The notes below the pieces were generated by a model that was given only the letters and a program-made list of their open reading frames with translations, made no database searches and was not told the origin of the DNA. DNA of 64,000 nt from Tulasnella sp. 424. Lineage: Eukaryota; Basidiomycota; Agaricomycetes; Cantharellales; Tulasnellaceae. This document shows positions 1 to 64,000 of the stretch, piece after piece. Made by a program: the position numbers and the translations under genes. The stretch covers positions 208,042 to 272,041 of the forward strand of contig WSUB01000042.1 in NCBI GenBank assembly GCA_019633425.1, in the 5' to 3' direction. Numbering within the stretch: the stretch's first letter is position 1; each line of letters begins with the position of its first letter.

Positions 1-159
1 CTCTATACTAGCGGTCGAGTCAACCCAGCACTGTCTCATTCCGTTTCCGGGAGGTTTGTGCTTTATTTAGCGAAATATTTTATGAGATTCAAGTTGACCA
101 GACCCTTCTATAGGTGGCTTCAACTGGGTGGCAAAATTTCCTCCCCTATCTTCCGCAAA

Positions 160-2811
160 ATGGCCTTCTTAACACCTACAGACCGTTCAACCGACTGGAT
201 TCTTCTCAACAACCTCTCATTAACCACCATATCCGGTCCCTCTCAATGGTCCAACAAACCGGGCTCTTCGCTCGCACCTCAACCTACCTTCATCTCTGTC
301 GGAATACCATTTTCAATTGCACTCGCAGGCGGTACGGACCACCTCCCACACTCCATTCACTACGGCAACCTAGCCAAGTTGGTGCAAAAGACCGCTACGC
401 AAGGGCAGTTTGGATGTACGGAGCAATTGGCCGTGCAAGTCGCCGAAGCTGCGTTGAAGGGGTTTGAGAAGGATGGGATGGAGGAAGTGCACGTCGTCGT
501 GGAGAAGCCGAAAGCGCTTCTACATGCGAAGAGCGCTGGAGTCAGGGTTGTCCGAAGAACGAGCTCGTCGGCTGTCGGGAGAGGAGAAGGGGAGGCAGAC
601 GAGCAGTTTGACCAGATTTTGGTCAAGGATCTGGAGTTGGCTGCCATTATCGGGATACACCCTTGGGAACGAGAGTTGAAGCAGAAGGTGACTGTTAACT
701 TGACGATAGACGTTCGTCGATGGGATTCGTCCACTGGATCGCCTGATGGATTTGATTGCGGGGCCTTAGTCAACCGCGTTTCCGAGGTGGGTGGTGCATT
801 GCGACTTGCCTTTACCAAGGCTGAGTTTAGCGACGGCATCCCTAGCATGTCCTCAACTCGTCGTACCAAACTGTCGAAGCTCTGGTTACCAGTATCGCTG
901 AAAGTGCTTTCCAGCAAGAGGCCACGAGCTCCAACGCCACACATTCCAGTAACACGGTCCTTCGCATTACAGTCGGCCTATCGAAACCAAGCGCCCTGAT
1001 GTTCGCCGATTCTCCTGAAATCATCATTACCCGAACCCCATCGGACTTTGCGTTGCGCGCCATCTCCACCTCCGCCACAACGGGCGTAGAGGAGCACAGT
1101 CCGGAGAACGTAGTAGCAGCAATTGCGTTTGGCTCGAACATCGGAGATAGGTTCGTCAACGTCGAGCTGGCGCTGAGATCGTTGGAAGCACACTCCGAAG
1201 TGAAGGTTCTGGAGACGAGTTTCTTGTACGAAAGTACTGCTATGTACGTGGAGGACCAGAGGGACTTTGTGAACGGTGCTGCTTTAGTGGGTAGCCCGTC
1301 GCGTTCTGGAGCGGGAGAGAGAGAAAGAGAGCTCACCCTTCTTCGTTCTACCGTAGATTTCAACGACGCTCAAACCACTCGACCTCCTCGCCGTCCTCAA
1401 GGGAGTCGAAGCCGAGGTTGGACGAACCCCAACGTTCCGGAACGGTCCAAGGGTAGTGGACCTCGACCTCATCTTCTACAACGAGCTGGTTTATTCGTCG
1501 GAAGAAGTAGATGAAGCGAGCGGCGTGAAGAAGTTGGTGTTGCCGCATGAGCGAGTGCATGAGAGGGAGTTCGTATTACGACCGCTGGCTGAGTGAGCCT
1601 TTCGATGCTTTCTTTCTCGAGATGAGATGATTGCTGACGTTGACTCAAAAAGCATGATCCCGCATTTTGTTCATCCAACTTTGAACCTCTCGGTGGAATC
1701 TCTTCTACGGAGAGTCACGAATGGCGGCAAGGAGACGACCTTGCAGAAAGTTATGCCGTTCATTCAACCCAAGTCACTATTAACCGCGGAGGAGAGGAAG
1801 GAAGAAGACGAGTCGCCTTACTGGGTCTGGGGAGAACGCACCAAGATCATGGCGGTAATCAACACCACTCCCGACTCGTTTTCGGATGGAGGAGACCACG
1901 CTGCCTTGGCCGATGCGATGGATTTTGTGGATTCATTCATCATACCTGCAACTTCGGGTTTAAATTATTCGTCCGCATCGACGCCGATAACAATGCTGCG
2001 GTCGATGGTGGACGTCATCGATATCGGAGGCCACTCTACTCGCCCGGGCTCACAAGGGATCTCACCCGAAGAAGAAATCAGCCGAGTCGTGCCACTGATC
2101 AAAGCTATTCGGTCCAGTCCCAACGCCATCACCTCTCGGACGTTGATCTCGGTGGACACGTTCCGGGGGTCGGTTGCCAAAGTTGCCTTGGAAGCTGGAG
2201 CGGATCTCGTCAACGACGTGTACGCGCTCACTCGAGAGGAGAACGACGATATTCTCAACGTCATCAAAGAAGCTGGTTGTCCGGTGGTTATGATGCACTC
2301 TCGAGGGGATGCCGGACAGGACAAGGATTACGACGACCTTGGTGGGGTGATCGAAGGGATTAGAGTGGAGTTGGGGAAGAAAGTTAAGAGGGCGCTGGAT
2401 GCTTGTGTCAGGAGGTGGAACGTCGTAATTGACCCTGGAGTGGGATTCAGCAAAACGGTGGAGGGTAACCTGCTCATCGTGCGGAGGCTAGGAGATATTA
2501 CGTCTCCGGCGTTGTCGTCTTCAGTCAAGTCCACCCCATGCCGATCACTTCGGTCATGCGTCCGCTCGGCCCATCCTCTGGGGAATATGCCTGTCCTTGT
2601 GGGATCATCGCGAAAGTCGTACTTGGGCAAAGTGATCCGCCGAGTGCACCTTTCGGCGAAGGAGAGGGATGCAGCTACGATAGCGGCACACACTGCTGCA
2701 ATTATGGGAGGGGCAGAGGTTGTGAGAGTACATGACGTTGTGGGGGGATGGGATGGAGTCCAGGTGGCCGACGGGCTTTGGAGGAGTCGGTCATCCCGGG
2801 CAGCAAAATAG
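160..2811 (+). CDS. FOL1: Trifunctional folate synthesis protein (dihydroneopterin aldolase / HPPK / dihydropteroate synthase)
   Basis: Three consecutive folate-pathway enzymes in one chain. I read four exons (160-786, 846-1286, 1357-1592, 1653-2811) joined by 59-70 nt GT-AG introns; the sum is 820 codons plus stop. The N-terminus holds a degenerate aldolase repeat (ATDHLPxSIHYGN-like) and a second one starting VKDLELAAIIGIHPWER, which continues after intron 1 (YQTVEALVTSIAE, KPSALMFADSPEI). HPPK begins AIAFGSNIGDR and resumes after intron 2 with GPRVVDLDLIFYNE. DHPS carries VINTTPDSFSDGG, DIGGHSTRPGSQ, DPGVGFSKT and GSSRKSYLG, all expected for pterin and pABA binding. The start ATG at 160 is chosen because it directly precedes the conserved domain; an upstream in-frame start near 58 would add residues without similarity. 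A segment of roughly 20 residues before DVIDIGG is longer than I expect and could hide a missed intron. Fungal Fol1 acts in mitochondria or cytosol. Confidence 0.93.
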
Positions 2812-3216
2812 ACAATCGTAATGGCTGGTGCTTCAACAGTGCCACCGCTTCAGTCCCTGGCTGTCCTTTCTTTGGTTTCAGGGAGATTGGAGCGTTCTTG
2901 GTTCGAAGTTCTTGAAGGGGTTGATAGAGGAAACTAGGGGTGGGTTGTTTTTTATACTCGTCCCGTCCATTGACCTCATGATCTTTCCAGGTTTGGTAAT
3001 AGATTTCAAATTGAATTGGTAGTCAAGTCTAGATCAACATTTATAAACATATTACTTCAATTGACTGCGGGGTTTGAAAATTACTTCCGTTGAATTCAAA
3101 GTACAATGACGTGCTCCAAGATCGCCGCAAGGCCTTGACAACGGCAATTACGACGCACAAACAAGAAAGGTCCATCGCCCCAATTCAGTCGATCGTCATC
3201 CGTGGAGGTGCGAACG

Positions 3217-3224
3217 TATATAAA
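3217..3224 (+). promoter_or_regulatory. TATA box of the coiled-coil protein gene
   Basis: A perfect TATATAAA lies about 118 bp before the proposed ATG at 3342. A strongly pyrimidine-rich CT tract follows it (about 3230-3310), the usual basidiomycete core promoter and leader layout. The rest of the 2812-3341 interval shows no coding signal. Confidence 0.6.
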
Positions 3225-3341
3225 CACTCTCTTTTCTCTTCACGTTCTCTTTCTTCCTCGTTCCCCTCTTTCGCTTCTCGTCCTCTCGTCCTCTTGGAAC
3301 TTGTCTCCATCAATTACATTGCTCCCACAAAATCACGCGCT

Positions 3342-5077
3342 ATGCTCCGAAAAGCGTCATCCAGTCACTCGGCTGAAGACCCAACTGCTGCATCGATGAC
3401 GCAATCACAACCTGGACCGTCACCCCTTCGTCCAGGTCTCCTCAGAACACCCTCGTCATTCAAAGCCAAGCTACAGCAACTCAAGCACGCTCTTCATCGC
3501 CCTCGCTCAGTTGAAAAGGTGGTCATAATGTTGATGCTGATGGCTTGGAGTGATACTGACATCCTCGAGGTCAGACCGGCCAGCACCAAGAGCAAGCTAA
3601 TCCTCGACAAGGACAACCACATCAAACACCTGCTCAATCTTCTCAAGTTCGTCGTCTTTACATTTAGCGCTTGGAAATATTTGACTACTCAACGCCGTAT
3701 CTTTAGGGAGCCCACGCTATGACCCAAGATGACAGTTTGCTCTTTAGTCGTCCCCGGCGCTCACCGGGACTCAGTCATTCCTACCATGGAAGAATTCAAT
3801 TTCCTAAGAGCACTCCCGCGTCCCCTAGTCCCTCGCCTATTGTCTTCCGACCTGGAGGTCCTGAAGGTGAAAGTTCTGCTTCCTCCACACCATTCACCGC
3901 CCCTGGTCCAACGTTCCCTCCCAACACCTCTACTCTGCTCACACCACCACACTCCCTCGCAACCGCACCTACAACAGCCTTCTCTCCCATCGGCTCATCT
4001 CTCAAATCTTCTCCCCTGGCGACTGACCTGCTCGCGGAGAACAAGACACTGAAATCCACAGTCGCGCAGCTCCAACTCCAAAACGCTCGTCAGGTCAAAA
4101 TCGTTCAAGATTTGTTCTCCAACACAATCGTACCACGCGTTACTTCCTTTGTCGAGAAGCTCGATTCGGAAACAAGAGCACGCAAACTTGCTGAAGAACG
4201 ATTCGCTCGCGAATTCGACGCCCATTCCAGAACGGACGAGATGAGGCTCGAGGAACGTGAACGTCGATGGGATATGGAAGAAGAAATGCTCGAATCCAAA
4301 CGCGATTTCAAAGAAATGCAGAAGAAATACGCCGAACTGGAAGCCAAGTTCCTCGACTTGCAAGTGCAAACCGACTTTCTGCAGGCCGATGCGCTTCAAG
4401 ATTCGTTGCGACGACTCGGTATCTTTGACATTCCAAATCATCAACTCTGCTGCGCCATGTTCGAGGACTGCGTCGAAGTCTTCCTGAGGCAAACGTGCTC
4501 GGCTGCCGAGTACGACAGAGAGCAGCGGAATGCCCAGGAAAAACAAAGACTGAAGAGAGAATGGGAAGAGGAACGCGACCGAGTGGCCGCGGCGTATCGC
4601 GCTCTCGAAAAGTCCGAGGATGAGGAGAGTTACTCGGGGGACGACGAACGCGAAGGTCCACCGTCGGACGGGGCAGATTCGCCCAAGTGGTTCAAGAAGA
4701 AGCTCCCTGGCGGGGAAGACGGAACTCCAAGTCCAGATGCTATCCAATTCGAAATGATCAAAGACACAATCCTTGACCAGACGGATCCTCACGCGCCCAT
4801 CTCGGGACCGATGGACCCACTTCGAGCCGCGTTCGACAAGTTTGGGAGGCAAACCAAGGACTTGCGCGACGTCGCTGCTTTGCTCGCGGCTGGTGATAGG
4901 TCTCGCGGAGAAGATGGCGAAGAACGGGATGAGCAGGAGAGTCGTCGCGATCGTGACAGCTCTGAGCAGCAAGATGAAGATGAGGGTTTCTATGAAAATG
5001 CCAATGCCGACGTTCCGCATCTGGACTTTCCCCTTACCGACGCTTCTCCAGCTGTCGCTGATGACTCGAAACAATAA
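3342..5077 (+). CDS. Coiled-coil protein of unknown function
   Basis: I do not recognise the family. Exons 3342-3518, 3575-3646 and 3707-5077 splice in phase 0 to give about 539 residues. Alternative acceptor choices break the frame, which supports this model. The N-terminal 200 residues are Ser/Pro/Thr-rich and low in complexity. A long charged coiled coil follows (roughly residues 210-370), rich in Glu, Arg and Lys (ARKLAEERFAREFDA, RRWDMEEEMLES), with a short less charged island containing LGIFDIPNHQLCC. The C-terminus is acidic (Asp/Glu/Ser/Arg runs, ending DASPAVADDSKQ). No membrane segment or signal peptide is visible, so an intracellular scaffold-like protein is plausible. That is inference from composition only. 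Confidence 0.75.
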
Positions 5078-5427
5078 ATGCAATCGAACATGGCAGTGCT
5101 TATTCAAACACGAGAAAAAGCAGCCTGGCGCTCGCCTTGCCGTGTAAGCCATTCATTTTGTTCCATTCCCCGTACTTGGCTTGAAGTTTTCTGCACATCC
5201 ACCTGTAAAATTTCCCCACTGCTCTACCTCGTCTTTTCACTTGATCACATTCTTGTTCGGTTCCTTCTTCCTTGTCACTGCTTTTCGTCTGTTGTTCGAC
5301 TAGAGCTACCACCCCGGTCTTGGCATTTGAAGCCATTGGCATCGAGTCTTTTTCGCAAACACATGGCGAGAGCTAAAGGCGCTGAAATCAACGAGCAGTA
5401 GATTAAGATGCCAACGTGACAGGGCAA

Positions 5428-7581
5428 CTATAGAGTACGACAAATATCCTTCCCGCGAGCAACTTGAGCTTTGCAAAGACCAATTTCGGTTGGCATGGCC
5501 AGCAGAGAAGCCAACATGATCCCAAGCGAATCGCCGACACCGATAGAACCAATCTTGAACTCCCTCTCCTGCTTCTTGCGCTCAACGTCGTATTCGCTGT
5601 CCGACTCCTCAGGGTGATCTTCCTGGCCGATACGATAAAATACGTTGACGCTGCGATAGTATGGCGTGGTCAGACTCGGCGGAAAGTGTTGTAAGCAAAG
5701 AAACGCGCGAAAGACGTACTAGGCCAAACCGCCGCAGAACCCTTCAACGGCAATCAGACAAAAGATGAGGAATATGGTGACTCCAGGATCATCAGGGAAG
5801 ATCCCCCTCGCACTTTCGGTTGATAAAGCGATGAAGACGAATGACTGGACGAAGGCGGGGAGCCAAAGTAGCTTCGTAGGTAGTGCGGGAAGACCAAGCG
5901 AAATGGACGACCTCGAAAAGAACACAAACGTCTGGTATACCAACTAGAGAGACGGTTAACAGAGTGACATTGCATGGTGCAAACAAACCGAAGCCACCAA
6001 CCTGCCACAAGGGGTAGTAATCACGAACCGACTTGATGAAAAGGCGTAAGACTGGGTGAGTGGATGGATCCGGCACAGGGTATAATAGCGTAGGGGCAAT
6101 CCCTTGGTTGATCGTATATTCGATCTGCAAGTTTGGGAAGGGCCATTCAGTGATTATTCCCTCTCGCGGCTCGAGTAAGCACACATACAGTGTAAACCAA
6201 GACTGTAGTCGGGTCGCCAAGTCAGCAGAAGCGTTAATGCGTTTTTTGGAGTGCACTTACATAACGGAAGCATGTACTTTAGGAGCAAGGGCCGGACCAA
6301 TCTGAGCTTGTCGGCAACCGACAACGTCACTCGGATTTTAGGTCCTCGACTCGCTTGAACATCGTTTTCTTCGATCTCCTCTGCTGGGGTTTCGGTTAGA
6401 TCGGCTGTTGGAATGGCAGCGTAGGCTGCTGAAGTGCCGACTGCGCCTTGGAAAGCTGTGGGTGGTGGCAGGAGGAAGAAATAGGCCAATGGAATGACAA
6501 ACGGAAGGAACTGAAACAACCTTCCGTTAGCAACGATTCTCAAGATATCTCGGAGCGAGGAAGAAGGCGTACCCCGCAGAGAGAAATTCCTCGTTTAACC
6601 CCCAACGATCGGAGCTCCCACCACAGACCGGCGCCTCCGACACCAGCACCACCCGTTCCACTAGCAAAGTACCCAACCGAGTGTCCAGCCAATGCTATTG
6701 GATAAGTGGTTGAGAGCTGGAGAAATGTAAGTTCTCCGAGACCTTGAATAGATATTTGGACGAAATTCAGTGAATGCTGCGGGGAAGGAATGCATAGGTC
6801 CTACCACTCGAGAAAGACGCGAGGCAGATACCCAGCAGCCGCATGCCAAGGCTTTCAAAGCCTGCTACCACCTTTAAACGCTACGTCTCAGCGAGTGTTA
6901 TGTGCACCATTGATGGTAGCCACTCACCAGCATCCCCATTACACTGCAGAAACAACATCCCACAATACGCTTAGTGTATCGAATCCGTCCTTTGAGGATG
7001 TAAGGCCATCCCACTTTGGCAGCCTAGTTTCATGATGAATACTTAGTTAAGAACCCTCGGGGACCGGTGTAGTCTTGTGGTCTTACGAAGGAAGGTGCTA
7101 TGTTACAGAATGCAATGATCCCCTGGGAGAGGTACAGCGGTCAACTTTGCAATTGCAGGCGCAAGTCGAGAATCTCACCTTGGGGGTTGCTGGAGGTACC
7201 AGGTCGAGAGCAGCAGATAAGATAACAACATAAAGAACTATACCAAGGTGAGTGGTTAGCTACTTTTGCTTTTGGCGCGGTCCGTATGGCTTACTGTTAT
7301 TGATTAAGCCGAACAGAAAGAACGACACCCCGAGTTGTATCCGCAGCTTCCTTTCTAAGCGAGCCGTACACGTATAGATTTATTCTTAATCAATCGACGC
7401 TATGTGCCCAGAGTCTGGATCTTGTCGCACCTTGGTCGTCGCTTTGCGGACTGAAGGCCAGAGTCCCCGACGATTGCTCCGAGTCCCGAAAAGGTCGTTC
7501 CTCGTCGTCGGGAAAGTCTGACTGCATAGTGGTGGTTTGTAGAGGTATCCTTTCGGCTTGTGCACTAGGTATTAGGGGCAT
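5428..7581 (-). CDS. BTN1: Battenin / CLN3-family lysosomal-vacuolar membrane protein
   Basis: Multi-exon minus-strand gene for a hydrophobic polytopic protein of the CLN3/battenin family, which acts in vacuole/lysosome homeostasis. Family landmarks, spliced across at least nine introns: GVSFFLFGLINN-ILYVVILSAA near the N-terminus, DLVPPATPK, IIAFCNIAPSF, LGELTFLQLSTTY, GHSVGYFASGTGGAGVGG, YTINQGIAPTLLYPVP, RDYYPLWQ, VFFSRSSISLGLP and EGFCGGLA, then a charged tail that ends in a short Leu stop. Several splice joins were checked by hand: 7430/7355, and an A|TT join that restores NNILYVV. The first ATG at 7581 is used; a second in-frame ATG at 7527 is equally possible because the family N-terminus is variable. 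It is convergent with the upstream + gene (about 350 bp between stops, nothing seen in it). Confidence 0.93.
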
Positions 7582-7841
7582 GCATTGACCAAGATTGGAC
7601 GAGAGGAGAAGTGCAGAGCTTCAACACAGGAGATAATTGTTTGCACTCCTTTGTCCCGCCGCATAAGAAGCCGCCCCCGTCGCCAGAATGCGGCAAGCAC
7701 GGTGTAGAGATTACAGAAAGTACAGAGATATACGCATGCCATAGCCAAGAATATGCGCGTAACTTAACTGCTCCCGACGGTTAAATCACTACAAAAGAAG
7801 GACCGTTAGCCTGGTACTTGCGTTAGAGCGAAGGTCGTGAC

Positions 7842-10289
7842 TTACTGGAAAGCAGACTCCAGGCAAGATTTTATTTCCTTGTAGCTTACGACCAAGCAGC
7901 TTTGCTCGTCTCTTGAAACAAGCATGATCCGTTCTTCGGTTCCAGCGTCCAGCTGTAACCTCGTTAAGTTACCGCACAGCGTGGTCGTTTAATCCGGACA
8001 GACCTTGTTGAGGCATGACAAAACGTGACCCATGTTCATGATAGGATTGCCCATCTCATCCACTTGGTGGAAGACGAAGTCGCGGAATAGCTTGATGATG
8101 TACCGATCTCCGGTTTCGGACCACCTCTGTTCTCGGCTGAAACTAGTGAGAAGCGAAACAGTTAATCTTTGGCCGAAACACCCACAAGCCAAACTAACTC
8201 TGGACGCTCGTTCACGAAGCCTAGTTTAGCCAAAAGGCGGACAATTCGGGCGTTTTCAAGTTCTGCCATCATCTGGCTCTCCAGGGTGTCGGCATACCTG
8301 AGAAACCGGCGCAACTCAGAGCCATTTACCAGGAAGCCTAGAACGTGCAAAGACATACGAGAATAAAGAGGCTGTCTCTGTCGCCATCCTAGGAGCTAGC
8401 TTGACCCATACTTCGTCAATCGTCTGTTAAACCCGAGAGTTGAGTGAAACCGCCTAGATCTTAGCAATTGCACTGACCTTCTTCTTGTTAGATTTTGATA
8501 CTAAGAAGTAGGCTAGATTATTTATTGCCTGCGAGTAACTTCGCATCAGAGTATCGATGGCCTTCGGCGCTGCTTCCAGTGCATTGATATCACGGCAACC
8601 GAGGACATAGATTAACTTCCCGAAAGCGATAAGATCCTCTTGCTAGAATTAAAAGACCTCAGGTGACAACTCCTAACCTGTTCGACATCCACTTGCCTGT
8701 AAAAGCTCGAGGCTGAGAGCAGGATTCCATGAGAGGATATCAAGGACCGAGCAGCAGTCGAGCCTTATTCTGCCGCTTCTCGTTAGTAAAGCAGATGTCT
8801 CCATAGTGCGACGACGAACCTGTTCTTCCCCGTCAACAAAACTTTGGAAACGTCGAGAAGCCTCAGAGCCATGCCCTGATCATGCACTGCTTTAATTGCA
8901 CTGGCAATTTGAATGATATACGCCCACAAAGTCTCTTCCGGTAGCTGTTTTGCGTTTTGATGTCCCAAATTCCAAGCAGCTCGTGGACCCGGGGCTAACG
9001 GATCGGGGATAAGATGCGCAAAATACAGGTTCTGGGCTCCGGGGTGGAAGTCATACACGAAAACAAGAGCTGCCAGGGGTGTAAGAAAGGAGACCTGATA
9101 GATGCTTCGACTTGGGAAGGAGCTTACAATGATCCCCGAATGCTTTAGTTGTGAAAGCCTCCTTCAGCTTAACGATGCCCGGGTGAGATAGCCGAACCCA
9201 TTTCTCGACGGCAGCAAAGGCTGCTTCATGGAGCAACCTGAACCCTTTTACGCAAGTACGTCAGCCCGGCGTATTGTAAAATGCAAAAAAGAATAAAGTG
9301 CCTTCAACTCTTCTTAAAGCGTACGTTCCCCCATCTCGCCGGTCTATTGCTCTATACACGAAGCTTGACCACCCAGCTAGGGACTTTCGTCTCTCGTTGG
9401 GATTGAGCCACTCTAGGGGCACGATCGAATGATAGGTGTTGACCGATTCAGGCATGTTCGACAGTTCGCCTTGAAATGGAGCCGCCCAGATCGTCTCTGA
9501 TCGCTTCAGCAAGTCTTCTCTCAGAGTGTCGGAGGTGTAAACGCCGTCCGTCCCGCTCGATAGTTGCGGTTTAGAGGCTGGACTGTATAGGTGATGATTT
9601 AACTGGGGTCGTGTAAGCAAATGGGATAAAGTTTTCGCCAGTAATACTGACCGGTCTGAGTGTATAGGAATGTTGGTAGTATGGGTCCGTTGCGACTTCG
9701 CTTGGAGCGGCAGCAGCTGCGTAACCCGCGAGATCTCCACCGGCAGGCAGCACCGAACCAACGGCGTGAACGGTAGGGCCAAAGACATCATGAGTCGCAA
9801 CATCATGCATTTGAGAATTCTCCATTGCAGGGATCTGTCCCATGCCTGCAGTTAAGTCATTGCCTCCTTTCGATCCACTGACCGAGCTGACAAGGGAACC
9901 CGTCATCCATCGCACCCTTCCCCTATTTTATGGACAGAGACACACCTTGACAGATTTGAAGCAGGGCTTTGGAACACTACTCCACGGGGTACGAACACAG
10001 GAGCGTTGACGTTGACGGACTGAGCGGCTGAGCCGGGGGTCGTCGGTGTGGCGGGAGGGATGGAATTGATCTAATAGGAGTATTAGCAGCAAACAGGGAC
10101 CTTGTAGAGAGATAAATTGTGTAGAAGTCACTACATACCGTGTGGGAGTAGGGGCACCCTTGTCCTTCGTCCTTACACGATCTAAGCGAGGCGATGGAGT
10201 CAGCCTTGGTTTAGAGACCTTCACCCGGTGTATGCAGAAGATAGAGGCATATCGTCTCACCCATGCATAATAACATTCTTGCAGAGCAT
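7842..10289 (-). CDS. PAN3: PAN2-PAN3 deadenylase regulatory subunit
   Basis: Pseudokinase subunit that recruits Pan2 nuclease to poly(A)-bound mRNA. After splicing, the N-terminus shows the family CCCH zinc finger, C-x8-C-x6-C-x3-H ([25 protein letters not shown], split by an intron near 10255-10175). A Ser/Pro/Ala-rich linker follows, then the PAN3 signature around [15 protein letters not shown]. The pseudokinase lobe contains [36 protein letters not shown] and [18 protein letters not shown]; the catalytic HRD and DFG motifs are absent, as is normal for PAN3. The C-terminal knob includes [13 protein letters not shown] and ends SCLESAFQ. The start is tentative: ATG at 10289 lies just after a plausible acceptor, and a short upstream coding exon (10380-10410) may exist. 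Confidence 0.88.
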
Positions 10290-10674
10290 TCTGGCTTAGT
10301 ATGCGAGGGGGTAGCCTGAAAAGGCAAACACGCTTCAGCATATTCCGCGTTACTCGGCGAATGCTCAGCTGCTTACCGTCGAAGCGCCGCAAGTCAACTG
10401 TTTTCAATGGTTCAGTTAATCAAATGCTAGGATGACGAGTGGGGAATGACGATGAGCGAACTTGCCACAAGTCCGTGGCTGGCGGTTAGTAAACCGGAAG
10501 CTCCTTTATCAGCCACCGGACAAATACTGGCACAGTGCGCATGCCAATCCGTCTGACCGGCCTGCCAAAGACCAACGCGCAACAAGCAAGAGAGACGTCG
10601 TCCTCTAAAAAAAGTTTTGATAAATCGTCCTCGCATGTAATATAGGTAAATACAAAATCGGCTTTCTAAAGTCT

Positions 10675-13600
10675 TTACAGCTCCTCCCTCGAGTGGTTCT
10701 CCTTGGCCGTGCTCTGAGACTGCTCGGATTCGGTCGTTGGGGTTGGAGTAGCAGTAGCCGACTTGGTACTCGAGGTCGTTTTTGGCCGAACAGGCTTCCT
10801 CCTCTGCAATCCTTGCACCGACTTCTGAACGGCAAGACCCTTGGACTCCATCTCAGCGGTCTTGAGGACTGGGTCTTCGCGCTTCGTCAACTTCTTCTGC
10901 TGTTGCATACGCTCGCGCAGCCAGTTTTCTGATTCCGTGACCAACGTGTCGACGTTCTTCAGCTCGTCATCCGTGAAGCGGGGAGTTTCGCCAGCTTCGA
11001 TCGCCGTAGTTTGGTTGGCCTTGGCTTCAGTCAAGAAAGCACGAGCCAATGCGTGAGCCTTTTGGATGTCGCTGAGCGCCTTGGGACCGGTCGAAGCCTC
11101 CTGGTAACGATTGATGATGGGCTGTTCCAGCTTCCTGGTATAACTCGTCAGTAAACATAGTCCTCATCGGCCCCGAGAAGAACGCACTCTAATTCAGCTC
11201 GCTTAGCGAAAAGGACATCTGCAGAAGCCTCGTCGCCCTCATCATTTAACCAAGCTAAAGTGACTGCCAATTTGTCGGAAAGGAGCGTCTGCTCTTTCGG
11301 CTGAGCAAACTCCTTGAAGGGGCTCTCCTCATCTCCCAAAATGTCGCGCAACCGGTACAAGAAGCCTTCCAAAAGATTGTAAGCCTGTTCTCGTTGAACC
11401 TTGGCGAATTCTCGGGCTGCGATTTCTGCCAGACTATTGAGACAATCGATCAGCAAAGGCACCTCAGGGAACTGAACGAGAGGAATGCCTACCGAGATTG
11501 TGAGTTACGCTTCTCTGGGACGCTGAGAGGCGAAATCGACAGTGGAGTGATCTGGAGCTCAATTGGGGCTGTGACGGTGACAATCTCAGTCTTAGGAGTC
11601 TCCTCGCTAGCCGCTGCAGTCGATTGGGATTCGGTGGCGGAAGTTTGAGTCTTGCTATCAGTCGAAGTAGCCTTCTTGGTATTAGAAGTGCTCTTGGCTG
11701 TAATTCATCAAGTTACGAGTAAGCCCCTGCGCGTCTGAAGCAGCATGATCCAACTTACGAGGCTCGACAACACGCGTGAGTTCGCCGACTGCAACCGCGT
11801 CTTCGACAACCGCAATTCCAGAGTCGGAGTATCCAAACGACACCCTCACTTGAGGGGATTGAACGCCCTGGGAGGTCAAGTTGGCAATGGCAGCTGCAAT
11901 TCCTGAGAGTTTGGCTTGAACAACTGGCTTCGGTGTTTCACTGTATCACGGGACCATGTTAGCGGCAGACGCGATGGACAATATGTAACAACGTATTAAC
12001 CTGTTGGGAAGAGACTTGTACTCAAGCTCGACGTCAAAGTCTTGGGTCCGTTTCGGGAAAGTGAGCCGCTTGAAGTTCTGGCGACCAATCTTGGACATGG
12101 ACGGCAAAACGATCGATGTCAGTTGCTTGTTGGAAGCTTCCTTGAGGTACTTCAATTGCATGTCGTAGGCGTTGACATCTATGAAACGCATCGGTTTGGT
12201 CCTCCAGGTGGTCTTCGTCGTGGCTCCGTAGAAAGCAGCGCCTATTCAAAAGTGTTAGCAGATAGTAGGTAGCTACATTATAGTCATGCTCACCAAGTAC
12301 AGCAGCTTCGTCGGCGTTGATGCCAAGAGCGACTTTACTGCTTAACGATAAATATTAGCAACGAGTATTGCACCGACAAGAAGGGAGTATCGACGTACTC
12401 TCCCACCAACGCCTTGACTGCGGACTGAACCATGGGCGTTCGAGACGCACCGCCAACGAAGATTACGGAATTGATGTCCGACTGTTTTAAGGGACTCATA
12501 AGTTTCGACTCATCAATGCTAGCACCGTACCACGTACCAGCTTGAGATTGGCAGCTTTCAATGCATCAGTGATCGGCTGCGAGAACCGAGGCAGCAGGTC
12601 CTTCGCCATGCCTTCAAAAGTAGCTCGGCTGACAGAGTCTTTGAAGTCAATATCTCCCGAGATACTTTCGAGTCGGATGGTAGAATCGGCGTTGGCACTC
12701 AAGACGGCTTTGACTCTTTGAGCCTCCTTCCACACTCTTGCCATGGCACGATCGTTGTCGGTAAGGGAGAGTTGATGCTTTTCTTGAAGTCGGCCCAGAA
12801 GGTAATCACGCAACCGCCGGTCAAGCTCTAATCCGCCAGCCTTGGTATCAAAGCCAAAGGACTTGATTTCGATGGTTGTTACGTCTTTTGAGGATGATTT
12901 GCCGCCAGGGGTTGGGGGTTGGGTGCTGAAGGAAACGAGGGTGGCGGTAGTGGAAGAGGCACCGGCATCGTAGATGATGTGATACTCTTGGTCCTTGAAC
13001 GTTCTAGTGGTAGCATAGTTGATGGCCACTGTGAAACGAGTAAGTGTCACGGTACAGGGTCATGCCTCGCTTTACGCACCAGCCAGGCCGTCGTTAATTA
13101 AGGCAATGGGGCGCAGCCCTGCGATTTCTAGTGCATCTAATATGGATTGGCGTTCAAACTGGGTGTAAAATGGAGGTACCTATGGCATCCACGTGTTAGC
13201 CTGCCGGGGTTGAGAAGATAAAGCAAACCACTCACTGTGACCACAGCCTCAGAGACAGTCTCTTTTGCTTCGGCTTCTGCGAGACCTTTCATATAGGCAA
13301 ACTCCATGGCGATCAGTTCCTCAACGGACCAGATCGAACCGTCTGCCCGCTCTAATGCACAAGTGCCCCGTTTCGCATCCTCTTGCACTCGGGCGCGGGA
13401 CAACTGGGAATAGTAGGTTGATTGAGAGCTTGGGCACCGCGCGCCGACGAGGGTTTTAAGGTAGGGGAAGGTGTCCAGAGGGAAACGAGCGGCCTGGAAA
13501 TGGACCTGTCAGTCGCTAGAATTGTCCGCGGATGCAACCCGACCTACAGAGTTGAAGGCGTCAGAGCCGAAAGAACGGTCTTCCTTGTTCCAGGACACGG

Positions 13601-13772
13601 TGGAGTGGACTTTTCTCTTCGAGTCCGTGTTCAAAAGGATGTCGATCTTCCGCCCTGGCGTCATGAGCGACGCTTTCGTCCATTCACTCCCATAATCAAT
13701 AGCGAGGAAAGCCGCATTGCTAGTAAGAGTAAAGAGAACCAGGCTGAACACCAGGCTGATGGAGCGTGGCAT
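10675..13772 (-). CDS. LHS1: ER-lumenal Hsp70-like chaperone (Lhs1/GRP170/HYOU1 family)
   Basis: Large Hsp70-family chaperone and nucleotide-exchange factor for BiP/Kar2 in the ER lumen. Exon 1 encodes a signal peptide (MPRSISLVFSLVLFTLTSNA) followed by AFLAIDYGSEWTKASL, the phosphate-1 loop typical of the GRP170 branch. Later exons give ERADGSIWSVEELIAMEF, VPPFYTQFERQSILDALEIAGL, a nucleotide-domain INDGLAGAVNYA and IIYDAGASSTTATLVSF. The helical C-terminal domain follows, with Lys/Thr-rich repeats. The protein ends HSREEL, a possible variant of the KDEL-type ER retrieval signal. The gene has many short introns. A 100-N gap cuts the locus just upstream of the ATG. The 77 bp that contains the ATG is present on both sides of the gap (a second ATG at 13949), so the true 5' end should be read across the gap. 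Confidence 0.9.
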
Positions 13773-13991
13773 CGTTGGCGGGTGAGAGGGCGAGGTCTGC
13801 TGGAGTGGCAGAAGNNNNNNNNNNNNNNNNNNNNNNNNNNNNNNNNNNNNNNNNNNNNNNNNNNNNNNNNNNNNNNNNNNNNNNNNNNNNNNNNNNNNNN
13901 NNNNNNNNNNNNNNACCAGGCTGAACACCAGGCTGATGGAGCGTGGCATCGTTGGCGGGTGAGAGGGCGAGGTCTGCTGGAGTGGCAGAAG
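13738..13991. other. Assembly gap with 77-bp direct repeats (not biological)
   Basis: Exactly 100 N (13815-13914) separate two identical 77-bp copies of LHS1 5' sequence (13738-13814 and 13915-13991). The same 77-mer is also present at 18166-18242. This is what remains when a de Bruijn assembler leaves two graph edges unjoined at a repeat, so the true gap is probably zero and one 77-bp copy is redundant. Confidence 0.85.
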
Positions 13992-14060
13992 AGTTTGTTG
14001 AGGTGGGATGAAAAAAGAATTTTGACCTGAATTTGGCGACGTGTCTGGACACGCTGGCGG

Positions 14061-14067
14061 TGACGTG
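14061..14067 (+). promoter_or_regulatory. UPRE/CRE-like TGACGTG motif in the LHS1 promoter
   Basis: TGACGTG lies about 112 bp upstream of the post-gap LHS1 ATG (13949). TGACGTG is the core of the unfolded-protein-response element bound by Hac1/XBP1-type bZIP factors. A target such as LHS1 is expected to carry one, so the role is inferred from motif and target gene. A further TGACGT occurs at about 14124-14129. Confidence 0.5.
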
Positions 14068-14099
14068 CGGAGGTGATTACAAACAACGGGCTTTCCCAC

Positions 14100-16220
14100 T
14101 CAAGTCACACCGGGTCACGCGTTGTGACGTAATAGCATAGTCGCGGAACATTATTTACTTCCGTGTCAAGATCATCAGGTATCAGTTGCAAACGTTCTCG
14201 ACTCATCGTGCGTAGGCCATGCTGTAGGAGGACCGTTCCAGACGGCAACTGCTGAAGAGAACAAGAGAATAACCACTGCGACGCCGTGAACACCAGTCAC
14301 GGCTAGACCCGCTACTTTAGAGTAAGAGTACGAGTGGGAAGAGACCCAACATTCAGGGACATCTATCCGATATATTTTTCCTGCTGTGTCCGCCGCGTGC
14401 ATCCGACGGGAAGCATGGTGTATCAAGATCGCCGTCAACTGCATGGCTAGTGACATCCACAGCCCAGCATTGTGCTGGCCAAAATTGTCACCCAGGAGTC
14501 ACCGCGCCTAACTAGGTTAAGAACGTATCGAATGCGGCAGAAAGGTAGATCACGTGACAAGCTCCGTAGCCACGTGGCAGGGGAAATTCGAGCCCCCAAA
14601 CTAAGAGATCCACCACTGAAGTCGCGGGAATCTCAATTTTGCCCACGGTAACTGCCTCAACGGCGTTAACACGCGGCCCGCTTTGCACCAGAGCTTAGAA
14701 CAGGTGCACGGGAGGGTTACATGAGTACGTAGTAGCATTCCTTGGGGATTTCCAGGCCAGTGGCTGGGTACTGCCGATGGTAGTTGGAGGTGGGAAATTT
14801 GTACATGATGAGGGTATGGAGGACCAGCATGGGGCAGTATTATGCGAGTTCAGCACCGTTTGGTAAACGTGCCAAAGTATTGTAGAAGGACACCAGGTGG
14901 ATGCCTTTGTTTGTCCCCACAAATCTCTGAGAGGTTGAGGTCGGTTAGTGCGTTCGTGAATATATGTCGATAACATTGGTCACCCTCGGAGTAGGTGCTC
15001 CCGGGTTTGGACTTCTTCTCCGTAACCACACTACGTTGATTCGGTTGGTACAAATCAACGGTAGCAGAAGTTCATGTACAAGAGAGAGAAGCGGTTGAGA
15101 TGGATCACGTGAACAATGTCAACCCACCGATGATATTCAGGCGATACCATAACGGGAAAGTATGACCGATCAGAGTCCTACAACACATGTGGGGCTAACG
15201 ATAATACAGGAGGCTTGAGCAAGGCTGCACGTAATCGCGCCGTCGCCTTGATGATTGGGTCACATTTCCAGTTTAGGGGTAAAGGCTAGATCCATGGACC
15301 CTAATTCATTACCACCGATAAGCTGCACAGCACCTGAGGCTAGTTGGCTTGAACCAAGATCGAAATTTCGCCCGTCCCAGCATGCTTCCGCGTGTCGATG
15401 CGGGCAAAGCAATTGCAGCGGTGCTGGACGGGCAGTGACTCGAACAGGGGTGGAGCCGTGGGTTCGGGCGGCAATCTGACCATCGAGCATCATGGACCTC
15501 TTGCCTGGGACAACCACGTTCGACTGGTACCCCTCGCGATAGCCTTCGCTGCGGGAGCTAAACGCGAACGCCTTCGTCAACTTGGGAATCAGCTCGGAAT
15601 CAATCCTAAGCATGAGGGGTGTTTCTCTGACTACAGGTAATCCAACGACGGCGGCCATTGCAAATTTTGACATCCCACACGACGAATTTCATGTAGAGCA
15701 TACTATTGGCTCAGATGTATCCTCGCGTCTCTGACATTCTCGTTCACGCCTTGAATTATGGTACTCGGGTCTGTATACGTAGCGGTTCTTGAAACATATA
15801 TCGCGTCGTGTCATGCGGGCAATAGCGGCGTCCAATCAAAACGGCGAATGATTGCCGTATCCTTTCTTTCTAACCCTAGATATCATAATAAATAGCATTT
15901 TTCCAAAGGCAACGCACATAGCGAGAAATTTGCTTCATCGTGTCAATCATTGCACCTTTGCCGTGCGCCAAGCTCCAGATTCCCAGCCGCTACCGAAGCG
16001 CAAATTTGCTCGAAGGTTACTCGTTTCTTGAGAGAACAGGGAAGCTAGTTTGTAGAGTGAGGTGGACATTGATGTCCTAGTATCGAGTATTTATGTGGTG
16101 CGTAAAGCGATCCAGGTCAAACGTAACTTCCTTCGCTCCTTTGACGCATCGTATTACCACATACCGACATCACCCTGCTCATCTTAGCTCGAGCCCATTT
16201 GCTGCAAGTCATCGGTTGAG
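14100..16220. other. Gene-poor interval
   Basis: No gene is recognised here. A 137-codon open frame on the minus strand (15260-15673) and shorter ones exist, but overlapping frames on the other strand are equally open and none shows a known motif or intron structure. Nothing else notable was seen. Confidence 0.5.
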
Positions 16221-16225
16221 ATACT

Positions 16226-16946
16226 ATGGCGCCCTGTGCGTGCAAGATGCGACCAGAGCAGCCCTTTTCAGTGCCCATGATCAACGACCCCACATTCAGT
16301 GAAGGGAACGGTGTAAACCATATGATTTGGTTTATAGCGTGAGTTTAACAACAGCGATTCCGAGACTGGTTGTGACCTGCTTAACCCACTCACAACGTCC
16401 CTGCGCGTTCTTCACAAAGAGGAGCCTTCAGGCTAGCAGCACCACAATCACTCACTGTTCAGGAGATACGCGCTTCCATCGAATACCATCATTCATGGAG
16501 AGTCGAGAAATGTCGGGGTGCGGATAAGCGAGCGACTGCCGAGGTGAACACAATTTCTGGCGAGTCTTGTCCACGGCGCATGGGCTGACTTTGCGACCAC
16601 AGAATAGTATTCGATGGATCTTATCAAGGTCTCCTGCCTTTTCACCAGACCCCAGGGCGTCGAGTTATTGGAGGATGACAGGTGCACCCCTCGTCCGAAC
16701 TCTTGACCAACTGTCCACATCTCCACCCGGGGTTGCGCGTCTAATGACAGAAGCCGAAAAGCAAGCATATTTGTGAGTATTTTGTTGGATCTAATAATGT
16801 CCCAAGCTCAAAGTCTCTTGAAGAGCCAGCATGGACGAGCTTTTCTCGCGTTTTTAGAAGGAGCGGTTTGCCGGGTTAGCGCTAGCTCGAATGACGTTGA
16901 AGACTTTAATATAGGGCAAGATGGTCCCTCCCGGGCGGAGGCATAG
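16226..16946 (+). CDS. Small forkhead-like domain protein, tandem copy A
   Basis: Four exons: exon 1 ends at 16338 (phase 2), and the last ends in TAG at 16944-16946. The start is ATG at 16226 or the in-frame ATG at 16247. Spliced motifs follow the order of a forkhead domain. A hydrophobic first helix is NHMIWFIA; helix 2 is QSLTVQEIRASIE, matching the family pattern LTLxEIYxxI; it is followed by HHSWR. A recognition-helix segment NSIRWILSRSPAFSPD corresponds to forkhead NSIRHNLSxNxxF, and SYWRMTG corresponds to the GxYW strand. Downstream comes MTEAEKQAYL and an exon-4 tail with HGRAFLAFLEGAV. The forkhead assignment is motif reading, not a search. The DNA-contacting His of the recognition helix is replaced by Trp. 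At about 170-180 residues, little exists beyond the domain. Confidence 0.6.
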
Positions 16947-17116
16947 GCGTTTGATTACACATATCACTTTTTAATGTTTGCATCCGATGGAAATTCGCCC
17001 TGTCGTCCCTATCATGCGTTTCTGATCCACGGCCCGCCTCAGTCCTTCAAGCAGCACGACGTCAATGAGATCAGTTGGGAGGATGTCATGTAGGACTGTA
17101 GAAATTGTCCAGAAGC

Positions 17117-18127
17117 CTAATATCTAGGAAGCTCCTCCCCCATAGCAAAGATCCTTCGATCCAGAGTAATGATTCGAGTGTGAAGCAACCGCACAATATC
17201 AGGAATTTGGACGGGTTTTGGAGGGGTGTCGTTAGGGGATGATGTTCCGGACGATATGTGCGCTGGGGTGGCGTGTTTAGTGTGTGATTGGCGGTGCCCC
17301 CTTAGATAAGCAAGATAACCGTCTGCCGAATCATCACCAGGCGAACTCACCGAAGAGTAATGGTAGGGGCGAGCGACAGTCCCCGATTCTACAGATGGTC
17401 CCCAGACATCAATATATTGGAGTTTATGCAAAAATGAAATGATCCCGGTATACAGTTCTCGAGTATCGGTAAACCAATTCCCAAAGAGAATACCGGAACG
17501 GAGCTAATAAACGAGACAATCTGCGATCGGTGGCATCGGAAGGTCTACCGATCGGGATGCTATACCTGCTCGCTACTCGTTCACAAGCGCGTTGTCTCTT
17601 TCCTTCCACTTGTGGAGGGGGTTATGGGAATCAGAGTGGCTAAGGAATCCTCGCGGACAGGATCTCAAAGCGAGCGGGAGTATCGTTTACAACTATATCA
17701 TCGGAAGTCTTGTGGCGTGGAGCCAGAGAGCCGGCGCCCTTTGAGGGTTGATAAGGAGGGAGAGGAAAGGAATGGTTAAGCGCTGGAGAGAGCATGGTGG
17801 AACCTTCGACCTATTCTTCGGCCTTCCTCGCCGAAGGCGAACCGGAACGCTCAAGTTTCAGTGATTGCTCCTGGCTGTGCGGCGGGTACAGAGAATCGGT
17901 AGTCTAGCGAGACTTACACTATTTTGATCTGATTCGGGCATGCCTAAACGAGACGCGAGGCGAGGAAGGTCATGCAGGAAGCCATCGAGGAATGGAAATG
18001 AGGGGGCATCTAAACTTGGCGCGAATTGCAAAGAAACAACACTCGGATCTTCTGGAACCGGTCAAGGGCGACCGCAGGGAAGGGTCGAGAAAGTAGCTGA
18101 TATATATGTACAGTAAACTCAGCGGGT
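17117..18127 (-). pseudogene. Companion sequence X, unit A (unrecognised, degenerate, opposite strand)
   Basis: The minus strand downstream of copy A contains segments that recur beside copies B and D, so it belongs to the duplicated unit. Two blocks are conserved: SLDAPSFPFLDGFLHDLPRLA (about 17940-18030) followed by a GTAAGT donor, and a distal block ending RRIFAMGEELPRY (from about 17431 down to 17117). In unit A the first block is shifted out of frame relative to unit B by an insertion near 18070-18090. No known domain is recognised, and intermediate exons could not be defined. Confidence 0.35.
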
Positions 18128-18333
18128 TAGCGAGGAAGGCCGCATTGGTAGTAAGAGTAAAGAGGACCAGGCTGAACACCAGGCTGATGGAGCGTGGCAT
18201 CGTTGGCGGGTGAGAGGGCGAGGTCTGCTGGAGTGGCAGAAGAGTTTGGTAAGGTGGGATGAAAAAAGAATTTTGACCTGAATTTGGCGCTGGCGGTGAC
18301 GTGCGGAGGTGATTACAAACCACGGGGCTTTTG
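18127..18333 (-). pseudogene. Duplicate of the LHS1 promoter, leader and signal peptide fused to sequence X
   Basis: About 207 bp are near-identical to the LHS1 5' end, covering part of the promoter, the 5' leader, the ATG (at 18200) and codons up to AAFLA. There the match stops abruptly, exactly where LHS1 continues IDYGSE. The reading frame runs on into the upstream part of sequence X (NPLSLLYIY...) and stops at 17970. Relative to LHS1, a 15-bp deletion lies in the leader. The product would be a secreted chimera of about 77 residues under a copied UPR-type promoter. Whether it is expressed is unknown; it may be a dead duplicate. Confidence 0.7.
18297..18303 (+). promoter_or_regulatory. Copied TGACGTG motif upstream of the chimeric LHS1 fragment
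   Basis: The UPRE-like TGACGTG seen in the LHS1 promoter is retained unchanged in the duplicate, about 97 bp upstream of its ATG at 18200. Confidence 0.45.
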
Positions 18334-19109
18334 TTGTCACGTTACTCCAAGTCATAGCATGTCATGCACGTAACACGTTACAAGTACCCAAACAATCACA
18401 TGAAGGAAGCTCTAACAGTCAGGGTTCTTCGATTGAGCGGACACATCCGCACATATCCATACTGCGCTTAGAGGCAGTACATGTTACATGTCACCCAGTA
18501 AGGAGATCGAGTCTTGCCGATTTGCTTTGGCAGCTTGTAGCGAACCCCCGGCCCCCCTTTGTTTCTCCTGGTGCGTGTGCCAGTCAACCATACTGAGGAA
18601 CGCGCATGAAACCAAGGCTGTATCAAAAGATCTTACAAATGCATCAGATGACAATCGCGAACCCTTTTACACTGACTGAGGCATCGTTACACGGCGAAAG
18701 GCAATGGCCGCCTATCTTTCTTACGGCGCCATTGCGTCCAGGTTGCAACCTCCGCCACGTTGCACGGCCTGCTCCGCTGAAGACACGCGTTTCTAGAATT
18801 CCACTCTTTGCTCTCGCCTTTGCGGGGTCGTTGAATGCATCGACCTCAACACTTACCGGAACTCCTCAGTCCCTCTCAGCAAATGGATGAACAAATGCCG
18901 GAGGGCCAGTAGCTTATCTAACGTCTCTCGCCTCTGGAAAGAAAATGGAAGAATATCTTGGGATATTTATACAGTCCGTTTATAATTAGCTATTGCAAGT
19001 CAAGTCTCCCTCCATCGCTCATATACCCTATTCTGCATTTCCTTTTCACTGCACACTCTGTGTCACATTTAACCTGAAATCTTTCGCTACAAGACTTTGG
19101 TGTTGAGAC
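18334..19109. other. Intergenic interval with copied promoter of copy B
   Basis: No gene seen. 18940-19109 aligns by eye with the regions just upstream of copies C (about 20800-20983) and D (about 24400-24551). Shared elements are a CTTACCCTCG/CTCCCTCCATCG-type CT-rich stretch, a TGTGTC(A/T)CATTTAACC motif and TTTCGCTxCAAGACT before the start. The promoter was therefore duplicated with the gene. Confidence 0.55.
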
Positions 19110-19944
19110 ATGACGCTAAACCGGATGCTACCAGAGGAGCCCTTTCTCGTGCCAAAAATCAACGAACCCATATTTAGTCAAGGCAATGGTGTGAACGAAT
19201 TGATTTGGTTCATCGCGTAAGTAACGCCAAAACTATACCCGCAGATATCCACTCACCTCACCCCGAATGTCTTGGCATGGCCTCCACGCAGAGGAGCCTT
19301 CAGACTCGCGGCACCGCTATCGCTTACTGTCCAAGAGATACGCGCTTCCATAGAAATGCATCAACCTTGGAGGATTAATAAATGTAAGGGTGACGATAAA
19401 CGAGCCAGCGCCGAGGTGAACCCCGATTATCACTAGCGCTACTTACGAACGAGTTGGGCTGACCCTGCGACAAAAGAATAGCATTCGATGGATCCTATCA
19501 AAGTCTCCTGCGTTTTCACCAGACCCTAGGACGTCGGGATATTGGAGGATGACAGGAGCACCCCTCGTCCGAACTCTCGACCTACTACCCACATCTTGGT
19601 CGGAGGCAACGAATGTAATGACAGAAACTGAAAGGCGAGCATATCTGTGAGTGAATTTGTTTTTGGTACTTGATATTGACGGAGCTGAGAGTCTCTTCAA
19701 GAGCGAGCATGGACGAGCTTTTCTCGCGTTTCTAGAGGGAACGGTTTGCTTGGGTAGTTCGAGTGACGATGAAGTTACCTCCCAGGCGGAGGCGTACGCG
19801 CTTGGTTATACATATCACTTTTTTAATGTTTGCATCCGATGGAAATTCACCTTGTCGTCCTCATCGTGCATTTCTGATTCACGGTCCGCCTCGGTCCTTT
19901 CAAGCAGCACGACGTCAATGAGATCAGTTGGGAAGATGTCATAG
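19110..19944 (+). CDS. Small forkhead-like domain protein, tandem copy B
   Basis: Intact by eye. Exon 1 is 19110-19216 (MTLNRMLPEEPFLVPKINE..., ending IWFIA). Exon 2 carries PLSLTVQEIRASIE and HQPWRINKCKGDDKR. Exon 3 carries NSIRWILSKSPAFSPD, SGYWRMTGAPLVRT and MTETERRAYL. Exon 4 begins LLFKSEHGRAFLAFLEG and reads through to 19944. All splice joins keep frame with phase-2/phase-0 borders identical to copy A. The C-terminal tail is longer than in copy A because the TAG that ends copy A is not present here. Forkhead-like order as in copy A, with Trp again in place of the base-contacting His. Confidence 0.6.
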
Positions 19945-19977
19945 AGGACTGGAGAAATTGTCCAGAAGCCTATATAT

Positions 19978-20235
19978 CTAGGAAGCTCCTCCACCAGACC
20001 AGAATATCGGTAGTATAGCGAGACTTACACTATTCTGATCTGAGTCCGGCATGCCCGAACGAGACGCGAGGCGAGGAAGGTCATGCAGGAAGCCATCGAG
20101 TAATGGAAATGAAGGGGCATCTAAACTTGGCGCGGATTGCAAAGAAACAGCACTCGGATAAAGGTCTTTATAACCCGTCAAGGGCGACCGCGGGGAAGGG
20201 ATGTACAGTAAACTCAGAGGGTTAAAAAGTAGAAC
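19978..20235 (-). pseudogene. Companion sequence X, unit B (unrecognised, truncated)
   Basis: The minus strand reads open through NPLSLLYIPSPRSPLTG, YKDLYPSAVSLQ and SLDAPSFPLLDGFLHDLPRL to a GTAAGT donor near 20033. It then joins directly to a short GGAGCTTCCTAGATA end that in unit A lies about 750 bp further on. The middle of sequence X is thus deleted here. Convergent with copy B. Function unknown. Confidence 0.35.
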
Positions 20236-20983
20236 GTGGCTTGAGGTGTCTAATTACCAGGCAAATAGAACAGCTCGCGGTCGCCGTCAAACAAGAGGTG
20301 GAAATCCTGTGACAAAACGGCGCGTATTCGCGTAACGAAACCCTCGGCTATCCTACCGATTCCGTAGAATCGGGGATGGGAGCTCCAAAGGTCAAAGTTC
20401 TTCGGTTGAACGATGCGTATAACCATGTATATACATAAATGGGCTTATAGTCGATTCGTATCGCTTAAGGAAGTCGAGTTTGCCGATTTGCTTCGGCAGC
20501 TTCCTGCGATCCCATTGCACGCGAGTAATTCTAACCGGCGAAAGAGGACCAGCGCCTAGCTCTCCTACCGGTGGCATTCTTGTCTTCCCTCCGGAGTCAC
20601 GCTCGCACGTTCACTAGCGGACATGGCATTCTGTGTAAAGAGAGCCCGGTGTTGGCGGGCCTTGCCCGCCGCCCGGTGGCTCGCGGTGAGTGCATCGATC
20701 CTCACGCTCATTGGATCTTCGCAGCGCCACAGCAAATAAGTTACGAGGACCGGCGAACTCGTAATCTGCTCCGGGATCTCACTCTTCTAGAGCGAAAATA
20801 GAAGAACACCGGTACCGCCATCTAGGGATATCTATGGAGCTCATTTAGTTATTGCAGGTCGAACTTACCCTCGTCTCCCGCAAACTCTGTTTTGTGTCTT
20901 CCTTTTAGCGGCACCCACTGTGTCTCATTTAACCCGGTAGTTTCGCTGCAAGACTCTCCTGTCGAGACGTGACCTTAACACAG

Positions 20984-21689
20984 ATGCGACCAGACGAGCC
21001 CTTCCTCGTGCCGAAGATCAACGATACCAGATTAAGTCAAGGCAATGGTGTGAGCGAATTGATTTGGTTCATTGCGTGAGCTATGCAAACTATGCAGAAA
21101 CTCGTTGATATCTACTTACCCTACCCAAACCTCTCGGTATGGCCTCCACACAGAGGAGCCTTTAGACTCGCAGCACCGCTATCGCTTACTGTCCAAGAGA
21201 TACGTGCTTCCATAGAAGAGTATCAGCCCTAGAGGATTAGTAAATGTAGGGGTAACGATAAGCGAGCCTGCGCAGAGGTGAATGCACCGGCGCTACTTGC
21301 GGACGCGTTGGGCTGACCCTGCGATAAAAGAATAGCATCCGATGGATCCTATCAAAGTCTCCTGCGTTTTCACCAGACCCCAGGGCGTCGGGGTATTGGA
21401 GGATGACAGGAGTACCCCTCGTCCGAACTCTTGACCAACTACCCCCGTCTTGGTCGGAGGTGCCGAGTGTAATGACAGAAGCAGAAAGACGAGCATATCA
21501 GTGAGTATCTTTTTCTCGGTACTGGAAGCTGACGGAGCTGAGAATTTCTTCAAGAACGAACATGGACGAGCTTTTCTCGCGTTTCTTGAGGGAGCGGTTT
21601 GCCAGGGTTGCTCGGGTAACGGTGAACTTGTTGATCCGGACATAGATGCCCCTTTCCGCGCGGAGACGTGCACGGTTTACTATACGTAA
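20984..21689 (+). pseudogene. Forkhead-like copy C, disrupted by a nonsense codon
   Basis: Same four-exon layout as copies A, B and D (start ATG 20984, exon 1 to 21075). In exon 2 the conserved Trp of the QPWR motif is changed to TAG at 21230-21232 (TGG to TAG), so a full-length product is not expected. The upstream start used by copies B and D is also lost (ACGTGACC in place of an ATG). Exon 3 (NSIRWILSKSPAFSPD, SGYWRMTG) and exon 4 (HGRAFLAFLEGAV, stop near 21689) remain recognisable, which points to recent inactivation. Confidence 0.7.
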
Positions 21690-24551
21690 TACTTTATAAA
21701 TCTTTGCAATCGATGGAAATATACCCTGTTGCCTTCGCCGTTCATTTCTGATAGTTCTGTCACTTTCCTTTGACGGTGTTGTGTCACTCTGGCGCGGCAT
21801 ACCGCATGCGTCGATCCGGTGTTCAGCTGGCAGGAGGCTTCGGTCTGCTACAGCCTGGCTGGGCGTGCGCGTGTGTCGAATCTCCTTTAACCTGTCAAAA
21901 GTCTTAGTGGCCCTTCAATTGGCGGAAGACGGATCTTGATACGACGACGTAGGGAAGAATTCCCTACCCACTCCCTCCACAATGTCACCGTCCGTAGACC
22001 AGTAGTCCGGGTCGATGAGCCTCACATTTTACTCGCGTTTGGCAGCGTACATACTGGAAGCTGTGGAATAAACCAATCTGTCTTTCAAGTCGACGAGAAA
22101 GAAGGACAAGCAGATAGTGGAGACGAAGAGATCCCTAGACGACGAAAAAAAAAACCAAGTCCACGATATTTTCTATGGAATGACGCCAGGAAGAGAGGAG
22201 CGGGTAAATTGGTCGAAGAGCTTGGCTGTGGAGACACCTTCCCAGTCGCGGCGTTTAACCTGAGCGAAATTTCTCTCGGGTCACCACCAATTCCGATGCT
22301 GAATTCCAGTTTCCATCGATTTAATTCCAGTTATGAAAGCACATTAACAGGTCTCAGAAGTAATAACCGCTTCTCAGATGTTATTAGCCATGTTTCCACT
22401 GGCGACTTTGAGATTGTGCCCGCTGAGACAAGACTAGCTCCTGCTCCGGGACTGGGGTGTTAGCGCAACTATTTTCCTGCACATTCGAATTACTGTCGAG
22501 CGAGTATAGGGACTATATCGATGTAACTGGACACTCTTTAGATGCATCTCGAAGTGTGTTTTAAACTTATAGTGATATCATGGTATCAGCTCCTGTCATG
22601 CTGCAGCCGAACGTCTGTCAACACCGGTTGTACTAGTCTATAGTGGAAAACCCACCTGCCTTTAGTGCTGCCGCGAGGTCGAGGTGACGTCACCTTAGCT
22701 TGAATCTCACCGAGGTGAGCTCCCGAAACGCTGGCGGGTTCTCCCCAACTTGAAAGCCTCACGTGACAACCTTCCACTGCATGGTGAGTCGGGAACTGGT
22801 CTACGACCTATATCTTTGCATCGAGTTACTCGAAGAGACAAGTGATTGGTCCTGTCATTTCTGCCGTTTTGGTTTTAGGTCCGTCTATGTCCGATGGCGC
22901 ACGACGCCATAGCCACTAGCACTTCTAATCATGATTTTTCTCATGACGCAAACTGTACGTACGCGCTCACATGCACACATTAACATTCGCCCCAAACTTG
23001 TTCAAGTACAGATTTGAGCCGCAATATCGTGTTTTTGTCCTGATAGCGGTCCAACCTGAAGCGCGATTTCATCTCACACATGAGGCAGATTTATTAAAGC
23101 ACGCAACAACTGGTTTTAGCATTGTGTTTTGAGTTTTGTGTCTTACAGAAACCTGTGCACCACATGCTTCAATAAGTGCAGGGGCACACGCCAGATGGGT
23201 TTCTGGAAGAAAACAGATATCATGGCCAGATAGGGTCGCGTCTCTGAACAGACCAAATGGTTCACCGTGTTCAAGGTGTCACCTCGCCATGCAACGAGTG
23301 TTGTCGCGGAGCTCGAAGCTTTCTTGAACATTCCTTACCTTCGACAAACTTCGATCCATCGAAGCGGCCCCGGAGGAAGCCTGCAGTAAGTAATCTGATG
23401 CACCACGCGCTCGCATCACCTCACCTCACCTTGTTCGGACAGACCCTGAGTAATTGAAGGGTCCAGGCTCTGATCAGTGGCGGCGGCAAGCTCGGGCGAC
23501 CAAACTTGGGAGGCCAGCTCGTACGTACGTGCCTAGCAGACCCTTTAAGCCATGCATGCCTACCCAACCTTAAATTTGAGTGCTCAACCTGACGTTGGCT
23601 GTGCACGTTAACATCCAAATTTTATTTAACTCGTCTTACCTTTAAAGTTGATTTTGGGTAGTATAGCTGATGTTTTTGCTTTGAGATCAACGTTTCTACA
23701 ACAACTTATCCTCCGCTTTACCTATGATATCGCTGCTCCTAACATCCCTTTGTCTAAAAGTCAATCTTGCCTCAGATTTTCTTCAGAACATCGCTTATTT
23801 CAACTCTGACTGCAGAATTTTTTTGCTGTCTTCGCTAGCATTTACACTTCATCCCGTGGAACATACGTTGTTGATTTGGTTCCTCACCCCACGATGCCTG
23901 GCTTTGGCAGCTTCGGCTACCCCTTATAATCCTCCAGGGTCAAGTAAAGGCTAGGGATTTTTTGTGCCCTACTTCTGATGCTGCCCGACTGGGACCTGCA
24001 CAAGTTCGAACAGCATCCACGCTTTTTGACCCTCTCTATTCAGCTCTGGAATCCCCCAGGGGATTGCGTCGCCCAATAGTTTAAACTAAAACTTCAGTTG
24101 ACAACACTCATAAAACAAGCACGGCTACATCGATATAGTTGAGGAATTCCGCGTGCTTCGTCTTTCATGCTCGCGGGCCTTGCGTCTTAGCCCAATCTCA
24201 AGCCATGGAGCTTCCATTCTTGACGTACAAGCGAGATCTTGTCGCGCAACTTGCTCGACCCTCACATTCGTAGGATCTTCTCCACGTCGTAGCAAAACGG
24301 GTTTCAAATTCCGCGGAAGCTGTAATTTGCTTCACTCTTTCGGAAAGAATCATGAATAACACAAGACCAAGGTTGTTTAAAAAATTATACGCTCCCTACG
24401 TGGTTAGGTAGCAGCCTTGGGATACTTATGGGGCCCACTTCGTTACTCGAGGTCAAACCTACATTCCATCGCTTCCATCCTCTATCTTTTGACCCTTTAT
24501 CTGCGACCTGTTAACCCGAAAGCTTTCGCTGCCAACCTTTTGTGTTGAGAA
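21690..24551. other. Gene-poor interval
   Basis: No recognised gene. A 175-codon open frame (21936-22463, +) has no known motif and contains a long A-run. A short frame at 23724-23954 begins with a hydrophobic signal-like stretch but is otherwise featureless. 24150-24551 resembles the sequence upstream of copies B and C and is part of the duplicated unit of copy D. Confidence 0.45.
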
Positions 24552-25396
24552 ATGACATCAATCCAGATGCGACGAGAGGAGCCGTTTCTAGTACCCAACA
24601 TCCGCGATCCCGTATTTAGCGAAGGCAACGGCGTGAGCGAAATGATTTGGTTCATCGCGTAAGTTACGCAAAGCTAGACAAGGGGTTATTGATCTTTACT
24701 TACCCCATTCCCGACGTTTTCGGCATGGCCTCTGCACAGAGGGGCATTCAAATCGGCCGCACCGCTGTCACTTACGGTCCAGGATGTACGCGCTTCTATA
24801 GAGGAGCACCAGCCTTGGAGGATCAATAAATGTCGGGGTGACGATAAACGGGCGTGCGCTGAGGTGAATGCTGGTCACCACGCCGGTGACGTTGTTTACA
24901 AACGGATTAGGCTGATGTCACCTGCGATGTTAAAGAATAGCATCCGATGGATCTTATCGAAGTCTCCCGCATTTTCGCCAGACCTCAGGGCGTCAGGGCA
25001 TTGGATGATGACAGGAGCGCCCCTCGTCCGAACTCTTAGTCAACTGTCCACGCCTCGCTCCGAGGCAGCGAGTGTAATGACAGAAGCCGAAAGGCAAGCC
25101 TATCTGTGAGTATAATCGTTTTTACCTAATTTGACCGAGCTGAAAGTCCCTTTAAGAGCGAGCATGGACGAACTTTTCGCGCCGTTTTAGAAGGAGCAGT
25201 TTGCCGGGGTAGCTGGCTTAACGAAATTAGTTGCTGGTTCGGAGTACAGAGAACCCTAGGGTGGAACTGTACGCATTTGATTATACATAGCACATGTCAC
25301 TGTTCGGATCCGATGGAAATTAGTTTTTGTTGTCCTCATCCCCCCTTTTTGATTCATTGCCCGCCTCCGTCCTTTCAAGCGGCACGACCTCAATGA
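24552..25396 (+). CDS. Small forkhead-like domain protein, tandem copy D
   Basis: Intact by eye. Exon 1 is 24552-24658 (MTSIQMRREEPFLVPNIRD..., ending MIWFIA). Exon 2 has PLSLTVQDVRASIE and HQPWRINKCRGDDKR. Exon 3 has NSIRWILSKSPAFSPD, GHWMMTGAPLVRT and MTEAERQAYL. Exon 4 (LPFKSEHGRTFRAVLEGAV) runs to a TGA at 25394-25396. The YWRM strand is HWMM here, the most diverged version in the array. The C-terminal tail has no counterpart in copy A or C. Confidence 0.58.
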
Positions 25397-25429
25397 GATA
25401 AGCTGGGTTGATATCGTGCCTGAGGGTGT

Positions 25430-25700
25430 ATGTCGAAAGTCTCCTGAAGCATATTCTGGAAGCTCCTCCACACAGCAAAGGTCCTTCGAGCTAGATATGC
25501 GTGAAGCAAGAACCGAATACAGAGATTTTGGAGAGACTTGGGTGAAGGGTGTTGTCAGGGAACCGAGTTCAGGTCGATATGTGCGCTGGCGAAGGCGCGT
25601 TTGAGCACATGGTTGGCACTGTCCCCGTAGATAAGCAAGATGCTTAGAGCCATCATCACCAGATAAACTCGCCAAAGAGTAGTCAGCCCATCAGTCCATA
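25430..25700 (-). pseudogene. Companion sequence X, unit D (3' part, between copy D and IRE1)
   Basis: The minus strand repeats the distal block of sequence X: DDG/DDSxxxxLAYLRG, then a stretch shared with 17117-17431 ending near EELPEYASG. It lies just downstream of the IRE1 stop. No function recognised and probably non-coding now. Confidence 0.3.
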
Positions 25701-25963
25701 GATACCATTGCAACTCGGGCGCGTTCAACGTTGCCTTCGATTCGTATTCGCGCTTAGACATCCTCACATAACGAAAACTTCGAGTAAACGATTGCGATTG
25801 GGAGCAGCAGAGTACACATGGACGACTAATACAAAAGGTTCCAAAATACCGAGAGTAAATAGTAGTAGTTGGATGCGGTGAGAAGAAATCGGAATAGAGA
25901 TAGGAGAACCAACGACGAAGAAGTAACCAAGAGCAGAGCCAACGAGAGTACAGCAGTATTCGC

Positions 25964-28900
25964 TCAGTCTCCACCAGAGTCAAAGTACGACCGAAACATG
26001 GCATCGTTTCTGAGTATCGGATCAGCGGCAACGACGCCGTAGACGTGGAGGAATAGGCGAGGGAAGCGCTTAGTGAAATATGATAGGAAACCTTCCGGAA
26101 GACCACCGATGGCCCGCTTGACGTTGTCCGGTATATCCTGATAGTGATGTTTCTGTGCAGCAATAGCGACGTGGGGGAGTGAACACCAGTGAACCACAAT
26201 TACTATCAGCCAGAACACATACCTTGTTCCTCAACGCCCGCAGCAAGTCTTGAACGGACTTGCCATCGTACTTTCGGAACTTGCCAAGGTTGTCGTCGAA
26301 CAACTTATCCAATTTTTTATGCCAGTCCGATCCCACTACATCCGGCGCACCCGTCTCAAGGGCCACCAATTGAGGTTCTCTCGGCTCGCGGCACATAATT
26401 TCAAATCGGTCCGATGCGTCTTGTAAGAAACCAAGTCGTCGAGCAGGGGTCCAGAAGAATGGGTGGATAAGACACGATGTCATGTCAGGTCTAAAGATGG
26501 AAAAGTAAATGATTAGGCCATCCTTCAAACCGACGTCGACGGCCTTCCGACTGAACTCACCTGTCCTTTGGATCCGGATCTAACATCCTCGTAATCAAAT
26601 CCCCAGCCTCGGTGCCCTCTTCTCCAAGCGGCTCTAGACGATCCAAGTTCCTAACATTCTTGAGGATATTGACCTCCCTCTCAAAGCGCTCTCCATACGG
26701 ATGTTCTCCGCTCGTCAGGGTATAATAGAAGAGGCAGCCCAGGGCAAACACGTCAACCGATTTAGTCAGACGTGTCACGCCAGGACGTGATAGGCCGTTC
26801 CCATATCCACTCCCGTTTCCGCCGACGCTGCTGTTGGGAGTTCCGCCAGATGACAGGTCGAGAGTTGGTTCGTCCAACTTGACCTCTCCTCTTAGGATCT
26901 CAGGAGCGCGCCATCCAACTGTTCCAGCCGCCATGCCACCTCCAGAATGATTTGTGGGCAAGAAGCTCGTCTGATCGGACTCCAACTTGCGGCAGAGCCC
27001 AAAGTCTGAAATGAGCATGCGGTGTTGAGGGGATGCCAGACTTCGTCCATTAGATCCAGAGTTGTTCGGTCGAGATATAAGGATATTTTGAGGTTTGATG
27101 TCACGATGGACGATCTTGAGGGAGTGAAGATGCTTCAACCCATTGGTCACTTGCATCAACGCCCGCTTGGGGTCGAACGTGGCGCTAATCTCAGGGTGTT
27201 TGTGAGGGGCTTCAATGATGTCGGCTAAAGAGGCGGGGCAGAGTTCGAGGGCGATGTACAGGAAGTTGTCTTTGTTCTCTTTGAAATAGTAACGAATGAC
27301 GTTGGGATGGTCGTCCGACTCTTGAAGGATGTTGACTTCTCGAGTGGCCAGTGTAACGCAGTGCTGAAGAAGCCGCTTGACAGCTACCGCGCGTCCCTGG
27401 AACGAGCCCTGGAATACCACCGTTCCATGGGATCCATAACCTAAGCATGTCGCGTCAACATGATGAACTACTTTTAAGTTTAAAATAGCTCGCAAGCGAC
27501 TCACCGAGAACGGTCTCCGACACAGTTAAAGACGAGGCGGGGGCAGGATTCGCGTTCGAAGAGGGTGTGATTACGATATTGGAATTCAACTCTGGTGGTT
27601 CAGAATCCCCTGTATCTTCCTTGACAGGTTCCGCGATCGTCACTTTCTTGCCGCCTTTGCCACGTTTGCGCCTCTTCGGCCCCTTCTTCTTCCCACCTTT
27701 GGTATCTTCAACTTCCTTCTCCGTCTCCGCATCATCACCGTTATCATCACCCTCGGGCTCTTCGACGATTACCGACTTGTCACCCTCCTCCCCGAGATCT
27801 ACTATAGGCGGGTCTGGAACAGGGACGGGCGGTAAAGGTTTGGACTCGATGACCTCTGGGGGTACAACGGCCTGAACGACTTCCTCGGGTGTAGGGGCGG
27901 GAGCTTGGATGAATGAAGCTGGGCGAGATCGAGGGAAAACAGGCTTCTCATGTCCCATGTCTCTTTGGAAAACCTCCAAGCTTCCTTGGCTCCTTCGCCA
28001 TGTCTCAGTAACCCGCTTGGCAAATACCCACGCCAGGAAAATCAACCCGAACAACCCTGTGAATATTGGGCTCTTCAGGTCGGCTCCTCCGATAGTCCAT
28101 CGTCCTAGTTGATCGCCTGTTCGGGGTGGGTCCAAGGCTGGGTAAGGTGGGTTTGATTGGCGGGGCGTGGTGATGACGACGGGCGGTGACGACGACGTCG
28201 GTCTGTCTTCCTCCTCAAAGTCGTCGTCGTCAAACCTTGGCACAACGGACGAGCGTCCGGGGTCGGTGGACTCTGATCCAGCAATCAGCCTTGACAACCT
28301 CGACATGGTGGCCGTCTCGGTCCGGTGCGGTCCGGTAAGGCAGTCCAGGGTAGTGCAGACTTGCTGTAAAGGTGTTCCAAGGTCATCCGTGTCGAGGATC
28401 TCCCGTGATTCTCCATGTTCAGAATCGATGGTAGGGAGGCTGGGGAGTTGACTGAAAATGACGAGGGGGAAGGTATTGTGGCTGAGCGCGTAGAGGGAAT
28501 TGCCGACACGTCCAACGTAGGTGACTTCGTCCTGCTTCGACAGTTCCCGAAGCTCCTTTAGGCGAGACGGATAAAGGTCGCTGAGCGCTGGCGTCGGTTG
28601 TGCCAGAATGAGTGGATCAGTGCGGTCGGCGATTGAGACCGCGTCGAACACAGCCACGCTTAGAACGCAGACGCAGAGCGTCAGCAGCGGCATTCCAGAA
28701 AGCGAGGCTCCGCGGACGAGACACAGGCATCACTCACATTGGGCGTTTCAATTTAATAAACGAGCGGAATGGTTCTTTCTCATCGATCTTGAACATGAGG
28801 AGGCTTCCATCAGGAGTGGGTTGGTGGTACAAATTGTCAGGCGTCCGACGCCAGTGGTACTGCAATTCCTTATCGACATTGTTGGGGCCGTATGAGGAAT

Positions 28901-29755
28901 ATGTCAGGTTCTGAATAACCTGGTCATGCGAATATACCGAGACGTGGTACTCTGCAGCAGCCAATAATGAGCACTCTGAGGGGCCTGACGTGGAGTCCGT
29001 GAGTACGACGTACCTGTTCTCCCGATGTGAACAAGGGCGCGGTCCGCCCCAGGCGGATCAAGCTCGTCCAATAGGTCTTCGTCTTTGGATTGGAAGAAGC
29101 GCTTCCGAGTCGGCTGATCGCCCCAACTGCACTGCTGCTCTGGGTCCAAAACTTCGACTAGTTCTCCCGAGGCGAGATCCAAGGTAATGAGAGACGTTCG
29201 CTTTTTGCCGACAAAAGTGCGATGGTCGATGCGAAGAGGACTCATGTCTACGAGTTGTTGCATTGTGAAAGGTAGCCTCTGTAATGGATCTTCCCGTTTG
29301 CTGTCGGCCGGGCTGACGAAGATTGCGCCGGACTGAGGTTCGATGATGTAGGTTTCGGTGATGGCTGGGTCGTCGTCGAAGTCGTCTAGGGAGAACTCGT
29401 TGGTGGTTCGAAGGCCGCCATGTTGTGTAAGGACGAGTTCCTTGAGGTTGGTGACAGCGACCTGAGGGTTTGCTATGGGCTGATCCATTGACCAAAGCAT
29501 CCTGCCGGTGGTCCTGTTAAGGGCGTGGAAGCGACCGTCGACGGAGGCGAGTAAGACGACATCCATCAACTTGAGTTCATCTGCCTCTAATGACGAATCC
29601 CTGAAGGATACTCTTGGTGGTTGTTGGCTTGCGGTAAATCGCTGGAGAGCAGTGATAGAGGTGGCGGCATTGTTTGCGCTGGGCTGGGATCTAGCTGACC
29701 ATATGTAAAAGAGGATGAGAGGGAGGAAGTAGGCAGCGACTAATGACGACGCCAT
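25964..29755 (-). CDS. IRE1: Unfolded-protein-response sensor kinase/endoribonuclease Ire1
   Basis: Full-length Ire1. A signal peptide (MASSLVAAYFLPLILFYIW) leads a lumenal beta-propeller-like sensor with VVLLASVDGRFHALNRTTG, IIEPQSGAIFVSP, EYHVSVYSHDQ and VGRVGNSLYALS. A single membrane segment lies near IFTGLFGLIFLAWVFAKRV (about 28010-28070), followed by an acidic/basic linker. The kinase has G-loop GYGSHGTVV, VAVKRLL, HRDIKPQNIL, DFG and GWRAPEILRG. The RNase (KEN) domain has KKLDKLFDDNLGKFRKYDGK, NKKHHYQDIPDNVKRAIG and a terminal FDSGGD. At least five short introns; the join restoring RPIVAVFDAVS was checked by hand. Ire1 splices HAC1/XBP1-type mRNA on ER stress. Its 5' half and the divergent promoter are duplicated at 31002-33040. 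Confidence 0.95.
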
Positions 29756-30996
29756 AAGACGTCCAATATCATGTCAATGTTGGAAGTGAATCCCTTGCGG
29801 CCTGCAGCTGGGGAGGAGGTGGTGAGTAAGGGAAGGCGGTATCTGGCGTGGACAAGATTGAAACGGACTTCTTCCACCTTCTCCCCGTTAGCTCGGCGTT
29901 TTTGATTTCACACAAAATTCAAAAACTATGCTGCGGTCCTCCTTCCATTCCCATTTCGCTGGCCCTTCAAGCATTGGCATATAGTGCATATTTTGTTAGG
30001 CTATTTATGATATTAGGATGGTGAATTGAGAGTCTTTGTGAACTGTTCGGCAAACCATCTAGTAGTCAATCCGAGTACATAATAATTCGCTAACGGTCTT
30101 CTGAATAACAACGGGCGCAGACCCAGAACCTCAAGTAAATTTAGATGCCGGGACATCCTTAAAACGTCGCAAGGCACACGATTCACCCTGTGGCTGTTGG
30201 CCACGACGCAGCGGTTGCTGAGCGGTGCGACGTAGAAAAACCGAACATTTGCTTACGTGTAAGCTCATTAGCGCCAAATTGATTCTCCGCCCACACTCAA
30301 ACAACACTTCGACATATCAGGCGTCGATGGCAACCCAAGAGGTTAATTATCGTCATACTTTCGGCAATGAAATTCACTTATTATTATACCTATGCTACAT
30401 AGCTAAGGTCGAGTAATATAATAGGTCTAAACGGAGCCAGAATGCCTGATGCAATATGATCTACAGCTTCTTTGCGGAAGGGGCTGCCTTTTCTACTTGA
30501 TCGGGACTGAGAGAGCTGGTCGTGTGTTCGTAGTTAACTTGTGCAACCCAGAAGCGCAGGCCGTGACAGCATGGGCTATATCGAAACGAGCTCAAAGGGC
30601 CTAGACCTCCAGAGCATTGTTGATCTCAGAGATAAAGTTAGACCAACCGGACACGCTGCTGAACGAGAACGACAGGCTGAATAGAGCTAGGAAGCCACAC
30701 TGCATATACTCTAATGCACTGATGCTTGAATGTAGGAAAGGAATAAAGCTGGAAGGTTTCGAAGACGGTAAGTGCCGATAACCGATGGAGCGAAGCTTCT
30801 AGGTCAACTACATTTTATAACAAAAGCGGAGCCCTGTATATGAAGATGTAAAGAGTCGAAACACACAGGTTCGAATGGGAGCACACAGGGGTGTTTGGGG
30901 ACCGAGGATAATGAAGCACCGACTAACTGAAGGCAATGCCTCGCAAACTTTCTCCCGACGGCCAGGAAAGTAATCATGTCGAGGATTTTCAATTAA
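28325..30996. repeat. Tandem duplication block 1 (IRE1 lumenal half - divergent promoter - JIP5 5' stump)
   Basis: Aligns by eye with 31002-33240. The shared parts are the IRE1 lumenal coding region and its introns, the intergenic tract (for example CCCTTCAAGCATTGGCATAT and GCAGACCCAGAACCTCAAGTA) and the beginning of JIP5. About 0.55 kb near 30340-30900 in this block has no counterpart in block 2. Confidence 0.8.
30918..30996 (+). pseudogene. JIP5 exon 1 remnant
   Basis: Matches the JIP5 exon 1 stretch around 33148-33230 (EGNASQxFS...SCRG.SIN) with point changes, including an in-frame stop where JIP5 has a Gln codon. The JIP5 start codon region is missing and replaced by unrelated sequence. 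It ends at the junction with the duplicated IRE1 fragment at about 31000. Confidence 0.7.
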
Positions 30997-31001
30997 TGGG
31001 A

Positions 31002-32283
31002 CTAGTCGATCCGGTGCGGTCCGGTAAGGCAGTCTAGAGTGGTGCAGACTTGCTGCTGTGTTTCTCCATGTTCAGGATCGGTGGGAGGGAGTCCGGGGAG
31101 TGGACTGAAAATGACGAGCGGGAAGGTATCGTTGCTGAGCGCGTAGAGAGAATTGCCGACACGTCCAACGTAGGCGACTTTGTCCTGCTTCGACAGTTTC
31201 CGAAGCTCCTTTAGGCGAGACGGATAAAGGTCGCTGAGCGCCGGCGTCGGTTGTGCGAGAATGTGAGGATCAATGCGGTCGGCGATTGAGACCGTATCGA
31301 ACACAGCCACGCTTAGAACCCAGATACAGAGAGTAAGCAGCTGCATTTCAGAAAGCGAGGTTCTGCGGACGGGACACACATCACTCACGTAGGATGTTTC
31401 AATTTGATAAACGAGCGGAATGGTTCTTTCTCATCGATTTTGAACATGAGGAGGCTTCCATCAGGAGTGGTTTGGTGGCACAAGTTGTCAGGCGTCCGAC
31501 GCCAGCGGTCCTGCAATTCCTTATCGACATTGTTGGGTCCGTATGATAAATATGTGAGGGTGTGAATAACCTGACCATGCGAGTATACCGAAACGTGGTA
31601 CTCTGCAGCAGCCAATAATGAGCACTTTGGAGGGCCTGACGTGGAGTCTGTAACAACGACGTACCTGTTCTCTCGATGTGAACTAGGGCGCCGTGATCAA
31701 GCTCGTCCAATAGGTCCTCGTCTTTGGATTGGAAGGAGCGCTTTCGAGTCGGCTGCTCTGGGTCCAAAACTTCGACTAGTTCTCCTGAGCCGAGAACCAA
31801 GGTAATGCGAGACGTTCGCTTTTTGCCGACAAAAATGCGATGGTCGATGCGAAAAGGACTCATGTCTACGAGTTGTTGCATTGTAAAGGGTAGCTTCTGT
31901 AATGGATCACCACATTTACTATCGACTGGGCTGACGAAGATTGCGCCGGATTGGGGTTCGATGATGTAGGTTTCGGTGATGGTTGGCTCGTCGTCGAAGT
32001 CGTCCAGGGAGAACTCGTCGGTGGTTCGAAGGCCGCCATGCTGCGAAAGGACAAGTTCCTTGAGATCGGTGACTGCGACCTGGGGGTTTGCTATGGGCTC
32101 ATCCATTGACCAAAGCATTCTGCCGGTGGTCCTGTTAAGGGCGTGGAAGCGACCGTCGACGGAGGCGAGCAAGACGACATCCATTAACTTGAGTTCATCT
32201 GCTTCTAGTGATGAATTCCTGAGGGACCATATGTAGAAGAGGATGAGAGGGAGGAAATAGGCAGCGACTAATGGTGACGCCAT
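31002..32283 (-). CDS. Lumen-only Ire1 paralog (sensor domain without membrane, kinase or RNase parts)
   Basis: Three exons (32283-31665, 31602-31389, 31311-31002) splice at the same sites as IRE1 and give 380 codons plus stop. It begins MASPLVAAYFLPLILFYIW, a signal peptide as in IRE1. It follows the sensor domain to CTTLDCLTGPHRID and stops at the duplication breakpoint, before the membrane segment. Compared with IRE1 it has several indels: about 30 residues lost after the signal peptide, about 7 in DPEQ-PTRK, 4 in DELD-xALVH, and a block near EHGE. It also has many substitutions, yet every indel is a multiple of three and there is no stop. There is no HDEL-type tail. A soluble ER or secreted decoy or partner of Ire1 is possible (inference); a recently formed, not yet decayed pseudogene is the alternative. 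Confidence 0.7.
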
Positions 32284-33240
32284 AAGACGTCCAATGTCAC
32301 GTCAACGTTGGAAGTGAATCTCTTGTAGCCTGCAGCTGAGGAGGAGCCAATGATCCATAACGGGAAAGAAGTCGTGCCTTGAGAGGGGACACGTTTACAA
32401 CATGGAAGAGTCACAGCGTCACGTGTTATGACCTCTGATAAGGCCTTGGCATTTCCAGAAACACAGGTCGGGCCCGAGCGATGTCTCGCCCGTGTTGTGT
32501 TCGTGTCAATGAAGCAGTGCTTTCACCCAAAACATGGGATTTACACGGTGAAGGTATCTAGAGTGTTAAAGGGATGTCACACCCCCATGCATCTCAAATG
32601 TCAGTGCTATGTCAAGCCTTCCGACACGTCCTAATTACGATGAGTGTTAGCTTTGTTGGCCCTTCAAGCATTGGCATATAGGGGGTATTTTATCAGACTA
32701 CTTATCAATTAGGATGGCAATTCGAAGAGTTCTTTGTGAGCTGCCCGGCGAACCCTCTTCAAGTTATCCTCAGTTCGAGTACATAATAATTCGACGGCCT
32801 TCTGAGTAACAGCGGGCGCAGACCCAGAACCTCAAGTAGGTTTAGATGCCGGGACATACTTAGAACGTCGCGAGGCACAAGACTCACCCTAGGCCTGCAC
32901 GACGTCGTGGTTGCGGTGAGCGGTATCGCGTAGAAACCGAACATTTGCTTACGTGTACGCTCTTTAGCGCTAAATTGCATCTCCGCCCACACTCAAATCG
33001 GTCAAGCAACACCTCGACATATCAGGCATTGACAGGATGCCTGATATCCCACTCAAACATCAATGCTTCGACTTGAAATTCTCTCCGACAGCAGACCAAG
33101 TCTACGTTGGCCTTTTGAACGGCGCCGTCAAAGGCTTTTCATACGACAGTGAAGGCAATGCCTCCCAGAGTTTCTCCCTCCGGCCAGCAAAGCAATCATG
33201 TCGCGGGGTTTCCATTAATGAGACTGGTGATAAGTTGTAC
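31002..33240. repeat. Tandem duplication block 2 (truncated IRE1 - divergent promoter - intact JIP5 start)
   Basis: Counterpart of 28325-30996 in direct orientation. One breakpoint lies inside the IRE1 lumenal coding region and the other inside JIP5 exon 1, so each block keeps one intact and one broken gene. 32284-33036 is the shared divergent promoter and holds no other gene. Confidence 0.8.
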
Positions 33241-34525
33241 GCAGTGTCGAAGGACAGGGGACTAAGGTTTGTCCTCGTTTCCTATCTCCGAATATTTCAA
33301 TGCTGACCGTGACTCCTTAGGACGATAGACCCAGCTCGCGGTACCATCATTGAAGAGAAACTGGGAGCCCACGAGTGCGTACGTCGGTATAGGGGCTCTC
33401 GTTCTTCCTCAGTATGAGCTGACTTTTCTTTGTTAGCTCTGCAATTAACCGAGTTCTAGCCTGCACGTCTAGTATCGTCGCGACAGGGGACGACGATGGC
33501 GTTATCAAGGTACATTCCCATATATGGGGTATTGAGGACCAGCACAGCTCACGAATGTTCGTCAGCTCTGGGACCCCCGAAAGCAGAAAGAAATCAAGTC
33601 GTTCACCCATCATTTCGACTACATTTCCGACCTCATATTCACCCAGGAAAAGAACCAGATTGTCGCCTCCAGGTTTGTTTCTATTGCCGCCAACTCATTA
33701 GATCGAGGTCACTGATACTTTCCTCTCCTCAGTGGTGACTGCACCCTCAGCGTCATAGACATCCGCTCCTCCCGCACCGAACCATTCGCTCAATCCGACG
33801 ACCAGGACGACGAGTTCCTATCGCTCTGCTCCATCAAAGAAAACACCAAACTCGTCGTCGGAACCCAACTCGGCATGCTTAGCATATTCAATCGGTCCTC
33901 CGCCTCGTCATACCTCGGCCCTGTCGACCGAATGCCGGGGCACCCGTCCTCCGTCGACGCTCTCGTAGCATTGACTGACGACGTACTCGCTACTGGCTCG
34001 TCAGATGGGTTGATTCGACTTGTTCAGATTCTGCCGAATAAACTACTCGGAGCTGTAGCGGACCATGGTGATTTCCCCGTCGAGAGGTTGGGATTGAGCA
34101 GGGATGGGAAGTGGTTGGCGAGCGCGAGCCACGATGAAGTGCTTAAGCTGACAGATGTGGCGGACGCCTTAGAGGAGAGCGAAGGAGAGGAAGAGGACGC
34201 GGAAATGGAGGACGTGTGGTCCGAAGTGGCAGAGGAAGAGGACGAGGTTCCCAAGGGTGCACTCGCTGCAGCACTATTAACAGGACGTGGGGTGAAGCGT
34301 CCAGCAGAGTCAACTGCTTCATCTGAAGCTGGAGACGTAGTAGTCGAGGAAGACAGTGACATGGAAATCGCCGTCGTGCCATCCAAGTCTCGGCCAAAGG
34401 CGAGAAGCCCCTCGCCACCTCAGCCACCCAAGTCAGAAAAGAAAGAGAAGCAGAAATACAAGAAACAGAGGGGGAATCCGTCTCGTGCTGTGGAGGAACG
34501 TGTAGCCTTCTTCGCTGATCTGTGA
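33037..34525 (+). CDS. JIP5: WD-repeat protein Jip5 / WDR55 family, ribosome biogenesis
   Basis: WD40 protein of the Jip5/WDR55 family, linked to nucleolar rRNA processing. It starts MPDIPLKHQCFDLKFSP. Exons give GLLNGAVKGFSYDSEG, RTIDPARGTIIEEKLGAH, VATGDDDGVIK-LWDPR, DYISDLIF, SGDCTLSVIDIRSSR, VVGTQLGMLSIFN, PSSVDALV and LATGSSDGLIRLVQILPNK, about six to seven blades. An acidic stretch and a Lys-rich C-terminus (KKEKQKYKKQRG) follow, ending VAFFADL as is typical of the family. Four short introns lie in the first 700 bp. It is divergently transcribed from the truncated IRE1 paralog and shares the duplicated promoter. Confidence 0.9.
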
Positions 34526-34800
34526 TATCGAATTCTTCCCGCACGCTGTATCGTTACTCGGCAGTCTTTCATGACATTTTGGACGCGCGTTGATTTGAAG
34601 GTGTATGTATGTCCAACTGGTGGTAATCAAATTCTAGACAAAAGCAGGTAATATCACAGGCGGAGCAGCCGCCTCCCCCTAAAGGCCCAGGCAACACCAC
34701 AAACACCTGATACATATAGGATTAATACCACCATGGCCGATAGATCAGACATGTACATCGTTTGCATCGACAGGTTGATTAAACCCGTTGCTACGTTGGC

Positions 34801-36818
34801 CTAGAATTCGGGAAGAAACGTTAGCCCGACCAGCCTTCCGACCGCAATACGTAGATCTCGAACCAATAAAAATACCGGCAACCCATTCCTATTAATCGCC
34901 TCAAACAACGCGGGACTTTGAAGGGGTGGCTGAGTTGGCTTCTTAGGTTGCAAATACTCTCCAGACTCGTTATCGGTTTCGGGCTCTGGTTCGGGAGTCC
35001 TGATGCTTGAGGAACGGCGAACGAACGACGAGGGGAAGTTTGAAGGTCTTTCGGCGGGAACGTCGTCTGAGCGATGATGCTCTTGGTACTTCCGCGCCGC
35101 TTGAGAACGTGGTTCGGGTTCCGGTGAAGGGGAGAACATGAGTTCAAGTGCCATGTAGCATAGCAGGAAGAGAGAGTTGTAGGCTGTCGTCAAGAGAACG
35201 TAGGACAAGTTCGCCTATAGCGAGATAGCACGCAGAAAAGAGGTGATAGGTAAGCGAAAATGAGGTGGGTCAAAGTGAGCAGAACCTGAAATGACGTACC
35301 AGTCGTCGAGACACGCCCATTCTCCCTCCACTCATCATGCTAACAACCCCAAAAAGAGTCCACCACATCAAAGTGTAAGCTGATAGCTCGATTACTGTCT
35401 TGTCAAGTTGTCGGTCCGAAGATAATTTGAATGGCTTGCGACTAGAATATACTGCGTTGGACGACTCCTCCGGGTCTGGTTTTATTGCTTTTTGTCGGCG
35501 CCGGAAATGTGATGGTGAGGGGGGAAGGATCAGTGTCCCTATAGCGAAGCCTAGGATATGGATTGCTAGGTAGCCTAGAAGTGTCATGGTCAGCAAGGGG
35601 GTGAAGGTGATGTGGAGAGTGGATGCAGTTACCTGGGAGGCTAGTGATGCCTTCTTTGTTCATCCCCAGTATTCCAATGCGCTCTTCTGAAAGCGCCCAT
35701 CGTTGGAGGGATGTTTTATGGAGCAGGAACTCGTGCGCTATAGATTTCCCCTGTCAACCTCTGCCATCTAAGCGGAGACTTGCCAAAACCTACCTGAAGT
35801 GACCAATAGGCCCATCACGGGAATGGACATCCTCAGCATATAAGGGTGTAGTATAACGGAGGCCATTGGAAGCAATGCGAGCGTGATGAAGAAGTTCCAA
35901 TGGACTCCATACTCAGTCACATGTTCCTTCGAAAACAGTGCGCGGATGAGTTGGAACGCCGTAGTGGAGTTTTCTCACCCAACCACTCACTGGGTAATCG
36001 GTTCCTTTCACGAGGAGGACTCGAACCAGCCCTAGCGCTAAGACCGGAGCGGTCTTCTTTATTGTTGTCATGAGTTTGGGGCCGACCGGGGCTGAAGCGT
36101 AAGATGGGTCCTTAAGGAACGGAATGGCCGAGACAAGACCTTGAGAGAAGACAAACGACCCTACACCAAGGTCCATCTACAACAGTTAGAGGAAAAAAAG
36201 CGATGGCATACAAAAAGTCGGAACATACCATAGAAGCCCCCCACGTCTCGCACTTGGCCAGCATCCTGGGGAACACCGGAAAGTCGACGGCCAAAATGCA
36301 TATGACCGTTAACAACATCATGTTTGCCCGGTACACCGTCAGTGACGGCAAAGGTAGAATGGGGATGTGTATCTGGGAGGTCGGTGTTGTGGGTGTTTGA
36401 GGGAGTCGCATAGAGTCGCGACGTTTTGGTGAAATGAACGTGGTGTAACGTGGCTGGAACGACAGCATGAAGGCCCCAACAAGAGCGCTAAGAGTAAGCC
36501 ATAATGGCCGTTCTGCAGAAATCGTGAGCGCAAATAATATTGGAACAGCGAGTGTGGTCGTCTCGATGATAAAACGGTTGCTAGGCCGGTTGAAGGTTGT
36601 TGATGAGGGAGCGAGGCGGGTTGATAGAGAGAAATACAAGGTCAAGGATGCCTTTATAGTCAGATTCAAGGAATAAATAGTCAAAATATGTATAATTCAG
36701 ATGCCTTCGACCGAACACGACTTACGACAGTTACAGAGCTAATCTGAAGTATTTGAGTCAACGATGAGCCCGTCGTATGTGAGACGAATGCCTCTTTTGC
36801 CTCCTTGTAGGAGGACAT
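34801..36818 (-). CDS. GWT1: GPI-anchored wall protein transfer factor, inositol acyltransferase
   Basis: Polytopic ER membrane enzyme that acylates GlcN-PI inositol during GPI-anchor synthesis. The start [17 protein letters not shown] matches the Gwt1/PIG-W N-terminus. Further segments are [93 protein letters not shown] and a C-terminal hydrophobic helix with [18 protein letters not shown], ending GLTFLPEF. There are about twelve hydrophobic stretches and several short introns. GMNKEG and GVGSFVFS are strong family markers. A low-complexity Pro/Ser/Glu loop (SPSPEPEP) lies near the C-terminus. The 3' end faces JIP5 (about 275 bp between stops, nothing seen). Confidence 0.92.
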
Positions 36819-37126
36819 GTTGTTGCCGTGGGTTTGGTGAGTGCTCCGTTGAAGGTAGCCAAATGCAAGGGGGATCAAGGGATGCTGCGAAGGGTGTTGG
36901 CTGGGATGCAAAAGAATGGAGGAGGCGAGTGTGGGAATGACGCCACATTCGGGCTATAGGTCGCCGAGTTGGCTTTGGACCCGTCACCTCACAGCTTAAA
37001 ATGTAGACCCCACCCGCCCAATCTCATAGCGGACATCCAGATACACCAATGTTACACCTGCATTTTAACTAGTACAAAATGGACATGAAATGATAGATGA
37101 ATAGTCTAAATAATTGACGAAGATGA

Positions 37127-38839
<1,713 letters not shown>

Positions 38840-38944
38840 TTTCAAGTAGATGTGAGGTGAAGAGTGTGTAGTAGGAGTTGGTGAAGCTGGTGTGTGAGGG
38901 GATTGAGGAGGCTGATGAGGACCGTTGCAGACCTTTGGCAATGG

Positions 38945-38954
38945 TATTTTATAG
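38945..38954 (-). promoter_or_regulatory. TATA box of GDH1
   Basis: On the minus strand this reads CTATAAAATA, about 105 bp upstream of the GDH1 ATG, the expected position for a highly expressed fungal gene. Confidence 0.6.
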
Positions 38955-40863
38955 ATCCATTGAGGTCTGTTTGGTCGTCTACGCTATCGCTGGATAATCT
39001 GCGATAGTCGGAAGGGCAGCCACAACCAGTCGTCCGTTCCGCGCATTGGTGCAAAGGAAAAGATCGGAACGGGCAGTTCCGTTCCTCAAGTCTGGGGTTG
39101 ACGTACTCCGAATCCGAATATGGTCGGCCGCTATTCAGCGAATTTAGTGACGGCATGGGGCACCTCGATAAGATCAAGAGATGTCGGCATCCCGGTGACC
39201 CCGGATCGGCTGAGAATTGGCGGACTCACCTTTCGCAAGTCGACCAACAAACAAAACCCGTGCTTATCGGCAAGGAATCAATGCAGTCAACTAGCATCAA
39301 CTCGACAAGAGCAGCGAAAAAGGTGGGTTTGAAGCTTGCGTTGGTGCCAGTTGTCGGGGACTCGGGACAGGGGTACCGATGTAGAAACCGGAACCCGGCC
39401 AGGCACACCAATAGTATCGCGCGACCCGACCGAATTATGCTCTGACTTTACCCAGCAGCACATGGAGCACCTTTGGCGTTCTCGAGGCCTTCGAACAAGA
39501 GCCAGCGAATCGCAGCAGGACGTGTCCATATGGTGCGAGAGTCACCAGGCACTCGATGGTTTCGGTCGATCACCCGAGCCTTATTGTCCAGCGGCCCGTC
39601 TCGGTCGATGAACAGCGATCTGTCGTAAAATCTGCCTTCTGCCAGCACAATCTGCCTTGCGGACGTCTTCGAAGCCCATCCCAATTTGCAAAAGAAGACA
39701 GGAGAGGGGGCATGTCGGAATGGTCGCGCCATCCCTCATGCTCGGCATCCACCGTGGAGCAAGGCAAATCTTACTAGGTGGCCCATCTCAAGAGCCAGAG
39801 GATCTTGACATGCCTCGCCAACCAATCCCACTTTCTCCATCAATGAATCGCTCTCTCCATGTCAAGGACCGTCTCCACAAGGGCTGGCGCTTCAAGCCGG
39901 AGTAATGGTTTAGGTGGCTCCACAACGGCCCGGTGCAATTTCCATTGAACAACGTAAGGCTGCGCCGGCACTCGAGTGTTTCACGCAGCGGCTGTTAATG
40001 ATTTCCGGAGAATGAGAGGAGACGACAAAGAGACCAGACGAGGAGGGCGAATCTTACACAGGTTATTCCTCCCCCACTCAGCTCGCTTTTATAGGTTTCC
40101 CCTCAGTTCTCGATCAAGTCTATGGTGCGATAATGGTGAGTTAAGATTCCTTTCTGGGAACGACGGACGGTGATAACGATAAGGAAGAATTTTGAGCCCC
40201 GCATGGTGAAGCATGGCCTGAGGGCGATCACGTCTCCACCAATGGACAGATCGGAATTACTTCCCCTGAAGCTTGGCGGGGGTACCTCTCGCATTCCGTA
40301 ATACGGAATACCATCCATAATTCCTGGCAATTCTCTAGACGTCCCGTTGTTGCTTTCGAGTTTCTAAATTCTGAAAGTCTGCATCGGACATCACGATCTC
40401 CACCAACCCAATCGTTCTTACCGGCGAAACCGCAGAGAACGTTAATATTTTGGAAGCTGCAGGACGCTTTCTTTGGCAGTCCGGTCCTACTTCAATGATC
40501 TAAATCACCCATGGGCGTCCGGACTGAGAGTGAGCAAGTCGTTGAGGGCGTGTTTCGGTTTTTCGCCCTTTTTCTACATTGGTTGCCCCCAGGTAGGGGA
40601 TAAAGGAGGAGCGATTGGGGGATGGGGTCTGGAAGCGAGCTTAGGTCGCCAACCCAGCTTTTGTAGGCCATCAGGGGTGCTCGTTCGAAAACTTGGCGAG
40701 AGGTCAAAGAGATCGAATAGATCAGGTGTGCTAATGGTGCCCCGCAAAATCGAAGTGTATCGGCAATAATGATGTTTAAAGTACAGTCTGGGCAGATGGT
40801 TTCGTTAGTGTCAGCTGAATGAAGGCCGTAATATCTCGTCACGAGTCCGCTCACGAGGAAATG
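38955..40863. other. Long intergenic region upstream of GDH1
   Basis: No gene recognised in 1.9 kb. Overlapping short frames occur on both strands without introns or motifs. It contains a perfect 17-bp palindrome at 40293-40309 (CCG-N5-CGG core). It may include distal GDH1 control sequence. Confidence 0.5.
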
Positions 40864-41229
40864 TCATGAGGATGACGCCGTCTGCTGTTCCAGAGCTGCC
40901 TCTTTAGCTTCCAGCAGCTGCTCTCTCATACGTAATCCAGCATCTCCAAGGCTCGAAATCTTCGCATTCAGGAGGTATCCGTCAATTCCACCATACTTGT
41001 CGATCGTCTTCAGTGCCCGAGTAGTGACTTTTGTCTTCATCGTTGTACCGAGGATTTCGGAATACAATCGTTTGGACTGGACATTCGGAAGCCATGACCG
41101 ACGGGTTTTTTGTTTGGAATGCGGGACGTTGTTTCCGTATTGCTTGGTCTTGCCGGCAAAGAGGCCGTTTTGGGCGCGCTTGAACACGGACGTGGTATGA
41201 GGAGCTCGGAGAAGTGTTGTAGGTAGCAT
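40864..41229 (-). CDS. MRPL24: Mitochondrial large-subunit ribosomal protein bL28m
   Basis: Single-exon protein of 121 residues. Segments NGLFAGKTKQYGNNVPHS, KQKTRRSWLPNVQSKRLYS and KVTTRALKTIDKYGGIDGYLL match the bacterial L28 fold and its mitochondrial extension (MRPL24/bL28m). The N-terminus (MLPTTLLRAPHTTSVFKRAQ) is basic and lacks acidic residues, as expected for a mitochondrial presequence. Confidence 0.88.
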   Translation of the reverse strand: MLPTTLLRAPHTTSVFKRAQNGLFAGKTKQYGNNVPHSKQKTRRSWLPNVQSKRLYSEILGTTMKTKVTTRALKTIDKYGGIDGYLLNAKISSLGDAGLRMREQLLEAKEAALEQQTASSS

Positions 41230-41584
41230 ATCTTGTAATCCAACTCGTCAGACTCGATTATATGCGCGAGATACACGGAGAGTGCTCACTAGAGAGTGCG
41301 AGGTCGAGGGAAAGGCCGGGTTCAAAGTTTCAATCTGAGCCGTCTCGCGTCACCGTCGACAAACAAGAAATGTTCGTTTTCCCGCAACGTTCCGGATCAC
41401 CAGGAAACTCGCAGGATGCTTCGTAGCATGCTTCCTCGAAGCTTTTCCATCCAGATTGCATTAATGATGACTGATCGGTTATCACAAAATATTCTGGCCC
41501 TTCAGCTTCAGCTAAAGAGTCTCAGGATCAGCAGTCTTTTTCAGTCCTCTCTATCAGTCTCATCGTCGTCCTCATCCATCCCTC

Positions 41585-42929
41585 ATGGCCTTCTCCAACG
41601 CTCACGAAATTGACCTCTCAAAGGTCAGGCGGCATTGAGCACCAGCCCTAGCTGCTGGTAACTGACTTCAGGAACTGGCCCCGCATTTTCACAGCTCCCA
41701 GACGTCTCCGATATCTCGCCCGAGACCATTACCGACCGTGTCAACGCCATTAACTCTCTATGTCCCAACCCAAGGTTAAAGTTCGTCATGGAACGCCTCG
41801 TCACGCATCTGCATCAGGTCGTGGCTGAAACAAATTTGACGACCGAGGAATTGGTGACGGCAATCCAGTTCTTGACGCGCGTCGGTCAGACATGCGCAGA
41901 TAATCGTCAAGAGTTTATAGTGCTCGCAGGTGTCTTGGGGGTCTTGGTAAGTTGCGTGGGATGGGCTGCGTAATTGCTCGCAGTAAGTATGCTCGGCAAC
42001 CCAGGCGCTGGTGGATTCTATCAATCACCCCGGGGTCGGAGGCTCAACCGAGAACACCGTCCTTGGACCATTCTTTACCGAAGATGCTGCTGACAGTAAG
42101 CTTCCAAGAGCTTCCAATTCTTGCATATGGTCCTGACCAAATCTCTGGCCAGTACCCCATGGCGGCTCGATTGCGAGCGATAAGCAAGCCGGTACCCCCA
42201 TGTTTGTCTGTGGGCGCGTACTCGACACCTCAGGCCAACCAGTTCCCAATGCCAAGATTGAGACTTGGGAGACCGATGCGGAAGGTTTTTATGATACTCA
42301 ACACGCTGATCGACAAGAACCGGATTGCCGTGGAAGGCTCAGAAGCCAGGAGGATGGCTCATACGCGTTTCGAGGAATCGTGCCTGTTGCGTACCCCATT
42401 CAAGGAGACGTAAGATTATTTTTCCTCTCTCGCTCAAGTGGCCCGAATCCTGAAGTAATACTTGGTAGGGTCCTGTTGGTGATCTCCTGAAATTGTTAGG
42501 CAGACACAACTTCAGACCTGCGCACCTCCATATCATGATTGAGGTATGTCACTCTACCTTGATAATTCCAGATATCCTGACGAGTATAGGCGCATTCAGG
42601 CGCCGGGCTTCGAGACACTGGTTACCGCATTATACCCACGAGATGACAAGTATCTGAAAAGTGACGCTGTTTTTGGTGTTAAGACAAGTCTCATCGTCGT
42701 ATGCGTAACGTTCAACGCCCATACTGTCTCGAAGCTTACTCACATTGTTTGCTAGGACCTCCAAAACGTGACATCAGATGAAGAGGCCCGGGCCAGAGGT
42801 TTCAAATCCGGACCTTTCAAGCTTTTGAAGCAAGATTTCGTTCTTGTGAAACACGAAGAAGCCAAGGCAGTCCGAGCGGAGATGGCTACGAAGACTGTTC
42901 CGGACGAAGCGAAGGTCCAAGAGGTTTGA
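41585..42929 (+). CDS. Intradiol ring-cleavage dioxygenase (hydroxyquinol/catechol 1,2-type), copy 1
   Basis: Non-haem Fe(III) enzyme that opens catechol or hydroxyquinol rings in aromatic catabolism. Seven exons by eye. The N-terminal helical part is DITPETxxDRVNAINSL-like, with MERLVTHLHQVVAET and FLTRVGQTCADNRQEF. The catalytic core has TVLGPFFTEDAAD, GRVLDTSGQPVPNAKIETWE, DAEGFYDTQ (first Tyr ligand), IVPVAYP (second Tyr ligand) and RPAHLHIMIE (two His ligands), so all four iron ligands are present. The C-terminus ends VPDEAKVQEV. No signal peptide, so cytosolic. TVLGPFF resembles hydroxyquinol 1,2-dioxygenases more than catechol 1,2-dioxygenases, but substrate is inferred. First of three tandem copies in the same orientation. 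Confidence 0.9.
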
Positions 42930-43434
42930 TCCCCTCTGAAGAACTTGGGTTCTATCATATGTCCGGAGTTGGTGGTGGGACTCATCAGGAGGGTTATTTT
43001 TGCAAAGAGAACCAGAAATGTGCATTAATTTGGAAAGTTTGACGAGCTCTTCGCTGCCATTTTCGTAGTCGCATTGTAAGGGGAGAGTGGTCATAGGAGG
43101 CTACGGTTTGTCTGAGCGTCTCCGTCGTCGACAAACAAGATGGGTTCGTTTTCCTGCACCTTTCCCCAGGAAACTCGCTCGCTTCCAATCACCAACGCGG
43201 CATTCGTTTACGATCAAGGCGAGCCTATGGGCTTAAGGGCGCATGCGGGCTCCTCTGGATGCTCGAAGCATGCTTCTTCGAAGCCTTTCATTCCAGATTG
43301 CAATGATGACTGAGTAGCAAGAGATCCGTGTCACGAGATAACCCGGACCTTCGAGTTCAACTTCACAGCTAAAGGGCCCAGCATCAGCAGTCCTTCCCAG
43401 TCCTATCTCCCACTCTCATCCTCGCCCATCTCTT

Positions 43435-44774
43435 ATGGCCCTCTCCAACGCTCACGAAGTTGATCTCTCAAAGGTAGGGCAGCATCGAGCACTAGCCCTA
43501 GTTGCGGGTAACTGACTTCAGGAACTGCCCCCGCATTTTCACAGCTCCCAGACGTCTCCGATATCTCACCAGAGACCATTACTGACCGCGTCAACGCCAT
43601 TAACTCTCTATGTCCCAACCCAAGGCAAAAGTTCATCATGGAACGCCTTATCACGCACCTCCATCAGGTCGTGGCTGAAACGAATTTAACGACCGAGGAA
43701 TGGATGACGACAATCCAGTTCTTGACGCGCGTCGGTCAGACATGCACAAATATTCGTCAGGAGTTTATATTGCTTTCGGATGTCTTGGGAGTCTCGGTAA
43801 GTCGCATGGATGCGCTACGTGACCGCTTGTCCTGAATATGCCCGGTGCGCTAGGCGCTGGTCGATTCTATCAATCACCCCAAGGTCGGAGGCTCGACCGA
43901 GAACACCGTCCTTGGACCATTCTTTACCGAAGATGCTGCTGATAGTAAGTTTTCAAGTTCTTCCAAGTCTTGCCTCTGGTCCTGACCAAATCTCTGGCCA
44001 GTACCCCATGGTGGCTCGATTGCGAGCGACAAGCAGCCCGGTACCCCCATGTTTGTCTGCGGGCGCGTACTCGACACTTCAGGCCAACCAATTCCCAATG
44101 CCAAGATTGAGACCTGGGAGACCGATGCGGAAGGTTTTTACGATACTCAATACTCTGATCGACAAGAACCGGATTGCCGTGGAAGACTCAAAAGTCAGGA
44201 GGATGGCTCATACGCATTTCGAGGAATCGTGCCTGTTGCATATCCCATTCCAGGAGACGTGAGATTCCTTTTTTTGTCCTTTCGCTCTCCAATTCTGAAA
44301 TGATACTCTTCAGGGTCCCGTTGGAGATCTTTTGAAATCGTTAGGCAGACACAACTTCAGACCTGCGCACCTCCATATCATGATTGAGGTGTGTCACCCT
44401 ACTTTGATAATTCCAGATATACTGACGTGTAGAGGCGTATTTAGGCGCCGGGCTTCGAAACACTGGTTACCGCTTTATACCCACAAGGTGACAAGTATCT
44501 GAAAAGTGACGCTGTTTTTGGTGTTAAGACAAGTCTCATCGTTGTATGCATAACGTTCAACGCCTATACCGCCTCGAAGCTTACCCGCGTTGTTTGCTAG
44601 GACCTCCAAGACGTGACATCAGATGAAGAGGCCCGGGCCAAAGGTTTCAAAGCGGGACCTTTCAAGCTTTTGAAGCAAGATTTCGTTCTCGTTAAACACG
44701 AAGAAGCTAAGGCAGTCCGGGCGGAGAGGGCTGCAAAGACTGTTCCGGACGAAGCGAAGGTCCAAGAGGTCTGA
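43435..44774 (+). CDS. Intradiol ring-cleavage dioxygenase, copy 2
   Basis: Same exon structure as copy 1, with start ATG at 43435 and stop TGA at 44772-44774. Differences are scattered substitutions: EEWMTTIQFL for EELVTAIQFL, CTNIRQEFILLSDVLGVS, GFYDTQYSDR and SQEDGSYAFRG. Both Tyr and both His ligands are kept. The 5' flank repeats sequence found before copies 1 and 3 (GTCGTCGACAAACAAGA and TTCGTTTTCCCGCA-type elements), so the promoter was duplicated with the gene. Confidence 0.88.
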
Positions 44775-45227
44775 TCCCTTCTGGAGAACTTGGGTTCCAT
44801 CACGTGTGGGGAGTTGGTAGAAGGACTCTTTTGTAAACAGAATCAGAAATCTACATTAATTTTGGAAAGCTCTTCGCTGACACGTTCGTCGTCGTATAAG
44901 GTGAGGAAAAGCCGGTTTCGTCGTCGACAAACAAGAAATGTTTCGTTTTCCCGCACCGTTGAAACTCCGCTTCCCACCACCGCGGCGACAATGAGCCAAG
45001 CCGTGCCAAGCCTATGGGCGAGAAAACACCGCGCGAGCTTTCCTGGATGCTTCGTAACATGCTTTCTAAGCCTTTCCTTTGGCCGCGGATGCAGATTAAT
45101 GCAATGATGACGAGTACCCAGAGATCTGCATCACAGATATTCCAGACCTTCAGCTTCACAGCTAAAAGGTCTTAAGATTAGCAGTTTTTCCCGGCCCTAT
45201 CTACCACTTGCATTCTCATCCATCCCC

Positions 45228-46748
45228 ATGGCCCTCTCCAACGCTCCCGAAGTTGATCTCTCAAAGGTGAGGCGGCATCGAGCACCAGTCCTAGCTGCTA
45301 GTAGCTGACTTCAGGAACTGGCCCCGCATTTTCACAGCTCCCAGACGTCTCCGATATCTCGCCAGAGACCATTACTGACCGTGTCAACGCCATTAACTCT
45401 TCATGTCCCAACCCAAGGCAAAAGTTCATCATGGAACGCCTCGTCACGCATCTGCATCAGGTCGTGGCTGAAACGGACTTGACGACCGAGGAATGGATGA
45501 CGGCAATCCTGTTCTTGACGCGCGTCGGTCAGACATGCACAGATCTTCGTCAGGAGTTCATATTGCTTTCGGATGTCTTGGGAGTCTCGGTAAGTTGCAT
45601 GGGATGCGCTGCCCGATTGCTCGCACTAAGTCTGCTCGGCAACCCAGTCGCTGGTGGATTCTCTCAATCACCCCAAAGTCGGAGGCTCAACCGAGAACAC
45701 CGTCCTTGGACCATTCTTTACCCAAGATGCCGCTGATAGTAAGCTTCCAAGAGCTTCCAAGTTTGCATATGATCCTGACCATGTCTCTGGTCAGTACCCC
45801 ATGGCGGCTCGATTGCGAGCGACAAGCAGCACGGTATCTCCATGTTCGTCTGCGGGCGCGTACTCGACACCTCAGGCCAACCAATTCCCAATGCCAAGAT
45901 TGAAACTTGGGAGACCGATGCGGAAGGTTTTTATGATACTCAATACGCTGATCGACAAGGACCGGATTGCCGTGGAAGGCTCAAAAGTCAGGAGGATGGC
46001 TCATACGCGTTTCGAGGAATCGTGCCTATTGGGTATCCCACTCCAGGAGACGTGAGACTTCCCCCCCCCCCTCGCTCAAGCGACTCGAATTCTAAGATGA
46101 TACTCTTCAGGGTCCCGTCGGAGATCTTTTGAAATCGTTAGGCAGACACAACTTCAGACCTGCGCATCTCCATATCATGATTGAGGTGTGTCACCCTACT
46201 TTGATAATTCCAGATATACTGACGAGTAGAGGCGTATTCAGGCGCCAGGCTTCGAAACACTGGTTACAGCGTTATTCCCACGTGGTGACAAGTATCTGAA
46301 AAGCGACGTTGTTTTTGGTGTTAAGAAAAGTCTCATCGTTGTATGCAGACCGTTCACCGCCTATACCGCCTCGAAGCTTACCCAGCTTGTTTGCTAGGAC
46401 CTCCAAGACGTGACATCAGATGAAGAGGCCCGGGCCAAAGGTTTCAAAGCGGGACCTTTCAAGCTTTTGNNNNNNNNNNNNNNNNNNNNNNNNNNNNNNN
46501 NNNNNNNNNNNNNNNNNNNNNNNNNNNNNNNNNNNNNNNNNNNNNNNNNNNNNNNNNNNNNNNNNNNNNGCTAGGACCTCCAAGACGTGACATCAGATGA
46601 AGAGGCCCGGGCCAAAGGTTTCAAAGCGGGACCTTTCAAGCTTTTGCAGCACAATTTTGTTCTTGTTAAACACGAAGAAGCCAACGCAGCCCGAGCGGAG
46701 AGGGCTGCGAAGACTGTTCCACCTGAAGCGAAGGTCCAAGAGGTCTAA
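45228..46748 (+). CDS. Intradiol ring-cleavage dioxygenase, copy 3 (interrupted by a false gap)
   Basis: Third copy, same layout (ATG 45228, stop TAA 46746-46748). Ligand motifs are retained (GFYDTQYADR, IVPIGYP, RPAHLHIMIE). It is slightly more diverged: GISMFVCGR for GTPMFVCGR, and VVFGVKKSLIV. An intron contains a run of C bases near 46063-46075. A 100-N gap falls within the last exon. The 77 bp before the gap are repeated after it, and dropping one copy with the Ns gives a normal exon ending AKVQEV. Confidence 0.82.
46393..46646. other. Assembly gap with 77-bp direct repeats (not biological)
   Basis: 100 N (46470-46569) lie between identical 77-bp copies (46393-46469 and 46570-46646) of the last dioxygenase exon. 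Copy 2 contains the same 77-mer, starting near 44599. As with the first gap, this is an unresolved graph branch at a shared 77-mer. Confidence 0.85.
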
Positions 46749-47037
46749 TCGCTTCCGGATCACTTGGGTTCCATCATATGTAGTGAAATGGTAGTAGTAC
46801 TCATCAGGAGGGTGTATTTTTGTAAACAGGACCATAAATGTACATCAATCTTGAAGTTTGACAAGTTCTTCATTGACACTTTCGTAGTCGACCTGTCAAA
46901 GTGGAAGGGGGGATAAGCGCCGCGTCAACACAAGCAAACATCGAAATAATTTCAATTCTGCCCCCAGACGCCATCTCCCTAGCTCAGCGGTGTTCCGTTG
47001 CTCCGACGATTTAGGCCATAAGAGGCTTGCCGTAGCG

Positions 47038-49896
47038 ATGCGAAAGAATGTTCACTCTGCCTCAGCAAAGCACACGAAGACGAAGCCATCTGGAGGTGGC
47101 GGCAAGCCTTTCGGGAAACCGATGGACAAGAAGACTAAACGAATGGCAGAGGAAGCCTTGTTGTCCAAGCTCGAGAAGAGTGTAGAAGAAGTGGTACGTT
47201 TGGGTATCTTAGGCTCAGATCCCGGGGGGTAACCCATCGTAGTCAACTACAGATTTGCACGATACCTTCGCTCAACTGCCCCTGTCTGATGCAACGAAGA
47301 AAGGCGAGAGGTCAATGGGACCGTCCGCGTAATCGATTATCTTACTATCTACGCTTCCAGGTCTTAAAGCTGCTGGGTTCAACAAAATGACCGACATTCA
47401 GGCCAAAAGCCTCCCGCTCAGCCTTAAAGGCAGAGACGTGCTGGGCGCTGCACGAACCGGAAGCGGGAAGACCCTGGCGTTCCTTATCCCCGTCCTAGAG
47501 ATTCTATATCGGAGAAAGTGGGGCAAGACCGACGGTCTAGGCGCCCTTATTGTTAGCCCGACTCGCGAACTGGTAAGACCAATCGTACAACCCAGTGGAA
47601 GGGTAACCTGATGCGTGGCTCCGCAGGCATTGCAGATCTTCGACGTTCTCCGAAAGATTGGACCCCACCATTCCTTCTCAGCCGGCCTTGTTATTGGCGG
47701 TAAAAACGTCAAGGAAGAGAAAGAGCGGATTTCACGGATGAACATACTGGTCGCCACGCCAGGACGATTGCTTCAGCATTTAGATCAGGCCGTCAACTTC
47801 GACTGCTCCAACCTTCAGTTGCTAGGTAAACAGATGCAATAACCCAGCTAAATTTTGACTAACCACTACGACCTGATTAGTGCTAGACGAAGCCGACCGC
47901 ATTCTGGATATGGGCTTCTCGAAGACGGTCAACGCTATTCTGCAGCACCTTCCTAAATCACGACAAACGCTCCTGTTTTCCGCCACGCAAACTCAATCAG
48001 TCAGTGATCTAGCTCGACTCAGTCTCCAGAGTCCGGAATATGTCGGGGTGCAAGAGGAGGATTCATCCGTGGCAACACCTAAGAACCTCGAGCATCACTA
48101 TACGGTGTGCGAGCTGAACGAAAAACTGGATTTGTTATTCTCATTCATTCGAACGCACCTGTTCGTCAAAACCCTGGTTTTTCTATCAAGCTGCAAGCAG
48201 GTTCGGTGTATGCTGCCCTTCCATGTAGATCTAACAGCTGACGCCATTGGCAAACTAGGTTCGATTTGTCTACGAGACTTTCCGCAAGCTTCAACCAGGC
48301 GTTCCTTTGTTGCACATCCACGGCAAGCAAAAGCAGCCAACCCGCATGGAGGTCTATACACGTTTCCTCTCCTCTCCCGCATCAGTCTGTTTTGCGACCG
48401 ATGTTGCCGCTCGAGGATTGGACTTCAAGCATGTCGACTGGGTGTTGCAGGTCGATGCACCCGAGGATGCCGAGACTTATATTCATCGTGTTGGAAGGAC
48501 GGCCCGTTACACAAATAAGGGGCAGGGACTCTTATTCTTGTTGCCCAGTGAAGAAGATGGAATGGTGAAAGCGTTGACAGAGAAGCAAGTAGTGGCTCAG
48601 AAGATCAAGATCAAAGATAGCAAGACTTTGAGCGTTCAGAACCAGCTACAGAAATTCTGCTTTGAGGATCCCGAGATCAAGTATCTTGGTCAAAAGGTGA
48701 TTTCGACGTATCCATTCATTCGTCTCGCCATGCTAAACTGACTCCGGACCTAACCCCTGGATTAGGCGTTCGTCTCTTATCTGAAGTCCATCTATCTTCA
48801 AAAGGATAAATCGATATTCAAGCTAGAGGAAATGCCCCTGGCAAAATTTGCCGAGTCGTTAGGTCTACCCGGTGCTCCAAAGATCAAATTTATTACCAGG
48901 GAAATCGCTCAACGGAAGAAGAACGCGAATAGGGAATTGAAGCTGTCCGCGAGTAAGTCGGCCACCGAGCCGTCGAGCGAATCCAGTGGATCAGAAGACG
49001 AGGACCAACCCGTCGCTGGACCTTCGAATCCGAACAAAGTAAGGACAGTCACATCTAGTGGTGGAGTTAGACGAATCCCTTACTGCAAACCATACCTTAG
49101 GTTCGGACGAAGTACGATAAAATGTTCGAACGCAAGAACCAGCTTATACTCACCGACCATTACACCAAATTGGTTGACCATGAGGAGGACCTGAACTTCG
49201 GTGCTGCCGGAGGCGAAGATGACGAGGACTTCGTCACCGTCAAACGTGCCAACCACTCTCTGGATGACCAAGTGCCCCTTCCGATCATCCAAGAGCAAGA
49301 CCTGTCAAACCGCAAGCTTAAGATGGGACAGAGTAAGAAAGCCATGCTCAAATACCATGGGAACCCAACAAAGGTGGTATTCGACGATGAAGGACAAGGG
49401 CACTCCATCTATGAGTTTGGGAAGGTAGCAGAAGGCGTGGATGCCGAGTTGAAGATGAAAGAAGCAGGGAAGAAGTTTGCCGAAGCAGAAAGGGAGAGGT
49501 TGAAGGAAGTGGATGTTGTGGATCGGGAGGTGGCGAAAGAGAAGCGAAGGGAGAAGAAGCGCAAGCGGAAAGCAAGAGAGGTGACTAATGCGCATGAATA
49601 ATCTACCTGCTTTCCTTCCACTGACATACGAATATTTACGTCAGCGAGAAGAGATGGGTCTTGATGCAGCAGGGGCTGCCGCAGGTCCTGACGACACCGA
49701 CGACGACGGATATGTGTCGCCTGAATTTGATCTGCCATCAACTGACGACGAAGACATGGAAGATGGAGAGGGACAGAAGAGATGGGGGCCTGTCCCAGTT
49801 AAGCGATCCAGGCTCAACGACACTGGCGTAGGGCTCGAAAGGACGTTGGAGGACGACGAAGAGCTTGCACTTCGGTTATTACGCGGGTCAAATTAA
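47038..49896 (+). CDS. DBP4: DEAD-box RNA helicase Dbp4 (Hca4), small-subunit rRNA processing
   Basis: Nucleolar RNA helicase of the Dbp4/DDX10 family. The basic N-terminus [16 protein letters not shown] leads to the Q-motif region [16 protein letters not shown]. Motif I is AARTGSGKT, Ia PTREL, Ib [15 protein letters not shown] (formed across an intron), [31 protein letters not shown] and [11 protein letters not shown]. The family-specific C-terminal part has [47 protein letters not shown] and a Lys-rich stretch ([15 protein letters not shown]), then an acidic tail ending RLLRGSN. About nine short introns. The start ATG at 47038 is chosen for its match to the conserved basic start. Confidence 0.94.
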
Positions 49897-50082
49897 TTGA
49901 CCTACTCACGCCTGCCAACATTGCCAGTAACTTTACGAAACCGAAAGCAAAATTAACGATTGGATACATATTCGTACGTTCTAGTCGTTACAGAAAGAAA
50001 AGGTAGAAAAGCGAGAGGGGGGGTCATTGGTACGAAAACTGGAAAGCGTATTTGTTTAAAATAAGATATAAAATCTCCCAGG

Positions 50083-51854
50083 TTACGCAGCTGGGGCGGT
50101 GGGTATTGGATAATGAGCGACATCCGTCCATGCAGATGTGGATGAGGCTGCAGATGCCTCCGAGTTGAGACGGGTTGGACTTGGCAGTGCTATGGAGGCA
50201 GAGTCCGCAGAGGATTTTCTACCAGTGGAAGGGGTGGGTGATTTCTTGTTGAGCCGGCTCCACCACCCCCTGCCGTTTGCCTGCGACTGAGACATTGATA
50301 AGTCGTCCGTTCCGCTGATGCCGGACTCGACGGAATGGTCTATGGAGCTTTCGTCCAGGCTTTCGGATTCTTTACTGCTTTCGTCCATGCTGTGGAGGGT
50401 CGTTCCAGTTGACGGCCGTGCAGTTCGGATGCCGGGAGAAGGAGCGGGGACGTAGTATGTGAATGGAGATTGACTCGTGGATGATGTGGGAATGGGGTTA
50501 AATATGGCTTCTATAACATTTTCGGCCGAGTGTTGGGATGGGTCAACGAGCCAGCGGTGGAGGTTCAGTTGCGAGCCGGTGGATCCGAAGGACGTCTTGT
50601 TGCGGACGATTCCAGGGCGTTTCAAGTCCGCCGTAGAACCATTCGATGACCGCGGGGTAGTAGAACGTGGCGAAATGCCGGGCTGAGATGGGGTTGAAAA
50701 GTCGGAAAAGTTCATGAGGTTGCGGAGTGGATCGTTCGCTAGAACACCGGCGACTCCGGCAACGGCTTGCCCTTTCTTGAGATCAGGACTAATAATGGGT
50801 CAGCACGATGGCATAATAGCACGTGACTAAATTCTAGACTCACACTTTGTAGTTCTTATCGCCACTGAGCCGCTCGGCATGGACCGTCAGCTTGAGCTGT
50901 GCATTGGTGTTGGATTCGTCCAAGAGGTAACGGCGTGTCACTGGACCTCTATCTGCATACTCAGCAAGATTGATCCTGGCGATGCCGAACCGCGTCGGGG
51001 TTACTAACTCCACGGAGGTAGATGTCGTGCCGTTGGGAACAAGGCGCTACAGGAGAAAAACACGCGGGAGAGAAATGAGACACGTTTTAGCGCCGGCTCC
51101 CCTCGGGGATGATTGCACTCACCTCCTGAAGGACCAACTTGAGCTCGCAGGGCATGAGTTCATGCGTGTCCCTCTTGATTTTGAAGTCGACATTGACATC
51201 GACGGTGTGGTTCCACCGAACAGTGTGATCTTTCAACGGCACGTACTCGGTACAACCTTTCTGTGTCGTATCCTCGATGCGAACTGTGGGGGGCTCCGGA
51301 TTTGGTGGTGTGGATTTAGGAGGAGATGAGAAGGATTCCATTGAGACAGGAGTGGACGCATGGGGGTCAGTTGAAGTCTGGGAATGCCCGTCTCTGCTGG
51401 TCGTTGTCACGGAGGCCGGGGATGTGTTACCTGACGTAGGTGTTGGAGGTTGGACGGTGACGGCCAGTCTAGGGACCTCTAGTTGTAACGGCGTATTCTT
51501 GCCCTTCTCGGTGGCGGTGAACCGTGGTCGGTAGTTTGAGTCCAGACTCGTTCGTAGTGAGCCCTCGGGGTCCGAATCCAGGGAGTTCATTCGCGTTCCA
51601 GCTCGCGCTGTACCATTTGTCATCCTGAACGGTGGAGTCGCGTCGGTTGGCGTAGACGGTCTTGAAGGTGTTGGACGTTGTCCTCCAGCATTGTTTTTGG
51701 CGTTTTTGAACTTCCAGCGCAGCGCAAAAGAGCCATTTTGGAAGGGGATGTTGGTGACGTCGTGAATCGTCAGTCTGATCCTGAATGTTGCGTGGCGGGA
51801 GAGTGGAAGGAAGGACAGTAGCTTTTGGCCGAGTCCGTCGTCGTTCTGAGCCAT
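50083..51854 (-). CDS. NT-C2 domain protein (EEIG1/EHBP1 N-terminal-type C2)
   Basis: Three exons. The start is MAQNDDGLGQKLLSFLPLSR. The first half is an NT-C2 domain: FRIRLTIHDVTNIPFQNGSF, LRWKFKNAK, then a long Ser/Thr/Pro-rich insert, VPLKDHTVRWNHTVDVNVDF and MPCELKLVLQE. After an intron come ARINLAEYADRGPVTRRYLL and NAQLKLTVHAERLSGD. The second half is Ser-rich and disordered (for example LDESSIDHSVESGISGTDD) with LHRWLVDPSQHSAENVIEAIFNP and ends PIPTAPAA. NT-C2 proteins link membranes to cytoskeleton or trafficking; fungal members are poorly studied. The large insert splits the C2 fold between its early strands. Confidence 0.82.
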
Positions 51855-54800
51855 TTCATGGGTGTTTTGGGCCCGCAGGGCGTTGGGGAGTGGTGGTTGT
51901 GGAAGTGTAGCGAAGTGAGTCTGGATCAGGACGCTTTGGATGCAGCGACAAATTCGACGCTTTGCCCCCGTTTGGTCATTCCCATGTTTGAAACAGGCCC
52001 CCGGCGTCCATCATAATATGGCCGCCGCGACGATGACAGAGCTTTGTAATTCTCTCACTGCGGCCAAGTATTCAGCGCTGGGCCGGGTCATCGCCTACAG
52101 TAATTGCAGTCGTCTCGGGCCCGCGGCTGAACGGCGTTGACGCTCAGTAGCCTTCCTTTGACGTACACATATGGACGCGGGGGAAATTATGCCGTTTCAG
52201 GAATACGAGCTCCAGTTCCGTGACATTGTCGATTACAAGTCCTCAGCTCCTGTGGATACTACTGCAGTAAGCTTTGCAAAATAACCTCGAACGTAATACA
52301 ATCCTTCCCCAACTCCAAGCCACGCAGGCCCGATGGCCCCCATTAAGCTCGCTTTGAAGTTCGAAACGCTAGGGTAAACCTCACGGGTCGAAGCCTCGAA
52401 GAGAACTCTCGGGCTTTCACACACTAAATGACACTCGCTGGGTGCCCGGTCTCTGCAGATGTCGGTTTGGAGTGCTCGGGTGCGGTGTGTAAGCATGTGT
52501 GGAAGTCAGACAAATGACGATGGACAAATTGTTGACTACTGGATCTTGCTTAAATCCCTCTGGTCTTGCGGGCCGCATCGACTTTAATCGAGTGGGTGTG
52601 ACCGGTGCAGTTCCATACGCCTGCAAAATCGCGCTGGACGAGTCGATCCCCTCTGAATAGGACTGCAATTCTTACGCGCAAGGTGCTCCGCCTCCTAGGG
52701 AACGATGTTTCACGAAGAGATACCCAATGCTGGTCCGCACGCACAAGTTGGTACCGGCGTAACGCCGCTGGACTGAGCATCACTGTGTTCCAATCCACTT
52801 TCCAAGACTTTGCCAAGCTTCGATCATTCGGTTCGCTTTCGACACCCTCTCCATGAGGCAGAAGAGGTATTTTTGAACCAGGGGTTCCCCCGACCTGTCT
52901 AATGGCTCGATAAATATCCTTGACGTGGTGCTAGTGGACGCCAAGCCATCGGCCTCGTCCAATTGTCAATACGGTACCGTGATCACCACAATTAACTATT
53001 CTAATACGACTTTGCTCTTGACTTTGCGGCCCAGATCATCTTGTTGGACTTGACATGCCGCACCAGGCGGTTTGATCTTTTCTCTGGACGGAGCATGAGC
53101 TTTTTGTCACCAAAATAGCTCGCTTTGTCATCTCCTGACTCTGACGGAGCAAGCACATAATAGGGGACCTCCTCAGTGACTTCGGGCTCACTAGCGGAGA
53201 CTACAGGCTGCGCTAAGGGGTCGAAAATCTCAACGACTTCTCGTCCCCGTTGTCTTGCCTTCCTTGTCCAGTTGCCTCAAAGTGTAACTTGCCATAAAGA
53301 CCTTCCTTGGATTGATTCCATGGTTCTGACCCCAGCTAGGTAGCACCTCAACCGCCATTCAGCCCATGACCGAGACTGAGCAAAGTTTGGCCGATTGGAC
53401 TCAAGCTCGGCAACTCGTATTCTCTATTGCCTCCTTGTGGTCACATTTTCTACATACCCACACGTGTATATATCCTTGGGTGGATAATGGACTTGGCCGT
53501 GGGGCGACCCGCTGCGGACTGATGGCCAAAGACGCTCCACAAAAGTGCACTGCACCGTCACGCAGAAGACGTACACGGCGTAAAAATGAGCAATAAACCT
53601 ACTCTTGAGAGAGAATGGCGATGTTGACTGAGGTGAACGGGGAGATATACCCATTTAGCTCAATCCTCGACAGGCGGGACACCGATCTTGTCGAGCCGAG
53701 ACACCGAGGGGCGGCAATCTAGTAATAGGCAACGCAAGTAAACTCCCGCCAAGTAGTCGCGCTCAATTCCGTTGACTTGGATAGTCAAATACTTAATTGA
53801 AGCAGCGAGTAAGAGGTGGATTTTGCGGGGGCGGCGAGAGGGACCCACGCCGAGTGTCTCATCAGACTATAGAAGACGGTCTGGTGAAAGTGGAAACTCT
53901 GGCAGGGATTGCTTTCTAAGCCCAAATTATAAAATCGCTTCACTAGGTAAATGGGCCGAACCAAGCCACCGGATCCCCGAGAAGCTCTGGCCGCATTCCG
54001 AGGTCCCAGGAGCCAAGATCCTAGCTAAATGGGGGCAACAAGGCTTCAAGGAGCTGTCTTCGGGTATTTTTACACGGGCGGAAACAAAAAGGCGTTAATT
54101 GGCTCAAGGTTCGGGCCGGCGCGTTCAAGTCGCATAAGTAAGCACGCATAGAAGCCCGCGTCTCACAGCGGTTGCCTTGCCTGCTTCATCCAGCCTGCAG
54201 CTATTGTGTACTTTTACGGTTCTGGCCGATCTGGGCGGTAGGGTGAATTTTCCCCATGACTGAAAACATGGAAGTCCCGACCCAGGGACGTTTGTCCATT
54301 CAGAGCAAACTTCTTCGAATTCCGGTGCACGTGGCGTCATCCATTCCATCCTCGTGCCCACTGCAGCACAAATCCAGCACCGAAGCTGCCCGCTGAAACT
54401 GGCGCAACTGCGGCGTCAGAGCCTGGAAATGTTTTAGCATTTCGGTACTTCTAGCCCCTGATCTTGTGGCCGCGCAACTCGACCCGATGCCGGGGTCGCG
54501 ACCGACCGAGTGCGAAACGAATTCTGGCATTCCGAAAAGTGACTCGAGGTTTTATCTCCAACCACCTTGGCTCAGACCTTGTTTGGATTATTACAACCAG
54601 AAACCTCTTGAGGGGGGTTTCTCATATTCAAGTCACGCTGAAATGAAGGAGGTCTGGGCCACCGCCAAAGTATTTATTCAGTAAAACAGAAACATCATAG
54701 CCCATAGATGCACGAAGATCTGTTCAAAAGTACGTACAGGAATATCCGAGTACGGACTGTTCTTTGTTGTCGCACCGGAGGCTTTCCCCGGTCGGTCGTC

Positions 54801-55101
54801 ATCCTTCCCCCCGAAATTCGCTCCCAGCTTCCACCAAGCTGTAATTTCGATCATATGACCGGAGTGTGTATGCTCAAGAGCAAGGCAACAATTCTCCACA
54901 CCCCCACTGGCGTCGCGGTTTCTTTGAACGTGGATCGAAGGCATTTGGAAGCAAAGGCTATCACCAACCCTTCTCCCTATACCTGTGCCATTGAAGAATG
55001 TTCTTAGGGGGGAACTCCAATCGTGATACCATATATAATCTTCCACCTCTCGGTGGAACTTTTTTTCTTTACTCCAGCCTTCAGAGAACCCTCCTTCACT
55101 T
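51855..55101. other. Gene-poor interval
   Basis: Apart from the orphan exon at 53001-53276 no gene is recognised. A minus-strand stretch at 52550-52962 reads open for about 88 codons (KVDWNTVMLSP...WNCTGHTHSIKVDAARK) but lacks known motifs. 54700-55100 holds the upstream region of the forkhead-like copy E. Confidence 0.45.
53001..53276 (-). pseudogene. Orphan exon or gene remnant of unknown family
   Basis: An 85-codon open stretch without an ATG at its start begins directly after a plausible acceptor (TTGAG) and ends in TAG at 53001-53003. It reads like protein: REVVEIFDPLAQPVVSASEP, EVPYYVLAPSESGDD, FGDKKLMLRPEKRSNRLVRH and VKSNKMIWAAKSRAKSY. The basic C-terminus and acidic middle are unlike random frames here. 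Upstream exons were not found, so it is either the last exon of a decayed gene or a chance frame. Family not recognised. Confidence 0.35.
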
Positions 55102-55779
55102 ATGGCGGCAGAACCTCTGCGAGACGCGCCATGGATGGTGCCCAACATATCGCATCCCATTTTCAGCCAAGCCTCAGGTACAAACGATTTGATTTTCTTC
55201 ATCGCGTAAGTCGCGAACTTCATTCGCAAGACCGTCTATTGCTGATCATGAATTCCTGCAGCGCAGCCATGAAGCTCACAGACCCTAAACCATTGACGTC
55301 AGAGGATATCACAAATATTATTGAAACATATCAGCCCTGGAGGATCCAGCAGTGCAAAGGTCCCGATAAGTGGATCACTGCATGGGTGCGGTATTCTCGA
55401 CTAAGCGACATCTGTAGTCGGTCAAGCTGACACGTCCACGACAGAGCTCTATTCGTTGGATACTGTCCAAGTCTCCCGCGTTTGAACCGGACCACTATGT
55501 GAGAGGGCATTGGCGTATGACTGGGATGCCTCTCGTTCGAACGTCCGATCAGTTGTCCAGCAGGATAATGACGGAAGCCGAGCAGAAAGCCTACCTGTGA
55601 GTTCTGCATTACTCCATGGCGAGCAGAATTGACTGAAAGATATTTTACTCAGGGATCGGTTAGGCGAGTACGCACCTGTTATAAATGAGCCCGAGGAACC
55701 TAGTGTTATGAAGGGATCCGATCAAGCAACGCAAATGATCTCTCCAGCGGAAACAAATGAGGGAGAGAATTTACCATGA
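55102..55779 (+). CDS. Small forkhead-like domain protein, dispersed copy E
   Basis: Clean four-exon model: 55102-55205, 55262-55385, 55445-55596, 55653-55779 (507 nt, 168 residues), with the same intron phases as the 16-25 kb array. Motifs are APWMVPNISHPIFSQASG, NDLIFFIAAAMKL, KPLTSEDITNIIETYQPWR, SSIRWILSKSPAFEPD, GHWRMTGMPLVRT and IMTEAEQKAYLDRLGEYAP, with an acidic tail ending GENLP. Helix 2 (LTSEDITNIIETYQPWR) aligns with forkhead LTLxEIYxxIxxxFPYYR, and SSIRW with NSIRH. It lacks the HGRAFLAFLEG tail exon of the array copies. About 30 kb from the array; best candidate for the ancestral intact form. Confidence 0.65.
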
Positions 55780-56959
55780 GCTTGGGACTAAAGATAGCAT
55801 CTGTCGTGCAACTCAGATGTGATACTACGGTCCCAGCCTTCCTGCGTGCTGCCGAGGTCCGCAACCGGCCTTCACAACCTCGCGAGAGATATTTTATCAG
55901 CACTGATAGATATTCACTGTCCGAAATAAGATATAATGCCAGGGCACGTGCATATCTTTCCACTGGGCCTCAAACTTCACCGTGTGACTATGAGCTGAGG
56001 CGTGGTAGGCAATTGCATCTTTCTCCGGCAATAGGCTGGCGGTACAAGCCCCTTCATCTTGACGAGAGATGACCTAAAGCTGCTATGCTTCAGAGTAGTA
56101 GCCTAGCTACCCACGTTCTTAGAACACAATTGCAAGTGGAAGGTTCAGACAGGACCAACAATGACGTCGGCTTTTTCGGTGACGAATGGCATTGGCGATG
56201 GAATTCGAAGTGTTTGGTTCTCAAATCGAAGCTCAGTAACAGTTGATATGGCTTGTTTCGGCCTGCGGAAGCCCGGAGTTCCGTGGAAGAGCTGGACTTC
56301 GCCGTTCGGCATGTCCATCTCACCCGCACAGTCCCTGTATATAGTACTAGTCCAAATTAAGCTAAAAATGACGAACTATTATGCCAGGCTCTTGCGTATG
56401 ATTGTTTGATCTGTGGGAAAATATTTACACGTCCTGTGTGGTACGCCGAAGGGTGCTACGCACAACTCGCTAGCCCTACTCCTTACTCTGACAAGACAGG
56501 GCCCTGACTAGACCTTTCCATCTCAATTTCCCGATTTTGACTGTTGAATTTTGGTGAATATCTCCTTGAGCAGTCTTTATATACGTAGAAAATATATAAA
56601 ATATATTGAAGGGTACGCCAAGTCTTCGACAATGCGGCGCAGCGAAATAGGTACTCATTCAGGAGCTGTAGACGCAGCAGAAGGTAAACATATTTTGTCT
56701 TAGCTGACATAATAATTGATTGTGTGGGTAAACGTAGCCTCCCTTCATAGTCGCAGATATCAACCGTCATGGAGGCAATTCTCCGCCGGTGGACGACATC
56801 TCCGGCGCGACATAAACGAACCAGCTCGGGGACTCACCGAACCGAAAACATCCTTCAGGGTCCTAAAGCGTAGGAGTAATGAGTAAGCTTACACCAGCAC
56901 CTTGGGTGCGCTGTACCTCACAGATCGTGCAAATAATTTTCGGTGAAGAAAAGTGTCAT

Positions 56960-57135
56960 ATAACTTTCACGAAAACAAAAAACAATCATAGTCTTGGTCG
57001 GAGTTATATAAATCAGACTTTATTACCCACTCGCAAGTCGCAGGGGCGGCACCATATTAGGCTCATTCTACTGGGCTCCAAGCGAAATCCGATGGGCGTA
57101 AGGGTCTGTCCCTTCTCCATCGGTCACAGACATCC
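56960..57135 (+). repeat. Inverted-repeat arm 1 of an unknown decayed gene
   Basis: Related by eye to the reverse complement of 57520-57704. For example, GGCTCATTCTACTGGGCTCC here matches GGTTCATTCTATTGGGTTCC there, followed by a shared GATGGGC(C/G)TAAGGGTC. It reads GSFYWAPSEI, then a frame break. Confidence 0.5.
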
Positions 57136-57356
57136 TATGTTCACCGGACCGGCCCGCTGTCACCGTTGCCGGTGGCGGGGACGGTTGCAATGACGAGGCG
57201 AAGCCTCCGACAGACAACAATGATGCCAAAAGAAATAGAGCTACATTGCAGCACTCTGCTTATATGATCAAAGGTCCTTATAGCGGAGCCCCCTGAAATT
57301 TAGAACTCTGCAAAGGATCCAGCCCCCTTGGTTGCGCTGGGACTCCCGAAAGAAGA

Positions 57357-57704
57357 TTATGCAAGTATATCGCATTGATATTTTGAAGTATTAATTGTGT
57401 ATGGAACTGTCCCAGCAGAAGAGATATGATCGGTCTGAAACATCGATATCATCACTTTTGCTGCCGTCGTCGATGGCGAAGCGTTCAGCAGGCTCTGAGG
57501 GTGACGGCAGGGCCGACCACGGACGCGGAGGAGTGGACCCTTAGGCCCATCAGATTCATTTGGAACCCAATAGAATGAACCCCATAGGTTACCCTCTCTA
57601 CAACTTGAGAGTAAGTAGAAACTCCAATCCATGAAACTAACAACCAAGACTTTTTTTCCGTGAGGGAGACTGTCATAGACTACATATTTTTCCAAATGTA
57701 TCAC
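57357..57704 (-). other. Inverted-repeat arm 2: open frame of unknown family
   Basis: A 115-codon minus-strand frame with KKVLVVSFMDWSFYLLSSCR, GNLWGSFYWVPNESDGPKG and PSTTAAKVMISMFQTD. Part of it (57520-57704) matches arm 1 in inverted orientation, where the frame is broken. Possibly the better-preserved copy of a small gene; no family recognised. Confidence 0.3.
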
Positions 57705-57833
57705 AGGAATAGAGTCATAATTAGCTCGCCTTAATCGGTATTTCTGATGTGTAACTCCTCGCGGTTGCTCTTGGGCTACCTTTTCCGATCGGAAGACATG
57801 CTGACTAATTCATTTGGGTGAGAGAAGCAAGGC

Positions 57834-57958
57834 TCAAGGATCGGACCCTTCCCTCGTCACCGGCTTGAGCCCGTTGTCGCCGAGAGGGATCTTGGCGATT
57901 GCGGCCTCAACGAGAGTGCCATCGTCGGCGACATAGACGGCAGATGGGAGGCGTGCAC
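57834..57958 (-). pseudogene. Short protein-like remnant, unknown family
   Basis: The minus strand reads ARLPSAVYVADDGTLVEAA then IAKIPLGDNGLKPVTREG and stops at 57834-57836; an in-frame stop lies just upstream. It is too short to assign. Confidence 0.25.
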
Positions 57959-58245
57959 GATTTCACTTCGGCCAAACATGCAGCACTTCCAGATCTTTGA
58001 GGTCATAATTTGCTAGAAGGTTCCCCTGATCTTCGAGAGAAACAGGAAAACCTACCACAAGCCAAGCTACTTGCACAAAGGCAAATGTTGTATTACACCT
58101 TCGTATTTATAACTTGAGTTTGTGGTTTCGATCCCGAGCGCTTTCTCCGAAATCCAATGTTGCTTCCCCGCTTGTCCGGAGTGTCTTTCTCAACTTGAAG
58201 CCATTTCTACAACACGGCCAACTCAGACCGCAGAATCAAATCTCT

Positions 58246-58940
58246 GTGCCAAGTATCAGGGACCCAACTTTCGGCCGAGAAGGCGGCGCGAGGCAGATGA
58301 TATACAATCTCACAGCCGATACTTACTCATTCGACTTCTCTTGCTCGCTTTTCGGGTCACGTGGTACTGCGGCTTTTTCATCTCGCGTTTCCATTCTTGT
58401 CAAAAGGCGATCCACTCTCCATACGTCGCCTGCGAGTCGGATCTCTCAATGAATAACCCCATGAACCGACGGTTGGTCTGTCAGAGCCCGAACTCGGGAA
58501 CCACGAGCATCGACGGTTGGAGCGGGAATCTTCCTCCGTTTATAGTGACTCTTGCTCTTTCAGAAATTTCATATAAATTATTTCAAGGCAGCGATATCAG
58601 GTTAGAGCCCGGGTCCTCCCTTTCTGGTTAGAATGAGACGATCGACGGCTGTTGGTCAAGGCTCTTGTTAATCTGAGAAGTTTTGCCTATCTCGCCGTTG
58701 AACATTTTTGAAGCTAAGCAGGATTATATAGTACTTTGTACTCGTCCCTATTAGTTTTTATTGGCGTCAAAACGATTATCCTTCAAACAAGCATTAGCGC
58801 CACACAAACTCTCCCCGCTTATCAGTTCCGTGGCTATTGGCGTTTAAGCGGGAAGCCTCTAGTCCGGATGCCGGACAAACACCATTCCCTTCCCCAAGCT
58901 TCGGTAACAGGGAGACGGACGCCGAAAAATGAGCATACAG
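58246..58940 (+). pseudogene. Degenerate forkhead-like copy F
   Basis: Three pieces in the right order resemble the forkhead-like family. VPSIRDPTFGREGG then QMIYNLT (from 58246) equals exon 1. FIVTLALSEISYKLFQ (about 58540-58595) equals the helix 2 exon. FRGYWRLSGKPLVRMPD followed by a frame-broken MTEAE-like end (about 58825-58940) equals the end of exon 3. The NSIRW recognition-helix segment is not found and frames do not connect cleanly. I take it as an old, decayed or strongly diverged copy. Confidence 0.5.
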
Positions 58941-59403
58941 GTGGGTCACGGTGTATCGGCATCATTCTGTTTCAAACCGCCTGACGCGTATCTCCAAGTG
59001 TGTCTGGACGGTCTCTTTGCATCATTCGAGAAGATTGTCGGGCATCCGCCACATAATTCAGCGACAAAGCGAGTGTAATGAGGTGCAAACTGTTCAGGTC
59101 TGAAGCGCTAATCCCGTTGCTTATGAAAGCAAGGTCATGAGCTCAGGCCATGACGTCGACGAGAGGGGCGCCGGAGCACCTTTAGCCTCCAAGCTAAATA
59201 GTTAACAAGAATCTTACAGATGTAAAATACAGTTAATAGGACGCGTGTAAGGTAGTAAGCGTGATTTGTGATTCGATATAGGTCTGTTGGTTGGGAACCC
59301 CAATAGTGTGCACCGAACCACCTGGCCTACTCGTCCGTCCACTCGTGTCTCAGGCTCTTCTGACATGTCCTTCCCTCCCCATCAATCTCCATTGAATGCC
59401 CGA

Positions 59404-62234
59404 TCAATCCTCAGCGCTCACCGTGTTGAATTTTGAGCCCGAGGTCAAAGTAGAAGGTTCCTGGAAGGTTTGTGTGAACTGAACACGATATTGTTTGAAA
59501 ATACCGTGGAGATCCTCGTCGGCTTCCTGCTCTCTCTGTTGTCGACGGACTCGAGCAAGACGGGAAGAACATTCAGCCATCGCCGTAAATTGGCTGGTTT
59601 TGGCGTTGATGCGTGATGCCTCCTCCAGTACATTGATCGCTTCTCCGAAGCGGCTCTGCGACGCATATGATCGTCCCAAGCTGCTGAGTGCGTTAGCCAC
59701 TCCGATGTCATAGCGGATAGATCTTGCTGCGTCTATCGCGTCCTGCAGGGTCGCGATGGCTTGGACATGGTCTCCTCGCTCTTGAAGGACGTCTCCGAGC
59801 GCGCGAAGCCCGTTTGCGACCCCGACGTGGTAGCCTATCGATCGAGATTTTGAAATGCTTTCCGATAAGGCGTTGATAGCGTCGTCGTGTCGAGCGGCTA
59901 GACGGTATGTATCCCCTAGGTCCTTGAGCGTATTTATGATACCTAGCTCGCTCCCAGTCCCCCTGACTATAGAGAGTGCTTCGTCTAGCACAACGAAAGC
60001 ATCAGGGTAGCGGTTTTGCATTTGATTGTAAACCCTTCCTAACCCCTTCAGTGCGTTCGCGGCACCTCCGTCATACGTTTGATTGCGGCTCTTCTCGAGA
60101 GCTTTGGTGAAGGAAAGAAGGGCGTCTTCAGGACGGCCTTGTAGCAGGTACAAGGTTCCGAGGCTTTGGTGAATAGAGACGATACCCAATCCATATTGGA
60201 TCCGCTCGCACGTTGCCATTGCCTCGTTCAGGTGCGACGTTGCCTCAGAAAATCGACAGCCAGCCACGTGGAGATCGCCCGACACCCGCAGAGCGTTTCC
60301 AAGACCAAGCAAGTACCCCAGACGCCGCGAAGTAGCTATAGCATCCTCGAGTACCGTGCGAGCGTCATCGAGCCGGCCTCGGATTCGGTACACTTCGGCG
60401 ATTTGGGTAAGAGTGTTGACCACTCCGGCGTCATCCCATGCTCCACGCCGAACTGCCAGAGCTTCATCCAACGTCGCAAGGGCTTCGTCGTAGCGGGCTT
60501 GGAGGCTATAGGCCGTCCCAAGCTCAGTCAAGGCAACCGCAATGCCCAAACTGTTTCCGGTACACCTGTGTCTGGAGAGCGCTTCATCCAGGACAAGTAT
60601 CGCATCGCTGATGTGGAACTGAAGGATATTGACACTGCCGATGTTGTGAAGCGAGTTTGCGATGCCGTACTCGTCGTTGAGGACGCGATATCGCTGAAGT
60701 GCTCCGTGGAACGCTTGGAGGGCGGCATCGTACCGATTTTGGGCGCGGTGGACATTTCCGAGGTGGCGGAGAACGCTGGCTTGCCCCATGCCATTGTCGT
60801 CTTTGCAGTAGATTGACAGGGCCTCGTTTAGTAACTCGAGGGCCTCTTCCGGACATCCGCGCCAATATTTGAGCGCTCCAAGGGAGGAGAGGAGCTCTCC
60901 TGAGTTCGCATCTTCTCCAAGTTCGTCCGTTACAGAACGTGGGACGCATCGAGGCTAAAGGAAGGGATTTAGCATTCAAGTCTTATTCTAAACTCCTCGA
61001 CTTACCAATAACCTCAGAACCCTTTCTGACCTATCTGCGGAAGCTCGTTGGTCTGGATCCTCCGCCCAGCAACCCCGCATCATATCCCATATCGCTAGCA
61101 CGTCGTTGAAGCGCCAATGCATTTCGGGGTTAGGTTCGGTGAGAATCTTGAGGATGACTGCAAAGTCGGCCTGAATATCTTGGTAGGGCAATTCCCCCGT
61201 AACAAGCTTTGTGAGGGCGTCAGCATAAAAGCTCTTCGGGTCTGAGCAGCACTCTTGTTCACCTCCCATGCGACCCAACCGAATGCCCACATGTCGCTCC
61301 GAGTATCGCGGCCTTCTCCGTTTAGCAGCTCAGGGCTTGCCCATCTCACGGAACAGCTGTTCCCCGTGCCTTCGATCCTTTCGAATATGCCATCCCCACG
61401 AATTCGAGCGAGGCCAAAATCCGAGAGTACAGCCCTGCGTCTCGTGTTGACCAGGATGTTTGCCTTTAGGAGCAGTAAATTAGAGAACGATTTCAGCGCA
61501 CTGTCTCCTCTTTGCGTACCGACTTCAGATCACCATGAACAATAGGAGGTGAATGGGAATGAAGGTATTCGAGACCCATGGCGGCGTCGTGCAGCTATAG
61601 TTGAAAGGTTGGGTAATCGGCTACCATGGTGAAACCGAGCAGCTTGACACTCACCAAAGAGAGTCGTTCTGGAACTTCGAATTCCCGCTTCTCGAGAAAA
61701 TCCATAATGTTTCCATTGGCCTCCCATGGGACGACAAGCCATGCCTCCGCATTTGCGAAGTCGTCGTGGAAGCCAAGGAGCTTCGTGGCGTTGGGATGGT
61801 TCACTTCCGCGAGCACAAGAAGCTCCCGAGCGAACAGCTACGAGAACCAACAAGGCTCAATCGGTTTGCAGATTCTTTTGAACAAAGGTCAGGCTTTACT
61901 GACCCGTTTCATTTCTTCGTCGTTATTCGTGGACCATCGAGTGAGCATCTTCACAGCGACACTGCGCGGCTTGCGTCCTTCTCCAGCAGGTCGAAACACG
62001 GCTTTGGTCACTTCTCCGTAACCTCCAACGAACCTCTGGCCTTCTGGATCGAATTCGAGCTGGCCGGTCTCGATCCGATATCTTGCGAGGATTTTGAAAG
62101 CTCGACTCTACAGTGTGCACCACCGTCTGTTCAGCCGCAGCCTACCACGTCCATGGTGTAGCGCCAAGTAAAGTACCGACCATATCTAAAAATCGTTGCT
62201 GTGGATTTTCATCGCCATCTTCGACGTCGGTCAT
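59404..62234 (-). CDS. Protein kinase fused to a long C-terminal TPR array
   Basis: One spliced gene, with joins checked through each kinase motif. It starts MTDVEDGDENPQQRFLDM. The kinase has G-loop FVGGYGEVTKAVF, VAVKML, NHPNATKLLGF, GLEYLHSH, catalytic loop HGDLKSANILVN, SDFGLARI, SVRWASPELL, MWAFGWVAWE and MRGCWAEDPDQRASA. Lys, Asp and DFG are present, so it should be active; HGD in place of HRD is common in tyrosine-kinase-like fungal kinases. An in-frame join (VLRLL-PRCVPRSVTD) leads to about twelve TPR units of 40 residues with the kinesin-light-chain/NPHP3 pattern (GLGNALRVSGDLH, ANALSSLGRSYASQSRFGEA). It ends KFNTVSAED. Such modular kinase-TPR proteins form expanded families in Agaricomycetes; a sensing or NLR-like role is inference. 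Confidence 0.85.
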
Positions 62235-63928
62235 AGTGGGAATACTTCAAACGAAAGCTGGCGTCGGAACGAAAGGGGGGGGGGAGGTTTGAAGGGTCAA
62301 GCACGGCGCGAAACCAGCGTTGCAGCGTATTTCAAGGGATGATAAGGTCTCTTGTACGTGAAGCGGTGCAGGTTGAGTCAGATTTGAAAAGGGGGTCAGA
62401 TCCTTATCAAGGTTCGCGAACCTCTCTGATTGGAGGTGGTTGTGTAACGCGGATGTTGCCTTATTCATTCGGAGCTGCCATTTTAAGTCGGTCAGCGCTT
62501 GATACGTTACAGGTGTGGCACCGCCTGGGTGTTCTGTAGCTCAGCCTGTGAATACGGGCCACACGGGTTAGGCAATCGACGGCTGGCGAGGTCATGAGAT
62601 ACTCGACCGCCTTACAGCACTTGGGAAAAATCCGAAAGGTAAATGTACTCACTGTAAGATAGCCGACTGGCTGCTGTGGAGTGCGAAGAAGCATCCGGAC
62701 ACCAGATCGCGAATTACTTCGTTGGTCGTGCAGGGGGTGACATTGACCTTCGTGCACGAACGGTTCCACTGGTCGAATTAGGACAGTGTCGCTGAAGAAC
62801 AGTGCGAAACAAAGCGGCAGGTCGCTAAAGTTGCTTCATGGACGAAACATTGATAAATTCAGTCACCACACCCAGGTCCGCGGAAGGTCTTTGGCTTACA
62901 GCGTGAGGGACTTGTCGATGACGTCGGGCACTGTGGATTTGGTCGAACTGCCAAGAAGCGTCAGACATGTCACCCAAACGCTTCCGTGGGTCTGGTGTGG
63001 ACTTGGCCTAGGTAGCTTCTCGTGAATGCCCAGAATCCGAGATGACCAGGTCGTCAACTGATTTTTGATTGTCGTTAAAGAAGTTTAAGCGTCGGACAAC
63101 CGCCCCAAATGCGATACAGTGGTTGGCCCGGCGCGGTTTTGTCGACGCTTCCTTATTTAACATCTACAGTGCCGAACTCGGCATCTCTCGCGGGGCTTAC
63201 CACGTGCCAGTGTGCTTCGTGCCCGAGGTCTGTAGGACACAGTGGGTGTGTAAAATACTAGGCTGATCTCATGTTCTATATTACATCGTACCAAAAAGCC
63301 TTGGGTGAATGCGCTGATGGGTTTGGTCTTGGGAAAAATCTTTTCATCGGGAGAAGTCGGTGGCCGAGCCAAGGCGAATCTTAGTTTTGGGCTCGGGTTC
63401 CATGCAAATGTACTTTAAAATGCTAGTATTCTAGGTAAGTACTAGTAAGGAGACCCCCCTGAAATGCGACAATTCTGCTGAGGGGGGTCTGGGGGGTCCG
63501 CTCGGCGAGTCGTAGAGAACGGAGATGATGAGGATAGCCTTATTTAGAGCAGTGGCCGAGGTGTTACAGGGAGGTGAAATGCGCAGCAACGGGAGAAGTT
63601 TTTCTCCGAGCGGTAGCGAACGAAGGGTGACCGGGTGGGAGACGAGATGTGCCGCCGGTCCTGGACTTCGTAAGTTCCCGCGCTTCGCTCTTGTTTCGCT
63701 GGACGACGGTCGCCCCTTTCTTTTCCTCCTTACAACCACTTGCTCTCTTCCCTCATCTCTTCAAATCCCCTCCATCCCATCCACTAGTTCCTCCTCTTTT
63801 CACTTCCCTCCCACCCGCTGGTCGGCCACGTCTCTCACTTTTCACTCGTTTTCTTCACTTTCTTTTCCCGCTTCGTTCTTAAAAAACCCTCCTGTTCTGC
63901 ACGCTGGTCGTTTGACAGCAACCCGAGG
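62235..63928. other. Intergenic region with CT-rich leader at its right end
   Basis: No gene recognised between 62235 and 63928. The part 63670-63905 is strongly pyrimidine-rich, like a fungal core promoter and 5' leader for the gene starting near 63929. Confidence 0.5.
63451..63490. repeat. Perfect 10-bp hairpin
   Basis: AGACCCCCCT (63451-63460) and AGGGGGGTCT (63481-63490) are exact inverted repeats with a 20-base loop. A second GGGGGG run follows at once. Role unknown. Confidence 0.5.
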
Positions 63929-64000
63929 ATGACAAGTCTCCCATATCGAACATCGGGGATGGATTTTAGTGATGGTAGGAGGGGTGGACTCGGTCCTGAC
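63929..64000 (+). CDS. Probable start of a gene cut by the window edge
   Basis: ATG at 63929 follows the pyrimidine-rich leader and opens a frame MTSLPYRTSGMDFSDGRRGG that runs off the window. Product unknown; the start is chosen only by promoter context. Confidence 0.35.
   Translation, partial: MTSLPYRTSGMDFSDGRRGGLGPD

What the first reader, a model, noticed from the sequence alone, without database searches (positions are those of the whole stretch)
31002..32283. A lumen-only Ire1 paralog that has stayed open despite several indels
The duplicate of IRE1 keeps signal peptide, sensor domain and both intron positions but ends before the membrane segment. It has diverged visibly, and all the length changes I can see relative to IRE1 are multiples of three, with no stop over 380 codons. 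That pattern suggests coding constraint rather than drift. A soluble Ire1 sensor domain could bind unfolded proteins or Ire1 itself and tune the unfolded protein response. The parts are direct reading; the role is inference.
Basis: partly seen in the sequence, partly recalled or inferred. Interest (0 to 1): 0.85.

Follow-up and report, generated by a model that had tools for sequence, protein, structure and literature searches.

The report
Lumen-only Ire1 copies in mushroom fungi
A broken-off copy of the gene for the protein-folding stress sensor IRE1 lies beside the intact gene in an orchid fungus, and similar copies seem to have arisen again and again in mushroom-forming fungi, often with the surface that pairs IRE1 molecules damaged, hinting that such copies persist only once they can no longer interfere with IRE1.

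Summary
In detail: 31002-32283 (minus strand) is an open 380-codon IRE1 lumenal-domain copy beside intact IRE1 in Tulasnella sp. 424. It arose by a ~2.7-kb tandem duplication, and its truncation is the duplication junction. Pairwise dN/dS (0.29-0.40) overstates constraint: 44 of 47 replacements and all four in-frame deletions are on the copy, whose replacement number fits neutrality (P 0.17-0.37). The open frame is moderate evidence only. Beyond the window, annotated lumen-only IRE1 proteins occur in other Tulasnella and in Mycena. Where resolved, copies group with their own species' IRE1; single origins are rejected and breakpoints differ, so they arose repeatedly (conversion not excluded). 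Across 17 lumen-only lineages, changes converge on the Ire1 dimer/groove face: L189 (human W125), L203 (yeast F247), both proven dimer residues, and G245. Of nine lineages with both gene types seen, eight carry such a change; the window copy has L189R and G245E. Best reading: recurrent tandem copies that keep the lumenal fold but lose the pairing surface, which argues against the proposed binding to IRE1 itself. Whether this copy functions is open: no expression data, and protein models only outside this genome.

The parts
31002..32283 (-). Lumen-only IRE1 copy (380 aa): exons 32283-31665, 31602-31389, 31311-31002
31603..31664 (-). Intron 1 of the copy (62 nt), same place as IRE1 intron 1 (29013-28952)
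31312..31388 (-). Intron 2 of the copy (77 nt), same place as IRE1 intron 2 (28737-28659, 79 nt)
31807..31809 (-). Codon CGC (Arg): IRE1 L189 (CTC, 29189-29191) changed; equivalent of human IRE1alpha W125, a dimer-interface residue
   Evidence: W125A in PMC6996924 passages
31672..31674 (-). Codon GAG (Glu): IRE1 G245 (GGG, 29021-29023) changed; equivalent of human G157, two residues before groove-facing T159
   Evidence: T159 in a PMC5699868 passage
31002..31006 (.). Junction of the tandem duplication: the ungapped IRE1-derived match ends and the WDR55-derived match begins at 31006; the copy's stop codon (31004-31002) lies on the WDR55-derived side, read antisense
   Evidence: 28317-29608 matches 31006-32226; 30928-31006 matches 33150-33228
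30297..31006 (+). Decayed twin half: 5' part of a WDR55/JIP5-like gene, start codon not preserved, about 480 extra bases, in-frame TAA
25964..29755 (-). Intact full-length IRE1 (1148 aa, six exons: lumenal, TM, kinase, RNase)
   Evidence: gene model, identical to P0002, Pfam kinase and Ribonuc_2-5A
32284..33032 (.). Duplicated intergenic region between the copy and the WDR55-like gene; homologous in pieces to 29756-30327, with a non-matching block at about 32350-32650
33037..34525 (+). WDR55/JIP5-like WD40 gene, whose 5' end was duplicated (start codon 33037-33039; extent approximate, exons not modelled)
   Evidence: PF24796 E 1.3e-27 on 33875-34522; start region

Best explanation
Shown: the copy was made by a ~2.7-kb head-to-tail tandem duplication running from IRE1 exon 3 to the 5' end of the divergently transcribed WDR55-like gene; the truncation before the membrane segment is the duplication junction. 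Supported at protein level: similar lumen-only IRE1 proteins have arisen repeatedly in Agaricomycetes, in several resolved cases as the closest relative of the same species' IRE1. Supported statistically: these copies change recurrently at positions that full IRE1 almost never changes, and the three strongest map to the dimer/groove face (IRE1 L189, L203, G245). Inferred: a soluble Ire1 lumenal domain that could still pair would trap IRE1 in dead heterodimers, so copies that last are those that lose pairing. The window copy would then be a signal-sequence-bearing, soluble, largely monomeric Ire1 lumenal fold that does not pair with IRE1. If it does anything, it most likely engages BiP or unfolded clients as a monomer (inference).
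For: Repeat structure and junction. Lumen-only relatives; same longest-contig length as full IRE1 in 424, UAMH 9824, M. venus, M. galopus, M. sanguinolenta and M. albidolilacea. Copies beside their own species' IRE1 in trees for 424, 427, UAMH 9824, M. venus, M. galopus and M. sanguinolenta, more weakly JGI-2019a; AU tests reject one clade. The UAMH 9824 copy ends in the C-terminus of glutamate dehydrogenase (E 1.3e-21), a different breakpoint. G245: Gly in 102 of 103 full rows, changed in 9 of 17 lumen-only lineages (p 2.7e-7, 64 columns); nine other conserved Gly columns changed in 2 of 148 lineage cells. L189: hydrophobic in 103 of 103 full rows, polar in 8 of 17 lineages, top of 66 such columns (p 5.5e-8); L203 second with 6 of 17 (p 2.0e-5). 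In the nine lineages with both gene types seen: G245 changed in 6, L189 polar in 5. Literature passages on W125A, F247A/T226A and T159. Fold kept in the model.
Against: For the window copy itself, neither the neutral simulation (P 0.17-0.37) nor the conservation test (P 0.057; 0.059-0.066 calibrated) rejects neutrality. Four of 17 lineages (M. venus, M. maculata, M. rosella, Rickenella) carry none of the three changes; M. venus has both gene types. The window copy keeps Leu at L203. Outside Tulasnella sp. 424 only protein models were available, so some 'lumen-only' entries may be split gene models. The 417 and T. calospora copies are unresolved in the tree. In 417, JGI-2019a and M. olivaceomarginata the copies report other contig lengths than full IRE1, so linkage is not shown there. 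The sites came from a scan, lineages are treated as independent, and relaxed constraint at the interface could explain part of the pattern: against the copies' average over all sites, L189 gives p 3.4e-4 and G245 p 0.0098 over 338 columns, neither surviving correction, with variable columns E57 and D53 ranking second and third. No expression evidence.
Confidence: 0.55

Rival explanations
1. The window copy is a young, nearly neutral partial duplicate that has not yet caught a disabling mutation; the genome makes local duplications often, and nothing is selected.
For: Replacement number compatible with neutrality (P 0.17-0.37) and zero stops not very unlikely (P 0.06-0.12); 8 of 18 sampled stretches of about 10 kb of this genome hold a direct duplication of at least 300 bp; some replacements hit positions identical in all six Tulasnella IRE1s compared; T. 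calospora P0122 looks, by eye, like a decayed relative.
Against: Four of four in-frame deletions, both introns' splice sites intact, and the twin WDR55 half has decayed. It does not explain the convergence on dimer residues, nor that 20 of 21 lumen-only comparisons show changes concentrated at variable sites (P <= 0.0055; the exception is the window copy).
Confidence: 0.3
2. One older lumen-only duplicate, homogenised with IRE1 by gene conversion in each species, so that it only looks as if it arose many times.
Against: Breakpoints differ: WDR55-like gene in 424, glutamate dehydrogenase in UAMH 9824 and probably 408, different C-terminal ends in 417 and JGI-2019a. AU tests reject one clade for Tulasnella (7.7e-5) and Mycena (5e-87), though conversion could also cause that.
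Confidence: 0.12
3. The copy is an active brake on the unfolded protein response: it pairs with IRE1 through the lumenal dimer interface and holds it in dead heterodimers.
For: The lumenal fold is kept in the model and the gene lies beside IRE1 with a duplicated promoter-proximal region.
Against: The copy has Arg at the W125 position and Glu at G245, in the dimer/groove region; 8 of 9 lineages with both gene types carry a change at one of three such sites.
Confidence: 0.07
4. Assembly artefact: two divergent haplotypes or a mis-join placed in tandem.
For: Two N gaps in the window are flanked by identical 77-bp ends, the mark of a short-read scaffold.
Against: The junction lies in continuous sequence far from both gaps; similar copies occur in relatives, and in 427 the gene model runs from a lumenal copy into IRE1.
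Confidence: 0.03

Closest known systems
IRE1 (Ire1p, ERN1), bifunctional kinase/RNase stress sensor
   Different: no transmembrane segment, no kinase, no RNase; dimer/groove-face positions L189 and G245 changed
Arabidopsis IRE1C (PMC6788458, outline and abstract; PMC6883098, search listing only)
   Same: an IRE1 paralogue that has lost one half of the protein
   Different: mirror image: IRE1C lacks the sensor domain, whereas the copy here is sensor domain only
Recombinant soluble Ire1 lumenal domains used in laboratories (PMC3517461, PMC6996924, PMC11480506; passages)
   Same: soluble lumenal domain without membrane anchor; yeast Ire1 and IRE1beta lumenal fragments show anti-aggregation activity in vitro; W125A and P108A are dimerisation-compromised mutants
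   Different: those are constructs; the copies here are natural genes
Partial tandem duplicates and unprocessed pseudogenes
   Same: head-to-tail direct repeats, introns kept, truncated at the junction
   Different: frame and splice sites intact; class-wide convergence on particular sites

Membership tests
IRE1 stress sensor | Ire1 lumenal domain fold | tested here: met
   AlphaFold2 model pLDDT 84.8; yeast Ire1 lumenal domain first in both structure comparisons
IRE1 stress sensor | N-terminal signal sequence | tested here: inconclusive
   hydrophobic residues 1-19 by Kyte-Doolittle; cleavage not predicted; the 30 residues after position 19 of IRE1 are deleted
IRE1 stress sensor | single transmembrane segment | tested here: not met
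   no second hydrophobic segment; IRE1's is at 513-531
IRE1 stress sensor | kinase and RNase domains | tested here: not met
   no Pfam match in P0115 at E 0.01; both present in P0002
IRE1 stress sensor | lumenal dimer interface (hydrophobic residue at the human W125 position) | tested here: not met
   Arg in the copy; hydrophobic in 103 of 103 full rows; pairing itself not measured
Arabidopsis IRE1C type | kinase/RNase kept, sensor lost | tested here: not met
   the opposite half is kept
Unprocessed (tandem) duplicate | direct repeats that include flanking non-coding DNA, introns kept | tested here: met
Pseudogene | frameshifts, stops or broken splice sites | tested here: not met
   none in 380 codons; GT..AG intact
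Pseudogene | no transcript or protein | not testable with these tools
   no RNA or peptide data

The most novel reading that the evidence does not exclude
Mushroom-forming fungi repeatedly evolve natural, soluble, non-pairing Ire1 lumenal proteins by tandem partial duplication; selection first breaks the dimer interface and then keeps the fold, so that the protein works as a monomeric decoy for BiP or unfolded proteins and tunes the unfolded protein response.
Probability: 0.3. Interest if true: 0.85.

Novelty: new variant of a known kind. Interest (0 to 1): 0.68.

Why it matters
If right, nature has run many replicates of an experiment on Ire1: what must change in a free lumenal domain so that a cell can tolerate or use it. 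Two recurrent sites coincide with laboratory dimer mutants (human W125, yeast F247), and a third, G245 (human G157), had no mutant described in the passages I saw. It would give UPR researchers natural monomeric lumenal domains and a testable claim that free Ire1 lumenal domains are harmful unless disarmed. It also warns that a low pairwise dN/dS between a duplicate and its constrained parent says little about the duplicate. I found no report of lumen-only IRE1 paralogues in fungi in searches (titles and abstract starts of the listed papers only; open-access library).

Tried and rejected
Pairwise dN/dS as a test of constraint: rejected after polarising with outgroup IRE1 proteins. Single ancestral lumen-only gene: rejected by AU tests and breakpoints, gene conversion kept as a rival. 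A Pfam family for the lumenal domain: none above its cut-off in the copy. Codon mutability of Gly as cause of the G245 changes: nine other conserved Gly columns do not show it. A splicing cause (the G245 codon lies 8-10 bases before the intron-1 donor) was considered and not tested; R246 and T247, between it and the donor, were scored unchanged in 17 of 17 lineages, although T247 reads Q and V in two aberrant M. olivaceomarginata models (P0194, P0199). C-terminal-half IRE1 duplicates in this genome: of 18 matches, three are IRE1 itself and the others weak kinase matches (E 6e-8 or worse, which scores only the best candidates). Lumenal copies elsewhere in this genome: three matches, all at these two loci.

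Limits of the counts. The searches scored only the 7996 candidates sharing most words. Rows dropped before the lineage scan: P0122, P0248, P0113 and P0124 (broken, diverged or fused models), P0133 and P0182 (they have a membrane segment), and unnamed metagenome fragments; other named short hits such as P0169 were not examined. The 103 'full' rows are the proteins P0001-P0110 longer than 950 aa less P0001, P0086 and P0099, plus three partial or cut Tulasnella rows. Msang_full2 is a full-length duplicate and is not counted among the 21 lumen-only comparisons; several comparisons there use another species' IRE1 as partner. M. olivaceomarginata P0194 and P0199 have aberrant models around G245. The UAMH 9824 model lacks the L189 region, so that lineage rests on 408 there. 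L203 lies near a loop with many gaps, so its alignment is the least sure. The single non-Gly full row (P0108) is probably an alignment or model error. The groups for AU tests were chosen after seeing the trees.

Papers: passages only for PMC3517461, PMC11480506, PMC4606518, PMC5699868, PMC6996924, PMC13395458, PMC9010685 (not about the lumenal dimer), PMC8256922 and PMC3634511; outline and abstract for PMC6788458; PMC2897766 and PMC11300964 were searched for residue names without a hit. Recalled, from no call: the gene name JIP5 and the likeness of one frame to LHS1/GRP170.

Full report
What is there. The window is contig C357:208042-272041 of a 46.8-Mb assembly; its IRE1 protein is identical to that of Tulasnella sp. 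424. IRE1 runs on the minus strand from 29755 to 25964 in six exons, 1148 aa. Upstream of it, 32283-31002 encodes a 380-aa protein that is 87% identical over the lumenal domain, keeps the first two introns with intact GT..AG ends, and stops before the membrane segment. It is in the protein database as P0115, named after full IRE1 although it has no kinase or RNase match. A genome search found lumenal matches only at these two loci.

How it was made. Direct repeats show one head-to-tail tandem duplication: 28317-30327 matches 31006-33032 in pieces, and 30928-31006 matches 33150-33228. The unit runs from IRE1 exon 3, through the shared intergenic region, into the divergently transcribed WDR55/JIP5-like gene (PF24796). 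At the junction, position 31006, the IRE1 frame runs into antisense WDR55-like sequence and meets TAG at 31004-31002. The truncation is thus the breakpoint. The other half product, a 3'-truncated WDR55-like gene at 30297-31006, has not kept its start codon, holds about 480 extra bases and has an in-frame TAA. Local duplications are common here: 8 of 18 sampled stretches of about 10 kb (six of them from this contig) hold a direct duplication of at least 300 bp, and the window has two more tandem clusters.

Is this copy constrained? Pairwise dN/dS is 0.29 (NG86; bootstrap 0.20-0.43), 0.35 (ML) and 0.40 (YN00). Outgroup IRE1 proteins place 44 of 47 replacements on the copy, 2 on IRE1 and leave 1 ambiguous; all four in-frame length changes (90, 21, 12, 36 nt) are deletions in the copy. 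Assuming half of the 48 synonymous changes fell on the copy, neutral simulation expects 51-60 replacements against about 45 seen (P 0.17-0.37), and P(no stop) is 0.06-0.12; with 30 synonymous changes the first P falls to 0.01-0.09, with 18 it rises to 0.56-0.78. Replacements lean towards variable positions, but only at P 0.057 or 0.059-0.066 with real codons. Frame retention is the main evidence for constraint; it is moderate, and it was the reason the locus was noticed.

It is not alone. A search with the copy found annotated lumen-only proteins in Tulasnella sp. 408, 417 (two), UAMH 9824, JGI-2019a and T. calospora MUT 4182; in sp. 427 a gene model runs from a lumenal copy straight into full IRE1. 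That search and a profile search together gave many Mycena proteins and single ones in Armillaria, Rickenella and Ceratobasidium. Of 32 such proteins checked, P0133 and P0182 have a membrane segment and were set aside, P0190 and P0113 are fused or odd models with other segments, and the rest have at most one hydrophobic segment near the N-terminus. In M. venus the two genes have neighbouring locus tags, and in 424, UAMH 9824, M. venus, M. galopus, M. sanguinolenta and M. albidolilacea the two proteins report the same longest-contig length, which I take as linkage. In 417, JGI-2019a and M. olivaceomarginata the contig lengths differ, so linkage is not shown.

They arose repeatedly. In trees the resolved copies sit with their own species' IRE1: 424 (96/96), 427 (95/96), UAMH 9824 with 408 (99/95), JGI-2019a (82/79, weak); the 417 and T. 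calospora copies are unresolved within the 417/UAMH group. In Mycena: M. venus (95/89), M. galopus (99/97), M. sanguinolenta (beside its full-length rows, 99/97), and a six-member M. olivaceomarginata/albidolilacea group beside those species' IRE1 (95/87); other Mycena copies had no own IRE1 in the tree. One origin is rejected for the seven Tulasnella copies (p 7.7e-5; smaller sets 7e-4 and 0.03) and for ten Mycena copies (p 5e-87; smaller sets 1.5e-4 and 0.011); the groups were chosen after seeing the trees. Breakpoints differ: the UAMH 9824 copy ends in a 63-residue match to the glutamate dehydrogenase C-terminus (E 1.3e-21), and the 408 copy shares its start (E 0.005); glutamate dehydrogenase is the second gene beyond the WDR55-like gene in the window. 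Gene conversion of an older copy is not excluded.

Convergence on the pairing surface. In a scan of 64 columns conserved in at least 95% of 103 full IRE1 rows, G245 (motif I-G-R-T) is changed in 9 of 17 lumen-only lineages, including all five of Tulasnella (E, D, D, R, R), p 2.7e-7; the next columns have p 0.005. Nine other conserved Gly columns changed in 2 of 148 lineage cells. Among 66 columns that are hydrophobic in at least 97% of full rows, the one most often made polar or charged is L189 (8 of 17 lineages: R, R, S, R, E, T, S, E; p 5.5e-8), the second L203 (6 of 17; p 2.0e-5). By alignment to solved structures L189 is human W125, L203 is yeast F247 and G245 is human G157; human numbering was checked by the Q105C mutation of entry 6shc. 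W125A is a dimerisation-compromised mutant (PMC6996924 passages). T226A/F247A disrupts yeast interface 1 (PMC8256922 passages; PMC3634511). T159, two residues after G157, faces the groove (PMC5699868 passage), and Y161 marks a peptide pocket (PMC13395458 passage). In the nine lineages where full IRE1 and a lumen-only copy were both seen, G245 is changed in 6 and L189 is polar in 5; 8 of 9 have at least one of the three changes, M. venus none. Over all 17, four lineages have none (M. venus, M. maculata, M. rosella, Rickenella) and Ceratobasidium only L203S; some of these may be fragments of a normal IRE1. The window copy has L189R and G245E and keeps L203.

Reading. Copies keep the fold and lose the pairing surface. 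Relaxed constraint on the interface alone would raise change there to the copies' average. L189 and G245 exceed that average in same-species pairs (p 3.4e-4 and 0.0098 over 338 columns), but not after correction, and two variable columns rank between them, so positive selection is suggested, not shown. A simple mechanism is that a free lumenal domain that still pairs would trap IRE1, so lasting copies are disarmed. A monomeric lumenal domain could still bind BiP, which associates faster with monomeric than with locked dimeric human lumenal domain (PMC6996924 passage), or act as a weak holdase, as yeast and IRE1beta lumenal fragments do in vitro (PMC3517461 passages). These last steps are inference.

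Verdict. Limits: one genome's DNA, protein models elsewhere, capped protein searches, no expression data, post hoc site selection.

Noticed in passing
window 13815-13914 and 46470-46569: Two 100-N gaps, each flanked by identical 77-bp ends: joins of a short-read assembly; both lie in or beside locally duplicated sequence.
   Followed up: partly
window 41414-46890: Three tandem copies of an intradiol-type dioxygenase gene (Dioxygenase_C E 1.3e-18 on 42137-42487), 81-86% identical DNA.
   Followed up: partly
window 16245-25681: Several mutually similar segments in tandem (70-89% DNA identity), contents not identified.
   Followed up: no
window 13509-14099: An open frame that looks like the start of an ER Hsp70-like (LHS1/GRP170-type) gene, by eye only, cut by the first assembly gap, on the same contig as IRE1.
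   Followed up: no
P0122 (Tulasnella calospora MUT 4182): A second IRE1-like protein with the same longest-contig length as the lumen-only P0119, with scrambled stretches where the membrane segment should be; looks like a decayed copy.
   Followed up: partly
P0135, P0190, P0192, P0194, P0199 (Mycena olivaceomarginata): Five lumen-only proteins in one species: the group has expanded there.
   Followed up: partly
window about 32350-32650: The copy's upstream region holds a ~300-bp block with no clear match to IRE1's own upstream region, inside otherwise duplicated sequence, so the two promoters differ.
   Followed up: no
lumen-only proteins P0115, P0117, P0118, P0119 and the N-terminal part of P0001: These Tulasnella copies lack all or part of the acidic loop QCSWGDQP..DEDLLDELDPPGAD that the IRE1s keep; P0116 keeps it.
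   Followed up: no
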